The notes under the pieces were generated by a model. That model worked only from the letters and a program-made list of their open reading frames with translations. It made no database searches and was not told the origin of the DNA. From NCBI GenBank assembly GCA_037833965.1, contig AP031355.1, forward strand, positions 26,747,501-26,811,500: a stretch of 64,000 nt of DNA. The letters run 5' to 3'. Source of the DNA: Marchantia polymorpha subsp. ruderalis. Taxonomy: Eukaryota; Streptophyta; Marchantiopsida; Marchantiales; Marchantiaceae. Positions 1-64,000 of this stretch are shown piece by piece. Numbering within the stretch: the first letter of the stretch is position 1; every line of letters begins with the position of its first letter. Made by a program: the position numbers and the translations under genes.

Positions 1-776
1 GAGCGCACTCGGAGGTCGCACAGTGCAGCGTAACACACACACACACACACCTGAAACTACAGAAACACAACCCAGACATCCGTTAGGACCTCTACTTCAA
101 GATTTCAGGGGGAAAGTCTCTCACGAGCACACTCGGCAAAGCTGCGGGCAGTGACTTCCAACTCCGGCTTTTACAACGCTTCCACTAGCTTGCTGCTAGT
201 GTAGGAAACCCGGTTTGGACTGCCTACTTCGGATCGAAGTCACTCATACGCGGTGAACAACACTCTCAACTCACAAAACGCGCAGAGAACACAGGTCCGC
301 ACTGAAGGACTCACTGTGAAACATTCCAGTAACACAACAACAGTCTATTGAAGAGTTTGAATTCTCAGGCACTTGTCATTCCCAGAAATACTACAGGGGT
401 TACCCTCAAGGCACCTGCTGCAGCGTAACCTGAATTTACAACCAAGGTTTACACGAAGTAGCAAAACTTCACTTTGGCATTCAGGGGAAAAATCCCAAGG
501 AGTACAATCAGAAAGAAACACTCGAAGGTGTAGGGGCGAAACTGTTCAAGTATCTAACTAGTCACTGGCTCTGAGCATCGGCAGTCACCCGCAGGTGCAG
601 ATCCGAACTACTCAAGTCTCTAACCAATGTACTAGCTCTGAACATTCGGCCGAAGGCCTTCAGCTACAAAATGCGGAACGCTAAGTTGTAACTCCTCGTG
701 CGTGGTGACAGAACTCAAGGACACAAACACGCAAAGGAAATGGGTTCCTGATCTGCACTTCTGATGGGAAAGAACC

Positions 777-805
777 CCAGGCAAAACGCCTGGAACTATT
801 TTATA
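777..805 (-). promoter_or_regulatory. A1 LTR TATA box and adjoining foldback
   Basis: On the minus strand TATAAAATA (805-797) is followed three bases later by CCAGGCGTTTTGCCTGG (793-777), a 6-bp stem with a 5-base loop. The TATA box starts 37 bp after the stop of the LTR frame and should drive transcription into R/U5 and any downstream element. It cannot drive the frame of its own LTR, which lies upstream. Confidence 0.65.
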
Positions 806-841
806 CCTTCTAAGTCCTAACTAGCACTACACTGCACTACG

Positions 842-3800
842 CTACACGCCTGCACGGAACCACGCTACACTACACTCCGCGGAACCTGTACTACGTCTCC
901 TGCGCGGCCGACTGCCGCGCACTAACTCCCTACCCTGCCACTCTTCCGCTCGACTGCGCAGTCCCAACCTCTGCAACGCTGCGGACACCTCCCCCTCGAG
1001 GACGGACATGGTATCCTGTGCCTTCGACAGAAAGGCCTCGAGCTTCTTCGCTACCTTCCGCCGACTCCTACTGTCGCCTGACAACAACCCGGCTGCGCGC
1101 AATTCAAACTCACGCAGTGTGAGTTTCTCCTGCGCCTTCACTTCCCAGTGGGCGTAGCCCTTGAGACAGTGGGCGACTCGCCTCGCCGTCTCCACCTTCG
1201 TGCGATCCGCCTCCTTCCTGCGATCCTCTTCAATTATCACTAATTGCGATTCGGCTTCAGCACGTTGCGCTCTCAATTCGCCACACTCTGACTGTAACCT
1301 GCGGATTAACTCTTCATCCGCCTGCCGTGCGAGCTGACATTGTTCCAACAACCGCGTCTGTCGCACGAGCTCCTTTGACAAAATCCGATTCTGGGCCTGC
1401 TCAGAGTTGAGTGCTTCCTTGACCTTCACCTGCTCCTTGGTGAGCTCGCCCAGTTTCTCATCCTTCATCTTCTCGGTGTGCTTGTAGAACTTCTGATTAA
1501 GCTTGTACTGACCCCACAAGCACGCATGCTTCTCCTTCAAGTCCCTCAACTCCTGGTCCACTCTAGCTAATAGCTTGCTGGTGTGGACTTTAGTGTGAGT
1601 CCGCCTGCGCACTAACTCGATGTAAGATCCCGGCTGGAGTGGGTCGGCGTATTTATCGACCTTGCGATCCAAGTACCGCAGCAACGGAATCACCTGCTCA
1701 GAGAGCGCCGCCGCCGGCGCTCCAACAATTTCCTCCTCCTCCTCCTCGGTGTCTTCTGCTCCTGACATTTCTTCCGTGGAGCCTCCGTCGTCATCATCCG
1801 AGTGGAGAATTTCAGTCGCCATTGATTGCGTCGGCGACTGCCCCGAGTGGGGCTGCACGTCATCGACGTGTGCTGCCTGCGAAGGCACGGCTGCAGCCTC
1901 GCTGCTCGTCGCCAAAATGTCTAAGGCGGAAGGCGAATGTACCCGTGCGGCATCCCCGTCGCTCGCTGGTTGATTGCCTACCGCGTTCTCTCTGTCGCCG
2001 TCGTCCGTCGCCGAAGGCGATCGAGCGGAGGGTGGCTGCGCGGGGTTTGATTGCGCATCGCGCATAGAGATTCCATCCCGCGGACAGTCACTCCGCTCCT
2101 CCGTCTGCTGCTCCCTCGATCGGTCCGTGGGGGCTGTGCCCGGCCCGTGCGCAGGCGCATGTGCCGGCGCCTTGTCCGTCGCAGGCGTAGCGCCGCGGAC
2201 ATCTATCGCCGAAGGCGACATGGCCGAGGGCCGCACGCCCGATGTTCCTTGGCCTATAGGCCCTACCGCCGAAGGCGCATCTATCGGCAGACTTCCCGCC
2301 GATGGTGCGGCCTCCGCACGCTCTCTGCTCGTATCTCCTCGGCTCGAAGGCCCTGGCGCCGAAGGCGCAAATTGCGGCGCGTGGTGCGCCGGAGGGTCTG
2401 GCCCCGAGGGCCGGTGTCTCGTAGGCGGTTCTTCCGCCGGCTCCTTCCCCTTCCTACGTTGGAACGGGGGTGATTCTTGCCTGTGCACAGGCGGCACGTG
2501 TGGAGGTGTCCTGTGCACAGGCGACCTGTGCACAGGTGAGCGTCTGTGCACAGGCGGACTGCTCCTTCCCACGCGTAAGCGTAGATCCACGTCCACTTGT
2601 GTTCGCCGGTCCGCGGAGGCTCGTCCGTCCGCGGAGGTTCGCCTGTGCGCAAACGGAACATCTGTCCGCATCGCACGTGGTAACTCCGGAGGCCCTTGGC
2701 CCGTAGGCGGCCTCTCTCCCGACGAGGTTGCAGCGTGGCCCGTTGCTCCTGCGGTCGTCCGCGCTTCCTCTCGCCTCTCTGGCGACGCACTTCCTATCTC
2801 CGTCGCAATTGTCGCCGTGTCTGCACTGTCAGCTGGCAACACCAGTCTGCGTGCCTTCTGCTTCGGCCGGCTGTATGGCTCGCACAGCGGCCGCGGTCGA
2901 ATGGGAGCAGAAGGTTCTTGATGCTGCTCCTCTTCGGACTCTTCCCTCCATCGCCGCTTCCGCGGCACTCGCGCTGCAGGAGTGTGTCTCCCTTCGTCCC
3001 TCCGTCTTGATGGGGTCGAAGTCGGTGACTCCTCTGCATCAGTATCGACCTCGTTCTCCCGCACATACTTTCCGGGATGGTCGATGGACAATGGCGGAAA
3101 ATGTTCAAGCTCCGCCGCTGTCAAACAATTCCGCTGTCGATAAAAATTGATGAGGAAAGGAGAAAGATGGTTTAGAGTTCCCCCCTTCTCCTCAAACGCG
3201 TGCTGTCGCATCACCCTATGCAGGATGCTCGCCCAGTGAATTGGAGTTCCCTCGATGACGCACTCCACAAAAGAGACCTGCCACAATGTGATGTAGCAGG
3301 CACGGTGCGGCTGCAGTAATTGCATCAGCGCCGCGGACAAAGTCCGGCGAAATCGATCCTTGTAATCACGGGTCCTGTACCCATTCTTGGTAGACCTCCC
3401 GGTCTTGAACAGCTCCACAAATTGCGCCTCTTCTTGCTTGGTCACCTTGATGCTCTCACTGTCGAAAAGGAGATGCCCTGGCATGCCAACACATCTTCCC
3501 AACGCCTGCGCCCAATCTTGGACTGTCCATCGATCAACATGCGGACGCAATCCGCGCGAGGGTGGTCCCTGTGGCTCTAGCCACTCGCGCACCATATTCG
3601 CACAGATGTAATTCCATCCCCATAGCAAGAAATCGAGCTTTCTTGCTATTAAGCGCTCCTCGAAAGCGCGCAGCCCGTTCTGCGGCAGGCGAAGTGGCAC
3701 CATCCGCAATCTGCTCGGTCTCGTCATTGCGTTCCTGGGGTTCGCTCGCCCGCTCATTCTACTTCCGCACTGCCCGCGTTTCTCTCTCTCTCGGCAAACT

Positions 3801-3979
3801 CTAATCGCTCTCAATTCCAAATCACGCGCACTCACTTCTCCCTCAATCAACAAGAAATCTCCTGTGTGACGACGTCGAGAATGTTCCGCAGCCAGCAGAT
3901 GGATGCGCGCAGCGCGCACAAGAGATTGGAATCGCGAATTCAAGAATGGGACGTTCTCCGCCGCCCGGTCGAAGGTCAT
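842..3979 (-). CDS. LTR-encoded protein, A-type, intact copy A1
   Basis: This is an open frame of 1,045 codons inside the U3 part of an LTR. Residues about 90-315 form a compact conserved domain with landmarks KLDFLLWGW, DWAQALGRC, NGYRTRDYKDR, HWASILHRVMRQHA and GGTLNHLSPFLINFY. Residues about 315-745 are low-complexity and rich in Pro, Ser, Arg and Ala, including a short SPVHR tandem repeat and an acidic DDDD/EEEEE patch. From about 760 to 1010 there is a long charged coiled coil, followed by a basic RPRRRRS tail. No zinc knuckle, protease or polymerase motif is visible. The start is uncertain: Met75 and Met85 are alternatives, and B-type relatives align only from about Met85. The spacing of the N-terminal domain faintly recalls plant transposon-associated or Athila 3' ORF proteins, which is inference only. 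Function unknown. Confidence 0.75.
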   Translation of the reverse strand: MTFDRAAENVPFLNSRFQSLVRAARIHLLAAEHSRRRHTGDFLLIEGEVSARDLELRAIRVCREREKRGQCGSRMSGRANPRNAMTRPSRLRMVPLRLPQNGLRAFEERLIARKLDFLLWGWNYICANMVREWLEPQGPPSRGLRPHVDRWTVQDWAQALGRCVGMPGHLLFDSESIKVTKQEEAQFVELFKTGRSTKNGYRTRDYKDRFRRTLSAALMQLLQPHRACYITLWQVSFVECVIEGTPIHWASILHRVMRQHAFEEKGGTLNHLSPFLINFYRQRNCLTAAELEHFPPLSIDHPGKYVRENEVDTDAEESPTSTPSRRRDEGRHTPAARVPRKRRWREESEEEQHQEPSAPIRPRPLCEPYSRPKQKARRLVLPADSADTATIATEIGSASPERREEARTTAGATGHAATSSGERPPTGQGPPELPRAMRTDVPFAHRRTSADGRASADRRTQVDVDLRLRVGRSSPPVHRRSPVHRSPVHRTPPHVPPVHRQESPPFQRRKGKEPAEEPPTRHRPSGPDPPAHHAPQFAPSAPGPSSRGDTSRERAEAAPSAGSLPIDAPSAVGPIGQGTSGVRPSAMSPSAIDVRGATPATDKAPAHAPAHGPGTAPTDRSREQQTEERSDCPRDGISMRDAQSNPAQPPSARSPSATDDGDRENAVGNQPASDGDAARVHSPSALDILATSSEAAAVPSQAAHVDDVQPHSGQSPTQSMATEILHSDDDDGGSTEEMSGAEDTEEEEEEIVGAPAAALSEQVIPLLRYLDRKVDKYADPLQPGSYIELVRRRTHTKVHTSKLLARVDQELRDLKEKHACLWGQYKLNQKFYKHTEKMKDEKLGELTKEQVKVKEALNSEQAQNRILSKELVRQTRLLEQCQLARQADEELIRRLQSECGELRAQRAEAESQLVIIEEDRRKEADRTKVETARRVAHCLKGYAHWEVKAQEKLTLREFELRAAGLLSGDSRSRRKVAKKLEAFLSKAQDTMSVLEGEVSAALQRLGLRSRAEEWQGRELVRGSRPRRRRSTGSAECSVAWFRAGV

Positions 3980-5220
3980 GGTCGGCTCTTGGTCGTGAAG
4001 AACGTCTCACTTGATGACCGCGCCGGCTGTACGCTGGAACGGTCTTCGCTCTCACGCGCGGCTTCACGCTCCGCCGTCGTCGATTAAACTCTCACGCTCG
4101 AATTGGCGGATTTGAACTCCGCGAGCGTATTACCCTGCGGACATGGGGGCGTAGCGCCGAAGGCGAGTTTTCCGCCTTGCGCGGTACACTTGTTCGTACC
4201 GTCCCTCGGCCAATCTCCTTCTGCCTCGACGCGTGTGTCCGCATGTCGGACAAAAATTCAACTCCTGCCTGTGCGCAGGCAGGAGCCTCGGCGGATCCTC
4301 CGCCGGTGCGGAACTTCATCCTCCTGTGCACAGGTGTTCGCCTGTGCGCAGGCGAATTCCGTCCGCGGCGCTGCGCTGGCGCGGAAGGCGTTGACCGTGG
4401 TCAGCCGTCTCCGTCCAGTCTGTCCGTTTCTTGTCTCTCCGTCGGCGCTTCCGCCGCCGCAACTCCGTCCGTCCAAGAGCGCATCCACCCGTGCCGTCCG
4501 CATGGTCCGTACCAATTGGATTACTCTGGCGGCTCTTCCGACGTACGCGGCGCTGCGCTGGCGCGGAAGGCGCCGTACACTTTCTACCTCACAAGGCGCA
4601 TTTCTAGGGCCCAAGGCGGATTTTCCGCCGACGCCGAAGCGCCTGTGCACAGGCCGCCTGTGCGTAGGCGGACTTCGCGCCTTCCCTAACCCTACTTCGC
4701 CTGTGCACAGGCGAACGCCTTCGTCCGCGCATAGGACAAAACTTGATTCCCCCTTCCGCGTAGGCGGAATTCGCGCCGGTGGCGAACTCCTTCCGCCGTA
4801 GGCGACCGCCTCCGTTTCTCCCAGTAGCGATAACTCCCTAAGTCCTCGTCCGTTCCAAGCGTTCTTGGGCTCGTTGGAATCAGTGCATCGAGCTCTTTCC
4901 AACGGGATCCTAACTTGGTCAAGGCGCCCGAGGGTTGACCTAATTAGGGAGGGTTTCCCTACAGCCGCGGACGCAACCTCCGAAGGCGGGTTTTGCGCCT
5001 TGCGCCGTAGAGATCCTAACTGCAGAGCTCGCAGGGAGGGTGGTGCCTGTCCTTACTGCGGCACCCCAAATCCCAGATTCTACAAGATCCCTCGAGAATC
5101 CCCGCGATCTTCCGGATTCCCTCTGTTTTGATGTACCGAAGGCTATTTACAATGCTGCCAGGGTACAGTTTTCCAAAAATGTTTTAATTTCCTCAAAATT
5201 GCCAAAAGTGGGGTACCACA

Positions 5221-7595
5221 ATGTGCTGCTGGGGCTGAAGCTCGATTTTCTCCTGTGGGGGTGGAACTGGACATGTCCGGAGATGGTGCGCGAGTATCTG
5301 CAGGAGAGACACAAGCCCTCTCGCGGATTCCGTCCACATCCAGAAATATGGGACATTTGTAACTGGGCGCAGGTGTTGGGCAGGTGTGCCGGCGAGGAAG
5401 GGGATCTCCTCTTCGAGGCCGATAGCGTGAAGGTGTCCCAGGAGGAAGAAATCTCCTACAATGAGCTCTTCAAAGTTGCCAAGCATCCCAAGAACGGTTT
5501 CCGGACACGGGATTACAAAGATCGATTGCGGAGAAATGTCGCGACTGCATTGCTGCAGATATTGCAGCCGACCAAGACCGCTTACATGCATGATTGGCAG
5601 GTAGAATTTGTGGAGCTAGTGTTGTCAGGAGCTCCAGTGCATTGGGCACGGCTCCTGTGGAAGGTGACGCGCCAACATGCGCAAGAAGAGAGAGAAGGAA
5701 CCCTCAATCATCTTTCGCCTTACTTGATCGTGTTTTATCGGGCGATGGGATGTTTGACAAATTCTGAGAAAACACGGTTTCCGCTGCTGACCCGGAGCTA
5801 TCCAGGTAGATACTCGAGGGAGGCCGAAGTAGACACGGATCCGGACGAGGAACCTGCCAGTCCGCCTCCGGCTCCGGCTCCAGCAAGAGCAGCAGAAGAA
5901 CGTCTAAGTGAGCGCATTCCGCGAAAGCGGAAGTGGGATGAGAGACCTGAGGACAGGCAGCCGGAAGTGCCAGCTGCGCCGACTCGTGGTCGGCCCACCC
6001 CCGAACCTCACAGTCGACCAAAACAGAGGGCACGCAAAATGCCAACTGGTACTGAGGAGACCGGGCGTACTCCGATCCGGCGGAATCTCACACAGGAGGA
6101 GATAATCGCGCAGATTCTAGGGAAGACGACAAATACCTCTGCACAGAAGGCACCAATGCCTTCGGGAGGAGATGGACGGACTGACAGTCGGCCGACTACG
6201 AGTCGGGCGACTGAAGGCCGACAAGCGGAAGGAAGGCCAACTAAACGGCGCGTTGAACCGGACAGCAGGCCGGAAGCAAAAGAGAGTTTGGCTGACGAGC
6301 CAACAACCCTCAGAGGGTCGTCTTCGGCGGAAGGCACTTCTGGGAAAACGCCACCAGCAAGCAGGCCAAGTGGAGTCAAGACGCGCAGGGTGTATCCGAC
6401 TCCCAGTCGGACAACTGCTGGTCGGCCGACTGCGAGTCGGTCAACAGAGAGTCGGCCGGATTCGCCGACTGCGAGACGGACAGGGCCGGCGACCAGTGTG
6501 CGGACGCCTTCGGCGGACGCACCTTCAGCGAAGACACCCTCCGCGCAGATTGCGCCGGAAGGGCAGGCACCAGAAGCGGGCGGTGCAAAAGTGACAAGAG
6601 TCACTGCGGCGTCGACCCCTTCGGAGACCGAAGATCGAGCCGGAACAGGGGCTCAAGCAGTGGGATCTCCCACTGCCCTGGATATTTTAGCAGGCAGTGG
6701 AGCAGCCGTCGCAGCGGAAGCTGCTGCGCGCCACAGTTCTAGGGAGTCGCCAAGGGATTCGGTGGCGACTGAAATCCTCGAGATTGAGGATGAGACGAGC
6801 TCGGAAGAGCAGGAAGCGGATTCGGTGCAGAAAACGCCAACAGGGGTGTTGTGCGAGCAGATAGTCCCACTCCTGCGATACCTGGATCGCAAGACATCCA
6901 AGTACGCGGGTACTGGAAAACCGCAGTCTTATGTGGAGACTATCAGGCGAAGGACGAGGAGCAAGGTGGCCATTTGGGCCTCTAGGTGCCAAGTATATGT
7001 GGATAGGAACACCGCCCTCCGACAACACCTGGCGGTCACACAGAAGCTATACCAAGCCTTGCAGCAGCAGAGGGAGGATGCGGCGACGAAAAGTCAGGCG
7101 GATGCCGAGCTAATGCGGGCAAAGATCGAGTCGGAATTGCAGGAAGAGCGGAGACAAAACCACGTCATAGCAGCCGAGCTTGCGCGCCAGACGCGCGCCT
7201 TAGAAGAAAGTCAAAGAGCCCGCAAGGAGGATGAGGAGTTGTTGCGCAACTTGCAATCCGAGTGCTCGGATTTGAGGGCGCAACGTGCGGAAGCGGAAAT
7301 GCAGCTAGCAGAGGTGGAAGGCAGCTGCAGGGCGCGAGAAGAGTTGGCGACACGGGTGACCCATTGTCTAAAAAGATACGCCCATTGGGAGGTGGTAGCT
7401 CAAGAGAAGATCACACTCAGGGAGTTCGAGCTTCGGGCGGCGGCATTGACGGAGGGTGAAAGTCGGAGTCGGCGGCGAGTGGCGAGGAAATTAGAAACCT
7501 TCTTGTCGGGTGCGCGCGACACTATGGCGCACTTAGAGTCGGAAGTCACTGCAGCGCTCCGACGCCTGGGGTTGCGCAGCCGGTCGGAAGACTAG
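5221..7595 (+). pseudogene. LTR-encoded protein, B-type, copy B1 (5' missing)
   Basis: The frame is open from the A1 junction to a TAG at 7593-7595. An upstream ATG at 5040 in the same phase lies in A1 DNA and is not its start. The protein matches the A-type domain strongly (KLDFLLWGWNWTC, GFRTRDYKDRLRR, GTLNHLSPYLIVFYR) and has the same layout: domain, Pro/Arg/Thr-rich linker, coiled coil. The linker differs in sequence from the A type and is built from SRPTASR-like repeats. The TAG replaces the Trp codon of LRSRAEDWQG in relatives, removing roughly the last 35 residues. That change fits a C-to-T transition at a CAG site on the other strand. The N-terminus is lost to the A1 insertion and the window edge. 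Confidence 0.8.
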
Positions 7596-7739
7596 CAAGG
7601 AAGGGACAGCGAGCGGAGCAGTCCGGCGCGCAGGAGGCGCAGCACCGGATCCGCCGAGTGCAGTAGTATAGTTTGGTTTCGCGCAGATGCTGCGAGTAGT
7701 AGATAGGATAGCGTAGTGCTGGTTAGGACTTTTTGAGGG

Positions 7740-7768
7740 TATAAAGTAGATCAAGGCGTTTTGCCTTG
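7740..7768 (+). promoter_or_regulatory. B1 LTR TATA box and foldback (B version)
   Basis: TATAAAGTA at 7740-7748 is followed by CAAGGCGTTTTGCCTTG at 7752-7768. Compared with the A version, the second stem pair is A-T in place of C-G, so pairing is kept by a double change. Confidence 0.65.
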
Positions 7769-8913
7769 GGACTCTTCCAGTTTCGGAAGTGCAGATCAGG
7801 AACTCACTTTCTTGACGTGTTTGTGCATTTTGGTCCTGGCACCACGTAGAGAAGCTGCAGCATAGCGAAGTTACCGTATGTTGTAGTTGAAGGCCTTCGG
7901 CTGAATGTTCAGAGCTAGCACCCGGTTAGAGACTTGAGTAGTGCGGATCTGCACCTGCGGGTGATTTCTGATGCTCAAAGCCGGCTGCGAGTTAGAGACT
8001 TGAACAGTTCCCCCTTACTCCTTCGAGTGACATATCCTGATTGTACTCCTACAGGAAGTTTCCCCTGAATGCCAATGTGAAGTTTTATTACTTCGTGTAA
8101 GCCTTGGTTTGCAATTCAGGTTGTGTGTGTGTTACTGGATAGTGTCTCAGTTAAGTTCTCAGTCGGGCCTGCACTCCTTGCGTTTGGTGTGAGTCGAGGG
8201 TGACGTCCACGGCGTATGAAGAGGCTTCGTTCCGAAGTGGGAAGTCCAGTCCGGGTACCCTACGCTAGTTCCTGGCGGAAGGGCAGTAAAAGCCGGAGTG
8301 GGAGTCACTACCTGCAGAACCTCTGAGTGAACTTTTGAGACACTTTCCCGCTGAAATCCGAAGCGGAGGTCCTGACCGACCTCCGAGTTGTGCTTTTGCC
8401 AGTTTTCAGGTGTGTGTGTGTGTGTGTGTGTGTGTTGAGTGACCACGCTGTACCGTGCATCCTCCGAGCATCCTCCGAGTCGAGATCCTCCTCCGAGTCG
8501 AGCCTCCGAGTCGAGCACTGCAGTATTTCTGGGAGTGACAGTCGCCTAGAATTCAAACTCTACAAAAGTCTGTTAAACGTGACACTTTTACTCTGTGTGT
8601 TGCCTCTGTCCCTGTGGGTTCGATCTTTTTACCACCATACTGCAGTTTTAGCCTTTGGTGGGTTATTACAGTTTTCCAGCTTCAGAGATTAAGCGCAAGG
8701 GCGGAGAGACCTGCAGTGAGAGGAGGAGAGTGCGGAGACGAGTGCGCGAGGATCTTGACGGACCTTGCAGAGAGTTTGCGAGCAGCGAAGTTGAGCGCGC
8801 AAGAGAAGAGAAAGCGATTTCAGTCAGTGTCTGAGCGGCCGACGCGCAGTGGCGATTGTGAGAGAGCGAGCGGAAGGGAGAACGTCTGTGTGTGTGCAGG
8901 AAACGCAAGGAAG

Positions 8914-11235
8914 ATGTCGAAGATCCCCCAGCTGCGCGTGTCTCCACTCAGAGTGCCGCAGATCGGTCTGCGCGCATTCCAAGATGTGTTAACAAGGCTG
9001 AAGCTTGATTTCCTCCTGTGGGGATGGAACTGGACATGTCCGGAGATGGTGCGCGAGTATTTGCAGGAGAAACACAAGCCCTCGCGCGGATTCCGCCCAC
9101 ATCCCGAGAGGTGGGACATTAGTGACTGGGCGCAGGTGTTAGGAAGGTGTGCAGGAGAGGAAGGGTTTCTCCTCTTCGAGGCCGAGAGCGTGAAGGTGTC
9201 CAAGGAGGAAGAAATCTCCTACAATGATCTTTTCAAAGTTGCCAGGCATCCCAAGAACGGTTTCCGGACACGGGATTACAAAGATCGATTGCGGAGAAAT
9301 GTCGCGACTGCATTACTTCAGATATTGCAGCCGACCAAGACCGCTTACATGCATGGTTGGCAAGTGGAATTTGTGGAGCTAGTGTTGTCAGGAGCTCCGG
9401 TGCATTGGGCACGACTCCTGTGGAAGGTGACGCGCCAACATGCGCAAGAAGAGAGAGGAGGGACCCTCAATCATCTTTCGCCTTTCCTGATTGTGTTTTA
9501 TCGAGCGATGGGATGTTTGACAACTTCAGAGCGGATACGGTTTCCGCTGCTGACCCGGAGTTATCCAGGTAGATACTTGCGGGAGGCCGAAGTGGACACA
9601 GATCCGGACGAAGCACCTGCCAGTCCAGCTCCGGCTCCGGCTTCAGCAAGAGCAGCAGAAGAGCGTCGAAGTGAGCGCGCTCCGCGAAAGCGGAAATGGG
9701 ATGAGAGACCTGAGGACAGGCAGCCGGAAGCTCCCGCTGCGCCGACTCGGAGTTGGCCAACCAACGAGCCTCACAGCCGGCCGAAACAGAGGGCACGCAA
9801 AGTGGTGTTGCCAACTAGTACTGAGGAGACCGGGCGTACTCCGGTTTGACGGAGTATCCTGCCCACGCAGGAAGAGATAATCGCGTAGATTCTGGGGAGG
9901 TCGGCGAACACCTCTGCGCAGAAGGCACCGATGCCTCTAGAAGAAGACAGGCGAACTGACAGTCGGCCGACTGCGAGTCGGGCGACTGAAGGTCGGCCAA
10001 CTGAAGTACGGCCAACTGAGCAGCGCGACGAACCGGATAGCAAGCCAGAAGCAGAAGGGAGTTTGGCTCACGAGCCAACAACCCTCAGAGGGTTGTCTTC
10101 GGCAGAAGGCGCTTCTGGGAAAACGCCTCCAGCCAGCAGGCCAAGTGGAGTAAAGACGCGCAGGGTGGATCCGACTGCCAGTCGGACAACTGCTAGTCGG
10201 CCGACTGCGAGTCGGTCAACTGAGAGTCGGCCAGATTCGCCGACTGCAAAACGGACAGGACCGGCGACCATTGTGCGGGCGCCTTCGGCGGACACACCTC
10301 CGGCGAAGACACCTTCCGCGCAGATCGCGCCGGAAGAGCAAGAAGCGGACTCTGTGCAGAAGACGCCAACAGGGGTATTGTGCGAGCAGATAGTGCCACT
10401 CTTGCTATATTTGGATCGCAAGACATCAAAGTACTCGGGTTCTAGAAAACCGCAGTCTTATGTGGAGATTGTCAAGCGCAGGACGAGGAGCAAGGTGGCC
10501 ACTTGGGCCTCTAGGTGCCAAACATTGCAGGATAGGTATACTGCTCTCCGACAGCACCTGGCGATCACGCAGAGGCTACACCAAACCCTGCAACAACAGC
10601 GGGAGGATGTGGCGACGAAAACCCAAGCGGATGCTGAGCTAATGCGGGCAAAGATCGAGTCGGAATTGCAGGAAGAGCGGAGACAAAACCGCATTCTAAC
10701 AGAGGAGCTTGCGCGCCAGAAGCGCGGATTAGAAGAAAGTCAAAGTACACGCAAGGAGGATGAGGAGTTGTTGCGCAACTTGCAATCCGAGTGCGCGGAA
10801 TTGAGGGCGCAGCGCGTAGATGCGGAAATGCAGCTAGCAGAGGTGGAAGGCAGCAGCCGGACGCGAGAAGAGTTGGCGACGCGGGTGACTCACTGTCTAA
10901 ACGGCTACGCCCATTGGAAGGTGGCAGCTCAAGAGAAGATCACACTCAGGGAGTTTGAGCTTTGGGCGGCGGCATTGACGGAGGGTGACAGTCGGAGTCG
11001 GCGGCGAGTAGTGAGGAAATTAGAAGCCTTCTTGTCGGGTGCACGCGACACTATGGCGCACTTAGAGTCGGAAGTGACTGCCGTCCCTCGGCGACTGGGG
11101 TTGCGCAGCCGGTCGGAAGATTGGCAGGGTAGAGAGAAAGTGCGAGGCAGTCCGGCGCGCAGGAGGCGCAGCACCGGATCTGCAGAGTGCAGTAGTGTAG
11201 TTTGGTTTTGTGCAGGAGTTCAGAGTAGCAGATAG
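8914..11235 (+). pseudogene. LTR-encoded protein, B-type, copy B2, decayed
   Basis: The most likely start is the ATG at 8914, just before the conserved LRVPQIGLRAF block. The same phase is open upstream to 8614, but that begins in B1 U5 DNA. The conserved domain is complete (KLDFLLWGWNWTC, DWAQVLGRC, NGFRTRDYKDRLRR, GGTLNHLSPFLIVFYR). Two in-frame stops follow in the linker, TGA at 9847-9849 and TAG at 9886-9888. Relative to B1 about 80 linker codons are missing, from after AQIAPEE to EADSVQ, apparently by recombination between short gaagagcag-like repeats, with phase kept. The usual final stop is changed to CAG, so the frame runs four codons further to 11235. Confidence 0.8.
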
Positions 11236-11249
11236 GGTAGCGTAGTGTT

Positions 11250-11254
11250 AGTTA
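11250..11254 (+). repeat. Target-site duplication of solo LTR A2, left copy
   Basis: AGTTA directly precedes the TGTGG start of A2 and recurs at 16691-16695 directly after its TTACA end. Removing the LTR and one copy restores the B-type sequence seen at 26190. Confidence 0.95.
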
Positions 11255-12500
11255 TGTGGTACCCCACTTTTGGCAATTTTGAGGAAATTAAAACATTTTT
11301 GGAAAACTGTACCCTGGCAGCATTGTAAATAGCCTTCGGTACATCAAAACAGAGTGAATCCGGAAGATCGCGGGGATTCTCGAGGGATCTTGTAGAATCT
11401 GGGATTTGGGGTGCCGCAGCAAGCACAGGCACCACCCTCCCTGCGAGCTCCGCAGTTAGGATCTCTACGGCGCAAGGCGCAAAACCCGCCTTCGGAGGTT
11501 GCGTCCGCGGCTGTAGGGAAACCCCCGTAATTAGGTCAACCTCCGGGCGCCTTGACCAAGTTAGGGTCCCGTTGGAAAGAGCTCGACGCGCTGATTCTAA
11601 CGAGCCCAAGAACGCTTGGAACGGACGAGGACTTAGGGAGTTATCGCTACTGGAAGAAACGGAGGCGGTCGCCTACGGCGGAAGGAGTTCGCCACCGGCG
11701 CGAATTCCGCCTACGCGGAAGGGGGATTCAAGTTTTGTCCTATGCACGGACGAAGGCGTTCGCCTGTGCACAGGCGAAGTAGGGTTAGGGAAGGCGCAAA
11801 GTCCGCCTACGCACAGGCGCTCGCCTGTGCACAGGCACTTCGGCGTCGGCGGAAAATCCGCCTTGGGCCCTAGAAATGCGCCTTGTGAGGTAGAAAGTGT
11901 ACGGCGCCTTCCGCGCCAGCGCAGCGCCGCGTACGTCGGAAGAGCCGCCAGAGTAATCCAACAGGTACGGACCGTGCGGACGGCACGGGTGGATGCGCTC
12001 TTGGACGGACGGAGTTGCGGCGGCGGAAGCGCCGACGGAGAGACAAGGAACGGACAGACTGGACGGAGACGGCTGACCACGGTCAACGCCTTCCGCGCCA
12101 GCGCAGCGCCGCGGACGGAATTCGCCTGCGCACAGGCGAACGCCTGTGCACAGGAGGATGTTCAAGTTCCGCGCCGGCGGAGAATCCGCCGAGGCCCCTG
12201 CCTGCGCACAGGCAGGAGTTGAATTTTTGTCCGACATGCGGACACACGCGTCAAGGCAGAAGAAGATTGGCCGAGGGGCGGTACGAACAAGTGTACCGCG
12301 CAAGGCGGAAAACTCGCCTTCGGCGCTACGCCCCCATGTCCGGAGGGTGACACGCTCGCGGAGTTCAAATCCGCCAATTCGAGCGTGAGAGTTTAATCGA
12401 CGACGGCGGAGCGTGAAGCCGCGCGTGAGAGCGAAGACCGTTCCAGCGTACAGCCGGCGCGGCCATCAAGTGAGACGTTCTTCACGACCAAGAGCCGACC

Positions 12501-15500
12501 ATGACCTTCGACCGGGCGGCGGAGAACGTCCCATTCTTGAATTCGCGATTCCAATCTCTTGTGCGCGCTGCGCGCATCCATCTGCTGGCTGCGGAACATT
12601 CTCGACGTCGTCGCACAGGAGATTTCTTGTTGATTGAGGGAGAAGTGAGTGCGCGTGATTTGGAATTGAGAGCGATTAGAGTTTGCCGAGAGAGAAAGAA
12701 ACGCGGACAGTGCGGAAGTAGAATGAGCGGGCGAGCGAACCCCAGGAACGCAATGACGAGACCGAGCAGATTGCGGATGGTGCCACTTCGCCTGCCGCAG
12801 AATGGGCTGCGCGCTTTCGAAGAGCGCTTAATAGCAAGAAAGCTCGATTTCTTGCTGTGGGGATGGAATTACATCTGTGCGAATATGGTGCGCGAGTGGC
12901 TAGAGCCATAGGGACCACCCTCGCGCGGATTGCGTCCGCATGTTGATCGGTGGACAGTCCAAGATTGGGCGCAGGCGTTGGGAAGATGTGCTGGCATGCC
13001 AGGGCATCTCCTTTTCGACAGTGAGAGCATCAAGGTGACCAAGCAAGAAGAGGCGCAATTTGTGGAACTGTTCAAGACCGGGAGGTCAACCAAGAATGGG
13101 TACAGGACCCGTGATTACAAGGATCGATTTCGCCGGACTTTGTCCGCGGCGCTGATGCAATTACTGCAGCCGCACCGCGCCTGCTACATCACATTGTGGC
13201 AGGTCTCTTTTGTGGAGTGCGTCATCGAGGGAACTCCAATTCACTGGGCGAGCATCCTGCACAGGGTGATGCGACAGCACGCGTTTGAGGAGAAGGGGGG
13301 AACTCTAAACCATCTTTCTCCTTTCCTCATCAATTTTTATCGACAGCGGAATTGTTTGACAGCGGCGGAGCTTGAACATTTTCCGCCATTGTCCATCGAC
13401 CATCCCGGGAAGTATGTGCGGGAGAACGAGGTCGATACTGACGCAGAGGAGTCCCCGACTTCTACCCCATCAAGACGGAGAGACGAAGGGAGACACACCC
13501 CTGCGGCGCGAGTGCCGCGGAAGCGGCGATGGAGGGAAGAGTCCGAAGAGGAGCAGCATCAAGAACCCTCTGCTCCCATTCGACCGCGGCCGCTGTGCGA
13601 GCCATACAGCCGGCCGAAGCAGAAGGCACGCAGACTGGTGTTACCAGCTGACAGTGCAGACACGGCGACGATTGCGACGGAGATAGGAAGTGCGTCGCCA
13701 GAAAGGCGAGAGGAAGCGCGGACGACCCAAGGAACAACGAGCCACGCTGCAACCTCGTCGGGAGAGAGGCCGCCTACGGGCCAAGGGCCTCCGGAGTTAC
13801 CACGTGCGATGCGGACAGAGGTTCCGTTTGCGCACAGGCGAACCTCCGCGGACGGACGAGCCTCCGCGGACCGGCGAACACAAGTGGACGTGGATTTACG
13901 CTTACGCGTGGGAAGGAGCAGTCCGCCTGTGCACAGGCGCTCGCCTGTGCACAGGTCGCCTGTGCACAGGTCGCCTGTGCACAGGTCACCTGTGCACAGA
14001 ACACCTCCGCACGTGCCGCCTGTGCACAGGCAAGACTCACCCCCGTTCCAACGCAGGAAGGGGAAGGAGCCGGCGGAAGAACCGCCTACGAGACACCGGC
14101 CCTCGGGGCCAGACCCTCCGGCGCACCACGCGCCGCAATTCGCGCCTTCGGCGCCAGGGCCTTCGAGCCGAGGGGATACGAGCAGAGAGGCGTGCGGAGG
14201 CCGCACCATCGGCGGGAAGTCCGCCGATAGATGCGCCTTCGGCGGTAGGGCCTATAGGCCAAGGAACATCGGGCGTGCGGCCCCCAGCCATGTCGCCTTC
14301 GGCGATAGATGTCCGCGGCGCTACGCCTGCGACGGACAAGGCGCCGGCAAATGCGCCTGCGCACAGGCCGGGCACAGCCCCCACGGACCGATCGAGGGAG
14401 CAGCAGACGGAGGAGCGGAGTGACTGTCCGCGGGAGGAAATCTCGATGCGCGATGCGCAATCCAACCCCGCGCAGCCACCATCCGCTCAATCGCCTTCGG
14501 CGACGGACGACGGCGACAGAGAGAATGCGGTGGGCAATCAACCAGCGAGCGACGGGGATGCCGCTCGGATACATTCGCCTTCCGCCTTAGACATTTTGGC
14601 GACGAGCAGCGAGGCTGCAGCCGTGCCTTCGCAGGCAGCCCACGTCGAGGACGTGCAGCCCCACTCGGGGCAGTCGCCGACGCAATCAATGGCGACTGAA
14701 ATTCTCCACTCGGAGGATGACGACGGAGGCTCCACGGAAGAAATGTCAGGAGCAGAAGACACCGAGGAGGAGGAGGAGGAAATTGTTGGAGCGCCGGCGG
14801 CGGCGCTCTCTGAGCAGGTGATTCCGTTGCTGCGGTACTTGGATCGCAAGGTCGATAAATACGCCGACCCACTCCAGCCGGGATCTTACATCGAGTTAGT
14901 GCGCAGGCGGACTCGCACTAAAGTCCACACCAGCAAGCTATTAGCTAGAGTGGACCAGGAGTTGAGGGACTTGAAGGAGAAGCATGAGTGCTTGTGGGGT
15001 CAGTACAAGCTTAATCAGAAATTCTACAAGCACTCCGAGAAGATGAAGGATGAGAAACTGGGCGAGCTCACCAAGGAGCAGGTGAAGGTCAAGGAAGCAC
15101 TCGATTCTGAGCAGGCCCAGAATCGGATTTTGTCAAAGGAGCTCGTGCGACAGACGCGGTTGTTGGAACAATGTCAGCTCGCACGGCAGGCGGATGAAGA
15201 ATTAATCCGCAGGTTACAGTCAGAGTGTGGCGAATTGAGAGCGCAACGTGCTGAAGCCGAATCGCAATTAGTGACGATTGAAGAGGATCGCAGGAAGGAG
15301 GCGGATTGCACGAAGGTGGAGACGGCGAGGCGAGTCGCCCACTGTCTCAAGGGCTACGCCCACTGGGAAGTGAAGGCGCAGGAGAAACTCACACTGCGTG
15401 AGTTTGAATTGCGCGCAGCCGGGTTGTTGTCAGGCGACAGTAGGAGTCGGCGGAAGGTAGCGAAGAAGCTCGAGGCCTTTCTGTCGAAGGCACAGGATAC

Positions 15501-15669
15501 CATGTCCGCCCTCGAGAAGGAGGTGTCCGCGGCGTTGCAGCGGTTGGGACTGCGCAGTCGAGCGGAAGAGTGGCAGGGTAGGGAGTTAGTGCGCGGCAGT
15601 CGGCCGCGCAGGAGACGCAGTACAGGTTCCGCGGAGTGTAGTGTAGCGTGGTTCCGTGCAGGCGTGTAG
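12501..15669 (+). pseudogene. LTR-encoded protein, A-type, copy A2, broken
   Basis: It aligns end to end with the intact A-type frames but carries two lesions. A TAG at 12909-12911 replaces CAG in the EPQGPPSRG block (about residue 137). One extra G in the run at 14189-14190 shifts the phase +1 in the linker. Downstream the phase stays open to the normal WFRAGV stop at 15669. It has the longest SPVHR array among these copies, four repeats after PVHRR. Confidence 0.88.
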
Positions 15670-15705
15670 CGTAGTGCAGTGTAGTGCTAGGTAGGAGGTA
15701 GAAGG

Positions 15706-15734
15706 TATAAAATAGTTCCAGGCGTTTTGCCTGG
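15706..15734 (+). promoter_or_regulatory. A2 LTR TATA box and foldback
   Basis: TATAAAATA at 15706-15714 is followed by the A-version foldback at 15718-15734. Both match A1, A3 and A4 exactly. Confidence 0.65.
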
Positions 15735-16690
15735 GGTTCTTTCCCATCAGAAGTGCAGATCAGGAACCCATTTCCTTTGCGTGTTTGTGTCCTTGAGTTC
15801 TGTCACCACGCACGAGGAGTTACAACTTAGCGTTCCGCATTTTGTAGCTGAAGGCCTTCGGCCGAATGTTCAGAGCTAGTACATTGGTTAGAGACTTGAG
15901 TAGTTCGGATCTGTACCTGCGGGTGACTGCCGATGCTCAGAGCCAGTGACTAGTTAGATACTTGAACAGTTTCGCCCCTACACCTTCGAGTGTTTCTTTC
16001 TGATTGTACTCCTTTGGGATTTTTCCCCTGAATGCCAAAGTGAAGTTTTGCTACTTCGTGTAAGCCTTGGTTGTAAATTCAGGTTACGCTGCAGCAGGTG
16101 CCTTGAGGGTAACCCCTGTAGTATTTCTGGGAATGACAAGTGCCTGAGAATTCAAACTCTTCAATAGACTGTTGTTGTGTTACTGGAATGTTTCTCAGTG
16201 AGTCCTTCAGTGCGGACCTGTGTTCTCTGCGCGTTTTGTGAGTTGAGAGTGTTGTTCACCGCGTCTGAGTGACTTCGATCCGAAGTTGGCAGTCCAAACC
16301 GGGTTTCCTACACTAGCAGCAAGCTAGTGGAAGTGTTGTAAAAGCCGGAGTTGGAAGTCACTGCCCGCAGCTTTGCCGAGGGTGCTCGTGAGAGACTTTC
16401 CCCCTGAAATCTTGAAGTAGAGGTCCTAACGGATCTCTGGGTTGTGTTTCTGTAGTTTCAGGTGTGTGTGTGTGTGTGTGTTACGCTGCACTGTGCGACC
16501 TCCGAGTGCGCTCCGAGTGCGCTCCGAGTGGACACTTGCAGTATTTCTGGGAGTGACAGTTGCCTGAGAATTCAAACTCCTCAATAGTCTGTTAAAACGT
16601 GACACTTTGTACCCTGTGTGTTCCTCTGTCCCTGTGGGTTCGACCTTTCTACCACTATATTGCAGTTTTAGCCTTTAGTGGGTTATTACA

Positions 16691-17627
16691 AGTTAGGACC
16701 TTAGAGGGTATAAAGTAGTTCAAGGCGTTTTGCCTTGGGACTCTTCTAGTTTCGGAAGTGCAGATCAGGAACTCACTTTCTCGGCGTGTTTGTGCATTTG
16801 GTCCTGGCACCACGTAGAGGAGCTGCAGCATAGTGAAGTTACCGCATGTTGTAGTTGAAGGCCTTCGGCTGAATGTTCAGAGCTAGTACACCGGTTAGAG
16901 ACTTGAGTAGTGCAGATCTGCACCTGCGGGTGATTTCTGATGCTAAGAGCCGGTTGCGAGTTAGAGACTTGAACAGTTCCCCCTTACTCCTTCGAGTGAC
17001 ATATCCTGATTGTACTCCTATGGGAAGCTTCCCCTGAATGCCAAAGTGAAGTTTTGTTAATTCGTGTAAACCTTGGTTTGCAATTCAGGTTGTGTGTGTG
17101 TTTTACTGGATTGTGTCTCAGTTGAGTTCTCAGTCGGGCCTGTACTCTCTGCGTTTGGTGTGAGTCGAGGGTGACGTCCATTGCGTAGGAGGGACTTCGT
17201 TCCGAAGTGGGAAGTCCAATACGGGTTCCCTACGCTAGTTCCTGGCGGAAGGGCTGTAAAAGCCGGAGTGGGAGTCACTACCTGCAGAGCCTCTAAGTGA
17301 ACTTTTGAGATACTTTCCCCCTGAAATCCTAAGCGGAGGTCCTGACCGACCCCCGAGTTGAGCTTTTCCAGTTTCAGGTGTGTGTGTGTGTGTGTGTTGA
17401 GTGACCTACGCTGCACTGTGCATCCTCCGAGCATGCTCCGAGTCGAGCATCCTCCCTGTGGCCTCCGAGTCGAGCACTGCAGTATTTCTGGGAGTGACAG
17501 TCGCCTCAGAATTCAAACTCTACAAAAGTCTGTTAAACGTGACACTTTTTACTCTGTGTGTTGCCTCTGTCCCTGTGGGTTCGATCTTTTTACCACCATA
17601 CTGCAGTTTTAGCCTTTGGTGGGTTAT
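16691..17627 (+). mobile_element. B-type LTR copy B2, second segment
   Basis: B2 resumes with AGTTA (16691-16695), then TATAAAGTA at 16709 and the B-version foldback at 16721-16737, then a U5 with a (GT)n run near 17380. It stops at GGGTTATT, three bases short of the usual end, where fragment C begins. This junction is therefore a deletion or rearrangement breakpoint. Confidence 0.82.
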
Positions 17628-18087
17628 TTCACCATCTCCAGCGCTCGTGGGCTCGTTAGAACGAGCGTCCCCAGCTCTTTCCAATGAGACCTCAACCAAC
17701 TAGAACTACCGTGAATCCTGATCGTTATGAAGGTTTCCCTCCCGCGCCAACGGCGCATCGCCGAAGGCGCACTCATGGTCGGAAGCCTTCAGAGGTCCTT
17801 GCCGGCTTCTGACGTCTTCAGCGACATCTCCTCCGGAGATGTCTGTGCCGGAAGCGTACCTTCCCTAAGCGCTGGAAGCGCGTGGGTAGAGACACCTCAG
17901 TAAAGGAGATATTGCCGAAGGCGTTTGGCGCTGGTACGTCCAACTTTGCGATTCTTCGTGACCTCGTGACGATCTCCTCAATCCACTCTATTTAACGTAC
18001 CATTTCCTAACTACAGACACTGCTTCGGTACTTCTTTTCTAAAATTGTTTAAATTCTGCAAAAAAAACAAAAAGTGTGTTACCACAG
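17628..18087 (-). mobile_element. LTR 5'-end fragment C (minus)
   Basis: Read on the minus strand it starts at 18087 with TGTGGTAACACACTTTTTG, a diverged version of the A-type LTR start. It includes the conserved ctcgtt...ccaa foldback module near 17649-17690. Only about 460 bp remain. It lies as a scar between truncated B2 and truncated F. Confidence 0.6.
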
Positions 18088-18410
18088 TGTTTGTGTCCTT
18101 AGCTCTGTCACCACGCACGAGGAGCTACACCTTAGCGGTCCGCATTGTGTAGCTGAAGGCCTTCGGCCGAATGTTCAGAGCTAGTACATTGGTTAGAGAC
18201 TTGAGTAGTTCGGATCTACACCTGCGGGTGATTGCCGATGCTCAGAGCCAGTGACTAGTTAGATACTTGAATAGTTTCGCCCCTACACCTTCGAGTGTTT
18301 GTTCCTGATTGTACTCCTTCAGGATTTTTCCCCTGAATGCCAAAGTGAAGTTTTGCTACTTCGTGTAAGCCTTGGTTGTAAATTCAAGTTACGCTGCAGC
18401 AGGTGTGTAA
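18088..18410 (+). mobile_element. A-type LTR fragment F, first segment (R/U5)
   Basis: The sequence matches A-type LTR downstream of the TATA box, from tgtttgtgtcc to the cgctgcagc before the A3 insertion. Its U3, frame and TATA box are missing. It continues after A3 at 23814. Confidence 0.8.
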
Positions 18411-18415
18411 TAACC
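18411..18415 (+). repeat. Target-site duplication of solo LTR A3, left copy
   Basis: AGGTG lies directly before TGTAATAACCC, the inverted LTR end, and recurs at 23814-23818 after accaca. Intact A-type U5 reads gcagcaggtgcc here. Confidence 0.95.
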
Positions 18416-19349
18416 CACTAAAGGCTAAAACTGCAATATAGTGGTAGAAAGGTCGAACCCACAGGGACAGAGGAACACACAGGGTACAAAGTGTCACGTT
18501 TAACAGACTATTGAGGAGTTTGAATTCTCAAGCGACTGTCACTCCCAGAAATACTGCAAGTGTCCACTCGGAGCGCACTCGGAGGTCGCACAGTGCAGCG
18601 TAAAACACACACACACACACACACCTGAAACTACAGAAACACAACCCAGAGACCCGTTAGGACCTCTACTTAAGATTTCAGGGGGAAAGTCTCCCGCGAG
18701 CACACTCGGCAAAACTGCGGGCAGTGACTTCCAACTCCGGCTTTTACAACACTTCCACTAGCTTGCTGCTAGTGTAGGAAACCCGGTTTGGACTGCCTAC
18801 TTCGGATCGAAGTCACTCCTACGCGGTGAACAACACTCTCAACTCACAAAACGCGCAGAGAACACAGGTCCGCACTGAAGGGCTCACTGAGAAACATTCC
18901 AGTAACACAACAACAGTCTATTGAAGAGTTTGAATTCTCAGGCACTTGTCATTCCCAGAAATACTACAGGGGTTACCCTCAAGGCACCTGCTGCAGCGTA
19001 ACCTGAATTTACAACCAAGGCTTACACGAAGTAGCAAAACTTCACTTTGGCATTCAGGGGAAAAATCCCAAGGAGTACAATCAGAAAGAAACACTCGAAG
19101 GTGTAGGGGCGAAACTGTTCAAGTATCTAACTAGTCACTGGCTCTGAGCATCGGCAGTCACCCGCAGGTGCAGCTCCGAACTACTCAAGTCTCTAACCAA
19201 TGTACTAGCTCTGAACATTCGGCCGAAGGCCTTCAGCTACAAAATGCGGAGCGCTAAGTTGTAACTCCTCGTGCGTGGTGACAGAACTCAAGGACACAAA
19301 CACGCAAAGGAAATGGGTTCCTGATCTGCACTTCTGATGGGAAAGAACC

Positions 19350-19378
19350 CCAGGCAAAACGCCTGGAACTATTTTATA
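19350..19378 (-). promoter_or_regulatory. A3 LTR TATA box and foldback
   Basis: TATAAAATA on the minus strand (19378-19370) is followed by the A-version foldback at 19366-19350. Confidence 0.65.
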
Positions 19379-19414
19379 CCTTCTAAGTCCTACCTAGCAC
19401 TACACTGTACTACG

Positions 19415-22400
19415 CTACACGCCTGCACGGAACCACGCTACACTACACTCCGCGGAACCTGTACTACGTCTCCTGCGCGGCCGACTGCCGCGCACTAACT
19501 CCCTACCCTGCCACTCTTCCGCTCGACTGCGCAGTCCCAACCGCTGCAACGCCGCGGACACCTCCCCCTCGAGGGCGGACATGGTATCCTGTGCCTTCGA
19601 CAGAAAGGCCTCGAGCTTCTTCGCTACCTTCCGCCGACTCCTACTGTCGCCTGACAACAACCTGGCTGCGCGCAATTCAAACTCACGCAGTGTGAGTTTC
19701 TCCTGCGCCTTCACTTCCCAGTGGGCGTAGCCCTTGAGACAGTGGGCGACTCGCCTCGCCGTCTCCACCTTCGTGCGATCCGCCTCCTTCCTGCGATCCT
19801 CTTCAATCATCACTAATTGCGATTCGGCTTCAGCACGTTGCGCTCTCAATTCGCCACACTCTGACTGCAACCTGCGGATTAACTCTTCATCCGCCTGCCG
19901 TGCGAGCTGACATTGTTCCAACAACCGCGTCTGTCGCACGAGCTCCTCTGACAAAATCCGATTCTGGGCCTGCTCAGAGTTGAGTGCTTCCTTGACCTTC
20001 ACCTGCTCCTTGGTGAGCTCGCCCAGTTTCTCATCCTTCATCTTCTCGGAGTGCTTGTAGAATTTCTGATTAAGCTTGTACTGACCCCACAAGCACTCAT
20101 GCTTCTCCTTCAAGTCCCTCAACTCCTGGTCCACTCTAGCTAATAGCTTGCTGGTGTGGACTTTAGTGCGAGTCCGCCTGCGCACTAACTCGATGTAAGA
20201 TCCCGGCTGGAGTGGGTCGGCGTATTTATCGACCTTGCGATCCAAGTACCGCAGCAACGGAATCACCTGCTCAGAGAGCGCCGCCGCCGGCGCTCCAACA
20301 ATTTCCTCCTCCTCCTCCTCGGTGTCTTCTGCTCCTGACATTTCTTCCGTGGAGCCTCCGTCGTCATCATCCGAGTGGAGAATTTCAGTCGCCATTGATT
20401 GCGTCGGCGACTGCCCCGAGTGGGGCTGCACGTCGTCGACGTGTGCTGCCTGCGAAGGCACGGCTGCAGCCTCGCTGCTCGTCGCCAAAATGTCTAAGGC
20501 GGAAGGCGAATGTACCCGTGCGGCATCCCCGTCTCTCGCTTGTTGATGGTCTACCGCATCCTCTCTGCCTCCGTCGTCCGCCGCCGAAGGCGATCGAGCG
20601 GAGGGTGGCTGCGCGGGGTTGGATTGCGCATCGCGCATCGAGATTTCATCCCGCGGACAGTCACTCCGCTCCATCGTCTGCTGCTCCCTTGATCGGTCCG
20701 CGGGGGCTGTGCCCGGCCCGTGCGTAGGCGCATTTGCCGGCGCCTTGTCCGCCGCAGGCGTAGCGCCGCGGACATCTATCGCCGAAGGCGACATGGCCGG
20801 GGGCCGCACGCCCGATGTTCCTTGGCCTATAGGCCCTACCGCCGAAGGCGCATCTATCGGCGGACTTCCCGCCGATGGTGCGGCCTCCGCACGCTCTCTG
20901 CTCGTATCTCCTCGGCTCGAAGGCCCTGGCGCCGAAGGCGCAAATTGCGGCGCGTGGTGCGCCGGAGGGTCTGGCCCCGAGGGCCGGTGTCTCGTAGGCG
21001 GTTCTTCCGCCGGCTCCTTCCCCTTCCTCCGTTGGAACGGGGGTGATTCTTGCCTGTGCACAGGCGGCACGTGTGGAGGTGTCCTGTGCACAGGCGACCT
21101 GTGCACAGGCGACCTGTGCACAGGTGAGCGCCTGTGCACAGGCGGACTGCTCCTTCCCACGCGTAAGCGTAGATCCACGTCCACTTGTGTTCGCCGGTCC
21201 GCGGAGGCTCGTCCGTCCGCGGAGGTTCGCCTGTGCGCAAACGGAACATCTGTCCGCATCGCACGTGGTAACTCCGGAGGCCCTTGGCCCGTAGGCGGCC
21301 TCTCTCCCGACGAGGTTGCAGCGTGGCCCGTTGCTCCTGCGGTCGTCCGCGCTTCCTCTCGCCTCTCTGGCGACGCACTTCCTATCTCCGTCGCAATCGT
21401 CGCCGTGTCCGCACTGTCAGCTGGTAACACCAGTCTGCGTGCCTTCTGCTTCGGCCGGCTGTATGGCTCGCACAGCGACCGCGGTCGAATGGGAGCAGAG
21501 GGTTCTTGATGCTGCTCCTCTTCAGACTCTTCCCTCCATCGCCGCTTCCGCGGCACTCGCGCTGCAGGAGTGTGTCTCCCTTCGTCCCTCCGTCTGGATG
21601 GGGTCGAAGTCGGTGACTCCTCTGCATCAGTATCGACCTCGTTCTCCCGCACATACTTCCCGGGATGGTCGACGGACAATGGCGGAAAATGTTCAAGCTC
21701 CGCCGCTGTCAAACAATTCCGCTGTCGATAAAAATTGATGAGGAAAGGAGAAAGATGGTTTAGAGTTCCCCCCTTCTCCTCAAACGCGTGCTGTCGCATC
21801 ACCCTGTGCAAGATGCTCGCCCAGTGAATTGGAGTTCCCTCGATGACGCACTCCACAAAAGAGACCTGCCACAATGTGATGTAGCAGGCGCGGTGCGGCT
21901 GCAGTAATTGCATCAGCGCCGCGGACAAAGTCCGGCGAAATCGATCCTTGTAATCACGGGTCCTGTACCCATTCTTGGTAGACCTCCCGGTCTTGAACAG
22001 CTCCACAAATTGCGCCTCTTCTTGCTTGGTCACCTTGATGCTTTCACTGTCGAAAAGGAGATGCCCTGGCATGCCAGCACATCTTCCCAACGCCTGCGCC
22101 CAATCTTGGACTGTCCACCGATCAACATGCGGACGCAATCCGCGCGAGGGTGGTCCCTGTGGCTCTAGCCACTCGCGCACCATATTCGCACAGATGTAAT
22201 TCCATCCCCATAGCAAGAAATCGAGCTTTCTTGCTATTAAGCGCTCCTCGAAAGCGCGCAGCCCGTTCTGCGGCAGGCGAAGTGGCACCATCCGCAATCT
22301 GCTCGGTCTCGTCATTGCGTTCCTGGGGTTCGCTCGCCCGCTCATTCTACTTCCGCACTGCCCGCGTTTCTTTCTCTCTCGGCAAACTCTAATCGCTCTC

Positions 22401-22567
22401 AATTCCAAATCACGCGCACTCACTTCTCCCTCAATCAACAAGAAATCTCCTGTGCGACGACGTCGAGAATGTTCCGCAGCCAGCAGATGGATGCGCGCAG
22501 CGCGCACAAGAGATTGGAATCGCGAATTCAAGAATGGGACGTTCTCCGCCGCCCGGTCGAAGGTCAT
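19415..22567 (-). CDS. LTR-encoded protein, A-type, intact copy A3 in a solo LTR
   Basis: A frame of 1,050 codons with no stop or frameshift. It has the same three-part layout as A1 and differs mostly in the linker, where it has three SPVHR repeats after PVHRR and several substitutions around residues 640-710. The N-terminal domain is almost unchanged from A1. It starts 1,246 bp inside the LTR, the same spacing as in A2 and A4. As no retrotransposon internal domain remains, any expression would depend on a promoter within the LTR's upstream 1.2 kb or on flanking transcription. Confidence 0.78.
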   Translation of the reverse strand: MTFDRAAENVPFLNSRFQSLVRAARIHLLAAEHSRRRRTGDFLLIEGEVSARDLELRAIRVCRERKKRGQCGSRMSGRANPRNAMTRPSRLRMVPLRLPQNGLRAFEERLIARKLDFLLWGWNYICANMVREWLEPQGPPSRGLRPHVDRWTVQDWAQALGRCAGMPGHLLFDSESIKVTKQEEAQFVELFKTGRSTKNGYRTRDYKDRFRRTLSAALMQLLQPHRACYITLWQVSFVECVIEGTPIHWASILHRVMRQHAFEEKGGTLNHLSPFLINFYRQRNCLTAAELEHFPPLSVDHPGKYVRENEVDTDAEESPTSTPSRRRDEGRHTPAARVPRKRRWREESEEEQHQEPSAPIRPRSLCEPYSRPKQKARRLVLPADSADTATIATEIGSASPERREEARTTAGATGHAATSSGERPPTGQGPPELPRAMRTDVPFAHRRTSADGRASADRRTQVDVDLRLRVGRSSPPVHRRSPVHRSPVHRSPVHRTPPHVPPVHRQESPPFQRRKGKEPAEEPPTRHRPSGPDPPAHHAPQFAPSAPGPSSRGDTSRERAEAAPSAGSPPIDAPSAVGPIGQGTSGVRPPAMSPSAIDVRGATPAADKAPANAPTHGPGTAPADRSREQQTMERSDCPRDEISMRDAQSNPAQPPSARSPSAADDGGREDAVDHQQARDGDAARVHSPSALDILATSSEAAAVPSQAAHVDDVQPHSGQSPTQSMATEILHSDDDDGGSTEEMSGAEDTEEEEEEIVGAPAAALSEQVIPLLRYLDRKVDKYADPLQPGSYIELVRRRTRTKVHTSKLLARVDQELRDLKEKHECLWGQYKLNQKFYKHSEKMKDEKLGELTKEQVKVKEALNSEQAQNRILSEELVRQTRLLEQCQLARQADEELIRRLQSECGELRAQRAEAESQLVMIEEDRRKEADRTKVETARRVAHCLKGYAHWEVKAQEKLTLREFELRAARLLSGDSRSRRKVAKKLEAFLSKAQDTMSALEGEVSAALQRLGLRSRAEEWQGRELVRGSRPRRRRSTGSAECSVAWFRAGV

Positions 22568-23813
22568 GGTCGGCTCTTGGTCGTGAAGAACGTCTCACTT
22601 GATGGCCGCGCCGGCTGTACGCTGGAACGGTCTTCGCTCTCACGCGCGGCTTCACGCTCCGCCGTCGTCGATTAAACTCTCACGCTCGAATTGGCGGATT
22701 TGAACTCCGCGAGCGTGTCACCCTGCGGACATGGGGGCGTAGCGCCGAAGGCGAGTTTTCCGCCTTGCGCGGTACACTTGTTCGTACCGCCCCTCGGCCA
22801 ATCCCCCTTTGCCTTGACGCGTGTGTCCGCATGTCGGACAAAAATTCAACTCCTGCCTTTGCGCAGGCAGGAGCCTCGGCGGATTCTCCGCCGGCGCGGA
22901 ACTTGAACATCCTCCTGTGCACAGGCGCTCGCCTGTGCGCAGGCAAATTCCGTCCGCGGCGCTGCGCTGGCGCGGAAGGCGTTGACCGTGGTCAGCCGTC
23001 TCCGTCCAGTCTGTCCGTTCCTTGTCTCTCCGTCGGCGCTTCCGCCGCCGCAACTCCGTCCGTCCAAGAGCGCACCCACCCGTGCCGTCCGCATGGTCCG
23101 TACCGATTGGATTACTCTGGCGGCTCTTCCGACGTACGCGGCGCTGCGCTGGCGCGGAAGGCGCCGTACACTTTCTACCTCACAAGGCGCATTTCTAGGG
23201 CCCAAGGCGGATTTCCCGCCGACGCCGAAGTGCCTGTGCACAGGCGAACTCCTGTGCGTAGGCGGACTTCGCGCCTTCCCTATCCCTACTTCGCCTGTGC
23301 ACAGGCGAACGCCTTCGTCCGCGCATAGGACAAAACTTGAATCCCCCTTCCGCGTAGGCGGAATTCGCGCCGGTGGCGAACTCCTTCCGCCGTAGGCGAC
23401 CGCCTCCGTTTCTTCCAGTAGCGATAACTCCCTAAGTCCTCATCCGTTCCAAGCGTTCTTGGGCTCGTTAGAATCAGCGCGTCGAGCTCTTTCCAACGTG
23501 CCCCTAACTTGGTCAAGGCGCCCGAGGGTTTACCTAATTACGGGGGTTTCCCTACAGCCGCGGACGCAACCTCCGAAGGCGGGTTTTGCGCCTTGCGCCG
23601 TAGAGATCCTAACTGCAGAGCTCGCCGGGAGGATGGTGCCTGTCCTTACTGCGGCACCCCAAATCCCAGATTCTACAAGATCCCTCGAGAATCCCCGCGA
23701 TCTTCCGGATTCACTCTGTTTTGACGTACCGAAGGCTATTTACAATGCTGCCAGGGTATAGTTTTCCAAAAATGTTTTAATTTCCTCAAAATTGCCAAAA
23801 GTGGGGTACCACA

Positions 23814-24399
23814 AGGTGCCTTCAAGGTAACCCTTGTAGTATTTCTGGGAATGACAAGTGCCTAAGAATTCAAACTCTTCAATAGACTGTTATGGTGTGT
23901 TACTGGAATGTTTCTCAGTGAGTCCTTCAGTGCGGACCTGTGTTCTCTGCGCGTTTTGTGAGTTGAGAGTGTTGTTCACCGCGTATGAGTGACTTCGATC
24001 CGAAGTAGGCTGTCCAAACCAGGTTTCCTACGCTAGCAGCAAGCTAGTGGAAGTGTTGTAAAAGCCGGAGTTGGGAGTCACTACCCGCAGCTTCGCTGAG
24101 TGTACTCTTGAGAGACTTTCCCCCTGAAATCTTGAGTAGAGGTCCTAACGGATCTCTGGGTTGTATTTTTGTAGTTTCAAGTGTGTGTGTGTGTGTGTGT
24201 GTTACGCTGCACTGTGCGAACTCCGAGTGCGCTCTGAGTGGACACTTGCAGTATTTCTGGGAGTGACAGTCGCCTGAGAATTCAAACTCCTCAATAGTCT
24301 GTTAAACGTGACACTTTGTACCCTCTGTGTTCCTCTGTCCCTGTGAGTTTGACCTTTCTACCACTATATTGCAGTTTTAGCCTTTAGTGGGTTATTACA
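23814..24399 (+). mobile_element. A-type LTR fragment F, second segment
   Basis: F resumes with AGGTG, runs through the (GT)n tract near 24182 and ends with GGGTTATTACA at 24399. The next bases, ggcag, resume a B-type frame and are the expected target duplication. Its partner is lost with F's 5' part. Confidence 0.82.
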
Positions 24400-26162
24400 G
24401 GCAGCAGGAAGCTCCCGCTGCGCCGACTCGGAGTCGGCTAGCCCACGAGCTTTACAGCCGGCCGAAACAGAGGGCACGTAAGATGGTGTTGCCAACTAGC
24501 AGTGCGGAGACCGGGCATACTCCGGTCCGGCGGAATGTCCTGCCCACGCAGGAGGAGATAATCGCGCAGGTTCTGGGGAGGTCAATGAATCCCTCTGTTC
24601 AGAAGGCGCGGATGCCTTCGGAAGAAGTCAGGCGAACTGAGAGTCGGCCGACTGCGAGTCGGGCGACTGAAGGTTGGCCAACTGCAGTTCGGCGAGAACA
24701 GCGTGTTGAACCGGACAGCAGGCAGGAAGCAGAAGAGAGTTTGGCTGCAGAGCTAACGACTCTCAGAGAGTCGTCTTCGGAAGAAGACGCTTCTGAGGAA
24801 GCGCCTCCAGCAAAGCGACCAAGTGGAGTGAAGACATGCAGAGTGGATCCGACTGCCAGTCGTACAACTGCTAATCGGCCGACTGCGAGTCGGTCAACTG
24901 AGAGTCGGCCAGATTCGTCGACTGCGAATCGGATAGACCCGGCGACCATTGTGCGGGCGCCTTCGGCGGACACACCTCCGGCAAAGACACCTTCCGCGCA
25001 GATCACGCCGGAGGAGCAGGCAGTAGAAGTGGGCGGTGCAGAGGCGACAAGAGTGACTGCGGCGCCGACCCCTTCGGGAACAGGAGATCAAGCCGGAGCG
25101 GAGGCTCAGGCAGTGGGATCCTCCACTGCCTTGGATATCTTAGCAGGGAGTGGAGCGGCAGTCGCGGCGGAAGCTGCCACGCGCCCCAGTTCCAGGGAGT
25201 CGCCAAAAGCTTCTGTGGCGACTGAAATCCTCGAAACAGAGGATGAGACGAGTTCGGAAGAACAGGAAGCGGACTCTGTGCGTGGGACGCCAACAAGGGT
25301 ACTATGCGAGCAGATAGTGCCACTCTTGCGATATTTGGATCGCAAGGCAGCAAAGTACGCGAATCCCAGAAAACCGCAGTCTTATGTGGAGTTAGTCAAG
25401 AACAGGACGAGGAACAAGGTGGTCATTTGGGCCACTAGGTGCCAAACGTTGGAGATGAGGAATACTGCCCTCCAACAGCACCTGGCGATCACGAAGAGGC
25501 TACAACAATCCCTGCAACAACAACGTGAGGATGCGGCGATGAAAGCCCAGGAGGATGTCGAGCTAATGCGGGCAAAGATTGAGTTGGAATTGCAAGAAGA
25601 GCGGAGACAAAACCGCATTCTAACAGAGGAGCTTGCGCGCCAGACGCGCGCATTAGAGCAAGGTCAAAGCACGCGCAAGGCGGATGAGAAGTTGTTGCTT
25701 AACTTGCAATCCGAGTGCGCGGAATTGAGGGCGCAGCGCGCGGAGGCGGTGATGCAGCTGGCAGAGGTGGAAGGCAGCAGCCGGCGCGATGCGGATCGGA
25801 CGCGAGAAGAGTTGGTGGCGCGGGTGACCCACTGTCTCAGAGGATACATCCACTGGGAAGTGGCGGCGCAAGAGAAGATCACGCTCAGGGAGTTTGAGCT
25901 TCGGGCGGCGGCGTTGACGGAGGGTGACAGTCGGAGTCGGCGGCGAGTGGCGAAGAAATTAGAGGCCTTCTTGTCGGGTGCGCGCGATACCATGGCGCAC
26001 TTGAAGTCGGAAGTGACCGGGGTCCTTCGGCGGCTGGGGTTGCGCAGCCGAGCGGAAGACTGGCAGGGTAGGGAGATAATGCACGGCAGTCCGTTGCGCA
26101 GAAGGCGCAGTTGCGGATCTACAGAGTGCAGTAGTGTAGCTTGGTTCCGTGCAGGCGTTTAG
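24400..26162 (+). pseudogene. LTR-encoded protein, B-type, copy B3 (C-terminal part)
   Basis: The frame is open from the F junction to a normal WFRAGV stop at 26162, about 587 codons. It lacks the conserved N-terminal domain and begins in the linker at EAPAAPTRS. The linker holds SRPTASRSTESRP-type repeats made from the palindromic unit CAGTCGGCCGACTG and its variants. The coiled coil and the LREFELRAAALTEGDSRSRR segment are complete. An ATG at 24387 in the same phase lies in F U5 DNA, so it is not a genuine start. Confidence 0.78.
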
Positions 26163-26206
26163 AGTAGCAGGTAGTGCAGCGTAGTGTTAGTTAGGACCTT
26201 AGAGGG

Positions 26207-26235
26207 TATAAAGTAGTTCAAGGCGTTTTGCCTTG
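26207..26235 (+). promoter_or_regulatory. B3 LTR TATA box and foldback
   Basis: TATAAAGTA at 26207-26215 is followed by the B-version foldback CAAGGCGTTTTGCCTTG at 26219-26235. Confidence 0.65.
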
Positions 26236-27244
26236 GGATTCTTCCAGTTTCGGAAGTGCAGATCAGGAACTCACTTTCTCGGCGTGTTTGTGCGTTTAGT
26301 CCTGGCACTACGTAGAGGAGCTACAGCTTAGTGAAGGTACCGCATTTTGTAGCTGAAGGCCTTCGGCTGAATGTTCAGAGCTAGTATACCGGTTAGAGAC
26401 TTGAGTAGTGCGGATCTACACCTGCGGGTGATTGCCGATGCTCAGAGCCGGTTGCGAGTTAGATACTTGAGCAGTTCCCCCTTACACCTTCGAGTGATTT
26501 ATCCTGATTGTACTCCTACGGGACGTTTCCCCTTAATGCCAAAGTGAAGTTTTGTTACTTCGTGTAAACCTTGGTTATCAATTCAGGTTACGCTGCAGAA
26601 GGCACCCTCGGGGCACACCTTTGTAGTAATTCTGGGAATGACAAGTGCCTAAGAATTCAAACTCTTCAATAGACTGTTATGGTGTGTGTGTTACTGAATT
26701 GTGTCTTAGTTGAGTTTCTCAGTCGGGCCTGTATTCTCTGCGCTTGGTGTGAGTCGAGGGTGACGTCCACCGCGTATGAGTGACTTCGTTCCGAAGTGGG
26801 AAGTCCAATCCGGGTTCCCTACGCTAGCAGAAACTAGCGGAAGGGTTGTAAAAGCCGGAGTGGGAGTCACTACCTGCAGAGCCTCTAAATGTACTCTTGA
26901 GAGACTTTTTCCCCTGAAATCCCAAGCGGAGGTCCTGACCGACCTCCGAGTTGTGCTTTTCCAGTTTCAGGTGTGTGTGTGTTGAGTGACTTACGCTGCA
27001 CTGTGCATCCTCCGAGTGACCTCCAAGTTGAGCATCCTCCGAGTGACCTCCGAGTTGAGCATCCTCCGAGCGGCCTCCGAGTTGAGCACTTGCAGTATTT
27101 CTGGGAGTGATAGTCGCCTGAGAATTCAAACTCTCCAAAAGTCTGTTAAACGTGACACTTTGTACTCTGTGTGTTGCCTCTGTCCCTGTGGGTCCGACCT
27201 TTTTACCACCATACTGCAGTTTTAGCCTTTGGTGAGTTATTACA

Positions 27245-28085
27245 GATCAACGAAAAAAACGACTGGATTACGGATCAGATAATGTTTAAACTTCTTGACT
27301 AAAAAAACCATGGCCAAGCACTCCCTCTCGGTCGTAGAATAGTTCCTCTCCGCTGGATTCAACTGCCTACTGGCATAAGCGATTGGCAGGTCCTTCCCTT
27401 TCTCCCCTGTAGACTGACACAACGCACTACCCACTGCTACACTACTTGCATCACAGAAAACGTGAAAAGGCATGCTCCAGTCAGGAGGCCTCAACACCGG
27501 ATAAGTACTCAGCCTGGACTTCAACTCTGCAAAGGCTTCTTAACAGGCATCTATCCACTCGAACCTATTCTCCTTCCTCAACAATTGAGTAATAGGCACT
27601 ACAATCTTGGCAAAGTCAGGAATCAACTCTCTATACCACCCTACATGTCCCAATAACTTGGCTACACCCTTGGCATTCGTGGGAGTTGCCAATCTTTCAA
27701 TGACTGCAATCTTATCAGGATCCGGTTCTCTTCCCTTCTCACTCACAACATAACCCAAAAGAACTCCTCTCTGAACACCTAGGAAGGTCTTCTCAAGATT
27801 CAAAGCTAGCTGCATTCTTCTACATCTAATGAGAGCTTCTCTAACACACTGCAGATGCTCACCAGCACTTGACTGAGTGCTAAAATCGTTCACAGAAACT
27901 GTCATAGACTTGTATAACAGATCCGTGAAAATATACATCACTAACCTTTGGAATGTGGCTGGTGCATTACACAATCCAAAAGGCATAACAACCCATACAA
28001 AAGTTCCCCACGGAGTTGTGAAGGCTGTCTTATGAACCACCTGTACAGCTATGGAAATCTGATTGTAGCCAGCATATCCATCCAT
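27245..28085 (-). pseudogene. E1 RT C-terminal region and RNase H start, broken
   Basis: The frame at 28085-27540 carries YNQISIA, FTTPWGTF and MPFGLCNAPATFQRL. The catalytic block that should read like FIDDF is VNDF, so the polymerase site is lost. After a stop, 27524-27245 carries RNase H motifs FHVFCDASSVAVG, YASRQLNPAE and TERECLAMV and ends at the B3 junction. Confidence 0.82.
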
Positions 28086-28112
28086 GAACGTGTACCTCGC
28101 ATGACCTCCAAC

Positions 28113-29881
28113 TTACTCCAAAAGCAGCGTGATAAAAGGTAAAGGAAAGTGATCCTTCTGAGTGCAGGCATTCAGCTTCCTATAATCCACACACACTCTA
28201 AGCTTCCCATTCTTCTTCTTGACCAAAACCATAGGAGAAACCCAATCCGTGATCTCTACAAGCTTAATGAATCCAGCTTTGAGTAATCTCTCCAATTCTG
28301 CTTGAACTAACAACTGTAACTGTGGGTTCATCCTTCTCTCCTTCTGTCTAATAGGCTTAGCTCCAGGGACCAGCGAAATCCGATGCTCCACCATTTCACG
28401 AGGTACTCCCTTCAACTCATCATACGACCAAGCAAAGGTATCACTGAATTCGTCCACCAACTCACCATACTTCCGTATCTCATCCTCTCCTAGCTTAGAA
28501 CCCATCTTCATTTGCTTCAGCTCTCCTCCTCTGATGGACACCTCCACGTATTTCCAGTCTTCCTCCGCCACATGAGTTTGTTCCTCTGAGCTCCGATACC
28601 AATCTGGAGGGACCTGAGGATAGTCCCTGACGTCTTGGCCCACTAATATTCCGGTTGATGTAGTCTTGAAATGCAAGGGTTCCTCCAACTTCGCAGGTTG
28701 AACAGTATTCTCCTCCTCTTGAGTTCCATCAACCTGCACCAACCTCACCTCAATAACATCCAACACGTCCAACCATGGAGTGAGACCTCCATGTATCCAC
28801 TCTTCCTCCATAAGAACCTCACATGGTTCTAGCAACTGATAATCTTCTCTCTGTGAACTGATCACCTTCTTCTTGAAAATTTTGTGATGAGAAATCATCA
28901 TGGCGTCACAACCTGACTCAGGATAATCTCTCAACCACTGAGCAAACTCTCCATCATCGATTCTGCTGTAAAAACTAGGACCTAAGCTACTTGACCCTAC
29001 ATCTAATCTATTTTTTCTGTCATTCGACTGAACCACTCCCACTAAAGTGTCATCACACTTGGCCTTGTTTTTTTCTTCTTCCTTCCCTGAAGATAACTCA
29101 GGATCCTCTCTCACCTTTCCACCTAAGGACCCTATTGACACCTTGACTCTGTTATCATGAGGACCATATGTGATTGATGGCTTCAGTCCTCCCCAATCCA
29201 CAATGGCATTAGCCATTCTCAACCAAGGTCTGCCCAATAGAATAGGGAAAGTGTCCTTGTTCGAATGCATCTTAATCACATGAAATGTGACAATGTACTC
29301 CTCACCACCAGTGGACAACCGGCAGTCTTTAATCATGCCCACTGGTACAGCCGAAGTCTGATTGGCCATATTGATAATGAAAGGTGAGGGGCCTGCAAAT
29401 TCAAACCTAACCTTCTCATGGTGTGTTCAGGTAGGATGTTCAAACCACAACCCCCATCAACTAATACATTGGGAATCACCTTGTCTACCACTACCATCTC
29501 TATCTCCACAGGTTTGACATCTTGACTTCTTTTTTGCAAATGAACTCTAGCAGCGACTCGAGTCTTCGTCTTTCCACTCCTTCTATGCACTAGAATGCTC
29601 TCCTTCAAAGTCTTACGAGCAATGGGAGATATTTCTAGCAGCTGACCAAAAGTAATGTCTGCCTTCAGCGAACTCAGATCTGACCACAAATTGTACTTCT
29701 TCGACTCTCTCCTTCTCTGACATCTCATGTCCTCCCACTCTTTCATGGGAATCCCCGGTCCTTCCCACTCTCTTGGTTCATTGCTTTCTGAATCTTGCGT
29801 GACAGGTGGCACTTCTGCATCATGCAGAACCTCATCTCTTTTCTCCTCTGCCTTTGTAATCCTCCTTGCTCTCCTCGCCAC
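28113..29881 (-). pseudogene. E1 protease and RT N-terminal region, broken
   Basis: The right part (29881-29333) has a DITFGQLLEISP linker motif and the protease active site VLVDGGCGLN, with DGG in place of the more usual DSG or DTG. A frameshift near 29370 moves to a second frame (29369-28113). This holds the second protease motif FPILLGRPWLR, a long acidic spacer, and RT blocks WVSPMVLVKKKNGKLRVCVD and HFPLPF before a stop. Coding-like sequence continues upstream to about 30206 in broken phases. The region is a fossil of a gypsy pro-pol frame. Confidence 0.8.
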
Positions 29882-30206
29882 TCTCTCAAGATTAGAGAGA
29901 AGAGGAGGCTCCTCTGATGAAGTCTCCCCTTACTCGTCCTCATTTTTCTCAGTTTGCATCTTGCGATGCATAGCTCTGGTGGTGACAGTAAGGGCCGGAG
30001 CTTCATGCAAAATCACACTATCCGAATTTTTCAACTTATAAGTAATCAAGTTAGCATGTGGAGGCCACTGATTCTCTTACCAAGATTCCCTTACCAAGAT
30101 CAGAGCTACTACGATGGACATCTGTGAGCCTAAACTCCTCACCCTTCAGCGTTTGTAGTCCAGGTGGGGGTTCGAGCTCCCATAATCTAGCTTCTCTGAT
30201 CTCAAC

Positions 30207-31493
30207 TGTAATAACCCACTAAAGGCTAAAACTGCAATATAGTGGTAGAAAGGTCGAACCCACAGGGACAGAGGAACACACAGGGTACAAAGTGTCACGT
30301 TTAACAGACTATTGAGGAGTTTGAATTCTCAGGCGACTGTCACTCCCAGAAATACTGCAAGTGTCCACTCGGAGCGCACTCGGAGGTCGCACAGTGCAGC
30401 GTATCACACACACACACACACACCTTAAACTACAGAAACACAACCCAGAGATCCGTTAGGACCTCTACTCAAGATTTCAGGGGGGAAAGTCTCTCAAGAG
30501 TACACTCAGCGAAGCTGCGGGTAGTGACTTCCAACTCCGGCTTTTACAACACTTCCACTAGCTGGCTGCTAGCGTAGGAAACCCGGTTTGGACTGCCTAC
30601 TTCGGATCGAAGTCACTCATACGCGGTGAACAACACTCTCAACTCACAAAACACGCAGAGAACACAGGTCCGCACTGAAGGACTCACTGTGAAACATTCC
30701 AGTAACACAACAACAGTCTATTGAAGAGTTTGAATTCTCAGGCACTTGTCATTCCCAGAAATACTACAGGGGTTACCCTGAAGGCACCTGCTGCAGCGTA
30801 ACCTGAATTTACAACCAAGGTTTACACGAAGTAGCAAAACTTCACTTTAGCATTCAGGGGAAAAATCCCGAAGGAGTACAATCAGAAACAAACACTCGAA
30901 GGTGTAGGGGCGAAACTGCTCAAGTATCTAACTAGTCACTGGCTCTGAGCATCGGCAGTCACCCGCAGGTGTAGATCCGAACTACTCAAGTCTCTAACCA
31001 ATGTACTAGCTCTGAACATTCGGCCGAAGACCTTCAGCTACAAAATGCGGAACGCCAAGTTGTAGCTCCTCTTGCGTGGTGACAGAACTAAGGACACAAA
31101 CACGCAGAGAAAATGGTTTCCAGATCTGCACTTCTGAAATTGGGAAAGAACCCAAGGCAAAACGCCTTGAACTACTTTATACCTTCTAAATCCTAACTAG
31201 CACTACACTGCACTACGCTACACGCCTGCACGGAACCACGCTACACTACACTCCGCGGAACCGGTGCTACGTCTCCTGCGCGACGGATTGCCGCGCACTA
31301 ACTCCCTACCCTGCCAGTCTTCCGCTCGACTGCGCAGTCCCAACCGCTGCAACGCCGCGGACACCTCCACCTCGAGGGTGGACATGGTATCCCGCGCCTT
31401 TGACAGAAAAGCGTCGAGCTTCTTCGCTACCTTCCGCCAACTCCTGCTGTCGCCTGCCAACAACCCTGCTGCGCGAAGTTCAAACTCACGTAG
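30207..31493 (-). mobile_element. LTR H, distal part (minus), hybrid A/B features
   Basis: It begins with the inverted LTR end TGTAATAACCC at 30207 and runs through an (AC)n tract near 30405, U5, TATA box and the last 92 codons of an LTR frame. At about 31493 it is cut by element D. Its protein C-terminus is A-like (ECSVAWFRAGV), but its TATA box and foldback are of the B version. The likely 5' part is 39025-39478, with about 3.6 kb lost between. The flanks tcaac (left) and cagct (right) do not match. Confidence 0.78.
31153..31181 (-). promoter_or_regulatory. LTR H TATA box and foldback
   Basis: On the minus strand TATAAAGTA (31181-31173) is followed by CAAGGCGTTTTGCCTTG (31169-31153), the B version, although the adjoining frame is A-like. 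Confidence 0.6.
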
Positions 31494-31496
31494 TGT
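31218..31496 (-). pseudogene. LTR-encoded protein, C-terminal remnant in LTR H
   Basis: About 92 codons matching the A-type C-terminus, including LREFELRAAGLLAGDSR, KVAKKLDAFLSKARDTM and the RRRRSTGSAECSVAWF tail. Everything upstream is replaced by element D. Confidence 0.78.
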
Positions 31497-31501
31497 GACT
31501 A

Positions 31502-32030
31502 GATTGGCTAGACTAAGTCTAATGTTGACTTAGTGGCTAGGAAGCTTGTAGAAATTTAAAAGCTTCAAATGGCATGTCGCCACCTCAACCTTGGATTCCG
31601 GAAGCTTCTAGAAGTTTTAGGTAGGCCAATGGCATGTTGCCACGTATAAAGGGTTAGTCAAACTTACCTAGGTAAAAGTAAGTTAGGAGAAATTACCACA
31701 TGTTACTATGGTAACTTCTCAAGTAGTTTAAATAGAGAGGTAGAGTAGCACCTCTCAAGCAAGTTTGGAGAGTCATGTGTGAGGACTTGTTTCAGTAATG
31801 AAGGAGTGAAGTTTTTGAGTATCTTGGAGTATCGACGTGTGTTTGCGTTTATGTGAAGAGGGTGATGTGAGGAGAGTTTGTGTGTGAGTTTGAGTGATAC
31901 ATGAGAGTTTGTGAGAGAGAAGGTGTTTGGGACATGAGTGAGAGTATGAATCCTAGTCTTCTAGAATCATGATGAGCTACCAAAAAGCCATCAGAGGTAA
32001 ACCTGAGTGAGAGTCAGCCCGGAGGTTGCA
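31502..32030 (+). repeat. Element D 5' LTR, truncated at its 5' end
   Basis: Matches 38496-39024 of the 3' LTR over 529 bp and ends GGTTGCA. A TATAAAG at 31645 and a TTTAAATAG at 31727-31735 are promoter candidates. The second is followed directly by a foldback with 7-bp stem GAGAGGT/ACCTCTC (31735-31756). Confidence 0.88.
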
Positions 32031-32034
32031 TTTT

Positions 32035-32053
32035 TGGTTCCGTTGCCGGGACC
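32035..32053 (+). other. Element D primer binding site
   Basis: TGGTTCCGTTGCCGGGACC begins four bases after the LTR end. It resembles the tRNA-Asp-type primer site TGGCGCCGTTGCCGGGGA of many plant gypsy elements but differs in the first half. Confidence 0.65.
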
Positions 32054-32708
32054 TCAATCTAGAAGGCGGAATGTTTAGGATTCGATTTCTAGCTCGAGAG
32101 AAAGTATCCATGAGAGATCACTTGGTGTTAACATTGGGGAATGAAAGAGCGGAGAGTGTGCTTGAGAGCGAAATTCCCTTTGTTTATCCCATAGTCTCAT
32201 ATGATAGCCTTGAGGTGATTTTGTATGTTTTGTTCACGTAAACATGTCTTTTTGAGAGAAAATTGATCTTAGACACCGAAAAAGTATTTTTGAAGGTATT
32301 CTTCAAAGTTTTTATTGATTGTAGATTGGAAGATAGAGAACGTTCACGTTTTTGTTTCAGGTCTAGATCATGTGTTAACAGAAAGATATGAGAGTTAGAA
32401 ATTGAGTGGGTTTTCACGGGTATCAAAAGTCTGCTCTCTAGAAAGTTTGTACAGAGTTGATTACTTTTTCTGTATTTCAAGTTAGGCTTTGAAACTTCGT
32501 ACGAGTGTGTATTGGAAGATAAGCTACGTTTGAGTCAAAATTTTACTGATAGATCACGTCTAGAGACAAAGTTATGTTGATTTGAAGTTGAGGGGGTACA
32601 AAAGCAAGATAACAAAGCAAAAGTTTTTGATTTCTTTATTCACAGTTTTCGTCAAGTAGATAGCGTTTCTGGGAGAGGTCTTTTGAGTGGTTTCTACCTT
32701 ATGGGAAA
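32054..32708 (+). other. Element D untranslated leader
   Basis: About 650 bp without a convincing gene. A short open stretch ending near 32241 (NERAESVLESEIPFVYPIV) resembles a second stretch at 33215-33320 (ERALAILEQPIPFVFPLM), so a module of about 35 codons seems to be repeated on either side of ORF1. Confidence 0.5.
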
Positions 32709-33152
32709 ATGAGTGAACAAGAAGGTTGGAAGGTTAGGTTATCCAAAGTACCTCAAGGCTTGGATTTTATAGTGTCTTTAGACTCCAATACAAGAGAATT
32801 CAAGGTGGAGTTTGAAGAAAGAGTAGTGAGTCAATCTCCAAGAGTCAAACGTGAAACTTGTTTTTATTGTGGAGAGGAGGGCCATAAGGTTGTCAATTGT
32901 TCCCTGCGGAACAAAGATAGAAGATTGAGGAGCAAGAGGAACTTGGGAGATTTGAAACTTCACTTGGGACCATCATCGCCACATGAATCTCAAAGTGCAA
33001 CCTTTTGTGACAATTGCGGAGTGATTGGGCTACCAGCGGGACACGAATGCAGCGGAGTGAAGGCACTTCTGGAATCACTTGTGGAAGGGTTTGACGGCAA
33101 GCTAAGTGCTGAAACAGAGAAAGTGACCTCAGGGGGCTCAAGCTCCAACTGA
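32709..33152 (+). CDS. Element D ORF1, small zinc-knuckle protein
   Basis: A 147-codon frame between the leader and gag. Residues about 51-64 form a CCHC knuckle (CFYCGEEGHKVVNC, spacing C-x2-C-x4-H-x4-C) followed by a basic stretch. A second Cys/His cluster, FCDNCGVIGLPAGHEC, lies near residue 100. A separate ORF ahead of gag is not standard for gypsy elements, but extra 5' ORFs are known in the Ogre/Tat group. It may be a nucleic-acid-binding accessory protein or a displaced gag piece. No function beyond zinc binding can be claimed. Confidence 0.6.
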   Translation: MSEQEGWKVRLSKVPQGLDFIVSLDSNTREFKVEFEERVVSQSPRVKRETCFYCGEEGHKVVNCSLRNKDRRLRSKRNLGDLKLHLGPSSPHESQSATFCDNCGVIGLPAGHECSGVKALLESLVEGFDGKLSAETEKVTSGGSSSN

Positions 33153-33373
33153 AGATGGAGATCATCATTCGAATGATGGAGAAGATGATGATGAGGGTAA
33201 GACTCATCGTATGCCTAGGAGAGGAGAGAGCTTTGGCTATCTTGGAACAACCAATTCCTTTTGTGTTTCCTTTGATGAATTACTCAAGGATGGAGTTAGT
33301 GTTGTTTATTTTGTATTAAGAAGCCCCATATAAATTTCCAATAGAATAGAAGAAAAAAAAAATTTAGTTGGAA

Positions 33374-36300
33374 ATGGGGAAGCTTCCGGTATTTTATGGG
33401 AGGGAGAATGAGGATGTAGAAGCTTTTGTTAGGGACTTCAAGAGGGCTTGCATAGGAAACAATGAGAGGAAGAAAGACGAGTGGGCTGTGCTTTTGCCGG
33501 ATTTCTTGTAGGATTCTGCTCTCAAGTGGTACAAGGAGTACAAGAGGGAGCATTCGGAGGACGACACGTGGGAGACATTAACGGAGAACCTGATCGAAAA
33601 CTTTCTTCCCAGTGAAAGTTATGAAAAGTTGATGTGTGAGGTCACCTTCTTGAAACAAGGAGAGAACGAGAAGGTGAGGACCTATGTGGAGAGAACCGAG
33701 AAGTTGGAATCTAGATTCCACGTGGTGTTGAGGAAGGGCGGAGACGAAGTGGATGCTACAATGGTGGGGATAAGGGCGATGCTCATGAAGATTTTCGTTG
33801 GAGGTTTGAGACCTGAGATTCGAAGTAAGGTGAGATACGAGAAGCCCTCTTCTAAGGCTGAAGCCATTCGAATTGCTATTAGAATGGAGGAGAGCTTAGA
33901 AGATGATGATTCTAGCTTGGTGGCTAAAGAAGTAGCTCCACCGGTTGTAGGAAGGTCCATTGTTTCAAACCCTTCTACTTCATCCACGATAGCGAATCCT
34001 AGTGTGGATTTTCAAAATGAGTTGAAATCTATCACGGAGACTCTAGCAGATCTCAAGATCAATGTAGTACAGTTGTGGGAGAAGAGGATTCAGAACGTAG
34101 GAGGAGACTCTAGGGGGTATGGAAATTATCCTCCAAGAGGAAATCCACCTTCAGGAAACTTTGCGGTTTCTTGCTTTTCTTGTGGAGGTCCTCATTTTCA
34201 GAGGAATTGTCCTAACCCTCGACAACATGATGGAGTTCGGCACAACAACAATGCATCGGCCACGCAACAAGCCAAGGATAAGGGAGTAGCATCCATTGAT
34301 GTATTCCCTCATCAATGCACTTTTGAGAAAGGGGAGAGCTCGAAATCGAAAGTGGATATCCTTGCTCATGAGAAGAAGCGTGCCCGATTTGCGGACGAGT
34401 CGATTTTCATGGAGGACACGCCAAGTCGAAGTACACGGTCAAGTGGAGTGAGTCAACCAAGAGTACCAAGGAAGAAGTTGGGCATGGATGACTTTTCCAT
34501 TTCATCTTCTCAAGCTAAGTATGACGTGGTGGAGGATGTAGGAAATCAGAAGGCCAATATAACAGTTGGTCAGCTGATTGCCTTGAATCCAGCTATTCGG
34601 AAGGAGTTAAGAGGAGGTCTTAGCTCCACAAGGACCAAGAAGCGGAAATCTAAGGGGAAGGCTCACATGACCAATGTGGGAGTTGGGGTGGTGGATGCGG
34701 CTGCTTCGGAGGTATGTACACATGCTTCAAAGATCGAAGTGAGGATCAATGGACATGATGTATCAGATGTGTTGGTTGATGGTGGATCGGCTGTGAATGC
34801 CATGTCTGAGAGGTTGATGCAGAAGTTGGGTATGCAACCTTCTAGACCTTCTAGCATAATTGTTGGTATGGCCAACAAACAGAAGGTAAGACCACTGGGG
34901 GTGGTAGACAAAGTTGTGGTTAGTGTGAGGGGAGTGCAAACTTTGCTTTCCTTCCAAATTCTCAAGGAAGCTAGCTACGACTTGCTGTTGGGACGTCCTT
35001 GGTTGAGGGCGGTAAGGACTACGGACCGATGGCACAAGGGTTATTTGAGGATAGGCCCAAAGAATCATCGAGTTAAGGTTCCTTTGACGAGAGGAGGGGA
35101 ATCCACCACTGACTCAGATAGACCAACTGACGAGTATTGGGAATCTGAGAGTGAAGAGAGTGGTAGCTTTTCAGAAGTTGACACAGACATCTCAACTTCT
35201 GATCAAGAAACATCATCGGAGTACTCTTCTGATGATAATGTTCAAGTACAAGTCATTGCTGCCATGGAGTTGTTGCCTAGGCCTGGAGTGAAGAAAGATC
35301 CTGACAAAATGGAGATGAGCGAAGAGGAGGTGTGTCGACGACTGTCCACTCTCAGGTTTGGTCCCAAGGTTACCAAGGAGGAAAAGGCAAAGTTTCTGGA
35401 TATATTTCGCAAATATATTCATGTTTTTGCCTTTAGTTACAAGGATCTTAAGCATGTGACGTTGGAGACTCATCGCATCGAGTTGGAGGAGAAAGCTCGT
35501 CCTATTCGGCAAAAGCAACGCCGAATAAATCCACCTACGGCTCTTGTGGTGAAGGAGGAGATCGACAAGCTCAAAGAGGCTGGCTTCATCTACGAGGTAG
35601 AAAATTCTGAATGGGTGTCTCCAATTGTGATAGTGAAGAAGAAGAATGGTAAGCTACGAGTGTGCGTAGATTACAAAAAGTTGAATGCTGTCACAAAGAA
35701 AGACTACTATCCCTTGCCTTTCATAGATGAGATTCTAGAGGAGGTTGCTGGCCATGAGTGGTATAGTTTTGGAGATGGTTATAGTGGCTATAACCAAATC
35801 CAAATTGCCTTAGAAGACCAACTCAAAACAACTTTTACCACTCCATGGGGAACCTTCGCTTTTAGAGTGATGCCGTTTGGTCTATGTAATGCTCCTGCCA
35901 CTTTTCAAAGGTTCATGAATAGAGTGTTTGAACCTTTCATTGGAAAGTTTGTAAGGGATTTCATAGATGATTTTTGTGTTTACGGGAGAAAAGCGGATCA
36001 TTTGGATCATTTGATCAAAATACTTCAACGGCTGGAGGAAGCTAAGGCTTCACTCAATCCAGAAAAATGCATTTTTGGATGTGAGGAAGGCCTATTGTTG
36101 GGGCATATCATCTCCAAGAATGGTATAGCGGTGGATCCAGAGAAGGTGACACGGATCATGGAGTTACCTTTTCCGGCGACTTTAACCAAGTTGAGGCAAT
36201 TCCTTGGTATGGTGGGGTACTATCGACAGTTCATCTTGTCCTTCTCCAACAAAGCTCATGCCTTGACGAATTACATGAAGAAGGGAGTGGAGTACGAACT

Positions 36301-38140
36301 CATTTTCAAGGATGAAGCTGCAAAAACGGCGTTCGAAGTTCTCAAGAAGGCGTTAGTGACGGCTCCAATTTTGGCGAAACCGGATTGGGGTAAACCTTTC
36401 ATTCTCTACACAGATGCATCAAATATTGCTGTAGGATGCACCTTGAGTCAATTAGATGATGAAAAGCATGATCATCCAATTGCCTATGCTAGTAGACAAA
36501 TGGTTCAAGCGGAGAAGAACTACTCAGTGACAGAGAGAGAGGCCTTAGCTGTAATCTTCTCACTTAAGAAGTTTCGACATTATTTGTTGGGTGGGAGATT
36601 CACTATAGTGATTGATCATAAGGCTTTGAAATACATTTTCAACAAGCCTAATGCAGAAGGGAGGATAGCTAGATGGAAGCTACTACTAGCAGAGTTTGAT
36701 TATACCATTGAGGATAGACCTGGAAAGAAGCATGCTAATGCGGATTTGATGTCGAGAGCATATGATGATGGAGGAGATCAGTCAGTAGATGACACCTTTC
36801 CGGATGAGGACTTGCTAGTCATGGACACGGTGACAACAGTACCGGAGGAGTACAAGGAAATTTGGGATTTCATCTCTAGAGGAGAGTTTCCTCAAGGAAT
36901 GCATCAAAGGGAGAAAAATGCATTAGTGAAGAGATGTCAACCTTATATGATCATGGAGAAGGTACTTTTTCATCAAGGAGCTGACGGACTTCTACGAAGG
37001 GCGGTTGGGAGAGGAGAGGCACTACAACTCATGAAGGAGTTTCATGATGGTGCAGTATGTGGAGGACATTTTGCGAGGAAGGTAACTGCCTTCAAAATTC
37101 TTGATGCTGGTTATCATTGGAAGGGTATTTTTAAGGATTGTGTGGAATATTGCAAAAGTTGTGATGTGTGTCAAGCTTTTGCTAAAAAGTCCATGAAAAC
37201 CCCTCCTATGATTTCTGTACCAGTGTTAGGTCCTTTTGAAAAGTGGGGAATAGATTTTGTAGGTCCTTTGAATCTTACTCCTCGAGGGAATAAGTTCATT
37301 GTGATAGCTACAGATTATCTTACGAAGTGGGTAGAGGCAAGACCACTTAAATCTACTAATGAGAAGGAGGTTGGTAGATTTTTGTATGAGAGAATCATTA
37401 CTCGATTTGGTTGTCCATTGGAGTTAGTATCAGATAGAGGAGGAGAATTTGTGGGAAGTATGATTCAAGCCATGTTGGAGCACTTTTCCATCAAGGCTCG
37501 AGTGACCACTTCCTACAAACCTAACTCTAACGGCTTGGCGGAGCGGACCAACTACACTTTGTGTATGATGTTGGCCAAGGATGCAGACATGGACGGGAGT
37601 AAACACAATTGGGACAAGAGGCTCCATGCTATCTTATGGGAATATCGCACAACATGGAAGACATCTACTGGATACTCACCTTTTCGGATGGTGTATGGAG
37701 TTGAGTCAAAACTTCCCATACAGTTTGACTTGACAACATTCACAACAATCCAGCAAAGGTTGAAGAAATCAAATGGAGCAGAAGCCATCAAGTCTCGCCA
37801 ACAACAATTGATGGAGTTGGAAGAAGCTCGAGCACTAGCCATGGTACGAGTGGAGCGGGCTCAACAGTTGCAGAAGAAGTATCACGACAAACGAAGTGGA
37901 AACCAAAACTTGAAGCCGTTTAAGGAAGGTGATTGGGTGATGCTCTTTGATGCAATTAGATACAAGAGAGCTAGGAAAAAGTTTCTTCCTAAGTATTTTG
38001 GACCTTTCATAGTTGAGAAGGTGTGGGGAAATTTTACTTACGACATCAAGGAGTTAGGAGGACGTCACTTCGATCGAGTCAACCACGACAAGTTGAAGTT
38101 ATTCCATCGAAGATCAAATTCTTTCACTCCGAGGGCGTAG
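33374..38140 (+). CDS. Element D Gag-Pol polyprotein, one internal stop
   Basis: I place the start at ATG 33374, where the gag motif GKLPVFYGRENEDVEAF begins. A TAG at 33509-33511 interrupts the FL*DSALKWY block, where related gags usually have Gln. Beyond it 1,503 codons from the next Met (33629) are open. From the 33374 start: CCHC knuckle CFSCGGPHFQRNC near 266, protease VLVDGGSAVN near 467 and LLLGRPWLR, RT with YSFGDGYSGYNQ and FIDDF near 862, RNase H with LYTDASNIAVG near 1011 and TEREALAVIF, integrase with an HHCC zinc region (CKSCDVC) and the D,D,E core seen as GIDFVG, SDRGGEF and NGLAERTN. It ends VNHDKLKLFHRR without a chromodomain. Every catalytic motif I looked for is present. Confidence 0.9.
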
Positions 38141-38149
38141 TGAAATCTT

Positions 38150-38163
38150 GGTCCGGGGGTAAA
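38150..38163 (+). other. Element D polypurine-like tract
   Basis: ggtccgggggtaaa directly precedes TGTAAGACC of the 3' LTR. It is the expected site for plus-strand priming, though short and interrupted. Confidence 0.6.
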
Positions 38164-39024
38164 TGTAAGACCGGCTGTTGCACATATGTACTAAGTCTTA
38201 GAAGTGGTCAAGGGAATAAGGATGATTAGCCAAGGCATAGCTAAGACTAGCTAGTTATGACTAAACTAGTTAGTTATAACTAAGTTTATCTAGTCATGAC
38301 TAAGTTTAGCTACAATGTCTATAGTTGGCGGAATAATTAGCGGAGTTCTAGAAGAATGGAGTGAGCACTTCTATTTTGTCTTTTACAAGGAGTGAGCACT
38401 TCTATTTTGTCTTATACAAAAGTTCTAGATTCCAAGTGATTAGATATTTGACTAGAAGCTTGGATTTGATTGGTTTGACTAAATGTATGAAAGATGATTG
38501 GCTAGACTAAGTCTAATGTTGACTTAGTGGCTAGGAAGCTTGTAGAAATTTAAAAGCTTCCAATGGCATGTCGCCACCTCAACCTTGGATTCCGGAAGCT
38601 TCTAGAAGTTTTAGGTAGGCCAATGGCATGTTGCCACGTATAAAGGGTTAGTCAAACTTACCTAGGTAAAAGTAAGTTAGGAGAAATTACCACATGTTAC
38701 TATGGTAACTTCTCAAGTAGTTTAAATAGAGAGGTAGAGTAGCACCTCTCAAGCAAGTTTGGAGAGTCATGTGTGAGGACTTGTTTCAGTAATGAAGGAG
38801 TGAAGTTTTTGAGTATCTTGGAGTATCGACGTGTGTTTGCGTTTATGTGAAGAGGGTGATGTGAGGAGAGTTTGTGTGTGAGTTCGAGTGATACATGAGA
38901 GTTTGTGAGAGAGAAGGTGTTTGGGACATGAGTGAGAGTATGAATCCTAGTCTTCTAGAATCATGATGAGCTACCGAAAAGCCATCTGAGGTAAACCTGA
39001 GTGAGAGTCAGCCCGGAGGTTGCA
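38164..39024 (+). repeat. Element D 3' LTR, complete (861 bp)
   Basis: TGTAAGACC to GGTTGCA. It holds a near-duplicate of about 30 bp (gagtgagcacttctattttg twice at 38360-38415) and the TTTAAATAG plus foldback arrangement of the 5' copy. It abuts LTR H sequence at 39025. Confidence 0.9.
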
Positions 39025-39478
39025 GTCCGCGCATAGGACAAAACTTCTCCGCCTGTGCACAGGCGAAGAGCTGAGTATCTTACAACCTTCATAACTCCCG
39101 GAGTCCTCATCCGTTGTTGGCGTTCTTGGGCTCGTTGGAATCAGCGCGTCGAGCTTTTTCCAACGAGACTCTAACTAAGTCAAGACGTTTGGGGGTTGAG
39201 CTAAATATAAAGGATTTCCCTACCGCCGCGGACGCAGCGCCGAAGGCGGATTTTGCGCCTTGCGCCGTAGGGATCCTAACTGCAGAGCTCGCAAGGGAGG
39301 TGGTGCCCTTCCTTACCGCTGCACCCAACTCCTAGATTCTACGAGGTCCCTCGAGAATCTCTGCGATCTTCCGAATTCACTCTGTTTTGATGCCCGAAGG
39401 CTATTTACATTGCTGCCTTGGTACAGTTTTCCAAAAATGTTTTAATTTCCTCAAAATTACCAAAAGTGGGGTACCACA
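39025..39478 (-). mobile_element. LTR 5'-end fragment, probable proximal part of H (minus)
   Basis: On the minus strand it starts at 39478 with TGTGGTACCCCACTTTTGG, the A-type LTR start. It contains the conserved foldback module near 39119-39165 and one CGCCTGTGCACAGGCG palindrome at about 39051. It ends against D. Confidence 0.75.
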
Positions 39479-39790
39479 CAGCTCCCACTCACAGATCTTC
39501 CACTCGGATTTCAGCTCCCACTCACAGATTTTCGCACCTCAATCTCAGATCCCAATCACAGATTTTGCACTTCGATCTCAGATCCCACTCACATATTACA
39601 CTTCAATCTCAGATCCCACTCACGGATTTTACACTTCAATCTCAGATCTCACTCACAGATTACACTTCAATCTCAGATCCCACTCTCAGGTCTTCCACTC
39701 ACAGATTACACTTCAATCTCAGATCCCACTCACGGATTTCACTTCAATCTCGGATCCCACTCTAATTTCACTCCACGATACCACTCTCCA
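39479..39790 (+). repeat. Degenerate tandem array, 36-40 bp unit
   Basis: About eight imperfect repeats of a unit like caatctcagatcccactcac followed by agattttacactt. No coding signal. The array follows the LTR fragment at 39478 directly. Confidence 0.75.
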
Positions 39791-40194
39791 CCCACGAGAG
39801 GTTGCTTCCTTCTTATCTTGAACACTCCACACTCCCCTCCTAATTCTTACCACTTCCTTGCAAAAATCACTCACATCCACACTCTATCCTCCTACCGATC
39901 CCACCAGCGTCTCCACACAATGGCACACCACACGATCTCTATCCCCAGGCCGAAAATTCCTCTCCAATGTTCAAGGGCCGAGTCACCCACAGCCTGCGAT
40001 GATGGGCAACGGCCTGGCTCCCATGTGCAACTTCATGCCCCACGCTACCACACCTATACAGTCTTTATTTATGATCACGTCAACATCCGCCGTCCGAAAT
40101 TGTCTTCCGCGCACCGCCGAAGGCATCCCCCGCCGAAGACACTCTTCTGCACCTTTGCCTATCTATAACAGTCACCCCGACGCCCATAACTCAC
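39791..40194. other. Unassigned stretch
   Basis: No gene is supported. Short open frames overlap on the plus strand, but their composition is unlike the neighbouring genes. Confidence 0.4.
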
Positions 40195-41115
40195 GGTTCC
40201 CTGCTTCGTTTGAAACGTTCTTGGGCTCGTTGGAACAAGCGTGTTGTGTTCTTTCTAGCGAGCTCCTAACTAAGTCAAATCGATAAGAATTGAGAAAGAA
40301 ATGACGGTTTTACTCTTCCGCCAAAGGCGTTTGCCTATCCGCAGGCGTCCGCGTCCTACCCGTAGGCCGCCTATCCACAGGCGTCCGCGTCCTACCCGCA
40401 GGCCGCCTACCCACAGGCGTCCTTGGGCCGAAGGCCCCTCTAACTGTTAACGCCGAAGGCCCCTCTATATGTTAACGCCAAAGGCCCCTCGCCTAACCAT
40501 GACAGCCGCCTTCGACGCACATAACTCAGTGATGACTAATCCGTTTCAAAAAATCTTGGTCTCGTTGGAACCAGCGCGTTGAGTTCTTTCCAACGAGACC
40601 CGAATCAAGTCAAACCGCTAAGAATTGAAAAAGATATGCCGGTTTTACTGCTTCGCCGAAGGCCTTTAACCGCTGGAGGCGTTTGTCCGCGCATAGGACA
40701 AAAGTTGAACTCCTTTCCGCGTAGGCGGAATTCCCGGCGGAGGCAAACTCCTTCTGCCGAAGGCGAACGTCTACGTATCTTCCGATAGTCATAACTCCCT
40801 AAGTACTCATCTGTTCCAAGCGTTCGTGGGCTCGTTAGAACGAGCGTGTCGAGCTCTTTCCAACGAGACCCTAACCAACGCAAACCGCTAAGAATTGAAA
40901 ACGTTATCACGATTTTACCCTTCCGCCGAAGGCGTTTGCCTATGCATAGGCCGCCTACGCGCAACCCGCCGAAGGCCCTCCATATCAGAAACTTCCGCCG
41001 CTCCTAACTCGGTGATGCCTCATCCGTTTCAAGAGTTCTTGGTCTTGTTGGAACGAGCGTCGCGAGCTCTTTCCAACAAGATTTTAACTGAGTCAAGGCG
41101 TCACACATTGAAAAC
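40195..41115 (-). repeat. Four-unit array of the foldback module
   Basis: Four diverged units start near 40200, 40530, 40790 and 41000. Each contains an ataactc...catccgtttcaa lead and an inverted repeat around ggctcgttggaa ... ttccaacgagacc, followed by gctaagaattgaaaa and a ccgccgaaggcg-type palindrome stretch. The unit at 40558-40600 has a perfect 13-bp stem. The same module occurs once near the start of A-type LTRs in the opposite orientation (42278-42320), so the array reads as minus-strand LTR-like DNA. Confidence 0.7.
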
Positions 41116-41299
41116 GTTATGAGAGTTTCACTCCTTCGCCGAAGGCCTTTTCCCGAAGGGACTTCACCGAAGGCACTTTGCCGAAGACCTTGCCCCGAAG
41201 GCCTCCTTCTGCACCTCTTGCCCCCTAACCATCACACTAACTCCTAATCTTACAGAAACTTTCAGAAAACCCCAAGCATAATTTTGCAAGAGCTTAAAT

Positions 41300-41964
41300 C
41301 CAAACTTTTAACTCTCATAAGGGTAAAAAGACATGTGAGCACAGTTTTGTGCTCACAACATCTTCATTGTCATTTGCAAATCTAGCATCTTGAGAGTTTG
41401 AAGAACATGGATCTGCAAAAGAAACCTGTTTTCTGCTGTCACTACGAGGTTCATCTCGTGGTTCATTCTGGATGGGAATATATCTGTTCACAGTCTGCAG
41501 TCCAACAGGTGGATTGAATGTCTGCTTGCTGTTCTCATGATCATAATACAAGTTAGGGGGTCTAAGATTGTTAGAATGCTCATTCTGTGGTCTTGCACCC
41601 CTCATATTTTCTCTAGCCTGGTGAGAACTAACAGCATGCTGAGGCATCTCCATAACTTTGTCTGGCTACCGACATTGGTCAGAAGGATGACTACCTCCAC
41701 AGTTACTACACCCATTAACCCCAACTTCAGACCAACACTGACCTGGATAGTGCCACCTACCACAAAAAGCATGCAATTCTTTTCTCTCCCCATTTTGACC
41801 AACCTGACCCCTAGGAGGCCCTCTGTATCCGCCTTGACCTTGGTAATTTGGTCCTTGGCCCCTTTGATGTTGCACAGGTGGGCTACCGCTCATTCTATTA
41901 TCACGGTTCTGCACCACCCTACAAAACTGTTTGGAGTGCCCGGATTGACCACACTGGACACACC
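41300..41964 (-). pseudogene. Gag fragment E2 with zinc knuckles (minus)
   Basis: Read on the minus strand from 41964: a CCHC knuckle CVQCGQSGHSKQFC, a Gly/Gln/Arg-rich stretch, an FCGRWHYPGQC motif that lacks one Cys, and a third motif CSNCGGSHPSDQC. A stop follows at about 41666, then a further 113 codons in the same phase to 41315. The ATG at 41977 lies in the A4 LTR and is not its start. Strand and domain order fit the missing gag of E1, separated from it by H, D and the repeat array. The A4 element is inserted directly upstream, with acacc (41960-41964) as the probable target site. Confidence 0.75.
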
Positions 41965-43209
41965 TGTGGTACCCCACTTTTGGTAATTTTGAGGAAATTA
42001 AAACATTTTTGGAAAAAACTGTACCCTGGCAGCATTGTAAATAGCCTTCGGTACATCAAAACAGAGTGAATTCGGAAGATCGCGGGGATTCTCGAGGGAT
42101 CTTGTAGAATCTAGGATTTGGGGTGCAGCAGTAAGGATGGGCACCACCCTCCCTGCGAGCTCTGCAGTTAGGATCCCTGCGGCGCAAGGCGCAAAACCCG
42201 CCTTCGGAGGTTGCGTCCGCGGCGGTAGGGAAATCCTTCATAATTAGGTCAACCCTCGGGCGCCTTGACCGAGTTAGGGTCTCGTTGGAAAGAGCTCGAC
42301 GCACTGATTCCAACGAGTCCAAGAACGCTTGGAACGGATGAGGACTTAGGGAGTTATCACTATTGGAAGATACGTAGACGTTCGCCTTCGGCGGAAGGAG
42401 TTCGCCACCGGCGGGAATTCCGCCTACGCGGAAGGGGGATCAAGTTTTGTCCTATGCGCGGACAAAGGAAGTTCGCCTGTGCACAGGCGAAGTAGGGTTT
42501 GGGGAGGCGCGAAGTCCGCCTACGCACAGGCGAGCGCCTGTGCACAGGCGCTTCGGCGTCGGCGGAAAATCCGCCTTGGGCCCTAGAAATGCGCCTTGTG
42601 AGGTAGAAAGTGTACGGCGCCTTCTGCGCCAGTGCGGCGCCGCGGACGAGCAAGGAGCCGCCAGAGTAATCAAATCCGTACGGACCATGCGAACGGGACG
42701 GGTGGATGCGCTCTTGGACGGACGGAGTTGCGGCGGCGGAAGCGCCGACGAAGAGACAAGGAACGGACAGTCTGGACGGAGACGGCTGACCACGGTCAAC
42801 GCCTTCCGCGCCAGCGCGACGCCGCGGACGGAATTCGCCTGCGCACAGGCGAGCGCCTGTGCACAGGAGGATGAAGTTCCGCGCCGGCGGAGAATCCGCC
42901 GAGGAGTCTGCCTGCGCACAGGCAGGAGTTGAACTTTTGTCCGACATGCGGACACACGCGTCGAGGCAGAAGGGGATTGGCCGAGGGGCGGTACGAACAA
43001 GTGTACCGCGCAAGGCGGAAAACTCGCCTTCGGCGCTGCGCTCCCATGTCCGCGGGTAATACGCTCGCGGAGTTCAAATCCGCCAATTCGAGCGTGAGAG
43101 TTTAATCGGCGACGGCGGAGCGTGAAGCCGCGCGTGAGAGCGGAGACCGTTCCAGCGTAGAGCCGGCGCGGCCATCAAGTGAGACGTCCTCCACGAGCAA
43201 GAGCCGACC
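41965..43209 (+). repeat. Palindrome-rich U3 segment upstream of the A4 LTR frame
   Basis: About 1.24 kb with many short GC-rich palindromes, chiefly CGCCTGTGCACAGGCG (first at 42474-42489) and cgccgaaggcg-type units, and one foldback module at 42278-42320. Open frames occur on both strands because the palindromes avoid stops, but none is conserved in phase as a protein. No clear TATA box precedes the frame. Confidence 0.65.
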
Positions 43210-46200
43210 ATGACCTTCGACCGGGCGGCGGAGAGCGTCCCATTCTTGAATTCGCGATTCCAATCTCTTGTGCGCGCTGCGCGCGTCCATCTGCTGGCTG
43301 CTAAACATTCTCGACGTCGCCGCACAGGGGATTTCTTGGTGATTGAGGGAGAAGTGAGTGCGCGTGATTTGGAATTGAGGGCGATTAGAGTTTGCCGAGA
43401 GAGAAAGGAGCTCGAGCGGTGCGGAAGTAGGATGAGCGGGCGAGCGAACTCCAGGAACGCAATGACGAGACCGGGCAGATTGCGGATGCTGCCGCTTCGC
43501 CTACCACAGAACGGGCTGCGCGCTTTCGAGGAGCGCTTAATAGCAAGAAAGCTCGATTTCTTGCTATGGGGATGGAACTACATCTGTGCGGATATGGTGC
43601 GCGAGTGGCTAGAGCCACAGGGACCACCCTCGCGCGGATTGCGTCCGCATGTTGATCGGTGGACAGTCCAAGATTGGGCGCAGGCATTGGGAAGATGTGC
43701 CGGCATGCCAGGGCATCTCCTCTTCGACAGTGAGAGCATCAAGGTGACCAAGCAGGAAGAGGCGCAATTTGTGGAGCTGTTCAAGACCGGGAGGTCTACC
43801 AAGAATGGGTACAGGACCCGTGATTACAAGGATCGATTTCGCCGGACTTTGTCCGCGGCGCTGATGCAATTACTGCAGCCACACCGCGCCTGCTACATCA
43901 CATTGTGGCAGGTCTCTTTTGTGGAGTGCGTCATCGAGGGAACTCCAATTCACTGGGCGAGCATCCTGCACAGGGTGATGCGACAGCACGCTTTTGAGGA
44001 GAAGGGGGGAACTCTAAACCATCTCTCTCCTTTCCTCATCAATTTTTATCGACAGCGGAATTGTTTGACAGCGGCGGAGCTTGAGCATTTTCCGCCGTTG
44101 TCCGTCGACCATCCCGGGAAGTATGTGCGGGAGAATGAGGTCGACACTGATGCAGAGGAGTCACCGACTTCTACCCCATCAAGGCGGAGGGACGAAGGGA
44201 GAAACACTCCTGCAGCACGAGTGCCGCGGAAGCGGCGATGGAGAGAAGAGTCCGAAGAGGAGCAGCATCAAGAACCCTCTGCTCCCATTCGACCGCGGCC
44301 GTTATACGAGTCATACACCCGGCCGAAGCAGAAGGCACGCAGACTGGTGTTACCAACCAACAGTGCGGACACGGCGACGATTGCGACGGAGAAAGGAAGT
44401 GCGTCGCCAGAGAAGCATGAGGAAGCGCGGACGACCGCAGGAGCAACGGACCACGCTGCAGCCTCGACGGGCGAGAGGCCGCCTACGGGCCAAGGGCCTC
44501 CGGAGTTACCACGTGCGTTGCGGACAGGTGTTCCGTTTGCGCACAGACGAGACTCCGCGGACGGACGAGCCTCCGCGGACAGACGATCACAAGTGGACGT
44601 AGATCTACGCTTACGCGTGGGAAGGAGCAGTCCGCCTGTGCACAGGCGCTCGCCTGTGCACAGGTCACCTCCACACGTGCCGCCTATGCACAGGCAGGAA
44701 TCACCCCCGTTCCAACGTAGGAAGGGGAAGGAGCCGGCGGAAGAGCCGCCTATGAGACACCGGCCCTCGGGGCCAGACCCTCCGGCGCACCACGCGCCGC
44801 AATTTGCGCCTTCGGCGCCAGGGCCTTCGAGCCGAGGAGATACGAGCAGGGAGTGTGCGGAGGCCACACTATCGGCGGGTAATCCGCCGGTAGATGCGCC
44901 TTCGGCGGTAGGGCCTCAGGGCCAAGGGACATCGGGCGAGCGGCCCCCGGCCATGTCGCCTTTGGCGATGGACGTCCGCGGCGCTACGCCTGCGGCGGAC
45001 AAGGCGCCGGCATTTGCGCCTGCGCACAGGCCAAGCACAGCCCCCGCGGACCGATCAAGGGAGCAGCAACAGACGGAGGAGCGGAGTGACTGTCCGCGGG
45101 ATGAAATTTCGATGCGCGATGCGCAATCAAACCCCGCGCAGCCACCCTCCGCTCGATCGCCTTCAGCGGCGGGCGTCGGCGGCAGAGAGGACACGGTAGA
45201 CGACCAACAAGCGAGCGGCGGGGATGCCGCACGGGCACATTCGCCTACCGCCTTAGACATTTTGGCGAAGAGCAGCGAGGCTGCAGCCGTGCCTTCGCAG
45301 GCAGCACACGTCGACGACGTGCAGCCCCACTCGGGTCAGTCGCCGACGCAATCAATGGCGACTGAAATTCTCCACTCGGATGATGACGACGGAGGCTCCA
45401 CCGAAGAAATGTCAGGAGCAGGGGACACCGAGGAGGAGGAGGAGGAAATTGTTGGAGCGCCGGCGGCGGCGCTCTCTGAGCAGGTGATTCCGTTGCTGAG
45501 GTACTTGGATCGCAAAGTCGATAAATACGCCGACCCACTTCAGCCGGGATCTTACATCGAGTTAGTGCGCAGGCGGACTCGCACTAAAGTCCACACCAGC
45601 AAGCTATTAGCTAGAGTGGACCAGGAGTTGAGGGAATTGAAGGAGAAGCATGAATGCTTGTGGGGTCAGTATAAACTTAATCAGAAATTCTACAAGTACT
45701 CCGAGAAGGTGAGGGATGGGAAACTGGAAGAGCTCACCAAGGAGCAGGTGAAGGTCACAGAAGCACTAATTTCTGAGCAGGCCCAGAATCGGATTTTGTC
45801 AGAGGAGCTCGTGCGACAGACGCGGTTGTTGGAACAGTGTCAGCTCGCACGGCAGGCGGATGAGGAGGTAATCCGCAGGCTACAGTCAGAGTGTGGCGAA
45901 TTGAGAGCGCAACGTGCTGTGGCCGAATCGCAATTAGTGATAGTTGAAGAGGATCGCAGGAAGGAGGCAGATCGCACAAAGGTGGAGACGGCGAGGCGTG
46001 TCGCCCACTGTCTCAAGGGCTACGCCCACTGGGAAGTGGCGGCGCAGGAGAAACTCACACTGCGTGAGTTTGAACTTCGCGCAGCCGGGTTGTTGTCAAG
46101 CGACAGTAGGAGTCGGCGGAAGGTAGCAAAGAAGCTCGATGCTTTTCTGTCGAAGGCGCAGGATATCATGTCCGCCCTCGAAGTGGAGGTGTCCGCGGCG

Positions 46201-46335
46201 TTGCAGCGATTGGGACTGCGCAGTCGAGCGGAAGACTGGCAGGGTAGGGAGCTAGTGCGCGGCAGTCCGCCGCGCAGGAGACGTAGCACAGGTTCCGCGG
46301 AGTGTAGTGTAGCGTGGTCCCGTGCAGGCGTGTAG
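43210..46335 (+). CDS. LTR-encoded protein, A-type, intact copy in A4 5' LTR
   Basis: A frame of 1,041 codons. The conserved domain (about residues 90-315) is nearly identical to A1 and A3. Between A2 and A4, the 123 bp from 12788 and 43495 show six synonymous and one amino-acid change, which points to purifying selection on this domain. The linker has the shortest SPVHR array. The coiled coil and basic tail are complete. The stop lies 37 bp before the TATA box, so the frame fills U3 up to the promoter. Its duplicate in the 3' LTR would lie at the 3' end of the genomic RNA, after integrase. Position in U3 parallels LTR-encoded accessory genes such as MMTV sag, but function is unknown. Confidence 0.8.
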   Translation: MTFDRAAESVPFLNSRFQSLVRAARVHLLAAKHSRRRRTGDFLVIEGEVSARDLELRAIRVCRERKELERCGSRMSGRANSRNAMTRPGRLRMLPLRLPQNGLRAFEERLIARKLDFLLWGWNYICADMVREWLEPQGPPSRGLRPHVDRWTVQDWAQALGRCAGMPGHLLFDSESIKVTKQEEAQFVELFKTGRSTKNGYRTRDYKDRFRRTLSAALMQLLQPHRACYITLWQVSFVECVIEGTPIHWASILHRVMRQHAFEEKGGTLNHLSPFLINFYRQRNCLTAAELEHFPPLSVDHPGKYVRENEVDTDAEESPTSTPSRRRDEGRNTPAARVPRKRRWREESEEEQHQEPSAPIRPRPLYESYTRPKQKARRLVLPTNSADTATIATEKGSASPEKHEEARTTAGATDHAAASTGERPPTGQGPPELPRALRTGVPFAHRRDSADGRASADRRSQVDVDLRLRVGRSSPPVHRRSPVHRSPPHVPPMHRQESPPFQRRKGKEPAEEPPMRHRPSGPDPPAHHAPQFAPSAPGPSSRGDTSRECAEATLSAGNPPVDAPSAVGPQGQGTSGERPPAMSPLAMDVRGATPAADKAPAFAPAHRPSTAPADRSREQQQTEERSDCPRDEISMRDAQSNPAQPPSARSPSAAGVGGREDTVDDQQASGGDAARAHSPTALDILAKSSEAAAVPSQAAHVDDVQPHSGQSPTQSMATEILHSDDDDGGSTEEMSGAGDTEEEEEEIVGAPAAALSEQVIPLLRYLDRKVDKYADPLQPGSYIELVRRRTRTKVHTSKLLARVDQELRELKEKHECLWGQYKLNQKFYKYSEKVRDGKLEELTKEQVKVTEALISEQAQNRILSEELVRQTRLLEQCQLARQADEEVIRRLQSECGELRAQRAVAESQLVIVEEDRRKEADRTKVETARRVAHCLKGYAHWEVAAQEKLTLREFELRAAGLLSSDSRSRRKVAKKLDAFLSKAQDIMSALEVEVSAALQRLGLRSRAEDWQGRELVRGSPPRRRRSTGSAECSVAWSRAGV

Positions 46336-46371
46336 CATAGTGCAGTGTAGTGTTAGGTAGGACTTAGAAGG

Positions 46372-46400
46372 TATAAAATAGTTCCAGGCGTTTTGCCTGG
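46372..46400 (+). promoter_or_regulatory. A4 5' LTR TATA box and foldback
   Basis: TATAAAATA at 46372-46380 and CCAGGCGTTTTGCCTGG at 46384-46400. Transcription should start about 30 bp after the TATA box, near 46402-46410, just past the foldback. This sets the approximate U3/R boundary. Confidence 0.7.
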
Positions 46401-46916
46401 GGTTCTTTCCCATCAGAAGTGCAGATCAGGAACCCATTTCCTTTGCGTGTTTGTGTCCTTGAGTTCTGTCACCACGCACGAGGAGTTACAACTTAGCGTT
46501 CCGCATTTTGTAGCTGAAGGCCTTCGGCCGAATGTTCAGAGCTAGTACATTGGTTAGAGACTTGAGTAGTTCGGATCTGCACCTGCGGGTGACTGCCGAT
46601 GCTCAGAGCCAGTGACTAGTTAGATACTTGAACAGTTTCGCCCCTACACCTTCGAGTGTTTCTTTCTGATTGTACTCCTTTGGGATTTTTCCCCTGAATG
46701 CCAAAGTGAAGTTTTGCTACTTCGTGTAAGCCTTGGTTGTAAATTCAGGTTACGCTGCAGCAGGTGCCTTGAGGGTAACCCCTGTAGTATTTCTGGGAAT
46801 GACAAGTGCCTGAGAATTCAAACTCTTCAATAGACTGTTGTTGTGTTACTGGAATGTTTCACAGTGAGTCCTTCAGTGCGGACCTGTGTTCTCTGCACGT
46901 TTTGTGAGTTGAGAGT

Positions 46917-46973
46917 GTTGTTCACCGCGTCTGAGTGACTTCGATCCGAAGTCACTCAGACGCGGTGAACAAC
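46917..46973. repeat. 27-bp perfect inverted duplication in A4 U5
   Basis: Arms 46917-46943 and 46947-46973 are exact reverse complements with a 3-base spacer. Other A-type copies have only the left arm and continue differently. The second arm plus a short repeat of gcggtga looks like a templated inversion. Confidence 0.9.
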
Positions 46974-47397
46974 GCGGTGAAGTAGGTAGTCCAAACCGGG
47001 TTTCCTACACTAGCAGCAAGCTAGTGGAAGCGTTGTAAAAGCCGGAGTTGGGAGTCACTACCCGCAGCTTCGCTGAGTGTACTCTCGAGAGACTTTCCCC
47101 CCCTGAAATCTTGAGTAGAGGTCCTAACGGATCTCTGAGTTGTGTTTCTGTAGTTTCAGGTGTGTGTGTGTGTGTGTTACGCTGCACTGTGCGACCTCCG
47201 AGTGCGCTCCGAGTGGACACTTGCAGTATTTCTGGGAGTGACAGTTGCCTGAGAATTCAAACTCCTCAATAGTCTGTTAAAACGTGACACTTTGTACCCT
47301 GTGTGTTCCTCTGTCCCTGTGGGTTCGACCTTTCTACCACTATATTGCAGTTTTAGCCTTTAGTGGGTTATTACATAAGAAGCCGACAACTTCTTTT

Positions 47398-47415
47398 TGG
47401 CGCCGCTGCCGGGGA
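47398..47415 (+). other. A4 primer binding site, tRNA-Asp type
   Basis: TGGCGCCGCTGCCGGGGA matches the tRNA-Asp-type primer site used by many plant gypsy elements, with one base differing from the common form. It begins 22 bases after the LTR end, further than usual, and the gap holds a small agaag/cttct foldback. Confidence 0.8.
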
Positions 47416-47461
47416 CAGTTGCGTCAACACCGGGGTTTTTACGAGCAGCCATGCTCGGTGA

Positions 47462-50281
47462 ATGTCGACTGGAGCTAGCGGGAGCAACCTAAGCGCGAGA
47501 GCTGTCCGCAGGATCCGACGAGATTCAGAGAAGGCCGTGGAAGAGACACGGCGTCAAAACAAGAAAACACCAAAAAGAGTACCTAAGCCTAGTTCGGCCG
47601 ACATCCTTGGGGAACCTACCCCCGGCGACTCGGAACCAAACTTGGTGCTTATAGTTCTACTAGATATTCCTTGCACGGACCCTCCTCGTGATTTAGAAAC
47701 GACCGCCCGAGAACCGTCCACAGACACACCGATGGCGGACGGACAAGCCAATGTGCGGCTACCTCAGCCGATTACTAAACATTCCTACCCAAAGTATAAA
47801 GGGAGTGGGGATGACGACGATGCAGATTCATACATCAAGTTGTTCGAATCGGTGTCTATTGCCAATTGCGAGATCGCAGACGACGACCGACTAAGGATCT
47901 TTCCAAGCCTTCTGCGGAAGAAAGCGAGGAGTTGGTACAATCACGAGAGCATCGATCCGACTGGGTTGACAACATGGGCCCAGCTGAAGGAGAAGTTCCT
48001 TCGCCGCTTCCGCGAGCTCGGCTACGACAGTCGGGTATTGACAAAGTTACGTAATTTGCAGCGAGAGAAGAAGGAGAGTCTGCGTGACTACACTGAGAGA
48101 TTTCTGGACCTCCTTGACAGAATACCGAAAACAGGACCAGGGTCCCCTTTCTCGGTACAACAAGCTGTGGATTGGTACGTGACCGGCTTAACTCGGGAGA
48201 TGGAGACTTTTTGCCGACGCAGCAAGTGCGACACTATTGAGGATGTGATTGCATCGGCAGAAGCCTTCGAAACTTCCACTCTCAACCGAAGAGGGAGAGA
48301 GAAACGGGAGTCAAAGGAGCGAAAACCGAAGGGAGGGCGAAGACGACGTAGAGGTACAACTCCGTCATCGGAAGAATCGTCTTCGGACGAGAACCGTTCC
48401 TCATCCGAAGAAGAGGAAACCTCATCGTCGGAGGAGGAGAAGAAGAGGAAGAAGCATGGGGCAGCGAAGAAGAAGGGCACCCGACGAGTGACTACGGACA
48501 GAGCGCCGGGAGACATAGCCTCGAAGATGGAGACCCTTGTGAAGGACTTCGCCGACCTCAAGGTTCAAGTGGTAGGCGGTCATGATCGCCGAAAATCATC
48601 CGGGAGAGTGCGAGCGAACTTATGGTGCACTACGTGCGGAGCGGTGGGACATGCAAACACCGAGTGCCTTACCACCCGTCCGTCATATCCAGTCAACGCA
48701 GTAGAGTGGGCACAACCGTACTATGGAGAGCACCCCCAGTACTATGGAGAGGCTAGCGAAGAGACAGCCTACGCCGTCCAGTCGGTTCCCACCCCTACTG
48801 CAGTTTCAGCAATGCAAGTCCCACGATATCATCCGGTGGATCGGGCCACTACAGTACCCGTGAGGCGGAGAGCACCTCCAGGGACGTTTGACCCACCGCC
48901 ACCGCGAGCTTGTTATAATTGCGGGGAAGTTGGACACTTCTCACCGCAGTGCCCCCATCCAAAAAGGCGAAACGATTATGTTCCGACATGTAGTAATTGC
49001 AAGAAGACCGGGCATACTGCGCCAGAGTGTGATCAGCCACCAGTTCCTCGGCCATCGGTACGATTTGTGACCCCTCCTGCCAAGGAGGACGTCCAAGTTA
49101 ACCAGGTCGAAGTAGGTTCAGACGGGGATGATGAAGACGAAGAATGGCCGGCGGAAGAGGTTATGTGCGCACGGGTCGAAACTCGTAGTTCCAAGAAATC
49201 GAAGGAGCAAGAGCGTGACACTCGCAAGCACGAACGGAGAACCGACGACCGGACGGGAAAAGGGAAGGAGAAGACATCCAGCAAGTCCGACTTGCGACCT
49301 GCACGGAAGTCTTCGGTTACGCGAGAGGCACCAGCAGTGCGCCCCCAGACAGCAGTCGAGGATGAGCCAGTACGCTTGCTGAAACGGGACTATGCTCCGG
49401 ATATCCGCAACGAGGTAACCAACCTGTTGAAGGAAGCGATCCGCACTCAAAAGGACCCACCGCGGCCAGACTTGCCATCCTTCCTTGGGGCGAAGTTGGC
49501 AGCCACCGTGGAACCTCGCAGGGCGTCGCCGCCGACCCCGGCGACCCAACGCGTCCACTATGACTTGGTCGAAGATCTCGGGAGTCGGAAAGTGAACATC
49601 ACGTTCAAGCAGCTCCTTGAGGACAACAAGACGTATCGAAGGATGTTGATGCTTTCGCTACGACGTCCGCGGAAGCCGCGCGCATCCACATCCTCTCAAG
49701 TGTATCAAGTGGCCAGCGAAGACCAAGGGCCACCAGAGATCGATGTGGAAATAGCAGGGTGTTGTGTACGCAGGGTACCAATCGACTCTGGATCAGGAGT
49801 CAACATAATGACGGAGGACACCGCGAGAGCCTTGGGGTTCAGTCAATACGAACCCTCGAAGCGTGTGTTGAGATTAGCGGATCAGACGCGGAGAATGCCT
49901 GCAGGTATGCTGCGCAATGTCAAAACAATCATCGGTGGTGCGGACTTTCGGTTGACGTATATCATCCTTCAACCGATGATGAAGCAGGGCTATGACGTTC
50001 TGCTCGGGCGACCATGGCTATATGGCGCACAAGTCAGATGTGATTGGCGAAGGCATCGCCTTAAGTTTCCCCATCCTTCGGAACCGACCAAGAGCATTAC
50101 GGTGCCCTGGAATAGGGTCAGACACGAAGGAGAGACCCCATCGACAAGTGCAGGTTACACATCGGGCGGGGACAGTGAGTCGACCGCGCGATCGGATTCC
50201 AGTGGTACCGAATCCGATTATTTCGTGGGATTCGTTGCCTGCTGTTCGGTGGGAGAAGAAGAAGAGCCGGAAGCTATTTAG
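47462..50281 (+). CDS. A4 Gag-protease polyprotein
   Basis: 939 codons. Basic N-terminus, then a capsid-like gag region (about residues 110-280) with ARSWYNHE and WAQLKEKFLRRF, typical of the retrotransposon gag domain. Next is a Ser/Glu and Lys/Arg-rich stretch, then three CCHC knuckles, CTTCGAVGHANTEC near 387, CYNCGEVGHFSPQC near 482 and CSNCKKTGHTAPEC near 509. The aspartic protease has IDSGSGVNIM near 774 and DVLLGRPWLYG near 846. It ends at TAG 50279-50281. RT follows in the same phase after a second TAG. No frameshift or internal stop is seen, so this part looks functional. Confidence 0.92.
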   Translation: MSTGASGSNLSARAVRRIRRDSEKAVEETRRQNKKTPKRVPKPSSADILGEPTPGDSEPNLVLIVLLDIPCTDPPRDLETTAREPSTDTPMADGQANVRLPQPITKHSYPKYKGSGDDDDADSYIKLFESVSIANCEIADDDRLRIFPSLLRKKARSWYNHESIDPTGLTTWAQLKEKFLRRFRELGYDSRVLTKLRNLQREKKESLRDYTERFLDLLDRIPKTGPGSPFSVQQAVDWYVTGLTREMETFCRRSKCDTIEDVIASAEAFETSTLNRRGREKRESKERKPKGGRRRRRGTTPSSEESSSDENRSSSEEEETSSSEEEKKRKKHGAAKKKGTRRVTTDRAPGDIASKMETLVKDFADLKVQVVGGHDRRKSSGRVRANLWCTTCGAVGHANTECLTTRPSYPVNAVEWAQPYYGEHPQYYGEASEETAYAVQSVPTPTAVSAMQVPRYHPVDRATTVPVRRRAPPGTFDPPPPRACYNCGEVGHFSPQCPHPKRRNDYVPTCSNCKKTGHTAPECDQPPVPRPSVRFVTPPAKEDVQVNQVEVGSDGDDEDEEWPAEEVMCARVETRSSKKSKEQERDTRKHERRTDDRTGKGKEKTSSKSDLRPARKSSVTREAPAVRPQTAVEDEPVRLLKRDYAPDIRNEVTNLLKEAIRTQKDPPRPDLPSFLGAKLAATVEPRRASPPTPATQRVHYDLVEDLGSRKVNITFKQLLEDNKTYRRMLMLSLRRPRKPRASTSSQVYQVASEDQGPPEIDVEIAGCCVRRVPIDSGSGVNIMTEDTARALGFSQYEPSKRVLRLADQTRRMPAGMLRNVKTIIGGADFRLTYIILQPMMKQGYDVLLGRPWLYGAQVRCDWRRHRLKFPHPSEPTKSITVPWNRVRHEGETPSTSAGYTSGGDSESTARSDSSGTESDYFVGFVACCSVGEEEEPEAI

Positions 50282-50302
50282 CCGGAAGACGAATAGCAAT
50301 TA
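50279..50302 (+). promoter_or_regulatory. Two in-phase stops between gag-pro and pol; second in readthrough context
   Basis: TAG at 50279-50281 and TAG at 50294-50296 lie in the same phase as both gag-pro and RT. The second is followed by CAA TTA, exactly the tobamovirus-type leaky context (UAG CAR YYA). An agccggaag repeat before and after the first stop suggests that the first arose by a short duplication. Function is inferred. Confidence 0.55.
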
Positions 50303-51880
50303 ACGGTGGGACTGGGAAGGAGTGAGACGAGTCACACCGAGGGCATTGTCGACCCTAGTGACTGTCACGAAGTACAACTCAGTCCCGACAAGTGCTTGAA
50401 GGTATCAAGCACAGTGAGAGGAGACGAGCTAAGGAACGTACAGGCATTCCTTAGCCATTATGTCGACGTCTTCGCCTGGAAGATCGAAGACATGAAGGGG
50501 ATACCTGCCTGGTATGGGAAACACCGTATCGATTTACTGGACGACTCAGTACCCATACGACAGCGCCAGTATCGCCTCAACCCAAAATACTCCTTGCTAG
50601 TTAAGGAGGAGATAGATAAGTACTTGAGTGCTGGTATTATTTACCCAGTGCTCAGCAGTGAATGGGTGTCGCCGATTGTTATCGTACCCAAGAAGTTGAC
50701 GGGTAAGATACGAGTGTGTCAGGATTTCCGGAAGTTGAATGCAGCAACACGCAAGGATCATCACCCGTTGCCGTTCACGGATGCCATTCTAGACCATGTC
50801 GCAGGACATGAATGCTATAGCTTCCTGGACGGGTTCTCAGGTTACAATCAGGTGTCTATCCGGGAACAGGACAAGGATAAAACTACGTTCACAACCGACT
50901 GGGGAACTTACGCATACCACAAGATGCCCTTCGGTCTGTGCAACGCGCCTGCCACCTTTCAACGGATGATGACCAATATCTTCCAGGAGCAAGTGAGGAA
51001 GTTCCTGGAAATATTCATAGATGACTTCTGTGTCTTTGGGAAGCGGTCTGAACACCTAAGTCACTTGAAGCAGACCTTCGATAAATGTAGAGAGAGCAGT
51101 TTATCGCTGCATCCCGAGAAGTGCTTTTTCTTTATGACTAGTGGGATCTTGTTGGGTCATCGGGTCTCGGCAGACGGCATTGCGGTGGACATCGAGAAGG
51201 TCAAGGTTATACTCGAGCTTGAGCCACCCACGAATCTAAGAGAGCTGCGAGCATTCCTGGGTCATGTGGGCTACTACCGAAAATTCATACACCTGTATGC
51301 AATACTGGCGGCGGACCTGACCAAGTTGTTGAAGAAGGACGAGCCTTATGCCTGGGGTGCGAACCAGCAGTCAGCATTTGAGGCTCTTAAAGCGAAACTC
51401 ACGACTGCTCCCGTGCTAAGGAGTCCAGACTGGAATCGACCATTCCATGTTTACGTTGACACATCTGCATTCGCCATCGGTGTAGTACTGAGTCAAAAGG
51501 ATGACAACAAAAAGGACTACCCGATCTATTTCGCGAGCCGACAGCTGTCTCTAGCAGAGCGGAAGTACACCACGACGGAGAGAGAAGCGTTGGGGATGGT
51601 GTACTCCTGTAAAAAGTTCCGTCACTACCTAATCTGCTACGAGTTTGTGTTCCATGTGGACCACTACGCATTGCAACACCTAGTCAAGAAAGCCGACCTA
51701 TCCGGTCGGATCGCCAGGTGGGTGCTGTTGCTACAAGAGTTCACCTACACAGTCCAGACCAGGAAAGGGGTGCACCACGAAAATGCGGATTACTTGTCCC
51801 GATTATGGACCCAGCCGACAGAGGAGGAATTGGTGGACGATTTTCCAGATGGAGTTATTTCAGTTGTCTGCGGGGCATGA
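50297..51880 (+). CDS. A4 reverse transcriptase and RNase H
   Basis: Open in the gag-pro phase from the codon after the second TAG to TGA at 51878-51880. There is no ATG at the head; the first possible in-phase initiator is GTG 50306, so it is probably made as a readthrough or spliced fusion. RT blocks are WVSPIVIVPKK, FRKLNAATRKDHHPLPF, YSFLDGFSGYNQ, MPFGLCNAPATFQRM and the catalytic FIDDF. RNase H shows FHVYVDTSAFAIG, TEREALGMVY and HENADYLSRL. All expected catalytic blocks are intact. The last codons (from about DFPDG) run into the wrong phase relative to integrase. Confidence 0.9.
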   Translation, partial: QLTVGLGRSETSHTEGIVDPSDCHEVQLSPDKCLKVSSTVRGDELRNVQAFLSHYVDVFAWKIEDMKGIPAWYGKHRIDLLDDSVPIRQRQYRLNPKYSLLVKEEIDKYLSAGIIYPVLSSEWVSPIVIVPKKLTGKIRVCQDFRKLNAATRKDHHPLPFTDAILDHVAGHECYSFLDGFSGYNQVSIREQDKDKTTFTTDWGTYAYHKMPFGLCNAPATFQRMMTNIFQEQVRKFLEIFIDDFCVFGKRSEHLSHLKQTFDKCRESSLSLHPEKCFFFMTSGILLGHRVSADGIAVDIEKVKVILELEPPTNLRELRAFLGHVGYYRKFIHLYAILAADLTKLLKKDEPYAWGANQQSAFEALKAKLTTAPVLRSPDWNRPFHVYVDTSAFAIGVVLSQKDDNKKDYPIYFASRQLSLAERKYTTTEREALGMVYSCKKFRHYLICYEFVFHVDHYALQHLVKKADLSGRIARWVLLLQEFTYTVQTRKGVHHENADYLSRLWTQPTEEELVDDFPDGVISVVCGA

Positions 51881-53135
51881 GTCCCGCTATGCCGACCTGT
51901 ATCGATATCTGCTAACCCTTCAGTGTCCCGTAGGCATGGATTTGGAACAGCGAACTGTCTTTATTCATAAGGCAGGCCCGTACCAACTCCAGCAGGGGGT
52001 TTTGTTCAAAAAGATGGCAGATGAGCGCTTATGCAGATGCCTGGAGGAATCAGAGGTACCAAGAATAGTGAGTTCGATGCATACAGAGGAGGCGGGTGGA
52101 CACTATGCCACCAGGAACACGGTCACAAAGATTCTAAATGCGGGGTATTGGTGGCCGACCATGTTTAAGGATGTTCCCGATTACATCCGCAAGTGCGACA
52201 GTTGCCAGAGGACGGGGAGACCAACGCCTACAACACGCTGGCCCCTGACTCCCATCATGCCTCTAGCACCTTTCGAAAAGTGGGGCATTGACTTTGTAGG
52301 GCCGATACAACCAATGACTAGAAGCACACGAAGGCGCTACATTCTGGTAGCAACGGACTACGCCACCAAAATGGTGGAGGCCAGGGCCACCAGAAGGGAT
52401 GATGCTGCCACAGTGGTAGCCTTCTTGTTTGAGTCGATTATCACACGCTACGGATGTCCCTTAGAGCTAGTCAGCGACCGGGGCACGCATTTTCTAAATC
52501 AGATCATCGAAGATCTGACACGGTATTTCCACATCAAGCACCGGAAGACTACTCCATACAATCCCAAGGCGAATGGACTGACGGAGAAGTCCAATGGTCT
52601 GCTGTGTAAAATACTACTCAAGGTCACGGTGAATCACGCTCACGACTGGGATACGAAGCTAGCAGCCGCTCTATGGGCGTACCGGACAGCTGAGAAGATC
52701 ACGACCAAACAGACACCATACTTTCTGGTGTATGGGCAACACCCGATCCTCCCGATCGAGTTTGAAGTACCCACCCAACGAACGTTGGATTTGCAGAGGA
52801 TGGGCGCAGAGGAGAGTCAGCTCTACAGGTTACAGGAGGTCACGCTGCTGGATGAGAGGAGACGAGACGCCGAAGATCGCACCAGGAAAATCCAGCTCCG
52901 CCGGAAGGAGAGATACGATAAAAAGATCAAACCTGTACTCCTGCAGGCGGGTGATTTGGCATTGCTCTACGACAGCAGGCATGCCAGATTCCCAGGCAAA
53001 CTGCACCTAAGATGGATGGGACCTTACAGGGTTGTCGAAGTCTTCTCGAATGGGTCCATCCAACTTGCGGACCTGGCCGGCGATTTGTTAGGCACCCGAG
53101 TGAACGGGTGGCGGTTGAAGAAATACCACATGTGA
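51783..53135 (+). CDS. A4 integrase, in +1 phase
   Basis: Overlaps the RT-RNase H frame by 98 bp in the +1 phase. Homology to gypsy pol starts at about ELFQLSAGHESRYADLYRYL (51850), so the ATG at 51783 is probably not used. Zinc region: H-x-H in MHTEEAGGHYA and CDSCQ. Catalytic core: KWGIDFVGPI, SDRGTHF and NGLTEKSNGLL supply D, D and E. The C-terminus GPYRVVEVFSNGSIQL ends at WRLKKYHM without a chromodomain. Either a programmed +1 shift or a small indel near 51850 separates it from RT. The stop lies 37 bp before the 3' LTR. Confidence 0.88.
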   Translation: MRITCPDYGPSRQRRNWWTIFQMELFQLSAGHESRYADLYRYLLTLQCPVGMDLEQRTVFIHKAGPYQLQQGVLFKKMADERLCRCLEESEVPRIVSSMHTEEAGGHYATRNTVTKILNAGYWWPTMFKDVPDYIRKCDSCQRTGRPTPTTRWPLTPIMPLAPFEKWGIDFVGPIQPMTRSTRRRYILVATDYATKMVEARATRRDDAATVVAFLFESIITRYGCPLELVSDRGTHFLNQIIEDLTRYFHIKHRKTTPYNPKANGLTEKSNGLLCKILLKVTVNHAHDWDTKLAAALWAYRTAEKITTKQTPYFLVYGQHPILPIEFEVPTQRTLDLQRMGAEESQLYRLQEVTLLDERRRDAEDRTRKIQLRRKERYDKKIKPVLLQAGDLALLYDSRHARFPGKLHLRWMGPYRVVEVFSNGSIQLADLAGDLLGTRVNGWRLKKYHM

Positions 53136-53158
53136 GTGTTCGCGTGGGCGCTCACAAT

Positions 53159-53172
53159 TGAGGAGGGGAGCA
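53159..53172 (+). other. A4 polypurine tract
   Basis: tgaggaggggagca directly precedes the TGTGG start of the 3' LTR. Purine-rich, in the position expected for plus-strand priming. Confidence 0.8.
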
Positions 53173-56100
53173 TGTGGTACCCCACTTTTGGTAATTTTGA
53201 GGAAATTAAAACATTTTTGGAAAAAACTGTACCCTGGCAGCATTGTAAATAGCCTTCGGTACATCAAAACAGAGTGAATCCGGAAGATCGCGGGGATTCT
53301 CGAGGGATCTTGTAGAATCTAGGATTTGGGGTGCAGCAGTAAGGATGGGCACCACCCTCCCTGCGAGCTCTGCAGTTAGGATCCCTGCGGCGCAAGGCGC
53401 AAAACCCGCCTTCGGAGGTTGCGTCCGCGGCGGTAGGGAAATCCTTCATAATTAGGTCAACCCTCGGGCGCCTTGACCGAGTTAGGGTCTCGTTGGAAAG
53501 AGCTCGACGCACTGATTCCAACGAGTCCAAGAACGCTTGGAACGGATGAGGACTTAGGGAGTTATCACTATTGGAAGATACGTAGACGTTCGCCTTCGGC
53601 GGAAGGAGTTCGCCACCGGCGGGAATTCCGCCTACGCGGAAGGGGGATCAAGTTTTGTCCTATGCGCGGACGAAGGAAGTTCGCCTGTGCACAGGCGAAG
53701 TAGGGTTTGGGGAGGCGCGAAGTCCGCCTACGCACAGGCGAGCGCCTGTGCACAGGCGCTTCGGCGTCGGCGGAAAATCCGCCTTGGGCCCTAGAAATGC
53801 GCCTTGTGAGGTAGAAAGTGTACGGCGCCTTCTGCGCCAGCGCGGCGCCGCGGACGAGCAAGGAGCCGCCAGAGTAATCAAATCCGTACGGACCATGCGG
53901 ACGGGACGGGTGGATGCGCTCTTGGACGGACGGAGTTGCGGCGGCGGAAGCGCCGACGAAGAGACAAGGAACGGACAGTCTGGACGGAGACGGCTGACCA
54001 CGGTCAACGCCTTCCGCGCCAGCGCGACGCCGCGGACGGAATTCGCCTGTGCACAGGAGGATGAAGTTCCGCGCCGGCGGAGAATCCGCCGAGGAGTCTG
54101 CCTGCGCACAGGCAGGAGTTGAACTTTTGTCCGACATGCGGACACACGCGTCGAGGCAGAAGGGGATTGGCCGAGGGGCGGTACGAACAAGTGTACCGCG
54201 CAAGGCGGAAAACTCGCCTTCGGCGCTGCGCTCCCATGTCCGCGGGTAATACGCTCGCGGAGTTCAAATCCGCCAATTCGAGCGTGAGAGTTTAATCGGC
54301 GACGGCGGAGCGTGAAGCCGCGCGTGAGAGCGGAGACCGTTCCAGCGTAGAGCCGGCGCGGCCATCAAGTGAGACGTCCTCCACGAGCAAGAGCCGACCA
54401 TGACCTTCGACCGGGCGGCGGAGAGCGTCCCATTCTTGAATTCGCGATTCCAATCTCTTGTGCGCGCTGCGCGCGTCCATCTGCTGGCTGCTAAACATTC
54501 TCGACGTCGCCGCACAGGGGATTTCTTGGTGATTGAGGGAGAAGTGAGTGCGCGTGATTTGGAATTGAGGGCGATTAGAGTTTGCCGAGAGAGAAAGGAG
54601 CTCGAGCGGTGCGGAAGTAGGATGAGCGGGCGAGCGAACTCCAGGAACGCAATGACGAGACCGGGCAGATTGCGGATGCTGCCGCTTCGCCTACCACAGA
54701 ACGGGCTGCGCGCTTTCGAGGAGCGCTTAATAGCAAGAAAGCTCGATTTCTTGCTATGGGGATGGAACTACATCTGTGCGGATATGGTGCGCGAGTGGCT
54801 AGAGCCACAGGGACCACCCTCGCGCGGATTGCGTCCGCATGTTGATCGGTGGACAGTCCAAGATTGGGCGCAGGCATTGGGAAGATGTGCCGGCATGCCA
54901 GGGCATCTCCTCTTCGACAGTGAGAGCATCAAGGTGACCAAGCAGGAAGAGGCGCAATTTGTGGAGCTGTTCAAGACCGGGAGGTCTACCAAGAATGGGT
55001 ACAGGACCCGTGATTACAAGGATCGATTTCGCCGGACTTTGTCCGCGGCGCTGATGCAATTACTGCAGCCACACCGCGCCTGCTACATCACATTGTGGCA
55101 GGTCTCTTTTGTGGAGTGCGTCATCGAGGGAACTCCAATTCACTGGGCGAGCATCCTGCACAGGGTGATGCGACAGCACGCTTTTGAGGAGAAGGGGGGA
55201 ACTCTAAACCATCTCTCTCCTTTCCTCATCAATTTTTATCGACAGCGGAATTGTTTGACAGCGGCGGAGCTTGAGCATTTTCCGCCGTTGTCCGTCGACC
55301 ATCCCGGGAAGTATGTGCGGGAGAATGAGGTCGACACTGATGCAGAGGAGTCACCGACTTCTACCCCATCAAGGCGGAGGGACGAAGGGAGAAACACTCC
55401 TGCAGCACGAGTGCCGCGGAAGCGGCGATGGAGAGAAGAGTCCGAAGAGGAGCAGCATCAAGAACCCTCTGCTCCCATTCGACCGCGGCCGTTGTACGAG
55501 TCATACACCCGGCCGAAGCAGAAGGCACGCAGACTGGTGTTACCAACCAACAGTGCGGACACGGCGACGATTGCGACGGAGAAAGGAAGTGCGTCGCCAG
55601 AGAAGCATGAGGAAGCGCGGACGACCGCAGGAGCAACGGACCACGCTGCAGCCTCGACGGGCGAGAGGCCGCCTACGGGCCAAGGGCCTCCGGAGTTACC
55701 ACGTGCGTTGCGGACAGGTGTTCCGTTTGCGCACAGACGAGACTCCGCGGACGGACGAGCCTCCGCGGACAGACGATCACAAGTGGACGTAGATCTACGC
55801 TTACGCGTGGGAAGGAGCAGTCCGCCTGTGCACAGGCGCTCGCCTGTGCACAGGCGCTCGCCTGTGCACAGGTCACCTCCACACGTGCCGCCTATGCACA
55901 GGCAGGAATCACCCCCGTTCCAACGTAGGAAGGGGAAGGAGCCGGCGGAAGAGCCGCCTATGAGACACCGGCCCTCGGGGCCAGACCCTCCGGCGCACCA
56001 CGCGCCGCAATTTGCGCCTTCGGCGCCAGGGCCTTCGAGCCGAGGAGATACGAGCAGGGAGTGTGCGGAGGCCACACTATCGGCGGGTAATCCGCCGGTA

Positions 56101-56567
56101 GATGCGCCTTCGGCGGTAGGGCCTCAGGGCCAAGGGACATCGGGCGAGCGGCCCCCGGCCATGTCGCCTTTGGCGATGGACGTCCGCGGCGCTACGCCTG
56201 CGGCGGACAAGGCGCCGGCATTTGCGCCTGCGCACAGGCCAAGCACAGCCCCCGCAGACCGATCAAGGGAGCAGCAACAGACGGAGGAGCGGAGTGACTG
56301 TCCGCGGGATGAAATTTCGATGCGCGATGCGCAATCAAACCCCGCGCAGCCACCCTCCGCTCGATCGCCTTCAGCGGCGGGCGTCGGCGGCAGAGAGGAC
56401 ACGGTAGACGACCAACAAGCGAGCGGCGGGGATGCCGCACGGGCACATTCGCCTACCGCCTTAGACATTTTGGCGAAGAGCAGCGAGGCTGCAGCCGTGC
56501 CTTCGCAGGCAGCACACGTCGACGACGTGCAGCCCCACTCGGGTCAGTCGCCGACGCAATCAATGGC
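53173..56567 (+). repeat. A4 3' LTR, truncated (3,395 of about 5,411 bp)
   Basis: Matches the 5' LTR almost perfectly from TGTGGTACC to caatcaatggc at 56567, where unrelated AT-rich DNA starts. The end of the frame, the TATA box, R and U5 are missing, so the element lacks its normal 3' processing signals. Confidence 0.95.
54400..56567 (+). pseudogene. LTR-encoded protein, A-type, truncated copy in A4 3' LTR
   Basis: Identical in layout to the 5' LTR frame to about codon 722, then cut at the LTR breakpoint. The phase stays open through 23 foreign codons to a TGA at 56635-56637. The conserved domain is complete; the coiled coil is lost. It has one SPVHR-type unit more than the 5' LTR copy of the same element. 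Confidence 0.9.
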
Positions 56568-57130
56568 ACACATTTCACACAATGAGTCCACTCGTCCTAA
56601 TCCTGAACACTGCCGTTTGAAACGCCAATTAATTTGAGGCCTGTGAGATTAACAAAGCAGATGTATCTGAGTCATTGATTTACTAAATATTCTTGAATCT
56701 CCTTAACAGCTGGTCGTTCAGGAGCTGGCATCCGTATTTCATAGCCTGCTCTTCACAGTTAGCTTCCAGGAATTTCACTGGGAAACTGACATGTATGTCT
56801 CAAAAAACCCTTAAAAAAGAAGGTGGAGTGATCTCTTACAGATATATACCCCCAGAGGTCCTCAAGAATTCTAAATGAAACAGAATGTACTTTTTCATCC
56901 AAAGTTCAGCTTACGCAGCAACATCGGAATTAGGTCCATGAGATATAGTAAAAGAGGCGAGATCTTTTGTCTGGCTGATCGGCACATCTATTTCAACACT
57001 AGCATATAAATTCGTCAATTGATCAGACCAATATCGCCCATGGGAAGGATGACTCCTCAATTCGCCAAAGCACGCGTTTGTAATTTCTAAGCAAGTCATT
57101 TGAGCCAACGTGAAGCCTTGATACCTCTGG
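56568..57130 (-). repeat. Left arm of a diverged inverted repeat
   Basis: Its reverse complement aligns with 61258-61800 with clear but imperfect identity (I judge about 70-75%), including ggaaattac/agaaattac, tccttcccatgg and atcaatgactc blocks. It starts exactly at the A4 breakpoint. Both arms contain broken coding-like stretches (RNYKRVLWRIEESSFPW here, GNYNCVLRPIEDLSFPW in the other arm), so they may be remnants of a duplicated gene or element. Confidence 0.65.
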
Positions 57131-58396
57131 AAGTCCTACGGGAACAGGTCGGAATTTCGCATGGACTGACGTGGATCCGATCGCGTCCACGTAGTTCGTC
57201 ACCAGGTCTTGCACACTTGCTACGGCTTCTAACCTCAAGCAGTGTCATTGCAGCATTCATATCCTCAGAGAAACGTATTCAGCGGGATGCGGTCCTTTCG
57301 GATGCAAATTTGTATACGAAAGACTTGCTAGTAGGAGGTGTCATGATTACATATTCTGTCCCTAGCAGTAGGAGGGATTTATCACGAGAATATATATATA
57401 TATATATATATATATTTACACATAACTAACATATATAAACAGAATTTGGAATAAATAAGTTCTTTTCATCATATTTTGTGTCATAAAATATCAGGTATAG
57501 ATTACAAAAATTGTATAAAATAGCACTGCACATGGATTTGAAATCATGGAGAGAAAGAATAAAGCTTAAGAAAATTAAAACAATATATAATAGAGTCGTT
57601 GATACTAATTAAGTTAAACTTTCTGGAGAGATCATGAAGAGTTGAACATTGATCATCAAGACAATGTTTGTGAGCAAAAAATATCATTCTCAAAATTTAT
57701 TTAACTGAATGATGACCTCAAATATGTTTAGGATGGCCAGAAAATATTGTGCAAGTGTGTGGACCATGAAAGAAAAACTTACACATTATAAAGATTAATT
57801 ACAAAACAAGGTCATGTAATCTACTTACAACATTTGAAGAAAAGTTAAGAATCCAATCATAATCTCATTTGATTCAGGGGTTTGACTTGAGTCTAGTAGG
57901 TAGAGCCGTGTAAGCAAAAGCAGGTGAAAATTCACAAGGAAAGCACAATATCGATTGCGTGAAACACTGCAATATCATATGGAATCTTGATAAAATTTAG
58001 GTAGGAGCTTAATTAAATAAAAATCCAGCGAATTGTTTTTCATTTTTTGAGTCATCACAGTGAAGTTTATTAAAATTATTGGAGGAAAAAGATTCACTGT
58101 CTCTAAGATTTTGACAACTATCGGATTATGTGGATCCAATCCAATTTTGTTTTTTTGATTTCCAATTAATGTCGATTTTGAAATATTTTATGATGTGTAT
58201 CCTGTCGACAACCTAAAATCAGAACCTGTTCTTTCGACTTTTTTAACTACAATTTTGCTCGGAAGAGGGATCTCGGATCATCTGTGCTTTCCTCTAAAAA
58301 AAGAGGTTTCGCTCTCTTATTCCCGCCCCAGCACCACGTCGACACTGGAGATTTTTGACTTTCCAAAATGATGAGAGCTTGCTAATTAAGGCTTCT
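57131..58396. other. AT-rich intergenic DNA
   Basis: Nothing coding is supported. It holds a (TA)12 microsatellite at 57391-57414 and long AT-rich runs. It lies downstream of the peroxidase gene. Confidence 0.6.
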
Positions 58397-59645
<1,249 letters not shown>

Positions 59646-59892
59646 CTTCAGAATGCTTGATGGATGCGCTCCTTTTGCGTCGACTCGTGCAGATCGACGA
59701 ACAACACTGAAAGGTGACTCTAAATTTCTGCTCAAATTGTAAAGTTGATATGAATCCTCGATGCGCCTGAAGTTTGAAGCCCTTGATTCTCCTTCCAAGG
59801 GTGATTATACTGGACTTCAGGGAGTGCAGATGTGCAGGCAGCAATTGAATCTGATAGTTGTGGTTTGGATGGAATGCTGTGCTCGCCCTGGA

Positions 59893-59900
59893 GATATATA
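59893..59900 (-). promoter_or_regulatory. Probable TATA box of the peroxidase gene
   Basis: TATATATC on the minus strand about 250 bp upstream of the start codon would give a 5' leader of about 220 bases. Confidence 0.45.
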
Positions 59901-61257
59901 CACTCCGATCAAAGAGCGCCGTTTACAAGTCATCAAGCGCCATAATGTCTGTACGATGTGGACCTGGTACAGAAGAGCGTGGACTCGTATATCTGAAGTG
60001 AAACGGTTCCTCGAGGTCCCAAAGCCGTTGACTTATTCATCCTAAGCACAAACCTTTCACCTTTCTCAGAACAACAAGTTGAAGCGATTGAGGTGATATC
60101 TGCTGGTGACAATGGACAAAAGAAGCTTGCACTCAGATGTTCAGGGAGAAAGTAAAACTCACCTACATGTTCCTTTCAGAAGTAAAGGGTCTAAGAAACT
60201 GTTCCGAGTCTTCCGCAGCGAACATGAACATTGAAATGGCTCGTGCTCCTGTGACCCTACGCTCCAACTGGGCACTTGCTTAACTCCGTGTGTTGCCTAG
60301 TTGCAAGTGACTATAGTGTATGTTGCATTGGTCAGATGAGACCTTGAGAATTCGTTTGCCATCAGTATGCGATTGGCGATCATGTAGAAGTCCTGGAGGT
60401 GTTAGCGTTCGAGCCGAAGGGAAAGAGTTTCAGATAAGGTCGGGAAGACTGGAATGTGCATGCGCGGTACAGCGTCTTCCAATCAGACTACTCGGTCAGC
60501 CAGCTGAAACCAAACGAGTGACCCGAATCGGCGATAGGATGCGAACAGCGTCAATAGACAGAGTGATGGGCCCCATCTCCCGGATCCTGGTGAGGAAAAC
60601 GTTGGGTTGTGTGCAGGCTACATTCGGCCGACGCACACATTGCCGGCGGCTGGGATACTCAGACACTTCATTCACAGTCCTCGTTGTCATTTGACCTGAC
60701 AGTGCGTAGAGCGGGAACCCTAGTCTCCGACCCCGAATCTGGGGGCTGCTGTGGTTAAGAGGCCGGCTATTCGTCGCAATATCGAAAGGATGACGGCGCA
60801 TTGTCTTGATAAATCCCCTCTGCAAGTCTGCCAAATCTCGTGAATGACGTGGACGTGTCGTGTCTACGTCATTCCATGCACAATGCGACCTGCTCCCGTA
60901 AGACCCGCATAAGGCCTCTATCTGTAGCTAATATTGTGACTCTGACGCGGATACTAGTTCGTATTCCTACAAAATATTTCCAAAGGTAACAGGGTCAGAT
61001 TGCCTCGTGTTGCCCATGGAGTATACAAAATACTCGTCTTACGTTTCCACTTTCTGCAGTAGTTCGGCAGTCTCTGAGCATTCTGGTTCAGTGATTATGA
61101 TTACGATCAAGAGCAGTAAGGTAATCGATCCTCCTGATTCTGTCAGCCACCGGCCTGAGTATGCTCAGGTGCATCGATGCGTTCCTTTTCAAGGCGGAAC
61201 GCGCTTGCAGCCAGAGCGTTCTGACTCCTTATTGCATGATGATAATAGATCATATGA
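59901..61257. other. Intergenic DNA upstream of the peroxidase gene
   Basis: Short open frames occur on both strands at 60320-60834, overlapping each other, with no recognisable domain. I see no gene, RNA or repeat I can support. Confidence 0.5.
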
Positions 61258-61800
61258 ATCAAGACGTATTCCCTTTACGCGTCGGCTCACATGAACGGCT
61301 TGGAAATTACAATTGTGTGCTTAGGCCTATTGAGGATTTGTCCTTCCCATGGTCGGTACTGGCCTGATAAAATGCAATCCAAGTTTATATGTTTGTCCTG
61401 AACCATATGTGCAGATCAGCAACAATACGTTGTCGCTTCTAATTCGATATTTCATGGATCTAACTCCGAACCTACTCCGTAACCTGAAATTTGAATCGAA
61501 ATATACGGTCTGTTTAGAATACTCTGAAGACCTCCGGGGGAAATTGTTGTCAGATAACGTTCCACCTTTCTTTCTCTTGGAGTTCTAAATACAAACATGT
61601 GAGCTATCAGTGAGATTCCTAGAATTAACTATGAAGAGCAATTGATGAAATACTGATGGCAGCTGTTTTGGAAATGTCAATTCAGTTAATCAATGACTCC
61701 GATACGTTTAACCCGCTACTATAACATCATGCCCAAATTGTTGGCCTTTCAAACGATATTCTTTTCGACTAAGATAAGTGTACTCAGTGATCACCTAAAT
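61258..61800 (+). repeat. Right arm of a diverged inverted repeat
   Basis: Aligns in reverse complement to 56568-57130. It keeps a longer open stretch (61349-61588; 79 codons, YFMDLTPNLLRNLKFESKY) than the left arm. Identity to a known family is not recognised. Confidence 0.65.
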
Positions 61801-64000
61801 GAAAAGGATTCTATCTTGGTTGTGCTAAATTTCGTAGAATCAACAGGCTTCAAATGCCTAGACTTGCTGATGGCCGAGTACGTAAACTAGCAAACTGGTT
61901 ATAAAGTAAGTACCTGAGCAGGATCTAGGAGCTTGGTTGAGAATACTCGAACATTCAAGGGTATGGATTCTCGTGCTCCACGTTTACATAAAAAAAGAGT
62001 GAGTGAGTGAGCGAGCGAGCGAGAGAGAATGTTTTAATTCATGTGGGGCCACACACTGAAAGGTGTGAAGGAAGGTCCTAGCGTTCGCGAAACTCATGGA
62101 AATGAACATTTCCCAGTGAGCATTTTCGCAGATGCTGCGAACCTTTCCTCTCATAAAACTCTCAGCACGCGGTACTTTTCCATGGGACAATGTAATCGTT
62201 GGCTATTCTCTAGATAGTCGGGTAAGATGAGGCAAGATCGACCTGAAACGGCAAAGTCAGACTGAAAAGCAACTTTTTGTCATGTTGCGCTTCCAGCCTT
62301 GACAGGACCAGGAGACCAAGTACGTCCCCAAAATTACTAATACTAACTGAAGACTTAGTTCTGACTCGTCAAGTGGAGACTTTCTTAGGTATGTATCTGT
62401 CAATAGAACTTCTCTGTTAAGAGTGAAATTCGTTTACGTAGAATTGTTCATTGGAGAAATTCCTCTCGTTCATGAATAGGCTAATGTAAATTTCAGAGTG
62501 AGCACGAGACAGCTGGCAGTTTCCATTTCCTCATCATGGCAAAATGTTTTGCTAGGTTCCAGATAATTGAAGGCAGTTGCAATTTTATCATATTAATTAT
62601 TCATGAAAATTATGTAGTGTCTTATGATCATCCTACTTAATGATGATCATCTTATGATCATCTTACAGTGAAGTATTTAGTTATTGCATCCCCAATAAAA
62701 TGCAGATGAATTGTCGCTTAGTTGCTGAAAATTTTATTCTATAATTTAGTACTGATTCATATCATTTACATATGGTGTGTTAGTAAACAACCTCCATAGA
62801 CATAGAACTAGAATAGCTCTCAGGATCATAATATTTTTGTAACAAATTACTATCAAAAATTCTATACTTAAAGAAATACTTGCATACATTTTAGTTGCAA
62901 TCTAGTTAGTAACTTATGATACTCTAAAGTATCGAGTTTTCATATAAGTTTGATTTGTTTTCATGTTAATAATTTCAAAATATATTTATAAAATATTGAA
63001 TCTGAATAAAGAAAAATATGATCAAATATGATTAGCATAGAATTTCAATGGAAAAATAATTACAAATAAAAAAATAGAAATTACACATTTATATCTGTGA
63101 ATTGATAATAATTTTATTTGACTTTAAATTTTTAATTTATCTGCAGTTTGATCATTCTAAAATGATGATAAAATGTGAAACGACCGCATCCTAAAATGAC
63201 CATTTTCAAAGTATCAAGCTCTCATTTAGGCAATCACGTTTATTTCCAAAGATGGAGTGCTTTCCATCTTTGGAATGCTGCCCCCCGAAGCTTGTAGAAC
63301 GAATCTGTATCCAGAACCATCTGATTAGAAATTGGTGTAGATCAGCTTTCAGGTATTTCTCATACTAGACGTTGTAGTGTTATCAAACGTCAAACAAAAT
63401 ACAAAAAGGAATGTGAACAACCAAGTACACAATCTAACACACAGCCCATCCAACGGGTAGAGAACACCCAGAGAATCGAATGATGCAAGGAAGTGTTTCA
63501 ACTGGAGAGTAATAAAGTGGAGAGGCAAGAAGAAGGCAGTGTCAAGTGGAACCAGCTGTTGCTGTAGGAATGTGACGAAGAGAATGGAATACGCTGAGCC
63601 AAGGAAACGGAAGAACAATTGAGGCAAGGTCAACGAAGCAGGGCTAACGATCGTGTGACTAGGCCGACCATCGCGCTTAAGAATGAGTGTTTTGAGCGGC
63701 GGGCAGATGGATGCACTGAGAGCAAGTTAATCCTTGCGGGTATAAAAGTGCCCCTTTATAGGCGCATTTTCTCCAGGCTTGAGCACCACGAAATTAAGAG
63801 TGCTTCTGTAATAGACCCAGTCTTGAATCACCAGTAAATTGTATTTCAAAACACGAAACTTATTTGACCAATATATTACACAACCCTCTAAAATAACTAG
63901 TTGTATAAATAAATATTTGAGTTATCAATCACATAGCATTTTCTATGAAACTGTCTTTTGATAAACCACAAACCTCGGGACGGACATAATTTCATCTAAA
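61801..64000. other. AT-rich intergenic DNA
   Basis: No supported gene. It contains a (GAGT/GAGC)n-like simple repeat at 61997-62024, repeated gatcat motifs at 62625-62665, a perfect 13-bp foldback at 63244-63275 and a TATAAAAG at 63741. A 94-codon hydrophobic frame at 63349-63633 (minus) has no recognisable domain and is probably chance. Confidence 0.5.
63244..63275. repeat. Perfect 13-bp foldback
   Basis: TTCCAAAGATGGA at 63244-63256 pairs with TCCATCTTTGGAA at 63263-63275 around a 6-base loop. No coding context; it could be a remnant of a small inverted-repeat element. Confidence 0.6.

What the first reader, a model, noticed from the sequence alone, without database searches (positions are those of the whole stretch)
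41965..56567. An LTR retrotransposon whose U3 region encodes a protein of about 1,040 residues
Seen directly: the ends TGTGGTACCCC...GGGTTATTACA, a primer site after the left LTR, a polypurine tract before the right LTR, and near-identical LTRs that both carry the same large frame. The frame ends 37 bp before the LTR TATA box. Established: most plant LTRs carry only regulatory DNA, while U3-encoded accessory genes are known from MMTV (sag). Inference: the frame is an accessory gene copied into both LTRs at each replication cycle, expressible from the 3' LTR part of the RNA or from a separate U3 promoter. This is the best candidate here for an undescribed system.
Basis: partly seen in the sequence, partly recalled or inferred. 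Interest (0 to 1): 0.93.

Follow-up and report, generated by a model that had tools for sequence, protein, structure and literature searches.

The report
Retrotransposon gene inside its terminal repeats
An abundant jumping element in what is very probably the liverwort Marchantia carries a large protein gene, kept intact by natural selection, inside the long repeats at its ends, a place where plant elements are normally thought to hold only regulatory DNA.

Summary
The left LTR is 41965-47375 (5,411 bp) and holds a 1,041-codon frame (43210-46335) ending 36 bp before the TATA box. The right LTR starts at 53173 but is truncated at 56567 inside the frame; the GGGTTATTACA end belongs to the left LTR only. 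The LTR is genuinely that long: 2 solo copies in the window and 8 of 20 sampled genomic loci are complete solo LTRs with perfect 5-bp target duplications, and 6 of those 8 keep the frame open. The frame is a real gene: pooled pN/pS over 12 open copies is 0.11 in residues 82-320 and 0.33 overall, and a second subfamily (about 48% protein identity) carries the homologous frame in its LTR. The element is Ty3/gypsy, without chromodomain, with a tRNA-Asp primer site. The one review I read (two of three parts) puts extra plant ORFs in the internal region. Best reading: a U3-encoded accessory gene, used from the 3' LTR part of the RNA. Expression is untested and biochemical function is a guess (soluble regulator or cofactor). 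New variant of a known kind.

The parts
41965..47375 (+). Left LTR, 5,411 bp, TG...CA
   Evidence: seven other places in the window align to its last base; solo copies with 5-bp target duplications
43210..46335 (+). U3-encoded frame, 1,041 codons: N-terminal part, conserved core about 85-320, Pro/Ser/Arg-rich 321-740, charged heptad-like stretch within 741-1003, basic tail
46372..46380 (+). TATA box (TATAAAATA), likely promoter core of the genomic RNA
47376..47397 (+). 22-nt spacer between LTR end and PBS
47398..47415 (+). Primer binding site, complementary to tRNA-Asp(GTC) 3' end
47462..50281 (+). Gag with zinc knuckles and aspartic protease, 939 aa
   Evidence: Pfam Retrotrans_gag, zf-CCHC (two stretches), Ty3_capsid over their cut-offs; Asp_protease_2 E 7.9e-5, just under its cut-off
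50306..51880 (+). Reverse transcriptase and RNase H frame
   Evidence: Pfam RVT_1, RT_RNaseH, RT_RNaseH_2
51783..53135 (+). Integrase frame, no chromodomain hit
   Evidence: Pfam Integrase_H2C2, rve
53160..53172 (+). Polypurine tract
   Evidence: Read from sequence; similar tract before the LTR in L012, L013, L028
53173..56567 (+). Right LTR, truncated at its 3' side inside the frame
54400..56565 (+). Right-LTR copy of the frame, first 722 codons only
11255..16690 (+). Solo LTR of the same family, target duplication AGTTA, frame broken
18406..23813 (-). Solo LTR of the same family, target duplication AGGTG, frame 19415-22567 open (1,050 aa)
842..3979 (-). Open 1,045-codon copy of the frame in an LTR that starts at 5220 and runs off the window
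5223..7595 (+). Homologous frame of the second subfamily (F type), cut at its start by the insertion at 5220

Best explanation
This is a chromodomain-less Ty3/gypsy retrotransposon whose U3 region contains a protein-coding accessory gene of about 850-1,050 codons. Because the polypurine tract lies upstream of the gene, each round of reverse transcription copies the gene into both LTRs (established mechanism applied here). The copy that the element can use is the one in the 3' LTR, which lies downstream of pol in the genomic RNA, the position of env or 3' accessory ORFs in other elements; a spliced or subgenomic mRNA, or a U3 promoter, would make it translatable (inferred). The protein is selected as part of the replicating element (shown: low pN/pS, third-position bias, conservation across subfamilies). 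It has a conserved core of about 235 residues, a Pro/Ser/Arg-rich linker, a heptad-like charged part and basic tracts; I think it most likely acts in the nucleus or in the particle as a cofactor or regulator of the element, for example on RNA handling, import of the pre-integration complex, or silencing (guess, roughly 50% for 'regulator or cofactor acting on the element').
For: LTR unit proven by target duplications: 2 in the window, 8 in the C2 sample. Frame open in 8 of 11 end-to-end LTRs of that sample, and without stops in 30 of the 44 scored best matches genome-wide, own copy included, of 12,958 first-look candidates (best matches only, so biased to young copies). Pooled pN/pS over 12 open copies: 0.53 (1-81), 0.11 (82-320), 0.47 (321-740), 0.29 (741-1000), 0.35 (1001-1041), 0.33 overall. 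Variants shared by two or more of 11 copies: 0.06 in 82-320; singletons 0.18. Core substitutions by codon position, e.g. 4/0/16 (B) and 4/0/21 (L029). F subfamily: 47-53% identity with saturated dS; F-type solo LTR of 4,873 bp in L014 (4184-9056 of its reverse complement) with CCATG duplication and an open 851-codon frame; 29 of 57 scored genomic F copies, own copy included, without stops. Both LTRs of one element with open frame (L012, L013).
Against: No expression data. No known domain and both structure predictions failed (mean pLDDT 44.1 and 36.5), so the function is a guess. Copies used for pN/pS were chosen for open frames. In the two copies closest to the focal one the third-position bias of the core is absent (L023 4/0/3, L032 4/1/3) and the overall ratio is higher (0.61 and 0.43), as expected if the gene is not selected after insertion. 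Residues 1-81 are weakly constrained and the first ATG of the F-type frame is at the equivalent of residue 85, so the true start is uncertain.
Confidence: 0.72

Rival explanations
1. Envelope-like gene: the frame is the plant counterpart of env, which came to lie inside the LTR when a new polypurine tract arose upstream of it.
For: Position downstream of pol on the RNA; integrase stop and LTR start are only 37 bp apart with no other frame between. PMC7264820 (parts 1-2 of 3 read) describes sense ORFs between pol and 3' LTR as env-like.
Against: No membrane-spanning stretch: highest 19-residue mean hydropathy is 1.14.
Confidence: 0.08
2. The gene works mainly in trans from dispersed solo LTRs as well as from full elements, either helping elements (anti-silencing) or restraining them (copy-number control).
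For: Open frames in 6 of 8 sampled solo LTRs; LTR-LTR recombination deletes gag-pol but leaves this gene, which it would not do for an internal ORF.
Against: Ratio rises among the closest pairs and for singletons, so selection after insertion is not shown; no promoter upstream of the frame identified. Solo LTRs were not counted genome-wide: 3,078 exact LTR-start words against 1,365 LTR-end/internal junctions with up to 2 mismatches is a ratio near the 2:1 of complete elements.
Confidence: 0.17
3. The frame is a passive open stretch in GC-rich DNA, or a captured host fragment without function.
For: U3 is about 60% GC and also holds other 161-217-codon frames on both strands.
Against: Core pN/pS 0.11, third-position bias in 9 of 11 copies compared, homologous frame in a diverged subfamily. 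Random placement of all observed substitutions keeps the frame open with probability 0.0057 or less for 9 of 11 copies (0.25 and 0.08 for the two closest); with half of them placed, 0.0025-0.08 for those nine and 0.50 and 0.29 for the two (copies were chosen open, so this alone proves little).
Confidence: 0.02
4. The LTR is short and the frame is internal, or the long repeat is an assembly or nesting artefact.
For: The region is a nest of insertions and the right LTR is truncated.
Against: Complete solo LTRs of 5.3-5.4 kb with perfect 5-bp duplications at 10 loci seen (2, 8).
Confidence: 0.01

Closest known systems
Extra ORFs (aORF/eORF) of plant Ty3/gypsy elements: Grande gene23, RIRE2, Retand ORF4, Athila ORF, Tekay 5'aORF
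   Same: Additional conserved gene beside gag-pol in a plant Ty3/gypsy element, without clear homologues; Grande's product is nuclear (PMC7264820, parts 1-2 of 3 read), the sunflower Tekay one is mostly disordered with helices and a nuclear signal (PMC11728184, passages)
   Different: Those described lie in the internal region, upstream of gag or between pol and the 3' LTR, sense or antisense; here the gene lies wholly inside U3 and so exists in both LTRs and in solo LTRs
MMTV sag, and lentiviral nef and foamy virus bel genes (recalled; only a search listing was seen)
   Same: Accessory protein encoded wholly or partly in the U3 part of the LTR, downstream of the other genes on the RNA (recalled)
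   Different: Animal retroviruses; sequence relation not tested; the proteins are much shorter (recalled)
Athila and other OTA non-chromoviruses (PMC6317226, section 9 and passages)
   Same: No chromodomain; extra ORF present; tRNA-Asp primer typical of some of them (recalled)
   Different: Lineage not tested by a tree; gene position differs; no hit to the domains that PMC6317226 names for their extra ORFs (Athila ORF-1, plant mobile domain, Transposase_28)
Rice Retrosat2 (PMC3485330, passages)
   Same: Long LTRs above 3.2 kb and an extra ORF of unknown function
   Different: ORF0 lies upstream of the gag-pol ORF and is treated apart from the LTR in the passages seen

Membership tests
Ty3/gypsy LTR retrotransposon | gag, protease, RT, RNase H, integrase in this order between LTRs | tested here: met
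   Pfam hits in three frames 47462-53135; the protease hit lies just under its curated cut-off
Ty3/gypsy LTR retrotransposon | LTRs with TG...CA, PBS, PPT and 5-bp target duplication | tested here: met
   the duplication of the focal element itself cannot be tested, its right end is lost
Chromovirus branch | Chromodomain after integrase | tested here: not met
   No chromodomain hit at E up to 0.1
OTA superclade (Athila/Tat) | Place in RT/RH/INT trees | not tested
   No reference set at hand; lack of chromodomain and the tRNA-Asp primer are compatible only
Plant aORF/eORF as described | Extra ORF in the internal region | tested here: not met
   Frame lies inside the LTR
Athila ORF-1, plant mobile domain, Transposase_28, Transposase_32 families | Match to the Pfam model | tested here: not met
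   hmmscan of two whole frames (E up to 0.1) and of five core and C-terminal pieces (E up to 10) listed none of these; the PF20167 genome search was silent, but so were its controls
Env-like protein | Transmembrane segment | tested here: not met
   Maximum 19-residue mean hydropathy 1.14
U3-encoded accessory gene (MMTV sag type, by layout only) | Complete reading frame inside U3, under coding constraint | tested here: met
U3-encoded accessory gene (MMTV sag type, by layout only) | mRNA and protein made from the 3' LTR | not testable with these tools
   No RNA or peptide data

The most novel reading that the evidence does not exclude
LTRs of this family are mobile genes in their own right: by placing a trans-acting regulator in U3, the element makes its gene survive the LTR-LTR recombination that removes gag-pol, so that dispersed solo LTRs, which outlive the elements, keep supplying (or diluting) a protein that controls silencing or copy number of the whole family.
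Probability: 0.17. Interest if true: 0.88.

Novelty: new variant of a known kind. Interest (0 to 1): 0.72.

Why it matters
Plant LTRs are treated as regulatory DNA in annotation and in LTR-based classification. A selected gene of about 1,000 codons inside U3 means that LTR length, solo-LTR persistence and U3 evolution can be driven by protein function, and that solo LTRs can stay coding after the element is gone. If the genome is Marchantia polymorpha, expression and function can be tested at once in a model plant for which full-length RNA data exist.

Tried and rejected
Protein homology search in the large database: switched off, not repeated; so relatives in other species were never seen. 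Pfam gave no accepted match for the frame (the F-type C-terminal piece had nine weak hits such as betaPIX_CC at E 0.029 and CENPH at 0.86, all below cut-off, and the F core two), PDB sequences none, viral contigs none (one search did not run). Two AlphaFold jobs on the core with five window sequences each gave mean pLDDT 44.1 and 36.5, so no fold search was made. I recalled a likeness of the core to the Pfam 'putative plant transposon protein' domain (PF20167); the tests were negative or silent, so it is dropped. I suspected that some 3' ends keep the 22-nt spacer; of seven such junctions fetched, six show the spacer followed by the PBS or the PBS with one change and one (L038) by an inverted internal end, so this was rejected. 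L012's LTR is followed by 18 nt of the spacer and then other DNA; unexplained, perhaps a deletion in a tandem copy. A genome-wide integrase count was asked for twice and never answered. I looked for a splice site: an AG after a T/G-rich run precedes the first F-type ATG, a hint only. The ten paper searches (open-licence PMC only) listed no paper whose title or shown abstract start reports a plant LTR-encoded gene of this kind; this is not proof that none is in print. An earlier count gave 31 of 44 copies without stops; the recount is 30 of 44.
Full report
WHAT IS THERE. The left LTR runs from 41965 to 47375 (5,411 bp). It begins TGTGGTACCCC and ends GGGTTATTACA; seven other places in the window align to its last base. 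Inside it the frame 43210-46335 codes for 1,041 residues; an in-frame stop lies at 43180, so the ATG at 43210 is the first ATG of that open stretch. The stop is 36 bp before TATAAAATA at 46372. The internal region has gag with zinc knuckles and aspartic protease (47462-50281), RT and RNase H (50306-51880) and integrase (51783-53135). The PBS at 47398 matches the last 18 nt, CCA included, of the genome's tRNA-Asp: 29 genomic sites carry the matching T-arm/acceptor word, and 2 of 2 fetched are tRNA-Asp(GTC) by ARAGORN. The right LTR starts at 53173 after a purine tract and is cut at 56567, where it has reached left-LTR position 45359.

THE LTR REALLY IS THAT LONG. In the window, 11255-16690 and 18406-23813 are complete copies of the LTR without an internal region, flanked by AGTTA/AGTTA and AGGTG/AGGTG; both interrupt relatives of the same LTR. 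I then fetched 20 loci on contig C2: of the 34 LTR-start words listed for C2 among the first 100 of the genome I took the first 21 except one that falls inside L022. Of 20, 2 (L015, L018) are unrelated; 18 match the LTR; 11 match it end to end; 8 of these 11 are solo LTRs with a perfect 5-bp duplication (L016, L020, L021, L023, L026, L027, L029, L030). Of the other 3, L013 and L012 are two LTRs around one internal region, though L013 is itself preceded by an internal-region end, so this looks like a tandem arrangement; L028 follows a purine tract. The remaining 7 related loci are truncated, nested or rearranged. L031/L032 on C1 is another LTR-internal-LTR; its LTRs differ at 193 of 5,334 positions and its flanks do not match, which suggests recombination between elements; its 3' LTR frame is open (1,029 codons), its 5' one broken.

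THE FRAME IS A GENE. In the C2 sample the frame is open over at least 1,020 codons in 8 of 11 end-to-end LTRs (broken in L021, L028, L030), and in 6 of the 8 solo LTRs. In a genome-wide search 12,958 candidates were seen at first look, 44 were scored, and 30 of those 44 (own copy included) have no stop (the scored set is the best-matching one). Over 12 open copies, all 66 pairs pooled, pN/pS is 0.53 for residues 1-81, 0.11 for 82-320, 0.47 for 321-740, 0.29 for 741-1000, 0.35 for 1001-1041 and 0.33 overall; pairs are not independent. These copies were chosen for being open, which excludes nonsense changes but does not by itself lower the missense ratio. With L013 dropped as the partner of L012, variants shared by at least two of 11 copies have a ratio of 0.06 in the core (24 synonymous, 5 not) and singletons 0.18 (52 and 32). 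Substitutions against the focal core are mostly at the third position in 9 of 11 copies, for example 4/0/16 for B and 16/12/40 for L016; the two closest copies do not show it (L023 4/0/3, L032 4/1/3). Placing all observed substitutions at random on the focal frame leaves it open with probability at most 0.0057 for 9 of 11 copies, 0.25 for L023 and 0.08 for L032; placing half of them gives 0.0025-0.08 for the nine and 0.50 and 0.29 for the two. As these copies were picked for being open, the simulation is weaker support than the ratio.

A SECOND SUBFAMILY HAS THE SAME LAYOUT. F-type frames in the window are 47-53% identical to the focal protein in the aligned parts, with synonymous sites saturated, so their dN/dS (0.18-0.21 where computable) is only indicative. 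In the reverse complement of L014, 4184-9056 is an F-type solo LTR of 4,873 bp with the duplication CCATG and an open 851-codon frame whose first ATG is at the equivalent of focal residue 85, with 35 more open codons upstream of it. Genome-wide, 57 of 13,384 F candidates were scored and 29 of 57 (own copy included) have no stop; many lie in open stretches of 952 codons, so F frames too may be read further upstream. A different Ty3 element in the window (LTRs 31502-32030 and 38496-39024, 529 bp, 99.2% identical; RT about 50% identical to the focal RT) has short LTRs without room for such a gene, so the trait is not general.

ABUNDANCE. The exact LTR-start word occurs 3,078 times against 92 for the reversed control word; the LTR-end plus 18 nt of spacer occurs 1,365 times with up to 2 mismatches, control 0. 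PMC9985172 (passages) counts 222 full-length LTR elements in an M. polymorpha assembly; my words count pieces, not full elements, and include tandem arrays. The genome-wide share of solo LTRs was not measured; on the first 14 Mb of C2 they prevail in the sample.

WHICH GENOME. The held genome has 241,466,482 bases in 9 contigs and a 5,591,195-bp contig C1. PMC13078153 (passages) gives in its Table 1 241,484,302 bp in 9 sequences for Marchantia polymorpha Tak-2 ver. 7.1 (its Table 2 rounds Tak-1 to 241 and Tak-2 to 242 Mb, which disagrees), with a 5.6-Mb chrU carrying a triplicated repeat in its middle; words on C1 recur about 406 and 343-353 kb apart.

HOW IT LIKELY WORKS. Shown: gene in U3, selection, presence in both LTRs of an element and in solo LTRs. 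Established mechanism applied: U3 begins at the polypurine tract, so anything between that tract and R is copied to both LTRs in each cycle, and the LTR pair starts out identical (6 of 3,377 and 9 of 5,360 differences in two pairs). Inferred: the used copy is the 3' one, downstream of pol on the RNA, expressed by splicing or from a U3 promoter. The protein has no membrane segment, a Pro/Ser-rich middle, heptad-like stretches at 888-1003 (also, with lower claim, at 24-81) and basic runs; no Pfam or PDB relative. By analogy with nuclear aORF proteins reviewed in PMC7264820 (parts 1-2 of 3 read), I favour a nuclear or particle-associated cofactor or regulator. Function is therefore a guess, and confidence applies mainly to architecture and selection.

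COMPARISON WITH WHAT IS KNOWN. PMC7264820 describes extra ORFs in the internal region, most often between pol and the 3' LTR; PMC6317226 (passages and section 9) names plant mobile domain, Transposase_28 and Athila ORF-1 domains in such ORFs; PMC11728184 (passages) sorts them into 5' and 3' types by position relative to gag-pol; PMC3485330 (passages) states that LTRs, unlike internal regions, do not code for replication enzymes. None of the text I read puts an extra gene in a plant LTR. MMTV sag is the recalled parallel. The searches made cover only open-licence papers.

LIMITS. Sampling is small and partly biased to good copies. Expression is untested. The start codon is uncertain between residues 1 and 85.

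Noticed in passing
G000:C2:31351104-31384684 and G000:C3:20847426-20880730: LTR-end/spacer junctions recur at exactly 11,184 bp (C2, four junctions) and 11,092 bp (C3, four junctions), about one LTR plus one internal region: tandem arrays of this element (same C2 spacing for the PBS word).
   Followed up: partly
window 47376-47397: The PBS lies 22 nt inside the LTR end, with a short inverted repeat (AAGAAG...CTTCTT) in the spacer. The LTR end with the first 18 nt of the spacer occurs 1,365 times in the genome (up to 2 mismatches); of 11 junctions read, 9 show the PBS, in places with one change, 22-23 nt in. Integration at the LTR end would have to trim this spacer from the cDNA.
   Followed up: partly
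window 41965-47375 versus L012, L020, L026, L027, L029: R-U5 is 1.6-2.1% diverged while U3 upstream of the frame is 5.8-6.4% diverged between the focal LTR and these five copies (L016 4.7 and 12.1%; not so in the closest copy L023, 1.8 and 1.0%), as if U3 and R-U5 had different histories.
   Followed up: no
window 1-31500: A nest of LTRs of at least two subfamilies inserted into one another, several times within each other's U3 frame.
   Followed up: partly
window 31502-39024: A Ty3 element with 529-bp LTRs (99.2% identical) and a 1,503-codon gag-pol frame, a short-LTR contrast to the focal family.
   Followed up: partly
L038 (G000:C2:14725780-14726010): After the LTR end and spacer the sequence turns into an inverted internal-region end with purine tract.
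   Followed up: no
window 40185-41150: Four imperfect copies of a 148-nt repeat; 40682-40875 matches the LTR upstream of the frame in inverted orientation at 90%.
   Followed up: no
window 58693-59538, minus strand: Frame that reads like a fragment of a plant class III peroxidase (recalled motif, no search made).
   Followed up: no
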